In this document: positions 1-25,402 of the stretch, in pieces
How the letters are laid out: the number at the start of each line of letters is the position of its first letter
How positions within the stretch are numbered: position 1 is the first letter of the stretch
NCBI GenBank assembly: GCA_030037185.1
Contig: JASHRR010000227.1
Coordinates: forward strand, 1-25,402
Direction of reading: 5' to 3'
DNA: 25,402 nt
DNA from: Xanthobacteraceae bacterium
Lineage (GTDB): Bacteria; Pseudomonadota; Alphaproteobacteria; Rhizobiales; Xanthobacteraceae
Notes under the pieces: model-generated
What the model was told of the DNA's origin: nothing
Database searches by the model: none
What the model saw: the letters and a program-made list of their open reading frames with translations, nothing else
Position numbers and translations under genes: made by a program

Positions 1-1544
1 GTCCTGCGCGCGCCTACCACAGCATTCTGTTCCTTGACCCCAGCGATCGCGCTGCCGATGACGGAGTGGAAGCGCCTCATTTCTTCCCTGACCTTAATTG
101 CGATCAAATTGTCGATGCCGTTACGGCCGGTAGAGAGGAATACAACTTAAAGCCTTTCTTTTACGCCCCTCTACGCCGGGTCGACGCGATCAACTACCGT
201 CACGAGGTCATGCAAGATCTCGAAGATACGGCGATCCTTGAGCGAGTGCGTTCTTTCGCGCAACAAATGCGCAAGATGCGTGATTATCTCGATCATCTAC
301 AAAAGCTCTATTACAAGGAGCAAAAGCAGGCCTGGTTCTTGGATGCCATTGGCGTTTATTGCGACGCGATTAATGAATTTGCGACCGGCCTTTCCGATAC
401 GGCTATCAAATCGCGTGGTTTTTTAGGCTTTCGAGACTACGTGACGGATTACGCCCGTTCTTCTCCGTTCAACGCACTCTTGTTGAAGACAAATAAACTA
501 AAGGCTGACTTGGCGACGGTCAAGTATTGCGTGCTCATTAGAGGCGACAAGTTCACAGTGCTCAAATATGAGGACGAGCATGACTACAGCAAGGAGGTCG
601 ATGAGACGTTTGAAAAATTCAAGCAAGGCGCTGCCAAAGATTACAGGGTAAGATTTTCCGAGAACAACGATATGAATCACATCGAAGTAAAGATACTGGA
701 ATTCGTTGCCAACTTGCACCCCGAGGTGTTCCGTCCGCTTGAAGACTATTGCACTATGAACGCTAATTATCTCGACGAGGCGGTGGCGAATTTTGATCGC
801 GAGATCCAGTTTTACCTTGCATATCTCGAATACACCCAAGTTCTACTCCACGCCGGGTTAAGTTTTTGCTATCCACAGGTATCTGATACAAATAAACAAA
901 TCTACGATTACGACGGATTCGATATCGTTTTAGCGCACAAACTAGTCAAGCAAAATGACCATGTAATCTGCAACGATTTTTACTTGAGGACTAAGGACCG
1001 AATATTGGTCGTATCCGGGCCTAATCAGGGAGGTAAGACGACCTTCGCTCGCTCCTTAGGACAGTTACATTATCTAGCAAGTATTGGTTGTCCTGTTCCT
1101 GGCAGCAAAGCACAACTGTTACTTTTCGACAAGCTATTCACGCATTTTGAAAAAGAAGAGAAAGTCGAGAATCTCCGGGGCAAACTGGAAGATGATCTGC
1201 TGAGAATTCATTATATCATTGAGCGGGCCACGTCGCGGTCGATCATCATCATGAATGAAATCTTTACCTCGACGACGATTCAAGATGAGACCTTCTTGAG
1301 CAAGAAAGTGATGGACCAAATATCGGCGCTTGACGTAGTGTGCGTGTGGGTCACTTTCGTCGACGAACTGGCTTCCTACGGGCCCCAGACCGTCTCTATG
1401 GTCAGCACGGTCGATCCTGACAATCCCGCGTTGCGAACGTTCAAGATTGTGAGGCGGCCTGCGGATGGTCTCGCCTACGCGATGGCGATTGCTCAGAAAT
1501 ATCGGTTGACCCACGACGCGATCACGGAGCGGATCAAGTCATGA
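1..1544 (+). CDS. MutS-like ATPase, first of a tandem pair (5' end outside window)
   Basis: The reading frame is open from the left edge, so the GTG at 66 is an internal Val and the true start lies upstream. The visible part is about 513 residues. It has the MutS lever/clamp helical region followed by the ABC-type MutS ATPase domain. Walker A is GPNQGGKTTF (bases 1017-1046) and the Walker B region is SIIIMNEIFTST (about 1240-1275). MutS normally has Asp-Glu in Walker B; here it is Asn-Glu. No mismatch-recognition domain is visible, although the missing N-terminus is not in view. The family is related to mismatch-repair MutS, but its substrate is unknown. The stop overlaps the next start (ATGA at 1541), so the two are probably translationally coupled and may form a heterodimer (inference). 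By eye the gene is richer in A+T than its partner. Confidence 0.9.
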   Translation, partial: PARAYHSILFLDPSDRAADDGVEAPHFFPDLNCDQIVDAVTAGREEYNLKPFFYAPLRRVDAINYRHEVMQDLEDTAILERVRSFAQQMRKMRDYLDHLQKLYYKEQKQAWFLDAIGVYCDAINEFATGLSDTAIKSRGFLGFRDYVTDYARSSPFNALLLKTNKLKADLATVKYCVLIRGDKFTVLKYEDEHDYSKEVDETFEKFKQGAAKDYRVRFSENNDMNHIEVKILEFVANLHPEVFRPLEDYCTMNANYLDEAVANFDREIQFYLAYLEYTQVLLHAGLSFCYPQVSDTNKQIYDYDGFDIVLAHKLVKQNDHVICNDFYLRTKDRILVVSGPNQGGKTTFARSLGQLHYLASIGCPVPGSKAQLLLFDKLFTHFEKEEKVENLRGKLEDDLLRIHYIIERATSRSIIIMNEIFTSTTIQDETFLSKKVMDQISALDVVCVWVTFVDELASYGPQTVSMVSTVDPDNPALRTFKIVRRPADGLAYAMAIAQKYRLTHDAITERIKS

Positions 1545-3148
1545 AAGCGTTGCTGATGTACAGAGACCGGGATTTTGATTCCAGCCAGCTGTTGTCCCGG
1601 CGGGAGAGGGAGCTGCGTTATCGGAGCGATAAGCAAGAAGCCCTGCGGTTGGAACAGCTTTTGCCCTGGAATGAAGGCGCGATGAGGCAAGACCTCGGGC
1701 TGGATGCTGTGTTGGATGCGATGGCGCTCAACGATAATTTCCTGCTTGAGGCGGCAAAGGTTGCGCTCTTGTCTGGTGTAACCGATCTCAGCACGATTTT
1801 GTATCGCCAGTGTGTTCTCGTGGACTGTATCAACAATGCGCAGACCGTCAGGCATATGTATCAACTCGCTGTTGAAGCGATAAATGGGGCCAGGAAGGTC
1901 TATTGGAGCTCCTTTCTCCAATGCCCCACCAGCACACTTCAGAGCGGAGTGGAGACACTTCGGCTGTTTGTTGCGTTGTTGAGGAGGCTGAGGGCCGTCG
2001 CCGATCAACATGCGGAGAAATTCGAGTCAGAGGGTTTCTCGAGACTGTTTGCCATGTTGAAGGAGGAGCTCATCGACGACTATTTCGCGAGGGTCGAGTC
2101 ACATTTGAGTCGGCTCAAATTGCGGCGCGGCGTGCTGATCAGCGCAGAGCTGGGGAAAGGCAACAAGGGCAGAAGCTACGTCCTTCGCAAGCCGCACGAA
2201 GACAACCGAAGTTGGATGACGCGGCTTCTCGCTGAAAAGCCGCCCTCGTACACCTTCCAACTCCACCCTCGAGATGAGCCGGGCGCCCGCGCGCTGTCGG
2301 CGCTGAATGACAGAGGGGTTAATCTTGTTGCCAACGCACTCGCTCAGTCGACAGATCATATTCTCAGCTTCTTCCAAATGTTGCGGGCGGAACTGGCGTT
2401 TTACATCGGCTGTTTGAATTTGCGCGCGCGCCTTGAGCAATTGGCCGAACCGACATGCCTTCCCATGCCAGCACCAGTCGGCCAACGAAAGTTCTCCTCG
2501 ACTGGCCTGTACGATGTGTCGCTCGCCTTGAGCATGGGACGGAAGGTCGTCGGCAACAATGTCAATGCCGACGGCAAGGACATCATTGTCATCACCGGGG
2601 CCAATACGGGCGGCAAGTCGACGTTTCTGCGAAGCGTAGGTCTTGCGCACCTCATGATGCAGGCCGGCATGTTCGTGCCCGCCGAGTCTTTCTCGTCGGA
2701 AGTCTGCAATGGGCTTTTCACTCACTATAAGCGTGAAGAAGATACCGCAATGGAGAGTGGAAAATGGGACGAGGAACTCAGTCGGATGAGCGAGATTGTC
2801 GATCACCTCAAGCCTAATTCGATAGTCCTATTCAACGAATCGTTTGCGTCCACGAACGAAAGGGAAGGATCTGAAATCGCCCGTCAAATCGTCGGAGCGC
2901 TCTTGAATAAGCATGTCAAGGTGCTGTTCGTCACGCATTTATATCACTTTGCGCAAGCCGTTTTCGACCAGAAGATGGCCAACGCGACCTTCCTCAGGGC
3001 GGAGCGGCGCCCCGATGGAAGCCGGCCCTTCAAGTTGGCTGAAGCAAAGCCACTGCAAACAAGCTATGGCGAGGACCTCTATAGAGCAATCTTTGTCGGG
3101 GATGAAAAATGCCGGGATGCAAAGCAAGGGATTCAAGAGATGATCTAG
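1541..3148 (+). CDS. MutS-like ATPase, second of the tandem pair
   Basis: This is a 535-residue protein starting at the ATG that overlaps the previous stop. It opens with MKALLMYRDRDFD, a short N-terminus lacking the MutS mismatch-binding domain. A long helical core follows, then the ATPase domain with Walker A GANTGGKSTFLRS (residues 353-365). The Walker B/signature stretch SIVLFNESFAST is at about residues 427-438, again with Asn where MutS has Asp. A later VLFVTHLYHF stretch contains the conserved ATPase-domain histidine. It is a paralogue of the upstream gene and probably its ATPase partner, acting on nucleic acid in the cytoplasm. MutS genes are among the reported targets of crcB-motif (fluoride) RNAs. 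Any leader for this operon would lie left of the window. The function in fluoride or DNA stress is inference. Confidence 0.9.
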   Translation: MKALLMYRDRDFDSSQLLSRRERELRYRSDKQEALRLEQLLPWNEGAMRQDLGLDAVLDAMALNDNFLLEAAKVALLSGVTDLSTILYRQCVLVDCINNAQTVRHMYQLAVEAINGARKVYWSSFLQCPTSTLQSGVETLRLFVALLRRLRAVADQHAEKFESEGFSRLFAMLKEELIDDYFARVESHLSRLKLRRGVLISAELGKGNKGRSYVLRKPHEDNRSWMTRLLAEKPPSYTFQLHPRDEPGARALSALNDRGVNLVANALAQSTDHILSFFQMLRAELAFYIGCLNLRARLEQLAEPTCLPMPAPVGQRKFSSTGLYDVSLALSMGRKVVGNNVNADGKDIIVITGANTGGKSTFLRSVGLAHLMMQAGMFVPAESFSSEVCNGLFTHYKREEDTAMESGKWDEELSRMSEIVDHLKPNSIVLFNESFASTNEREGSEIARQIVGALLNKHVKVLFVTHLYHFAQAVFDQKMANATFLRAERRPDGSRPFKLAEAKPLQTSYGEDLYRAIFVGDEKCRDAKQGIQEMI

Positions 3149-3155
3149 GGTTTAA

Positions 3156-3268
3156 AACTTAATCGGACGCCTCGCCAGGCGTTACAACGAACTCGCGCGA
3201 AACTTCTTCTCCACGGTCTGTCTCGCCGCTTTTGTCTCGTTCTGGCTATAGCTGGTTGAGTCTGGATC
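3156..3268 (+). pseudogene. C-terminal remnant of an IS5-type transposase with probable IS end
   Basis: One frame reads GRLARRYNELARNFF, then a hydrophobic tail ending SFWL and a stop at about 3250. This is the kind of C-terminus seen in IS5-superfamily DDE transposases (R-Y-x-x-x-A-x-x-F-L then hydrophobic residues). The sequence after the stop, GAGTCTGGATCC, resembles the terminal repeat of such elements. It begins a few bases after the mutS-like stop, so an insertion beside the operon followed by deletion is likely. The recognition rests on a short motif only. Confidence 0.5.
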
Positions 3269-3269
3269 C

Positions 3270-4300
3270 TGCCATTCTAGTCATGATCGACCGTTCATAT
3301 GAAGGACCCAAATAGGACAGCAGAATCACAGTCAGGCCGCGCAGGCCTGTTCATGCTGGGATCGCCGATCTCGTGAAGCGGCATCGACAACTGGCGGGTA
3401 AGCCACCTTTATGATCGCGTTCTCCACCACCCGGGGGTTCTGGAAGCCTGATGAAATCTCGGCGAATGAACATTATCGGGTGTCGCCGAGCCCGTTTGCG
3501 GTGCTGCTGGCGGCGCTACGCGAACCACTGCTCGGCCATCTGCCCGCCGCCTCGACTGGGGCAGGCTGGAGCGGCTTGCAACGAGCCGATGGGGAGGAAC
3601 AGGAGGTCGAGGCCGTGCCCGAGGTTCAGTCGCTCCGAAATATCGCAATCCGGAAAATCCCAGTGAGACTTGGGCTGGGCGCGGACTAAAACGACGCTGA
3701 CTGGCAGCTGCGCTGAAATCCGGCAAGAAGCTTGAGGATTTCTGCATCGCTGCGTGGGAAACAAGCGCCGGGCAGCGCCCAAGAACGTCCGCCGGAAATA
3801 GCCTCGTTTGTCAGCAGCGGCCCTCTGATTGCGGAGTAAAATGGCGTTTCTTAAACGCAGCCCAAAGTCCCAAGTGGGCCAAAGCCAAAGACATCGCCGG
3901 CCGATCGGAACGGCCTCAGGCGCCCAGCTGGGAGGATCGAGAAGCTCGAGGTGAAATCGAGCCGTCTACCCTGACCAGCCCGGCGCGTAGGACGTAGTAC
4001 GTACGGAACATCGAAAAGCGGTTGCGGTCTGCACTCGGGACGTTCGCCGCAGGCTGCGGTATCTTCTGGTTCATGGGCAGCGCCATTATTGGAATTCTAT
4101 ACTCTCTCGCTGCCGGCGGTCGTAACATTCTGCATCGTCACTCAGGTCTTGGCCGTGCCGCTATTTATCTGGGTCGGTCGTCGCACCCCGACGAGCTAGT
4201 CCATCTGTCACGCAGGCAAAGGCAGGCGGCCTGAATCAGGCACGGAGATATCGTCAGCAGCAATGAAAACTTGGGCACCGGAGAGCTGGGTCTCGAGGCC
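3270..4300. other. Non-coding or decayed stretch
   Basis: No frame gives a recognisable protein. Several short open frames overlap on both strands, none with a convincing ribosome binding site. At about 4070-4190 the plus strand, read across a frame change, gives hydrophobic stretches (GCGIFWFMGSAIIGILYSLA, then AVVTFCIVTQVLAVPLFIWV). This may be a fragment of a membrane transporter that cannot be assigned. Confidence 0.4.
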
Positions 4301-4307
4301 GAGTCCG

Positions 4308-4734
4308 TCACTTCACCAGCAGCACTGGGCATTGAGGGAGCTGCAAAATCCGATTGGCTCGGCTCCCCCATCAGCCGCTCATATATGGCCGAACGGCCTC
4401 GTGATCCGATGACGAGCAAGTCGACCTTAAGCTCGGTTGCGAGCTCGATGATGTCACGTACCGGGTGTCGCGCGAGGATATGGGGGTGAAGCTCGACATG
4501 GTTTCGTTCCGCCGCGGTGCGGGCGCGTTGGAGAACTTTGTGGAAGCGTCGGGCTGCGGTGCCGGTTTCCTGTCGAATCTCTTCGATAAATTCGGGATAT
4601 AATCGATCTCTTCCACCCGGACCATGTGGATGATCAGAATTGTTCTGCCGCGCTATCGCGAGTGCTGCCCCGAATGCATGGAACGCTGGTTCGGAACCGC
4701 CATTGGCGTGCAGGATTTTGCGAGTGAGCGACAC
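4308..4734 (-). pseudogene. Universal stress protein (UspA family), frameshifted
   Basis: From a GTG at 4734 the minus strand reads SLTRKILHANGGSEPAFHAF, then FIEEIRQETGTAARRF, HPVRDIIELATELKVDLLVIG and SAIYERLMG, and ends CPVLLVK-stop at 4308. This order is that of a UspA domain, including the G-x(2)-G-x(9)-G-like nucleotide loop region. Three frame changes are needed: near 4630, near 4595 (which restores the frame), and near 4365, so that the authentic end lies in another frame. The nucleotide-loop region is also imperfect (GSRGRSAIY). It lies directly downstream of a minus-strand fluoride-riboswitch-like leader; uspA is a reported target of that RNA class. Probably once a fluoride-induced stress protein. 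Confidence 0.82.
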
Positions 4735-4847
4735 AGCACCAAGCTCCCGCGGTTGGCTAGCAATGCATCCGGAGCTGCCATTCGCGCCTGCAGCGGGGAC
4801 AATATGTTGTGAAGTGAACACCTGACAATTGTGCGGGGTTAGCCATC

Positions 4848-4870
4848 GCAGCGGATGATCACTCCGCTGC
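4848..4870 (-). promoter_or_regulatory. Hairpin in the leader of the uspA pseudogene; possible expression platform
   Basis: GCAGCGGA and TCCGCTGC form a perfect 8-bp stem with a 7-nt loop. In the minus-strand direction it comes 11 nt after the riboswitch-like aptamer and about 110 nt before the uspA pseudogene start. There is no U-run after it, so it is not a standard intrinsic terminator. A switch platform or a simple structural hairpin are both possible. Confidence 0.45.
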
Positions 4871-4881
4871 CCTTGCCAGAA

Positions 4882-4932
4882 GCAGCAGGAGTCATCAGCT
4901 TATTTGGCGGTTTCGGGGGACTCCCTTCCAGC
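4882..4932 (-). promoter_or_regulatory. Fluoride riboswitch (crcB motif), degenerate, ahead of the uspA pseudogene
   Basis: Read on the minus strand the order is GGAAGGGAGTCCCCC, then AAACCGCC, a 6-nt loop, then GCTGATGACTCCTGC. This matches the crcB-motif layout: a 5' GG..CC stem enclosing a GGAGT segment, an AACCGC joiner, a small hairpin, then GCTGATGACTCCT. GGAGT and ACTCC can pair. The 5' stem is weaker than in the copy at 5397. The class is established as a fluoride sensor; this copy is identified by pattern only. Confidence 0.72.
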
Positions 4933-5375
4933 GTTAATCATCAGTTTCATTGGGCACAAGAGCGGTTGCGAAGAATATGCCCTGCTCGCACTGCGGGTAC
5001 GTAGAGCCCGTTATTCTCTTCCTTCGGCGCTTCAGGGGAGATCGCCAATCGCGTGTTAACACGAGCCCAGCGATGATCACCAGCGCCGCCTCTCGTCGCG
5101 GTTTTGGGCCGGGTGAAAATGGACCACCTTTCCCTCACCCGCGGGCAAACGGGGGCCGGTGGTGGCGTGCGACCTGTTCTGAAGCCTATTGCTTCCAAGC
5201 ACTCTTCGCGTGCACGTTCCCAGGCCAGGCACTTGTCGATCCCTGCCCGCCCCGCCTTCATCAACCGGAGTGCGGCCGGCAGTATATTGAATTCCGCTCA
5301 CGGGAACGATTTTAGACCCCAACTGGTTGGGTAATGGTGCGCGAGCGCGCTCTGGCTTGCTTGTTGCGCGCCTGA
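4933..5375. other. Intergenic stretch between two divergent riboswitch-like leaders
   Basis: Short open frames on both strands show no recognisable domain or ribosome binding site. The stretch should carry the promoters for the minus-strand leader at 4932 and the plus-strand leader at 5397. No strong sigma-70 match is evident. Confidence 0.4.
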
Positions 5376-5389
5376 AGCTTATGTAAGCT
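5376..5389. promoter_or_regulatory. Perfect inverted repeat just upstream of the GTPase riboswitch
   Basis: AGCTTA-TG-TAAGCT is a perfect 6-bp inverted repeat with a 2-bp centre, seven bases before the riboswitch stem. It overlaps the place where a -10 box would be expected (TATGTA). It could be an operator or part of the promoter. A chance palindrome cannot be excluded. Confidence 0.35.
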
Positions 5390-5396
5390 GATCCTA

Positions 5397-5443
5397 GGGG
5401 ATGGAGTGCCCCCGTAAAACCGCCGCAAGGCTGATGGCTCCTA
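5397..5443 (+). promoter_or_regulatory. Fluoride riboswitch (crcB motif) ahead of the dynamin-like gene
   Basis: This is the best of three copies. GGGG-ATGGAGTGC-CCCC forms the 5' hairpin, followed by AAAACCGCC-GCAA-GGC (a stem with a GNRA tetraloop) and CTGATGGCTCCTAC. The GGAG in the first loop pairs with the late CTCC. The invariant pieces (GATGG, AACCGC, GCTGATG, CTCCTAC) agree with the known fluoride-sensing aptamer. A short ACCGC/GCGGT hairpin (5443-5462) follows. The GTPase start is about 135 nt downstream. By analogy it turns expression on when fluoride accumulates. Confidence 0.87.
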
Positions 5444-5579
5444 CCGCGTGATATCTGGCGGTTCGGGGCGTTCTTGCACCCGCATTCTCCCGAATCCGGA
5501 CGTCGCGCGCGCTGTGGCAGGAAGCCAAGAGAAGCGAGCGCGGGACGTGACGGCGCTAGGCGAAGCGAGGCAACGATCG

Positions 5580-7553
5580 ATGGGGACCTCTGTCAAAGAG
5601 GGCCGGGGTTCGGCCCAAGACGATCTGAATCTGCAAGGCAATGAGCGACCGATCGCATTGACTGAGTTCGTCAAGACGGACCGTTGCTCGGAAGTAACGA
5701 CAGACGATACCGACGGGAGGATCAAGCACACACGTTCCCTCTGCCTTTCTGCGTGTTTGGATCACGCAGCAGCCACCCTTAGAAATGCGCCTACGGAGAA
5801 CGCATCGCTCATTGCCCGATTTGACTCGCTGCGCGAACGTCTTCGGCACAGTCAGCTTCAGTTGGCCGTGCTTGGTCAATTCAAGCGCGGCAAGAGCACC
5901 TTCATCAACGCACTGCTCGGTGCTCCGCTCCTGCCAATGGCGGTCGTGCCGCTGACGGCGGTGCCCATCTTTATTTCGTGGCGCTCGTCGCCGTCTGTCT
6001 GTGTTCGTTTCGCCAACGATCGTCCCGCGGAGGAGTTCCCGGCGGATAACCCTGATGCAATTAGGGAATTTCTATTTGGCTTTGTCGCAGAGGAGGCAAA
6101 CCCGAAAAATGGGCTTCGCGTCGATCGCGTCGAGGTCTTTTATCCAGCACCCATACTTGCCGACAGTACTGTGTTGATTGACACCCCTGGCGTCGGTTCC
6201 ACCTTTCGCCACAATACCGAAGCGGCGCTCCAGGTTCTCGCGGAATGCGATGCGGCGGTCTTTGTCGTGTCGCCCGACCCGCCGATCACTGAAACCGAAC
6301 TCGACTATCTGCGCCACCTCGACTCGAAGGTGGCCAAGATTCTGTTCGTAATGAATAAAGCTGACTATGTGCGGCTTGAGGAGCGGGCGCGCCTCATCGA
6401 CTTCTTACGCGATGTATTGAAACAGAATGGTCTTTGGTCGTCGAGCTCGATTATTTACAGCGTCTCGGCGCGGGATGGGTTGGATGGCAAGCGTCTCGGC
6501 AATCGGAATGAAATCAACTCAAGTGGCCTTGGCGCAATCGAGGACTATCTGAGACATTATTTGGCCGCGGAGAAGACCGAAACGCTGACGCGGGCAATTT
6601 CAAGAAAGGCAGAAGACATTCTCGCCGAAACAGCGGCATCACTCGATCTGCGGATAAAGACACTTGAAATGCCGCTAGACGAGTTGTCTTCGAAGTCGAA
6701 GCTGTTCGAGCAGGCGCTGACGTCTATCGAAGGACAGAGACGGACAGTAGACGATCTCCTGGCCGGCGAGCAACGTCGCTTGCTCGTGGAGTTGAGGTCC
6801 CGAGCGGACAGACTGTATGAGGACGTGTGCGCCAAATTGTCGAAGGTCATTGATCGCGAACTCCCTGGAGCCTGGTCACCAAGGTGGATCGAGGGGGTAA
6901 AAAGTGTGCTTGGGGCTGCCATTGAGACAGTCTTTGATGCAGCTCGTGAGCGTTTCATTGAGTCTTTCGCGGCGGCGGCGAATTCTGCGTTTTCCGCTCA
7001 TGAGCGGCGTCTCGGAGAATTGATCAATGACGTACGAAGAGCTGCAGCCGACATCTTCGAGACCGAGTTCTACCGGAGTTCTGAGGACAGCTCGTTTGAA
7101 TTGACCGATGATCCCTATTGGGTGACTCGGCATGTTCAAGAAACATTGATGCCGGACCCAAGCAAGGTCATAGACCGTCTGCTGCCTTGGGAGCAGCGTC
7201 GAGCGCGCCTGCGCGCGCGCCTGATCAGACAAACGAACGAGCTGGTGCGACGTAATGTTGGCAATCTTCATTGGGCAATTCTTCAAAGCCTGAACGACAC
7301 TTTTCGGAAGGCCAGATCACAGTTCGAAGAGCGGCTCGACGATGCAATGAGCGCAACAAAGGCAGTGATCCTCGCAACATTGGAACGCCGACGTGCTCGG
7401 GCTTTTGAAGTTGAATCTGAGATCGTCCGTCTCGCCGCGCTCAAGGCGGCTTTAGTCGGCTATCACACCGAGATCACTGCGGCGGCGTGCCGCGACGGCG
7501 TATCTGGGGCGGAGGACCTGTGCTGCAGCGACATTTCGAGCGCAAGATGTTGA
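5580..7553 (+). CDS. Dynamin-like large GTPase under a fluoride riboswitch
   Basis: The protein is 657 residues from the ATG at 5580, chosen because GAGG lies about 10 nt upstream and because the frame before it runs back into the riboswitch. The G domain has the P-loop GQFKRGKST (99-107), switch Thr in VVPLTAVP, DTPG (201-204) and NKAD (259-262). A long helical region of about 370 residues follows, with many charged heptad-like stretches, as in bacterial dynamin-like proteins. Such proteins bind and remodel membranes with GTP hydrolysis. No transmembrane hairpin is obvious, so membrane contact is probably peripheral. Placement behind a fluoride riboswitch suggests a role in envelope repair or protection under fluoride stress (inference). 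A second riboswitch-like element starts 33 nt after the stop. Confidence 0.9.
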   Translation: MGTSVKEGRGSAQDDLNLQGNERPIALTEFVKTDRCSEVTTDDTDGRIKHTRSLCLSACLDHAAATLRNAPTENASLIARFDSLRERLRHSQLQLAVLGQFKRGKSTFINALLGAPLLPMAVVPLTAVPIFISWRSSPSVCVRFANDRPAEEFPADNPDAIREFLFGFVAEEANPKNGLRVDRVEVFYPAPILADSTVLIDTPGVGSTFRHNTEAALQVLAECDAAVFVVSPDPPITETELDYLRHLDSKVAKILFVMNKADYVRLEERARLIDFLRDVLKQNGLWSSSSIIYSVSARDGLDGKRLGNRNEINSSGLGAIEDYLRHYLAAEKTETLTRAISRKAEDILAETAASLDLRIKTLEMPLDELSSKSKLFEQALTSIEGQRRTVDDLLAGEQRRLLVELRSRADRLYEDVCAKLSKVIDRELPGAWSPRWIEGVKSVLGAAIETVFDAARERFIESFAAAANSAFSAHERRLGELINDVRRAAADIFETEFYRSSEDSSFELTDDPYWVTRHVQETLMPDPSKVIDRLLPWEQRRARLRARLIRQTNELVRRNVGNLHWAILQSLNDTFRKARSQFEERLDDAMSATKAVILATLERRRARAFEVESEIVRLAALKAALVGYHTEITAAACRDGVSGAEDLCCSDISSARC

Positions 7554-7585
7554 GCCGACAGGGCATCGCCCTCCTAAAAAACAGA

Positions 7586-7632
7586 GGGGATGGAGTACCG
7601 CCTAGAATGCCGCGAGGCTGATGACTCCTGGC
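7586..7632 (+). promoter_or_regulatory. Fluoride riboswitch (crcB motif), third copy
   Basis: GGGGATGGAGTACCGCC, then a GCC-GCGA-GGC stem with a GNRA loop, then TGATGACTCCTGG. The order and spacing match the copy at 5397. The 5' stem carries one mismatch (GGGG against CGCC) and the AACCGC joiner has drifted to AATGCCGC, so ligand binding may be weakened. It stands between the GTPase gene and a frameshifted small gene. Confidence 0.76.
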
Positions 7633-7733
7633 GTGGGGCGCCGCTGTGCGCGGTTGTAACGGAAAGGATCGGCATAGAAAAACCAAGAGCAAAGTCCACG
7701 GCGAGCGATTGGACCAACAAAAATTCTAACCGC

Positions 7734-7911
7734 ATGCGTGCCAGACCTCGGTACAAACCCGCCAAGAATCTTGGCACACGCGAGCCCGACTTGCTCATGC
7801 TTCTGGGCGAGCCCGAGGTCCGTCTCCTCATGCGGGGCCGATAGTGTCGACCAACACGAGATGCTGGAGACGTTTGACGTGATCAGAGTTGCAACTGCGA
7901 AGCAATTCTGA
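7734..7911 (+). pseudogene. Small conserved protein, frameshifted, behind riboswitch copy 3
   Basis: From the ATG at 7734 one frame reads RYKPAKNLGTREPDLLMLL, then EPEVRLLMR, and stops at 7844. A one-base frame change there gives the continuation ADSVDQHEMLETFDV and a natural stop at 7911. The joined product would be about 59 residues. I recall similar short proteins in rhizobia but know no function. An extra G in the GGGG run near 7835 is the simplest cause. Confidence 0.6.
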
Positions 7912-7951
7912 AACAAGCGAGACCAAGCCAACAGGAGAATCCATCGACCGA

Positions 7952-8362
7952 CGAATATGCCCCGGCGTTGGCATCATGCTAGTTAACGATAAGTATTCAT
8001 CGGCCGGCGGGCAGATGTGCCACACGACGCATGGCAGATGCCGCAGGGCGGCATGGACGCGGGGGAGACGCCTCGCCAGGCGGCGCTCCGTGAGTTGAAA
8101 GCGGAGATCGGGACGGACAACGCAGAGATCATTGCGGAAAGCCGAGGTTGGCTCTATTACGACCTTGGCTCTATTACGACCTGCCTCAGAAGCTCGCTCG
8201 TACGGCGGACACTGCAAAGCCCAGCGGCAAAAATGGTTCATGATGCTCTTCAAAGGCGGATCGCGATATTGATCTTGCCGGTGAACATCCCGAGTTCAAC
8301 GCCTGGCGGTGGGTTCCGCTCAGGAGGTCAGCGAGCATGCTGCTTCTTTTCAAATGCCAGCT
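7952..8362 (+). pseudogene. NUDIX hydrolase (RppH-type RNA pyrophosphohydrolase) pseudogene
   Basis: Pieces in order: [27 protein letters not shown] and [11 protein letters not shown], covering the Nudix box G-x5-E-x7-R-E-x2-E-E-x-G with Lys replacing one Glu; [39 protein letters not shown]. These match RppH/NudH proteins, which remove pyrophosphate from 5'-triphosphate mRNA ends. At least three frame breaks are needed, including one made by an exact 17-bp tandem duplication at 8148-8181. About a third of the RppH region before the Nudix box is shortened. Non-functional. Confidence 0.85.
8148..8181 (+). repeat. Exact 17-bp tandem duplication inside the NUDIX pseudogene
   Basis: TTGGCTCTATTACGACC occurs at 8148-8164 and again at 8165-8181 with no mismatch. 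Because 17 is not a multiple of three it shifts the reading frame. The perfect match suggests the duplication is recent. Confidence 0.95.
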
Positions 8363-8465
8363 CGGCGGCAGGCTACCGCCAGGGCAGGCGGGGGTGGAAT
8401 GGCGCAGGGCGATGAACGGCACCGCGCCCGCGCATTGCAGGCGATAGGCGATGAGTGTATTGGTT

Positions 8466-8482
8466 GAGTCCCTTATAAAGGG
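8466..8482. promoter_or_regulatory. Small inverted repeat upstream of the lectin-like gene
   Basis: CCCTT-ATA-AAGGG lies about 25 nt upstream of the start codon at 8504, close to a GGAGG ribosome binding site (8491-8495). It could be a promoter element or a short operator. No clear -35/-10 pair is visible. Confidence 0.3.
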
Positions 8483-8503
8483 GAATAAAGGGAGGAAACC
8501 TCA

Positions 8504-9208
8504 ATGACGAGGACGATCGTTGTTACCACCGTTGCCACAGCACTTCTGGGCTCGGCGGCCATCTTTGCGCAGGCTCAGCAACCCCAACAGCCGACCGCGA
8601 GTTTCTTCGTTGCTGAAAACCCGAATGGCACGGGCAATCTTGGTGGCCTCGCAGGCGCAGACCAGATATGCCAAACACAGGCCCAGGCTTTGGGCGGAGC
8701 GGCCGCCGCAAAAACGTGGCACGCCTATCTCAGCCAAGAACAGCGGGGTAACACCCCGAAGGTCAATGCGCGCGGCCGCATCGGCCAAGGCCCCTGGTAC
8801 AACGTCAAGGGACAGTTGATCGCCAGCAGCGTCGCCGATCTCCATGGCGATCAGCAACGCGATCGCAACAACATTCAGGCCGCGACCGCGCTGGATGTGA
8901 AGGGCGAGCAGATTCCGGGCAACGTGCACGACATCTTGACCGGTTCGGACTCCGACGGCCGTGCGTTCACCGACGGCTACGACCACACCTGCAACAACTG
9001 GACTTCGGATGGCATGACCCTTCCGCAGGCGGCAAACGCCAACGCGGCCGTGCCGCCGGACCGCGCGCGGGCAATGCTCGGGCATAGCAATCGGTCGGGT
9101 GGCCAGAACACGTCGTGGAATGCCGCACATATGAGCCAAGGCTGCAGCAAGCAGGCGTTTATCAACACCGGCGGCGCAGGCAAGCTTTACTGCTTCGCCA
9201 TTAACTGA
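8504..9208 (+). CDS. Exported lectin-like protein (C-type-lectin/endostatin-like fold)
   Basis: This is a 234-residue protein. A signal peptide (residues 1-24, cleavage likely after AQA) is followed by FFVAENPNGTGNLGGLAGADQICQ. The signature of A-D-x-x-C near the start, TWHAYLS, then GRAFTDGYDHTCNNWTSDG and a C-terminal WNAAHMSQGCSKQA...YCFA is that of periplasmic or secreted proteins with a collagen NC10/endostatin-like C-type lectin fold. Six cysteines are present in the mature part, consistent with disulfides outside the cytoplasm. The start is fixed by GGAGG eight bases upstream. A strong intrinsic terminator follows, so it is a single-gene unit. Ligand unknown. Confidence 0.85.
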   Translation: MTRTIVVTTVATALLGSAAIFAQAQQPQQPTASFFVAENPNGTGNLGGLAGADQICQTQAQALGGAAAAKTWHAYLSQEQRGNTPKVNARGRIGQGPWYNVKGQLIASSVADLHGDQQRDRNNIQAATALDVKGEQIPGNVHDILTGSDSDGRAFTDGYDHTCNNWTSDGMTLPQAANANAAVPPDRARAMLGHSNRSGGQNTSWNAAHMSQGCSKQAFINTGGAGKLYCFAIN

Positions 9209-9236
9209 CGCGAATGATTCACCCAGCGGCAATCAA

Positions 9237-9267
9237 GGGGCGGCCTTCGGGTCGCCCCGCTTGTTTT
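9237..9267 (+). terminator. Intrinsic terminator of the lectin-like gene
   Basis: GGGGCGGCC pairs with GGTCGCCCC (one G-U) around a TTCG tetraloop at 9246-9249. The stem is followed by GCTTGTTTT. It sits 28 nt after the stop codon. Confidence 0.88.
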
Positions 9268-9302
9268 CAGGGTCACCGCCGGCTGCCCGTCGTTGCCAAC
9301 CT

Positions 9303-9520
9303 CTAAACGCCTGGCAAAGCCTTCGCGTCCTCCGGCTTGGAGAAGCAGAACACCACGAAGTCGCTGTCATCGCGGCCCAGAGAGTGGGTGAAGGGCGTTG
9401 CCGATAGAAAGCCGGCAGCGCAAAAATATCACCTCACTGTTCTTAAAGACCCCGCACCCCTTCGGCCGGAAGCGCGACGTGGTGCGGCCATTTGCGCTTG
9501 CGATCGTCGCGGGTGATTTC
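9303..9520 (-). pseudogene. Small conserved rhizobial-type protein, frameshifted
   Basis: The minus strand reads RNGEITRDDRKRKWPHHVAL, PAEGVRGL, then after a frame change KNSEVIF, then after another CAAGFLSATPFTHSLG and DDSDFVVFCFSKPEDAKA. The joined product would be about 70 residues. Short proteins with KWPHHVALPAE and DFVVFCFxKPEDA are familiar from Bradyrhizobium genomes, with no known function. Two frameshifts and a lost C-terminus mark this copy as dead. Confidence 0.6.
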
Positions 9521-9645
9521 GCCGTTGCGTGGTCATTGCCGTATCGCCGGACGCAGCGAACGTGATAGCCGCCCCGTCATCTCGGCGCTAGACGGCCGTC
9601 CTTTTTTGGTCTTATTGCCGCCTTGGATGGGGCGACCGAGGGACG

Positions 9646-9677
9646 ACTCAATTGATTTAGAACTCAACTGATTTAAG
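9646..9677 (+). repeat. Imperfect 16-bp tandem repeat at the ribosome-binding region
   Basis: ACTCAATTGATTTAGA (9646-9661) and ACTCAACTGATTTAAG (9662-9677) differ at three positions. The second unit ends next to the AAGGGG Shine-Dalgarno-like run before the hydrolase start at 9689. It could be a regulator-binding pair or a local duplication. Confidence 0.6.
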
Positions 9678-9688
9678 GGGAATGCGCT

Positions 9689-10693
9689 ATGCAGCAACTT
9701 CGTTTTACGTCCAAGCCGCTGTCCAGGCGTTCGGTCCTCGGGTCTGCTGCGGCGACTGTAATGACCGCTCCTGTGCTTGCGCAGGAATGCCGCCTTGGAC
9801 CGCCAATGCATCACAAGGGTCCGACCGTTTTTATGGAGTATGATCAATTCGAGCTCGATGCAGCCTATGACCAGGACTATTACGAACCACTGTGGGCCCA
9901 GGTTTATGCGCGACTTGCCACCGATAGCGAGGCCGTTCGCGCTCGCCTCGGCGTTCCTCGCCGCGTCTCGTATGGGCCGAGCGAAATCGAAAAGCTGGAT
10001 ATCTATCGTACCGATCGCCCTGAGGCACCGATTTTTATCTTCATCCACGGCGGAGCTTGGATCAGCGGATCGGCCGCGGAGTACGGATATGCGGCCGAGA
10101 TGTTCGTTAAGGCCGGGGCGCATTACGTGGTTCCAGATTTCAGCTCGGTCAAGGATGTAGGTGGGGATCTTGGAGTGATGGCCGCGCAAGTGCGCCGCGC
10201 CATTGCGTGGATTTACAAGAATGCCGCGACGTTCGACGGCGATCCTGACCGCATATATGTCGGCGGTCACTCTTCCGGCGGGCATCTTTGCGGCGTCACC
10301 CTCGTTACCGATTGGGAAAAAGAGTTCGGCGTCCCTGGCACGATCCTAAAGGGCGGGCTTTGTATCAGCGGAATGTACGAACTCACTCCCGTGCGGCTGT
10401 CATGGCGTCGCACCTATGTAAACTTTACCGATGCAATGGTAGATGCCATGAGTTCGCAGCGTCACATCGACAAACTCAACGCGCCGATTGTCGTAAGCTA
10501 TGGCAGCTTGGAGACGCCCGAATTCCAGCGTCAAAACCGTGATTTCGCTGCCGCCATCAAGGGCGCTGGTAAGCCCGTGCAGCTTATCCAGGGACTGAAC
10601 TACACCCACGTAACATTGTGCGAATCTTTAGGCCATCCGTACGGTCCCTGTGGCCGGGCCGCGCTTGCGATGATGAAGCTCGCGCCTGCGTAG
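9689..10693 (+). CDS. Tat-exported alpha/beta hydrolase (arylformamidase/esterase-like)
   Basis: This is a 334-residue protein. The N-terminus has a twin-arginine motif (SRRSVLG, Arg13-Arg14), a hydrophobic stretch and a likely cleavage after LAQ, so it is probably exported folded to the periplasm. The hydrolase core has the oxyanion-hole motif HGGAW (120-124), the nucleophile elbow GHSSGG (193-198, nucleophile Ser195) and a late His307 in NYTHVT as the likely catalytic histidine. HGGAW with GHSSGG is typical of the kynurenine formamidase/BD-FAE esterase group. Export argues against a role in cytoplasmic tryptophan breakdown. AAGGGG upstream serves as a modest ribosome binding site. No operon partner. 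Confidence 0.87.
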   Translation: MQQLRFTSKPLSRRSVLGSAAATVMTAPVLAQECRLGPPMHHKGPTVFMEYDQFELDAAYDQDYYEPLWAQVYARLATDSEAVRARLGVPRRVSYGPSEIEKLDIYRTDRPEAPIFIFIHGGAWISGSAAEYGYAAEMFVKAGAHYVVPDFSSVKDVGGDLGVMAAQVRRAIAWIYKNAATFDGDPDRIYVGGHSSGGHLCGVTLVTDWEKEFGVPGTILKGGLCISGMYELTPVRLSWRRTYVNFTDAMVDAMSSQRHIDKLNAPIVVSYGSLETPEFQRQNRDFAAAIKGAGKPVQLIQGLNYTHVTLCESLGHPYGPCGRAALAMMKLAPA

Positions 10694-10848
10694 TCCGGCG
10701 GCTAATGCGGCGCCTATGGCTGGTCCCCTCGCGCCCCCCCTGCAACCCGCCATCCGGCGCCGTTTTCTTGTTGGTCGAATGATCACTACGGCTATTTCGT
10801 CCTTGCGGCGCGTCATCGTCGGCGCGCGCCGCTTGAGGCTCGTCGAGT
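10694..10848. other. Short intergenic stretch
   Basis: No gene or clear terminator after the hydrolase stop. A minus-strand open frame (reading MTRRKDEIAVVIIRPTRKRR) has no recognisable family. Confidence 0.3.
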
Positions 10849-11036
10849 CCAAATCTCGCTTCGCTCCCGCCGCACGGCGATGCTGGCGGGATTGCCGGCC
10901 TTGATCCAGACGCCCCACAGGCCGGATTGATAGGTGCTATGCGCTTGAAGACGATGCCCTCGGCGCCAAGCCGGCACGCATGGGCGAACACGGTTGCCCC
11001 ATAGGAGCGGATCGAATGGCTGTCTTGCCAACCGGT
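10849..11036 (-). pseudogene. ATP-dependent DNA ligase fragment (LigD-like adenylation domain)
   Basis: The minus strand reads GWQDSHSIRS, then YGATVFAHACRLGAEGIVFK, then after one frame change TYQSGLWGVWIKAGNPASIA and RERSEIW. This covers motif IV (EGIVxKR) and motif V (WIKxxNP) of ATP-dependent ligases. The catalytic-lysine part is not found upstream. Only about 60 residues remain. It is unrelated in position to the intact ligase gene at 22227. Confidence 0.75.
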
Positions 11037-11229
11037 CGAGACTCGTTTTCGATTTGGCGGGCACGGCCATTCCCAACCTTCCGATGGGTCGGCTCCGGCA
11101 TCTGGCCCTCGACCGCGATCGATAGTTTTGCGCCCGAGCTTACTCGGATCTCTGGCGTCCGCCAGGGAAGAGGTTGGCGAGGTTCGCGTCCGCTTAGCCC
11201 AAGCGGATGCCATCGTCGACGCCTGAGCT

Positions 11230-11371
11230 TACTTGTGCAATGATACCGATCTGTTGCTGGTTGTCGAAATAGCCCCAGAGTTGACAGGTCGCGAACATGC
11301 GCTCTCTGAACAATCACCGATCCTCCTCGGGCGTGTGAAGTCCGGCAAGGGCCGGTAATGCATGGTCGAAA
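11230..11371 (-). pseudogene. GNAT acetyltransferase N-terminal fragment
   Basis: The minus strand reads FDHALPALAGLHTPEEDR, an in-frame stop, then LFRERMFATCQLWGYFDNQQ, QIGIIA. This resembles the first part of GNAT acetyltransferases (a short N-terminal helix, then the R-E-x-x-F..W..x-G-x-I-A strands). The acetyl-CoA binding motif is missing. Truncated and interrupted. Confidence 0.55.
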
Positions 11372-11857
11372 GACGCCCGATGGACGGCAGCAGCCCGATC
11401 CCTCCTCCAATCCGAGCCGCCGAAGCATTCAGCGTTCCGATAACCGATGTCCGTCGAAGAATTGTACTGATCTGATCAGCGTCAGCTCGCCAGCGAGGCC
11501 AGAATCCAGTTGGCTCGTTCGGCGACGCTCGCTTTGGGCAGCGATATCATAGCCCGGTAGCGGATATACCTGACGAGGCGACCGTATTCCGCAACCGCTT
11601 CGGCGAGACCATGCCGTCATTCCTCGTCTGACTCGTCTCGTCGGCGGCCTCTACGGTGCCTATCACAGCGATATGTCCGAGGGACGAGCTCGGCCGCGGC
11701 GCAAGCGCAATCGTGATGGCTTACTGCGCCGGATAGCGGCAGCGCAGAAACAATCCGCGGAGTTGCTGAAGGAGGCGAAGGGCTGAAGTGACCTACGTGT
11801 ACAGCGCCCGTCAACACCTGCTATGAACGTAACCATTGCAGAGAGCGGCGAATTGCC
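11372..11857. other. Decayed stretch, unassigned
   Basis: At about 11480-11610 one minus-strand frame reads LAEAVAEYGRLVRYIRYRAM, followed by ERANWILASLAS. The AEYGRLV segment recalls Tn3-family transposase C-termini, but it is too short to call. At 11673-11786 the plus strand has a 37-codon Arg/Lys-rich frame without a visible ribosome binding site. Confidence 0.3.
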
Positions 11858-12137
11858 ATGGAGACGATTTTTGTCTCGATCATTGTTGGGGTTATTGCGG
11901 TCGTGGGGCTCGCGGCGGCGGCGATAGCACGAGAGAGCTGCGCAGCGGACGCGGTGAAAGGTATCGGTGAGGCCAGCTCCGCGCTAATCGGGGCCACGGG
12001 CGCTTGTTACGTGGAAGAGGGCCAAGCCCTTTCCAGAGGGTGTCACAAAGAGCATCGAAAGCATGCATGCGGCGATTACCATTCCCTTCAAGGATGAGAA
12101 GGACGCGGAGGAGGTGACGAACGCGAAGCGGCTCTAG
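11858..12137 (+). pseudogene. Small membrane-anchored protein, apparently frameshifted
   Basis: From the ATG at 11858 the product begins METIFVSIIVGVIAVVGLA, a single hydrophobic segment, and continues ESCAADAVKGIGEASSALIG. The frame stops at 12097. Near 12025 another frame takes over with FPEGVTKSIESMHAAITIPF and KDEKDAEEVTNAKRL, ending at 12137. The sequence before the start (TGAACGTAAC...CAGAGAG, 11824) closely resembles that before the Rap1a-like gene (12279). An intact 79-residue protein is the alternative reading. Family unknown. Confidence 0.4.
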
Positions 12138-12307
12138 TTTCGCATCCCAAAAGAGCGGGATGATCCGAGCAATCCGACGCGGATTCAATCGGCAAACAAT
12201 GATCTGGGAGCGATGGCCGTCCAGGACGGCGCCTTAGCCTGCGATGCGGCTGGTAGGTACGGCGATCAACACGTGGGGTGAACGTAACATTACAGGGAGG
12301 AAGAGCC

Positions 12308-12700
12308 ATGAAAGCGATACTGACAGGCGCCGTGCTGGCGCTGGCGCTCACGACGGCTGGGGCGGCGGAGGATGGCGCAAGCGCAAATGCGATGCTGCTG
12401 ACGTGCAAGGCAGCCGCCAGCGACAAGCCTCAGGCGGTGAACGCTGCCGCCGCCTCTTACTGTAACGGCATGCTCGACATGTTGGCCTTCATGGCGTCCT
12501 ATCTGAATGACCGCCCCTGGTTGTGCATGGATTTCCCGAAAGGCGTCACGGGCCAGGAGGCAGCTAAGGTCGTCGTGCGTTATGCGGAGACCCACGCAGA
12601 ACACATGCACGAGCCGCTTATGTGGCTCGCCGTTCTGGCGTTGCACGACGCTTGGCCATGTCTATCCACCGATTTCGACCAGCGCTTTAACGGCAAGTGA
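12308..12700 (+). CDS. Rap1a/Tai-family exported protein
   Basis: The ATG at 12308 is chosen over an earlier in-frame GTG (12278) because AGGGAGGAAG lies just before it. The product is 130 residues with a signal peptide of about 20 residues (MKAILTGAVLALALTTAGAA). The mature part shows the Rap1a/Tai pattern: ANAMLLTCKAA, ASYCNGMLD, W-L-C-M-D-F-P-K-G-V-T-G-Q-E, a helix (VVVRYAETHAEHMHEP) and a final ALHDAWPC. Four cysteines suggest two disulfides. Founding members are periplasmic immunity proteins against type VI amidase effectors. No effector gene is nearby, and many family members are orphans, so immunity is not implied here. Confidence 0.8.
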   Translation: MKAILTGAVLALALTTAGAAEDGASANAMLLTCKAAASDKPQAVNAAAASYCNGMLDMLAFMASYLNDRPWLCMDFPKGVTGQEAAKVVVRYAETHAEHMHEPLMWLAVLALHDAWPCLSTDFDQRFNGK

Positions 12701-12723
12701 ACGAGATCCGCAAGCACAACCGC

Positions 12724-12786
12724 GCTGTCCGATTGCGGGACAGCTCGATGCTTAGCTGTCCGTTTTCCGCTGGTGGATTGGACAGC
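12724..12786. repeat. Cluster of GCTGTCC/GGACAGC inverted repeats
   Basis: GCTGTCC-N7-GGACAGC (12724-12744) is a perfect 7-bp stem. GCTGTCC recurs at 12755 and GGACAGC at 12780. Alternative hairpins are therefore possible. It lies just after the Rap1a-like gene and may act as its terminator or as a transcript-end processing structure, though no U-run follows. Confidence 0.45.
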
Positions 12787-12810
12787 CCCCAAGCCCGCAC
12801 CCCGACCATG

Positions 12811-12847
12811 AAAAAAGCCCTGGATACCTGACGGGAAATCCAGGGCT
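12811..12847 (-). terminator. Intrinsic terminator on the minus strand
   Basis: Read on the minus strand, AGCCCTGGAT pairs perfectly with ATCCAGGGCT over a 12-nt loop and is followed at once by six T. It is a textbook terminator, yet no minus-strand protein gene ends here. This is the main reason for proposing an sRNA. Confidence 0.9.
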
Positions 12848-12971
12848 GGAGTTTCTCTCCACGGGGAATGTGGGAGGGCAACTGGTTAGTGTCCCGACAC
12901 CCTCAACAGGTTCACGTGCTCCAGGTGACAAGCGATGACGGATGGATCTACTGAGGATGTCCCGCCCATCG
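12811..12971 (-). ncRNA. Candidate trans-acting small RNA
   Basis: A TATAGT -10-like box lies at 12983-12978 on the minus strand (the -35 is poor), predicting a start near 12971 and a transcript of about 160 nt ending at the terminator. Within it are the hairpins GTGTC-GG-GACAC (12900-12889) and TGGAG-AGAAA-CTCCA (12861-12847). Between these hairpins is an unpaired C-rich run, CCCTCCCACATTCCCC (12878-12863), complementary to Shine-Dalgarno sequences. Hairpin, C-rich single strand, hairpin, U-tailed terminator is the layout of Hfq-dependent alphaproteobacterial sRNAs such as AbcR. No known family was recognised, and the start is inferred. Confidence 0.55.
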
Positions 12972-13092
12972 TGTAGAACTATAAGTTTGCCGTTTGACGT
13001 AACTAACGGACCGGGGAAAAAGCTGGACAGCTCAACTGTGGATCGGAAAGTAGTCCCGTAGCAATATTGTAGGTATACGATAGTTCATCTTA

Positions 13093-13119
13093 GCGGGAGT
13101 GAGATAAGGCGGGAGTGAG
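13093..13119 (+). repeat. 11-bp direct repeat, 16-bp period
   Basis: GCGGGAGTGAG occurs at 13093-13103 and 13109-13119. No gene start is close enough to suggest a function. Confidence 0.5.
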
Positions 13120-13212
13120 TGACCTGTCGGAATCAATCCTGGGATCGGCGAGGCCTTCTCGATGCGATTTGCGTCTACGGCCTTAACCGCCTCATGTGTC
13201 GGCGACAGCTCT

Positions 13213-13326
13213 GTGAAGGCGATTATGGCGGGCGCCCTGATGGCGCTGGCAACGTCGGCGGGTGCGGGTGCCGATGGAATCCTCCCTGAAAAGCCGGCGC
13301 GGCAATACACCAACCTGCGACGCTAA
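13213..13326 (+). pseudogene. Remnant of an exported protein: signal peptide resembling the Rap1a-like gene
   Basis: A 37-codon frame from GTG at 13213 reads KAIMAGALMALATSAGAGAD, then ILPEKPARQYTNLRR and a stop. The first 22 residues match the signal peptide of the Rap1a-like protein at 12308 (MKAILTGAVLALALTTAGAA), and the DNA is alignable too. The mature domain is absent. It is most simply the 5' end of a duplicated gene. No good ribosome binding site is left. Confidence 0.5.
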
Positions 13327-14040
13327 TGCAACATGAGCGCAACTGCTCTTCCAACGAAGCTGCGCCAAGCTACATCCCGACGCTGCATCGAGGGTCCGGC
13401 CCCATTCATGATGCCATGGAATGCCGTTCCACGTTGGCGTCGCGCGTACGGCAGGCCCGATGCACGAAAGAGTTTGCGCTGAGAATGCTGTCGATCTTCA
13501 CATCCAGGACACGGAACCCGTCCCGCACGCGGACATGCCGGATTTCTAGCGCCGCCGGGTCGCGGCCCCATGAAGCGCATTGCTCGACCTTGGGTGGGTT
13601 CCACGGCAGACCGAAGTTGACCACTGCACTCTCCAAAGCGAGCGCGGCATCGGGTGGGAGTGATGACGCGCGAAACGAAGCCGCAGACAACCGCAGCCAG
13701 CCTGCAGCACCGCGCAAACGGCAAACAGCGCTGCTCCGGCGTCCGCCAGAAAGCCGAGACACCATGGTTCAGGCGGATCCTTTCAACAGCCAAATGCGGG
13801 GATCGCGTCGTCGTCGGGGACATCTCGCGCGTTTTCCCATTCAGAGCACAGTAGATTCAACACATTCGAGCGTCGTACCGTGACACCGCCACGTAGGTGC
13901 AGACTTGGGGCGCATTTTCGGAGACCGTCCAAGCTCCCTCGATAGCGGCCGGCGGGCCTGTGCGCAGCCCGACTTTTCAGATAACGTTTCGAATTAGTCT
14001 CGACGGGAGGGGTACTTCAATACAGCTCAGAACCGGGAGA
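13327..14040. other. Stretch with overlapping open frames but no recognisable gene
   Basis: Open frames of 119 to 185 codons exist on both strands over 13323-13883. None shows a domain, a signal peptide or a ribosome binding site, and the overlap argues that most are due to high GC. One minus-strand frame (13406-13765) contains PAALEIRHVRVRDGFRVLDV, which looks coding-like but could not be assigned. Confidence 0.35.
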
Positions 14041-14045
14041 TTGGC

Positions 14046-14975
14046 ATGACCATTGAGCGGTGGAAATCCCTTTTGTTGGGGGCACCGACCGCGTTAGCTG
14101 TTACGACAGCGGTCGGGCAAACGCTATCACCGGCGATTGGCCCCGGTCGCGGCAAACAACTCGCAACGGCATCCGTTCAGGATTTCTCCGGCAATTGGCG
14201 TCGCGCTGGCCTTCCTTGGTTCGAACCACCCGCGTCGGGTCCGGGTCCGGTGACGAACCGGTCACGCAAGAACGGGGTGAGCAATTACGACCAGCTGGTC
14301 GGGGATTACACAAATCCAATCTTGCAGCCGTGGGCAGCGGAGGTTGTGAAGAAGCACGGCGAGATCTCGCTGGCCGGCATCACGTTTCCCAACCCTGCCA
14401 ACCAGTGTTGGCCCGAACCCGTTCCCTTCATTTTCAAGCATATGGGTCTGCTGATGCTTGAGCAACCGCACCAGATCACGATGATCTTCAATGAGGATCA
14501 CGAGGTCCGCCAGGTGCGGCTAGGCGGGTCCCACCCGACGCAAGTGACGCCGTCGTGGCATGGCGATGCTGTCGGTCATTTCGAAGGCGACACGCTAGTG
14601 ATCGACACCGTGGGCACCAAGACCGATCGGCCGTTTGCCATGATCGATTTGTTTGGGACGCCCTATACCAAAGACCTGCACGTGGTCGAACGTTATCGGC
14701 TGCTCGACCACGGCGCGGTTAAAGACGCCTTAGAGCGGGGCGCAAAGGAAAATACGCAAGGTGCGGGCCCGATCGACCGCGACTATGACGGCGAGTTCCT
14801 GCAGGTGCATATCACGGTCGAGGATAAAGGCGTGTTCACGACACCATGGACCGCCACCGTGACTTATGCGCGTGACACGCGTGAATGGCCCGAAATCGTC
14901 TGCGCCGAAAACATTCACGAATATTACTACAACAAGGATTCGGAGGTCCCACGCGCGAACAGGCCAGATTTCTAA
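14046..14975 (+). CDS. Periplasmic protein of the DFSGxW type, function unknown
   Basis: This is a 309-residue protein with a signal peptide (cleavage probably after AVG, about residue 24). GGGAGA lies six bases before the ATG. The mature part begins near QDFSGNWRRAG, then has NPANQCWPEPVPFIFKHMG, LEQPHQITMIFNEDHEVRQV, GSHPTQVTPSWHGDAVGHFE and GDTLVIDTVG. This succession (DFSGxW, NxxxxCWP, Q-x-P-x-x-I-x-x-I, HP...PSW-G-x-x-x-G-x-x-E-G-D-T-L-V-I-D-T) recurs in uncharacterised exported proteins of soil bacteria. They probably fold as a beta-rich domain. Single gene, no operon partner. Confidence 0.85.
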   Translation: MTIERWKSLLLGAPTALAVTTAVGQTLSPAIGPGRGKQLATASVQDFSGNWRRAGLPWFEPPASGPGPVTNRSRKNGVSNYDQLVGDYTNPILQPWAAEVVKKHGEISLAGITFPNPANQCWPEPVPFIFKHMGLLMLEQPHQITMIFNEDHEVRQVRLGGSHPTQVTPSWHGDAVGHFEGDTLVIDTVGTKTDRPFAMIDLFGTPYTKDLHVVERYRLLDHGAVKDALERGAKENTQGAGPIDRDYDGEFLQVHITVEDKGVFTTPWTATVTYARDTREWPEIVCAENIHEYYYNKDSEVPRANRPDF

Positions 14976-15027
14976 CACCATTCGCAGTTTGCTCCACGTG
15001 TGTCCCGGAAGCATCGAGGAGGCCAAA

Positions 15028-15114
15028 ATGCGTCACGGCCTTGAAGCGCTGCAAACTGGATGCCCCCCCGTTTGTCATGCACATTCGTGTGTCACTATTG
15101 AAACGGGTGTTTGA
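15028..15114 (+). CDS. Possible 28-residue Cys/His peptide
   Basis: The frame is MRHGLEALQTG, then CPPVCHAHSC, then VTIETGV. GAGGAGG stands five bases before the ATG, the best ribosome binding site in this stretch. Three Cys and two His within ten residues could bind a metal. It follows the DFSGxW gene by 52 nt and might be co-transcribed. Equally it may be a chance frame or the 5' end of a decayed gene. Confidence 0.3.
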   Translation: MRHGLEALQTGCPPVCHAHSCVTIETGV

Positions 15115-15437
15115 GCCAATTCGAAGGTTCAGGGCCACGATCTGGCGTGCGCTGACGCTCTTCATCCGCCGCTTCTGATGCATCGTCACGCGGGACCTGA
15201 AGAAACTCCGCGCCGCTTCTACCGAGAGGGTTGCGAGCAGAACGCGAGGAAGGATCCGAACGTTTGCCGCACGAGCCAAGCACGGTGCCCGGCGATCACC
15301 TATTCAGGCGCGCGGCTTCTTCTCATCCAAAATCGCATCGCTGTTTGCACTCCACGCATGGCGCGCCTTGAGTCACCTCGATGGCACATCGAGGTGAACG
15401 TCCGCCGGATCCGTCTCGTCGGCTTTGCGCCTGAGTT
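15115..15437. other. Unassigned stretch
   Basis: An Arg-rich plus-strand frame (about 15187-15390, with LKKLRAASTERVASRTRGR) is open but has no start codon, ribosome binding site or family. Nothing else is visible. Confidence 0.3.
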
Positions 15438-15840
15438 CTACAGCTTTTGCGACAGGCCGAAATAGAAGCCACGGCGCGCACAGTATTGCGGAGCAAATTC
15501 ACCAATGCCGGTTGCCGGAGCGAAGGTCGTAAATCTGATCGCACAAGTTGACCACGTCGAAACGTCAGCTCAACAGCTTAAGTCAGGCGACCATTTGAAG
15601 TGTGCGCGATACCGACATTCACCACGTCGTAGGGCGCGGCGTGCAACGAATTCGGCGCGACCTCGGCAACTCATTTGCGCAGGCCACTGCCATAGATCAC
15701 ATTGGCGGTGAACAGCGCGTCATAGCACCGATATGAGGCGCCGGCCCCGGTTACGCGCTGCATATCATCGGTATAATGCCAATTGGTCAGGAGGTAGTTG
15801 TAATCTGCGACGTCATTGAGATATTGATTTGATGTGATGT
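15438..15840 (-). pseudogene. C-terminal remnant of a TonB-dependent receptor
   Basis: The minus strand reads NQYLNDVADYNYLLTNWHYT, DDMQRVTGAGASYRCYDALF, TANVIYGSGLRK, an in-frame stop, then APYDVVNVGIAHTS, FDVVNLCDQIYDLRSG and finally APQYCARRGFYFGLSQKL-stop at 15438. The alternating strands, GASY, YGSGLR, FDVVNLxDxIY and a terminal aromatic R-G-F-Y-F-G-L are those of outer-membrane TonB receptor barrels. About 130 residues of a protein normally over 600 remain, with a stop and at least two frame changes. Confidence 0.8.
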
Positions 15841-15852
15841 CGATAGCTCTTG

Positions 15853-16410
15853 TTATATTGTAGGAACCTTCTCGCGAGCCTCAACGTGATCTATAAAATC
15901 GATTACCTCTTCGATCCGTCTACGGCTGGGACCATTGAGGCTGTTTCCATAACGCGGATCGTAGTTTTCGCAATAGTTCGCGGCGAGACGGTACCCATCT
16001 GTCGGTGTGGATCCATGCCCCAGATATATATGCAGCGCACATTCGATGAGGAATAAATTGTGATCACGAATGATGCGCACCGCCCCCCAAGGTATATTCC
16101 TCTGCTCGTTTTGGAAAGCGTGAAGAGATATATGTAGTCTTGTGGCTGCCTTGCGCGGAATGTTGGGGGCGAAGACGTCCACGTCAGCTAACAAGGTACG
16201 CGCGTCGCGGATAAGCTTGCCTGCTTCCTTGGTGGCTTTCGTCTTCAGCCTGGACGCATGATACGCGATGAAGATTGCGAATGACGACAGGTGATTTGGA
16301 ACCTCAAACCATTTTTTTATCACGGTCAGCCGAGTCAGGTTCACTGACCCGCGCTGTTCAATCGCAGCAATGATCTCTCGTAATTTATCGGAAATGGTTG
16401 TATGCTTCAT
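15853..16410 (-). CDS. Orphan protein of unknown function, low GC
   Basis: This is a 185-residue soluble protein starting MKHTTISDKLREIIAAIEQR. AGGA lies eight bases before the ATG. It looks mainly helical and basic (RLKTKATKEAGKLIRDARTL), with a conserved-looking NEQRNIPWGAVRIIRDHN segment. No signal peptide, membrane segment or known domain is visible. GC is roughly 47 per cent by eye, clearly below its surroundings, and it lies between two pseudogenes, with its ribosome binding site inside the ABC-protein remnant. Both points suggest acquisition by transfer. Confidence 0.7.
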   Translation of the reverse strand: MKHTTISDKLREIIAAIEQRGSVNLTRLTVIKKWFEVPNHLSSFAIFIAYHASRLKTKATKEAGKLIRDARTLLADVDVFAPNIPRKAATRLHISLHAFQNEQRNIPWGAVRIIRDHNLFLIECALHIYLGHGSTPTDGYRLAANYCENYDPRYGNSLNGPSRRRIEEVIDFIDHVEAREKVPTI

Positions 16411-16435
16411 ATAGTAAATCCTGGTTGGTGCTCCA

Positions 16436-16600
16436 CGTGCCTGTCCCGTCCGTTAGTACGAGGTGAACGAACGTGCTGTTGCCAAGGATCAGGTCCGGCC
16501 TCAACGCGACCAATTGCGCAGCGAAGCGACGCGGGCGGCCGAGCGACTGCCCCGCCGAGCCCCACAATGAACTCCTGTGTTCGCGTATGTGGCCCCCAAA
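16436..16600 (-). pseudogene. Fragment of an ABC transporter substrate-binding protein
   Basis: The minus strand reads SLWGSAGQSLGRPRRFAAQL, then VALRPDLILGNSTFVHLVL. R-RFAAxLVALxPDLILxxST is a hallmark of the ABC substrate-binding proteins abundant in Bradyrhizobium (RWGAG..R..AAELVALxPDVIL). About 50 residues of some 325 remain. Confidence 0.65.
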
Positions 16601-17140
16601 GGGCGACCCCGAAAGGTCGCGCCTCGACCTGCCGAGATGCGTCTTTTGAGAGGCCGGCGCGGCCTGTCGATCGGCGAACCGCACCAGGGTTCATGCCAGC
16701 TACACTACCGATGGAGTGTGGTGATTGTCCTGAGCGACGGCTGAACAGGCAGTGACACACGGGCAAGTTGTCGCACAGGAATGGCCACACAAAGGGGTCG
16801 ATGGGGGGCAAGGTACCTCTCAATCTTCGGAAGCTTTCGCTGCGAAGCCAAGGTCCCGGCGAGAAACCAACGAAAGCCATCCGGTGACGTCAAGCAACAA
16901 TGAAGAGCGGCGGGATGATGATTGTCCAGGTCGATCATAATCGGTTGATTGACGGGGATCACCGCCGCGAGAACCCCTGAGTATTTTACCATTCATCGAT
17001 CGTCGACTGCAGCGGAGCTCTCGGATTGACGATTCGTCCTCGCGCGACTTGCTGAGGGTGTCGAGCCGGCGCTCGGCAAGGACGGTCTCGGCCGTCTGCC
17101 TCTGCCCGTGCTTCCGTGCGGGCGGTCAGATAAGCGACGG
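16601..17140. other. Unassigned stretch with one strong hairpin
   Basis: GCGACC-N6-GGTCGC (16603-16620) is a perfect hairpin without a U-run. Open frames on both strands have no recognisable family or ribosome binding site. Confidence 0.35.
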
Positions 17141-17371
17141 CTAGTCGCTCTCCGCCTCCGCGATCGCGTTTTGAACCTTGACGATGGCCTCCTTTGTCCA
17201 GTCAAAATTCATCGTTTCGGGAAGACCCTGTTGAAGAATAGGCAGCACGTACTGAAGTGCGGCTAGCATTTGAGCATTGCTTTTGCGCAACCTGGTGTTT
17301 TCATCCGCCATCTGCGTGGCGTCCGCTTTTAGCTGTTCGAAGTCGCGGTGAAGGTCCGAGCGCGATGACAT
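17141..17371 (-). CDS. Small coiled-coil protein under an EcfG-type promoter
   Basis: This is a 76-residue protein with AAGGAGGT ten bases before the ATG, a near-perfect ribosome binding site. Residues 5-45 (LHRDFEQLKADATQMADENT, RLRKSNAQMLAAL) form a likely coiled coil with Leu/Met heptads. The second half (FDWTKEAIVKVQNAIAEAES) is another amphipathic helix. It has no signal peptide or membrane segment. A GGAAC-N16-CGTT promoter lies about 90 nt upstream, so it is probably induced by the general stress response. Function unknown. Confidence 0.8.
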   Translation of the reverse strand: MSSRSDLHRDFEQLKADATQMADENTRLRKSNAQMLAALQYVLPILQQGLPETMNFDWTKEAIVKVQNAIAEAESD

Positions 17372-17462
17372 TTTTATTGTTACCTCCTTGTGTCCGGCCC
17401 AGCTCTCTAGAGGCGATCACATCGGATCGGCCCGTGTGAGGCACGGTTTCGTTCGCGAATCC

Positions 17463-17487
17463 AACGCGGACATCATTGGCCTGTTCC
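17463..17487 (-). promoter_or_regulatory. EcfG (general stress sigma factor) promoter
   Basis: On the minus strand GGAAC (17487-17483) and CGTT (17466-17463) are separated by 16 nt, an exact match to the alphaproteobacterial EcfG consensus. Transcription would begin near 17456, leaving a leader of about 85 nt before the start at 17371. Confidence 0.75.
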
Positions 17488-17511
17488 AATGCGTTCTCCA
17501 CTAGAGGAGGC
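17475..17511. repeat. 8-bp inverted repeat overlapping the EcfG promoter
   Basis: CATTGGCC near 17475 and GGCCAATG near 17511 are inverted copies separated by about 20-26 nt, enclosing the -35 element. It may be an operator or chance. Confidence 0.3.
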
Positions 17512-18165
17512 CAATGAAACACGTCGGGCCCCACGGACTCGGCTGCGGTGCTCGTGACTCGCTCCAGTCCCGCCGCAGATGGCACCGAACGGCCGCACCT
17601 GCTGACCGCATACATGAATCCCAACGACAGCACGGCTAACCACGACATGGCTCAAGACTCAATTATCGCGGAACGCCGTAAAATCGCATCCGGACATGGG
17701 TGCTCTGAAAACTCGCGTGCTCGCGCGAACCATGATGGCGAATATGCTAGTGCATCGGTTGACAGCGGTCTTCGACACGATCGCCCGTCGCGCGGAGGCC
17801 GAGGAAGCAGAAGTCACCAAGCCTCTGCTTAACCAATGCTCACAATGAGTGACCGACAATCAATGAGTGGCCGACTTTTCAAGCCTCAAAGGTTCCGTCA
17901 CGAGGACCTGCGTTTACTCCTCTGCGAACGCTCGGTCTGCGGTCACATACAGAACGTTTGTTTCTGGCACATTCATCGCTCGCGCTCACCTTCGAGCAGA
18001 TGGTGAGTGTTGATAGGTGTGTACCCGCCGGGGTAGATTGCGAGGAACCCGCCGCTTCACTAATTTTACTGCGTTGCGGGGGTGGCTACGGATCGGCGCC
18101 TTGATGGTGCCCGATATTTTGCATGCCAGTGCCACTCAGGACGCGCTGGATGAGTCGCAGGTGAG
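17512..18165. other. Unassigned stretch
   Basis: A 50-codon plus-strand frame (17696-17848, helical, RVLARTMMANMLVHRL) has only a weak ribosome binding site. A near-exact repeat AATGAGTGRCCGAC occurs twice around 17844-17874. No gene can be supported. Confidence 0.3.
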
Positions 18166-18171
18166 ATCACG

Positions 18172-18831
18172 ATGGGACTTCAGACCTATCGGGCAAAGCG
18201 CGATTTCTGCCGGACGCCCGAACCACGCGGCAGCATGACGCCCTCGACCGAGGGTCATTTCTTTGTCGTTCAAAAGCACGCCGCGCGCCGGCTTCATTAT
18301 GACTTCCGGCTGGAACTCGACGGTGTCCTCAAAAGCTGGGCGGTGACCCGGGGCCCGAGTCTCGTTTCGGGCGAGAAGCATCTCGCGGTCGAGGTCGAGG
18401 ATCATCCGATCGAATATGGTACATTCGAAGGAACGATACCGAAGGATCAATACGGCGGGGGCACTGTCATCATATGGGATCGCGGCAGCTGGGAGCCAGA
18501 GGGAGACCCACACAAGGGGCTCGCCAAGGGACATCTGGATTTCCGCCTCCACGGTGAAAAACTCAAAGGGCGCTGGCATCTCGTACGGATGGCGCCACCG
18601 CGCGGCGCGACGCGGAAGAATTGGCTGCTGATCAAGGCGAGGGACGAGGAGGCGCGTGACCCGTCCGATCCCAACATCCTGGTCGAGGAGCCGCAATCGG
18701 TCGTCTCCGGCCGCATAATCGAGGAGGTCGGCGAAGGCGATGAGGTCGGAAATTCCTTATCAGGCCGGCAACGACGAAGCGACGGAAAGGTAGCGGCTTC
18801 GATCAAGGCTGCACCGAGGCGTCGGAGGTAG
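18172..18831 (+). CDS. LigD 3'-phosphoesterase (PE) domain protein
   Basis: This is a 219-residue protein with AGGTGA upstream of the ATG. It is a complete PE domain. His36, His42, Asp44, Arg46, His78 and Tyr82 fall at the spacing of the catalytic and metal-binding residues of Pseudomonas LigD PE (His42, His48, Asp50, Arg52, His84, Tyr88), shifted by six throughout. PE trims 3' ends during non-homologous end joining. A basic tail (KAAPRRRR) follows the domain. In rhizobia this N-terminal domain is usually fused to ligase and polymerase domains, so this is either a stand-alone PE or the stump of a truncated LigD. The downstream DNA is a P-type ATPase pseudogene on the other strand. Confidence 0.88.
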   Translation: MGLQTYRAKRDFCRTPEPRGSMTPSTEGHFFVVQKHAARRLHYDFRLELDGVLKSWAVTRGPSLVSGEKHLAVEVEDHPIEYGTFEGTIPKDQYGGGTVIIWDRGSWEPEGDPHKGLAKGHLDFRLHGEKLKGRWHLVRMAPPRGATRKNWLLIKARDEEARDPSDPNILVEEPQSVVSGRIIEEVGEGDEVGNSLSGRQRRSDGKVAASIKAAPRRRR

Positions 18832-18839
18832 CGTCACGT

Positions 18840-19630
18840 TCGAAAGCAAGGTGCCAGCGCAGCTATGTCGCAGCACAGGACCATAAGCGCTATCAGCCAG
18901 CGGATTGCCCGCTCGCTGTGTGTGGGCGCCAACGAGCTCGGCCACGTAGCGCTCGATGACGATGGTTCTATTAAGCAGGGAAAGGTTGCGCACGAGGCCG
19001 AGAACAGCCTTGACCTCAGCGCTTTCGACGTGCGCGATGCGCACCAGCTCCGCCGCGCGCCCGAAATAGGTCGCCGAACCCGTCGCAGTGACGACAGCGA
19101 CGGCTTCACCGCGCGCACCACTCAACCCGCATAGGCAATTTTGTCGACGGCGAATCGGTGGCTGGCGAGGCCGGCGGTCAGCATCGACTGATCGAGCAGC
19201 ACCGAGCCCTCAGCGATGCGCATGTCGGCGGGCACAATCGCGGCCAGCGTTAATTGCACGACATCGTCGGGGACCAGAAGCGCTGCCGGTAGTCGACCCA
19301 CCGACGATCGCGCCCCATTCCCTCAGCGAGAGAGGTGCTGTTTGAGCAGCGCCGGCGCGGCGCTCGTGAGAGCGCCATTGAAGAGTGTCAGCGCCGCGAT
19401 GAGGCCGGCTTCGATGCGTTCCGATAACGACCTGGAGGACCACAGTCGCTTCGAGCATCCACGGCACGGGTGCCTAGAACTGCCGCCCAATTTCTTCAGG
19501 ACGTGCTGCTCTTCTCACCGACCTCGTTGCGGCCGTATTTCGAAAGCCGCCTGACCGCCTCCTCGGATGTAAGGCCGGCCGGCGCTTGATCCTGTAGCCG
19601 CCCACTGGTCAGCAACTCGGAATCCGTCAT
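18840..19630 (-). pseudogene. P-type cation-transporting ATPase, N-terminal fragment, degraded
   Basis: The start is an ATG at 19630: MTDSELLTSGRLQDQAPAGL, then TSEEAVRRLSKYGRNEVGEK, an in-frame stop, VPWMLEATVVLQVVIG, LTLFNGAL, VTATGSATYFGRAAELVRIA and HVESAEVKAVLGLVRNLSLL. This is the order of a plasma-membrane-type (P3A-like) ATPase up to the third or fourth membrane helix. The phosphorylation site DKTGT is not present. Several frameshifts and stops are required, and the 3' end abuts the PE gene. Confidence 0.85.
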
Positions 19631-19639
19631 CTGTCAAAA

Positions 19640-20041
19640 CCCCCAAAACCGAGATAACGGCTCCCCATTGTGTTGAGAGCACAAGCGATTCTCTTACCGG
19701 ATGACGATCGAAAGCGCTACGGAGGGCCAACCTCATTTACGTTGCCGGGGTCCAAGAGAGGCAACTGTGACCGCCCGGAATGATCTTTGTCTCGATGTTG
19801 TCTTTCTGAGTGCCATGATATTTTTGCGCGCCGAAAACCCTGCTCCTGCCCACAGAGCATCATCAAGCGTCCAGTATCCGGCGTTGTGTATGTTATCCAG
19901 GCGAAGGCCGAATCCCCCTGGCGAGGCGGACTGCTTGGAAAAGTGTCTGATGAGCTGGACGACGTCTCGCGTCAGGGGACACCTATCGTTCGATCGCAGG
20001 ATCGTTGCCTGCCCCGCTTTGTCGGATGGCGCACCCCCCGT
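19640..20041. other. Intergenic stretch
   Basis: No recognisable gene. A short CGATC-CTGC-GATCG hairpin (about 19990-20005) lies downstream of the minus-strand dehydrogenase but has no U-run. Confidence 0.35.
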
Positions 20042-21079
20042 TCAGGCCTCGATGAGGACCTTGAGGGCATTGGTCTTTGCCGCCTCAGCAAAAGTGTCGT
20101 AAGCATCGATGATCTTGTCGAGGCTGAAACGATGCGTGATCAGCCTCGTGGGATCAATCTTATGCGATTGGACCGTTTTGAGCAGCATGGGCGTCGTAAC
20201 GGTATCGACAAGCCTGGTTGTAATCGCAATGTTGCGATCCCACAAGCGCTCCAGATGCAGGTCTGCCTTCAATCCGTGTACGCCGATATTGGCGATGATC
20301 CCGCCAGGTGCCACGATATCTTCGCAGGTCACGAAGCTTGCTGGTACGCCGACTGCTTCGATGGCGGTGTCGACGCCGCGGCCAGCGGTCATCTGCATGA
20401 CCTTCTCGACCGCCTTGTCGTCACTGTTGTTGATGATCGTCGTCGCGCCAAAACGGGAAGATACTTCCAAGCGATTGTCATCAAGGTCGATCATTATGAT
20501 CTCAGCTGGCGAGTAGAATTGCGATGTCAGTAAAGCTGCGAGTCCGATCGGGCCGGCACCGACGATAGCAATGGTCGACCCAGGTTGCACTTTGCCGTTG
20601 AGCACCCCGCATTCGAAGCCAGTCGGCAGGATGTCGCTCAACATGACGAGGGCATCTTCATTTGCTCCGGAGGGAAAGTGATAAAGGCCGGTCTCGGCAA
20701 ACGGAATGCGGACAAATTCGGCTTGTGTGCCGTCGATCCTGTTACCGAGAATCCAGCCGCCGTTAATGCAGTGCGAATACATGCCGCGCCGGCAATAGCC
20801 GCACTTGCCGCAGGACGAGATGCACGACACGATCACACGATCGCCGGGATGAAACGCAGTTACCGCCTCCCCCACCTGCTCGATGATACCGACCCCCTCG
20901 TGGCCCAGGATCCGGCCGGGCAGGCAGGTCGGCACATCGCCTTTAAGAATGTGGAGGTCCGTTCCGCAGATTGTCGTCTTGGCAATTTTGACGATGGCGT
21001 CCGTCGGCACGGTAATCTGCGGCATCGGACGATCTTCGACTGATTTCTGTCCGGGTCCGCGATAGACAAGAGCCTTCAT
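20042..21079 (-). CDS. Zinc-dependent NAD alcohol dehydrogenase (MDR family)
   Basis: The ATG at 21079 is preceded by GGGAGG at good spacing, giving 345 residues; longer in-frame starts have no such site. The protein is a medium-chain dehydrogenase. Catalytic-zinc ligands are Cys38 and the His60-Glu61 pair (GHEGVG). Structural-zinc cysteines are Cys90, Cys93, Cys96 and Cys104. The Rossmann motif is GAGPIG (174-179), and Asp198 at the end of the second strand points to NAD rather than NADP. It should oxidise a short-chain alcohol or reduce an aldehyde in the cytoplasm. Its promoter lies in the 340-bp gap shared with the divergent stress gene at 21426. The exact substrate cannot be told. Confidence 0.92.
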   Translation of the reverse strand: MKALVYRGPGQKSVEDRPMPQITVPTDAIVKIAKTTICGTDLHILKGDVPTCLPGRILGHEGVGIIEQVGEAVTAFHPGDRVIVSCISSCGKCGYCRRGMYSHCINGGWILGNRIDGTQAEFVRIPFAETGLYHFPSGANEDALVMLSDILPTGFECGVLNGKVQPGSTIAIVGAGPIGLAALLTSQFYSPAEIIMIDLDDNRLEVSSRFGATTIINNSDDKAVEKVMQMTAGRGVDTAIEAVGVPASFVTCEDIVAPGGIIANIGVHGLKADLHLERLWDRNIAITTRLVDTVTTPMLLKTVQSHKIDPTRLITHRFSLDKIIDAYDTFAEAAKTNALKVLIEA

Positions 21080-21342
21080 GCCGGCCTCCCGTTGGCTCGA
21101 CCTCGAGATCCTTCGAATCCCCCCAAAAGCCACCATCCAGTCAGTCAACGCTGCATGGCCGATCTCGTTCTCCGAAACTAGCTGCTTCGAAGGGCCGGTA
21201 GCTTTTCCCGATAGGGTGCACACCGACCTGGTTCAGCTGAATGGGTTCCGGAATGGGTCAGGTTGCTTCCCATGCGAGAGGCTGCGCTGACGGAAAAGAA
21301 TGAACTTGGAGGCTGACCGGTTAAAGCCTGCAACGTTCCACA

Positions 21343-21368
21343 GGAACGCCTCTGCGATCTCCAGCGTT
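21343..21368 (+). promoter_or_regulatory. EcfG (general stress sigma factor) promoter
   Basis: GGAAC (21343-21347) and CGTT (21365-21368) are 17 nt apart, an exact EcfG match, with the start of the small stress gene 58 nt downstream. It is the second such site in the window. Confidence 0.8.
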
Positions 21369-21425
21369 AATTACCTGACCCGGACCGGGGCCAATCATTT
21401 CGGATTTGGCGATGGAGAAAATCTT

Positions 21426-21638
21426 ATGTCGAAGAAAGCTGCAGGATTTCACAAAAAAGCTTCAGAACATCTCGCACATGCGGCGCGTCTCCACGAGGAA
21501 GCCGCCAAGCATCACGAGTCTGGACGCCACGAAACGGCGGCACAGCACGCTCACATCGCGATGGGCCAAACAATTCATGCTAGAGGACACTCCGAGGAGG
21601 CAGTGAAGGCCCATGTTGAGGAGTATGGCAATAAATAA
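21426..21638 (+). CDS. Small His/Ala-rich helical protein, probable general-stress gene
   Basis: This is a 70-residue protein from the ATG at 21426, with GGAG eight bases upstream; the longer in-frame start would place the promoter inside the gene. The sequence is a run of helical units rich in His and Ala (KKASEHLAHAARLHEEAAKH, HESGRHETAAQHAHIAMG). Similar short proteins are common in Bradyrhizobium, without known function. The abundance of His (about one residue in six) suggests metal binding or pH buffering. An EcfG promoter directly precedes it, so expression under general stress is expected. Confidence 0.85.
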   Translation: MSKKAAGFHKKASEHLAHAARLHEEAAKHHESGRHETAAQHAHIAMGQTIHARGHSEEAVKAHVEEYGNK

Positions 21639-21803
21639 AGTCCGCGTTAGCGATCAGATTATCGACCCCGTTGCTTCCTTGATCTGGGTGAGAGGAGGGG
21701 GCCAAGCTCGGACCTATGGCGCCGGCACATAAGTCCATCTGAGTGGATTGCTCCGTCCGAAAATGAACTATGGTCGCACATCCGCTTTACCAAGACCTTA
21801 CTG
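21639..21803. other. Short intergenic stretch
   Basis: The frame leading into the HbpS/GlcG fragment is open back to about 21670 but has no start or ribosome binding site. Confidence 0.3.
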
Positions 21804-21959
21804 ATGGTCCTCAATTTTGCTGAAGCCAATCGAGCTATTGACGCCGCCCTTGCCAAGGCGCGTCACCTGCAAGCTAACATCAGCGTTACGGTGTGCGACT
21901 CAGGAGGTCACCTGATCGCGCATCAACGGATGGATGGTATGTTTGCCGAAGCGTACTAG
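21804..21959 (+). pseudogene. HbpS/GlcG (DUF336) family protein, truncated
   Basis: The 51-codon frame reads VLNFAEANRAIDAALAKARH, then ISVTVCDSGGHLIAHQRMDG and MFAEAY-stop. L-x-x-A-x-x-x-I-x-A-A-x-x-K-A then V-x-V-C-D-x-G-G-x-L-x-A-x-x-R-M-D-G is the N-terminal third of the HbpS/GlcG heme-binding family, normally about 140 residues. The rest is not recoverable in one frame, and no ribosome binding site is visible. Confidence 0.7.
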
Positions 21960-22103
21960 CCGCGAAGGCGGATTAGTGGTTTCATATTGCTTCAATACGA
22001 GCGCCAATAGATGGCGGCAGGCCAGGGAGGGCTGGTCGCGGCCTCATTGGAGTTAGCGCTTTGGTATCAGCGCTGGCGCGCGAGCCCAGTATACCTGTGT
22101 CGT

Positions 22104-22132
22104 CGAATGATCCGCCTAATCCGCATCATTCG
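22104..22132. promoter_or_regulatory. 8-bp perfect inverted repeat upstream of the ligase gene
   Basis: CGAATGAT and ATCATTCG flank a 13-nt spacer that itself contains CCGC twice. It lies 95 bp before the ligase start, where an operator could act. No known regulator site was recognised. Confidence 0.4.
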
Positions 22133-22226
22133 GCTTGCCATCTCGTCTTGCACGCCGCCTCTGCGCAGCTCTCGCCTCGCAAACTGGAGCCGAGCCGAGA
22201 AATCTGGAGTGTAAGTAAAATTAGCC

Positions 22227-23150
22227 ATGAACAAAGAATACCGGCCGATGCTCGCTACACTTGCCGACAAGCCGTTCGACAGTAAGGAGTGGGTGTACGA
22301 AACCAAGTGGGACGGCTTCCGGCTCATCGCCGAGGTGAAGCGCGGCTCGATACGGCTGTTCTCCCGTAACGGTATTGAGGTGACTACCCGCTACCCGGCC
22401 ATCGCGGAAGCGCTGCGCTCCATCACGGAGCCTTGTGTCATAGACGGCGAGCTGGTGGCGCTTGACGCAATCGGGCGGTCGCATTTCCAGCTGCTGCAGA
22501 ACGCGCTCCGTGACGAAAGGACAAGGCTGCAATACTGCGTGTTCGACCTTCTGTTCCTCGGAGCGGAAGATGTACGCCACAAGCCACTGCTTGAGCGCAA
22601 GGATCTGCTTAAGCAGGTGCTGCCTCGCACCAGGCTCATGCATTACAGCGAGCATATCAGAGAAGAAGGGATCGCACTCTTTGAAAAGGCCAAGCGGGCA
22701 GGGCTTGAAGGCGTGATGGCCAAACGCGCGGCGGGACTTTACTATTCGGGAAGACGAACGCGGGAGTGGCTCAAGTTCAAGGCAGTGAACGAACAGGAAG
22801 TCGTCATCGTCGGATATACCGCTCCGCGGCGTTCGCGCAAATACTTCGGCGCCCTCGTGCTCGCCGTGTGTGAGGACTCGCGGTGGCGGTACGTGGGGCA
22901 TGCGGGAACAGGTTTTGACGAAGCGACGCTTCAATCGCTATACAAAACGATGCAGCCTCTCAAGACTGAAGCCAAACCCGTTACCACTAGAGTGAAAGAT
23001 GAGGCGCAGACGACGTGGCTGCGGCCCCACCTCGTGGCCGAGGTAAAGTTCACCGAGTGGACGGACCGAGGCGAGATGCGCCACCCGGTCTTTCTGGGTC
23101 TGCGCCGCGACAAAAAAGCGACGGACGTCATCCGGGAAATACCAACATGA
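22227..23150 (+). CDS. ATP-dependent DNA ligase, LigD ligase-domain type
   Basis: This is a 307-residue protein. The adenylation domain has the catalytic lysine in YETKWDGFR (Lys27, motif I), YCVFDLLFL (motif III), EGVMAKR (motif IV) and WLKFK (motif V). The OB-fold part (about 190-307) ends RGEMRHPVFLGLRRDKKATD. The reaction seals nicked or broken DNA with ATP and an enzyme-AMP intermediate. The next gene, overlapping by ATGA, encodes the polymerase domain, so the two together make the LIG-POL part of a LigD. No PE domain is joined. The ribosome binding site is weak. The motif sequence around the C-terminus resembles Bacteroidota LigD more than rhizobial LigD (from memory). Confidence 0.92.
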   Translation: MNKEYRPMLATLADKPFDSKEWVYETKWDGFRLIAEVKRGSIRLFSRNGIEVTTRYPAIAEALRSITEPCVIDGELVALDAIGRSHFQLLQNALRDERTRLQYCVFDLLFLGAEDVRHKPLLERKDLLKQVLPRTRLMHYSEHIREEGIALFEKAKRAGLEGVMAKRAAGLYYSGRRTREWLKFKAVNEQEVVIVGYTAPRRSRKYFGALVLAVCEDSRWRYVGHAGTGFDEATLQSLYKTMQPLKTEAKPVTTRVKDEAQTTWLRPHLVAEVKFTEWTDRGEMRHPVFLGLRRDKKATDVIREIPT

Positions 23151-24034
23151 ACTCCCCGCCGGGCTTGATCTTCTCCCACCTAAACAAAATCTTCTGGCCG
23201 GACGAGAAGTACACCAAGGGCGATATCATCGAGTACTACCGCGAGATCGCGCCGGTGATACTCCCGTATCTTAAAGATCGTCCCGAGTCACTCAACCGGC
23301 ACCCCGACGGCATCGCCGGCCCTGGCTTCTATCAGAAGAACGTCGGGCGCGAGAGCCTGCCCTCCTTCATCGACACCTGCGCGATAAAGGCGAAAACAAC
23401 CAAAAAGCACGTGCGATATGTGGTGTGCAACAACACAGAGACCTTGCTGTGGCTCGCGAATTTCGGCTGTATTGAGATGAATCCCTGGGCTTCGCGTATA
23501 GGCTCACTTGATCGGCCCGACTTTTTGACCATTGATCTTGATCCGCACGGCCGGAGCTTTGACGACGTGGTTACTGTCGCCCTGACGCTGCATCGGATGC
23601 TCAACTCGCTCAAGGTAAAGAACTTCGTCAAAACATCAGGCAAGACGGGCATGCACGTGATGGTCCCGCTCGCAGCGAAGTACGATTACGAGGTAGTGCG
23701 TGAATTTTCGCGCCGGCTGGTGGCAACCGTGGAGCAAGAGATCCCAGATCTGGCGACTACGGAGCAGCGCATCGCCAAGCGACACGGCAGGATTTATCTC
23801 GACATGGCGCGCAACGGCCAGGCCCAGACGGTCGCAGCGCCGTATTCTCTGCGCCCCTACCCGGGAGCCAGTGTGTCAGCTCCCCTCGAATGGAAAGAGG
23901 TGAGAAAAGGCCTGCATCCCTCTCAGTTCACGCTCAAGAGCATCTTCCCGCGTCTCAAGGAAAAAGGAGACCTGATGAAAGGTCTTTTAGGCCGAGGTAT
24001 TGATCTAAAAAGGTCGTCGGCGTTGCTATCCTAG
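23147..24034 (+). CDS. LigD polymerase (primase-like, POL) domain protein
   Basis: The ATG at 23147 overlaps the ligase stop (ATGA), giving 295 residues; an in-frame start at 23015 lies inside the ligase gene. It is an archaeo-eukaryotic primase-type polymerase. Asp130-Leu-Asp132 (TIDLDPH) are the metal ligands, SGKTGMHV carries the conserved His170, and APYSLRPYPGASVSAPLEW is the conserved C-terminal block. In end joining this domain fills gaps and adds ribonucleotides. RPESLNRHPDGI and GFYQKNVG are features I associate with Bacteroidota-type LigD, in contrast to the CPQGR..CFFQKH form usual in rhizobia. No Ku gene is present in the window. Confidence 0.92.
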   Translation: MNSPPGLIFSHLNKIFWPDEKYTKGDIIEYYREIAPVILPYLKDRPESLNRHPDGIAGPGFYQKNVGRESLPSFIDTCAIKAKTTKKHVRYVVCNNTETLLWLANFGCIEMNPWASRIGSLDRPDFLTIDLDPHGRSFDDVVTVALTLHRMLNSLKVKNFVKTSGKTGMHVMVPLAAKYDYEVVREFSRRLVATVEQEIPDLATTEQRIAKRHGRIYLDMARNGQAQTVAAPYSLRPYPGASVSAPLEWKEVRKGLHPSQFTLKSIFPRLKEKGDLMKGLLGRGIDLKRSSALLS

Positions 24035-24489
24035 CGGGCTGATGAAAACAAAAAGAAAAAGGATTCATGAAGCGGGTGGGTGTGGTTGTTTTCACGTGAT
24101 TGATGCCAGTTGACTCGGGGTTTCTCGATGCAAGGAAGACGGCTTTCATTTGGTCGATCCTATCGGGGGTCCTGGCGGAATCCATCCAAGAAGGACCCAC
24201 AGATCTGATTTCGCGTGAGCCGACAGCGCGTCAGGCCCCTCGGTCGGTTGTCCTGCGATAATATGGTTTGGCCGCGGCCCGTATCAAACCAAACACCCAC
24301 CACTGGCTGGGCCGGATCAAAGTCGGGTCGAAGCCCGTGGTGCTCCATCGCGGTGACGGCACAAGCGGTCCACAAGACGACGTTGAGGGGCAACGATCCG
24401 GTGCCCTTTCGCAACATGCTGAGCTGGGGTCTCGATATCGTTCGCATCGTGCGTCATTCGGGTCAATGTGAGCTTGCTCGCTATCCCCT
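24035..24489. other. Unassigned stretch
   Basis: It opens with an A-rich run (AAAACAAAAAGAAAAAGG) directly after the polymerase gene, but no hairpin precedes it. Open frames on both strands are unrecognisable. Confidence 0.35.
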
Positions 24490-24902
24490 ATGTCAACGTC
24501 GGAACAGCGAGTTCGCACGCGAGACTTCCGGGAGCCAATCGAGCTCAGCCGGCCCTTCATGCCGTCTCATGCTCTCCATCACACTACAGTAGTAGCAAAA
24601 CCTCTGCCCGTCGGGGGAGTGATGAAATGGGCCTCCCGCCCGGGTCCAGCGGAGTACGAGTTGTCTATGTTCCGTGCGCCTCCAATCGAGCCGAACCTGT
24701 CCTGTGGTCACGGATAGAGCATCATACTTCGCGGCATTGGTTGCCAACGCGTGTAGAGCCACTTGCGATCGCCTGGACTGCATCCGGCTTTTAGCATCAC
24801 GGTCGGCCCGTTAATCAGGATGGCGTCTCCGCGCGACCGGAATAAGGCGACAACTTTTGCCTGAGCAGACTGCCAAGCTCGGCTCCTGTGCAGCGTCGAG
24901 AC
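24490..24902 (-). pseudogene. HWE-type sensor histidine kinase, C-terminal fragment
   Basis: The minus strand reads [48 protein letters not shown], then VRLDWRR and LVLRWTRAGGP. ALHxLATNAAKYGALS is the N-box of HWE/HisKA_2 kinases, and the E-L-S-P-Y lead-in is typical as well. Frameshifts separate the pieces, and the G-box has lost its order. The upstream end stops abruptly near 24900, where a plus-strand gene fragment begins. Confidence 0.8.
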
Positions 24903-25402
24903 GTCGACGCCATGGCGGAAGGCACCGTGTTCTTCGCGAACGAGCCGATTTTGCGCGTTACTGCGCCGCTGCCCGAGGCGCAGCTTGTCGAAACCCACAT
25001 CATCAATCTCTTGCATTTCCAGTCGCTGATCGCCGCCAGTGCTGGCGGCACCGGGGAAGGCGTTGGTCGATTTTGGGCTGCGGCGTGCGCACGGAGCAGA
25101 CGCCGGGCTACTGGCGGCGCGCGCCAGCTACATTGCGGGATTCGCTGGGACGGCCACGGTTCTCGCCGAGAAGGTGTTTGGTATCCCGATATACGGCACG
25201 ATGGCGCATTGCTTTGTTCAGGCGTTTGAAGATGAGACAGCAGCTTTTGAGAGCTTTGCCCGGGTACGCCCGGAGAACTTGGTATTGTTGATCGATACCT
25301 ACGATACGGAGGTCGTGGCCCTTACGCCGCGGCTCAAGGCTGCTGGAATTACACTGCGCGGCGTGCGCCTCGACAGCGGTGATATGGTGACATTGTCTAA
25401 GC
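24897..25402 (+). pseudogene. Nicotinate phosphoribosyltransferase, 5'-truncated and frameshifted (continues past window)
   Basis: It begins inside the protein: [20 protein letters not shown], then [21 protein letters not shown] frame change and small loss near 25040-25055 lead into [69 protein letters not shown] and GVRLDSGDMVTLSK at the edge. These are the central motifs of the enzyme that makes nicotinate mononucleotide in NAD salvage (GTMAHxFVQ, DTYDT, GVRLDSGD). After DTYDTE about six residues are missing in frame. The first hundred or so residues are absent. Confidence 0.85.

Follow-up and report, generated by a model that had tools for sequence, protein, structure and literature searches.

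Fluoride riboswitches (RF01734, the crcB motif) have been reported ahead of genes for exporters, ion/pH transporters, DNA repair (mutS), formate hydrogen lyase and fluoride-inhibited enzymes, the mutS and formate hydrogen lyase genes being among the crcB-motif targets described in PMC2864571. A multigene arrangement of this type is the fluoride-resistance operon of Enterobacter cloacae FRM, ppaC-uspA-eno-gpmA-crcB-orf5249, for which one riboswitch is reported and in which enolase and pyrophosphatase are described as fluoride-inhibited (PMC5533749). No word starting with dynamin or mutS occurs in the main text of that paper, and a dynamin-like GTPase as a target of the fluoride riboswitch was not found in open-licence PMC papers. 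The 25,402-nucleotide stretch of Xanthobacteraceae DNA analysed here (the window) is, on the features given below, a partly decayed piece of this known kind of fluoride-response island. What it shares with the E. cloacae FRM operon is the layout of a multigene fluoride island headed by a riboswitch, with Usp and enzymes that fluoride inhibits; unlike that operon, it has a separate leader for the GTPase and for each of the two gene remnants. The features of the window are:

3-1544, plus strand: MutS_V-domain protein 1, first of two in tandem (Pfam MutS_V 65.1 bits), truncated at its 5' end by the start of the window
1541-3148, plus strand: MutS_V-domain protein 2 (Pfam MutS_V 83.5 bits), with a 4-nt overlap with protein 1
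4311-4728, minus strand: usp (universal stress protein) remnant with a broken reading frame (Pfam Usp 50.0 bits on ORF 4165-4821)
4879-4938, minus strand: fluoride aptamer A, heading the usp remnant (RF01734 31.3 bits, E 3.6e-5; R1 40.5 bits, E 9.1e-11)
5388-5450, plus strand: fluoride aptamer B, heading the dynamin-like GTPase (RF01734 52.0 bits, E 6.3e-12; R1 60.7 bits, E 8.6e-17)
5451-5579, plus strand: likely expression platform of aptamer B, between this aptamer and the GTPase start
5580-7553, plus strand: intact dynamin-like GTPase of 657 aa with an ATG start (Pfam Dynamin_N 84.9 bits)
7577-7637, plus strand: fluoride aptamer C, heading the rppH remnant (RF01734 28.4 bits, E 3.4e-4; R1 50.7 bits, E 8.1e-14)
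7774-8363, plus strand: rppH-type NUDIX gene remnant with a broken reading frame (tblastn)

The RF01734 scores were obtained by scanning the window against all of Rfam, where the gathering score of this family is 34 bits, and R1 is a covariance model made from 36 aptamers, none of them from the window. The preliminary description had proposed three crcB-motif elements, and all three were found by RF01734 at the E-values listed and confirmed by R1, for which the next-best place in the window reached 7.9 bits. In the Rfam comparison that it had suggested, aptamer B, the top scorer of the three in both models, was the only one to pass the gathering score, A and C falling below it. In the 36 non-window aptamers 98.0% of the cells in the stems and pseudoknot were paired, with 17 two-sided changes vs 2.1 in shuffles. 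Judged by these covariance models, all three window elements are genuine fluoride aptamers, far above chance, which share with the fluoride riboswitch the sequence, the two stems, the conserved joiner and the pseudoknot; what sets them apart from described members is a dynamin-like GTPase as a target in the window and, in one relative, up to 23 aptamers on a single 73-kb contig. The three leaders had been placed around the GTPase. This stands for aptamer B, which fronts it, whereas A and C front the usp and rppH remnants, and aptamer A lies on the minus strand, facing away from the GTPase toward the usp gene. The remaining Rfam matches of the window, eeev_FSE, CRISPR-DR33 and Six3os1_3, were far under their cut-offs and were set aside as chance.

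The genes next to the GTPase are in different states of preservation. The usp remnant requires frames -2 and -3 in tblastn with the usp genes of relatives, and the rppH remnant, searched with the C-termini of P0037, P0054 and P0095 and the NUDIX proteins of relatives, crosses frames +1, +2 and +3 with stops. The open part of this broken gene (8017-8412) scored 64.7 bits for the NCBIfam RNA pyrophosphohydrolase against a cut-off of 116, which the NUDIX part of the fused protein P0037 passes with 194 bits. Since aptamers A and C fall short of the gathering score and head broken genes, part of the locus appears to be decaying, although the frame breaks in usp and rppH could be assembly errors. 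The tandem MutS-like genes proposed earlier are present as a MutS_V pair; MutS_V was the only Pfam family to pass its cut-off in them, and by the NCBIfam equivalog cut-off (480 bits) they are not canonical MutS, with 77.3 bits for the 5'-cut gene and 77.0 bits for the other. Any leader of MutS gene 1 would be situated beyond the left edge of the window. As had been noted, no exporter is in view, since tblastn (E <= 0.01) detected no relative of CrcB (4 queries), CLC (1) or DUF190 (1) in the window; this absence carries little weight because the window ends inside MutS gene 1 and related islands have CrcB or CLC-DUF190. With the same threshold, relatives of enolase (1 query), inorganic pyrophosphatase (1) and cation:proton antiporters (2) were not detected in the window either, and no plasmid DNA near-identical to positions 1-12000 was found.

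The claim of a dynamin-like GTPase was borne out by a Dynamin_N score well over the cut-off of 27 bits (scored on ORF 5448-7553) and by the intact reading frame. The protein has the same length as P0001, and its relatives are 80-88% identical to it. An AlphaFold model (pLDDT 78.1, pTM 0.66) gave as best Foldseek match BDLP (2j69, E 1.3e-21) and as second IniA (6j72, E 1.7e-19), and the predicted structure contains a helical neck/trunk after the G domain, as in these proteins. Low model confidence (pLDDT <50) marks residues 502-504 and 510-525, which lie between two long helices and represent a candidate lipid-binding paddle; here P512, Y513 and W514 do not vary across 60 sequences. Based on sequence and the structural model, the GTPase is a predicted bacterial dynamin-like protein of the BDLP/IniA/mitofusin type. 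It is like BDLP of Nostoc and IniA of mycobacteria in having a GTPase and, in the prediction, a long helical neck/trunk, and the islands of several relatives, with two dynamins each, recall the Cj-DLP1/2 pair (PMC6104087); it differs from BDLP, IniA and Cj-DLP1/2 in its low identity to these chains (13-20% in the Foldseek alignments), in its fluoride-aptamer leader and in the RppH-type neighbour or fusion of some relatives. The separate homologue P0002, 88% identical, includes translated aptamer sequence just upstream of the GTPase; this sequence spans two frames of the window, which implies an indel relative to it.

The association between dynamins and aptamers was also assessed in relatives, using mechanical ORFs from the 33 loci with a kept aptamer and leaving out ORFs of <150 aa or open at the locus end. 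Of the 105 matches behind the aptamer set, 4 were dropped as duplicates where loci overlap and 2 for the lowest scores (20.7 and 17.2 bits, the latter, in L015, scoring 42.2 bits with Rfam); the other 99 were used together with 3 from the window. Each of the 14 complete dynamin ORFs, among them that of the window, had a same-strand aptamer <=811 nt upstream, vs 72/346 other ORFs in aptamer-holding loci with one <=1000 nt upstream (p 8e-10, a value that overstates independence because the 14 ORFs are related and the loci were fetched for dynamins, MutS genes or aptamers). A truncated clade-A copy in genome G235 falls outside this count because of the exclusion of short and open-ended ORFs, and the second copy of G259 escaped the simple ORF picker; this second copy has a same-strand aptamer about 190 nt before its first Met (L037 2613-2672). 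The dynamins of Lichenicola, B. multivorans and a Deltaproteobacteria MAG (L002) were assessed separately from the count. An aptamer lies upstream in B. multivorans but not in the other two: the Lichenicola gene, which has no aptamer of its own, adjoins an aptamer-crcB-usp unit, and in L002 the sole match (15.2 bits) is almost 7 kb downstream, the 3 aptamers of that genome being on other contigs. Within one family 8/296 genomes carry the dynamin gene, and at least 4 aptamers were counted in 8/8 of these vs 4/288 of the others (p 4e-13, which likewise overstates independence). The RF01734 counts for these genomes are minimum values, as scoring was limited to 17 candidates in each and the filters were stricter. 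In the class, order and phylum samples G001 itself was the only carrier (1/385, 1/397 and 1/398).

The Burkholderia plasmid islands, in two species, have the order aptamer, small ORF, dynamin, and there the dynamin is found beside a MutS pair, NUDIX, enolase, ppa and a hydrogenlyase-like cluster. Related islands also include phosphoglycerate-mutase-like and IlvD-type proteins, and outside the window 8/12 MutS loci have a leader within 330 nt. An RppH-type partner accompanies some clade A dynamins (an overlapping ORF in G099, a fusion in P0037, P0054 and P0095), and several clade B dynamins have a HEAT-repeat neighbour; no relative of the RppH-fused P0037 was found in the viral contigs searched. 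As far as can be judged from gene order, dynamin-like GTPases turn up repeatedly in large clusters of fluoride-response genes. Of the earlier proposals, membership of the segment in a fluoride-response island is supported; the GTPase lies directly behind aptamer B, and this linkage is repeated in relatives.

With regard to the direction of the switch, pairing of the aptamer 3' strand with the following stretch was evaluated in the 95/102 aptamers that had a motif string and a sufficiently long flank, giving a mean z of -2.77, with 81/95 below -1, which speaks for an ON switch. When the first 110 nt are folded at minimum energy, the AACCGCC joiner of aptamer B pairs with a downstream GGCGGTT, and the pairing of its 3' strand (z -1.54) lends moderate support to the proposed platform, in which no terminator-like site was listed (5451-5579). 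The 3' strand of aptamer A (z -4.07) points to a downstream anti-aptamer pairing; for aptamer C such a pairing was sought in the following stretch and not found (z +1.26). From the sequence we infer that the aptamer-headed genes of the window may be under fluoride control.

The reading that we consider likely is that the locus is part of a partly decayed island of aptamer-led genes in which an ON switch would induce a membrane-acting GTPase under fluoride, with partners that replace or repair the targets. Fluoride, with Mg2+, would stabilise the aptamer pseudoknot and keep the 3' strand or the joiner from pairing with the downstream anti-aptamer strand; with this pairing blocked, expression would be turned on. 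Once induced, the GTPase may work at the membrane under fluoride/HF and acid stress, either by itself or together with a partner dynamin, of which several relatives provide examples. RppH, MutS, enolase and pyrophosphatase of intact islands may meanwhile replace or repair the targets blocked by fluoride. In this reading the GTPase would respond to fluoride damage. A further step, that fluoride-induced dynamins, often paired (clades A and B), form a dedicated membrane-maintenance arm, a mitofusin/IniA-like machine that cells in very high fluoride/HF would switch on by riboswitch from islands with up to >20 aptamers, is put forward tentatively, at somewhat below even chances.

Dynamin-type GTP hydrolysis is trapped by fluoro-metal transition-state mimics, and the riboswitch could simply raise the supply of a fluoride-sensitive GTPase with no special protective job, in the way suggested for enolase, pyrophosphatase and RppH. 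Related islands do contain enolase and pyrophosphatase, both fluoride-inhibited (PMC5533749), RppH (the E. coli enzyme is blocked in crystals by F- taking the place of the reactive water, PMC7144940), and the phosphoglycerate-mutase-like and IlvD-type proteins. However, the dynamin is no housekeeping gene: its rarity in the family and in the wider samples and the abundance of aptamers in its 8 genomes (for dynamins within E 1e-30) leave no obvious basal enzyme to replace, and such a simple replacement is rather unlikely. That the aptamers are left-overs, with the GTPase expressed independently and aptamer B no longer of consequence in a decaying island, would fit the broken frames of usp and rppH, the scores of A and C under the Rfam cut-off and the missing anti-aptamer of C. 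Considering that aptamer B passes this cut-off and scores best in both models, that the GTPase is intact, that P0002 keeps aptamer sequence just upstream and that the frame breaks could stem from assembly errors, we regard this as improbable.

A GTPase for anti-phage or envelope defence, of the LeoABC/DynA type and riding the same mobile islands, would agree with the presence of dynamin islands on plasmids and with the PADLOC matches of the window GTPase to LeoA (68.4 bits) and LeoBC (42.1 bits). The likeness to LeoABC is partial, the LeoA profile being covered only at 103-400 of 559, and the window differs from that system in its single dynamin (one clade-B dynamin query gave no second one within it), its different neighbours and its fluoride leaders. 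An aptamer right ahead of every complete dynamin ORF counted is not expected for a passenger, and this origin appears improbable as well.

If the proposed induction of the GTPase by fluoride is true, the repeated and direct control of a membrane-remodelling-type GTPase would point to membrane damage or GTPase trapping as a component of fluoride toxicity, and bacterial dynamins would gain a defined inducer and hence a testable condition. Islands with as many as 23 aptamers on one contig may serve as natural catalogues of the targets that fluoride harms.

The window contains three elements matched by the Rfam fluoride riboswitch (crcB motif) model RF01734, whose gathering score is 34, and by R1, a covariance model built on alignment A3 of 36 fluoride aptamers from other genomes as a window-independent check of the two weaker elements:

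5388-5450, plus strand: fluoride aptamer B (RF01734 52.0 bits, E 6.3e-12; R1 60.7 bits)
4879-4938, minus strand: fluoride aptamer A (RF01734 31.3 bits, E 3.6e-5; R1 40.5 bits)
7577-7637, plus strand: fluoride aptamer C (RF01734 28.4 bits, E 3.4e-4; R1 50.7 bits)

The best R1 score elsewhere in the window, scanned with filters off, was 7.9 bits. In A3, 98.0% of the cells of the two named stems and the pseudoknot are paired, with 17 two-sided changes vs a shuffled mean of 2.1. The three fluoride leaders of the preliminary description are confirmed by the R1 scores, obtained with a window-independent model, and by these two-sided changes; one point of that description is corrected, since its first element lies on the minus strand. 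The leader of the GTPase gene (aptamer B) was also recognized in the homologous protein P0002 (other contig, 88% identity), whose N-terminal extension is the aptamer read through in translation. Up to RGWSAPV the extension aligns with frame +2 of the window (5138-5416), and from NRRKADGSYRV onward the alignment continues in frame +3 (5184-5780); given this frame shift, the P0002 contig appears, as read from the protein alone, to carry this leader too, the joiner containing an indel.

The association of dynamins with fluoride aptamers recurs in relatives. In L001, a locus of a Xanthobacteraceae MAG (genome_contigs) whose dynamin shows 53% identity, two aptamers lie back to back, one facing a hydrogenlyase/NADH-dehydrogenase-like cluster (named from annotated plasmid relatives in the same blastp groups) and the other preceding a small ORF and the dynamin. 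Among 296 genomes drawn from the family of this MAG, a dynamin was found in 8 (E <= 1e-30) and a fluoride aptamer in 134. The dynamin genomes contain 5, 17, 6, 4, 6, 9, 13 and 17 aptamers, lower bounds with 17 candidates scored per genome; thus, all 8 have at least 4, vs 4 of the 288 non-dynamin genomes (Fisher p 3.7e-13).

An R1 scan of fetched neighbourhoods (39 loci, 596 kb) gave 105 matches at E <= 0.05, of which 99 were combined with the three of the window into a set of distinct aptamers from 27 contigs or records. In these loci a same-strand aptamer lies at most 811 nt upstream of all 14 complete dynamin ORFs called, including that of the window; within 1000 nt, the corresponding count is 72 of 346 for the remaining ORFs with a minimum length of 150 aa (p 8e-10). 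Such linkage p-values overstate independence, since related genes are compared and the presence of a dynamin, a MutS gene or an aptamer was the reason for fetching a locus; upstream position itself was no selection criterion. A second dynamin of genome G259, missed by the ORF picker, has an aptamer ~190 nt upstream. A Lichenicola plasmid dynamin has no aptamer of its own and adjoins an aptamer-crcB-usp unit on the opposite strand; at the dynamin of MAG L002 the sole match (15.2 bits) lies almost 7 kb downstream, with 3 aptamers on other contigs of the same genome, and L094-L097, four more distant dynamin loci on plasmids, gave no aptamer match with R1 at E <= 0.5.

Islands on plasmids of Burkholderia cenocepacia and B. 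multivorans likewise show an aptamer followed by a small ORF and the dynamin, next to a MutS pair, NUDIX, enolase, pyrophosphatase, DUF190 and a hydrogenlyase-like cluster. Small ORFs in this position (L034 11168-11791, L001 4593-5207, L011 17247-17963) may encode a partner protein; two representatives (L034 11168-11791, L040 10408-11163) gave no Pfam match. Bacterial dynamins often occur as operon pairs in which one partner tethers membranes (PMC6104087). In a tree of 23 dynamins, that of the window groups with G023 (100/100) in clade A, clade B comprises the Lichenicola dynamin together with the second dynamins that several genomes have, and the Burkholderia dynamins stand apart on a long branch of unsure placement. 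In several islands a HEAT-repeat protein follows the clade-B dynamin (L036 7707-8660 by Pfam; L035 5336-6205 and L040 7643-8467 by blastp grouping).

According to Pfam matches of representatives, genes behind or near the aptamers encode dynamins, FtsH, AAA ATPase, the cyclopropane-fatty-acid-synthase family, IlvD, MFS, CLC with DUF190, NUDIX, phosphoglycerate-mutase-like proteins and the HEAT-repeat protein after clade-B dynamins, and blastp grouping with annotated plasmid genes adds MutS pairs, enolase, antiporter and Usp. Contig C49 of G259 (L072, L073, L037, L038, L074), which carries 23 aptamers in 73,244 bases, next to or upstream of genes of many kinds, is, on its sequence, an unusually large fluoride regulon. 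Aptamers less than 600 nt apart occur in L001, L032, L034, L035, L036, L037/L038, L041, L074, L075, L076, L077, L079, L080 and window 4879-5450. Divergent orientation is seen in 20 of the 22 neighbouring pairs at this spacing (up to 600 nt), including aptamers A and B of the window (450 nt), and 17 of these 20 are spaced 87-198 nt, which suggests that back-to-back aptamers share bidirectional promoter regions. Elsewhere in the window, LigD parts (3'-phosphoesterase, ATP ligase and primase-polymerase) lie on separate ORFs (18172-18831, 22227-23150 and 23015-24034), and ORFs 8504-9208 and 12278-12700 have weak Pfam matches, endostatin/collagen-NC10-like and Rap1a-like.

At 12 MutS loci outside the window, an aptamer lies at most 330 nt upstream in 8 and 1.0-1.9 kb upstream in 2; the remaining 2 have no upstream aptamer within the stretch covered, and in one of them (L073 of G259) an aptamer-headed second dynamin is located directly upstream on the same strand. 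A further locus, L015, showed no aptamer at gathering score ahead of its MutS genes. The window begins within its first MutS gene, and any leader of that gene would therefore lie beyond the left edge.

An RppH-type partner was observed in G099, where the dynamin (L033 9366-11222) overlaps an RppH-type ORF (11219-11911; both mechanical ORFs). Next come a phosphoglycerate-mutase-like gene, on the opposite strand, then an aptamer and the MutS pair. The aptamer immediately following the G023 dynamin heads an ORF of the enolase group rather than rppH. Dynamin fusions with a C-terminal NUDIX domain were found by search (P0037, P0054, P0095); in P0037, the one fusion tested, this domain is an RNA pyrophosphohydrolase by NCBIfam (194 bits, cut-off 116). 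Fluoride blocks the RppH of Escherichia coli, replacing the reactive water in crystals (PMC7144940), and RppH therefore fits the pattern of fluoride-inhibited enzymes.

For 95 of 102 aptamers a pseudoknot strand could be recognised and a flank was available; the pairing of this strand with the sequence behind it exceeds that of shuffled controls (mean z -2.77; 81 of 95 below -1). Exchanging strands between loci gave weaker average binding (-16.1 vs -19.9 kcal/mol for own pairs), although 18% of swaps reach the own-pair mean. The predicted pairing is consistent with an ON switch, where the gene would be freed once ligand is bound, as proposed by Weinberg et al. for terminator-bearing crcB motifs (PMC2864571). 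Anti-aptamer pairing is strong for aptamer A (z -4.07) and moderate for B (z -1.54), with AACCGCC paired to downstream GGCGGTT in the minimum-energy fold of B; C shows none (strand pairing with the following stretch, z +1.26), in keeping with its decay.

For the crcB motif, mutS, formate hydrogen lyase and K+ or Cl- transport are among the reported targets (PMC2864571). A review from 2024 lists exporters, Na+/H+ antiporters, pyrophosphatase, enolase, haloacid-dehalogenase-fold proteins and formate hydrogen lyase, and words starting with GTPase, dynamin or mutS are absent from its main text (PMC11139923). In Enterobacter cloacae FRM, a fluoride operon headed by a riboswitch forms an island that has been studied experimentally (PMC5533749). 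In the open-licence literature no report was found linking a fluoride riboswitch with a dynamin, Burkholderia included; a table entry in subscription papers or supplements is possible.

The analysis establishes the presence and position of the aptamers, the GTPase's fold class and that the arrangement recurs; in the proposed mechanism, fluoride would induce expression of the GTPase. Dynamin-type GTPases are trapped by fluoro-metals, and the main rival explanation is that induction would replace a fluoride-trapped GTPase. In the proposed mechanism the GTPase would instead act at the membrane; for DynA of Bacillus, involvement in membrane surveillance has been described (PMC8844932), and membrane maintenance is a plausible need because of HF entry and acidification.
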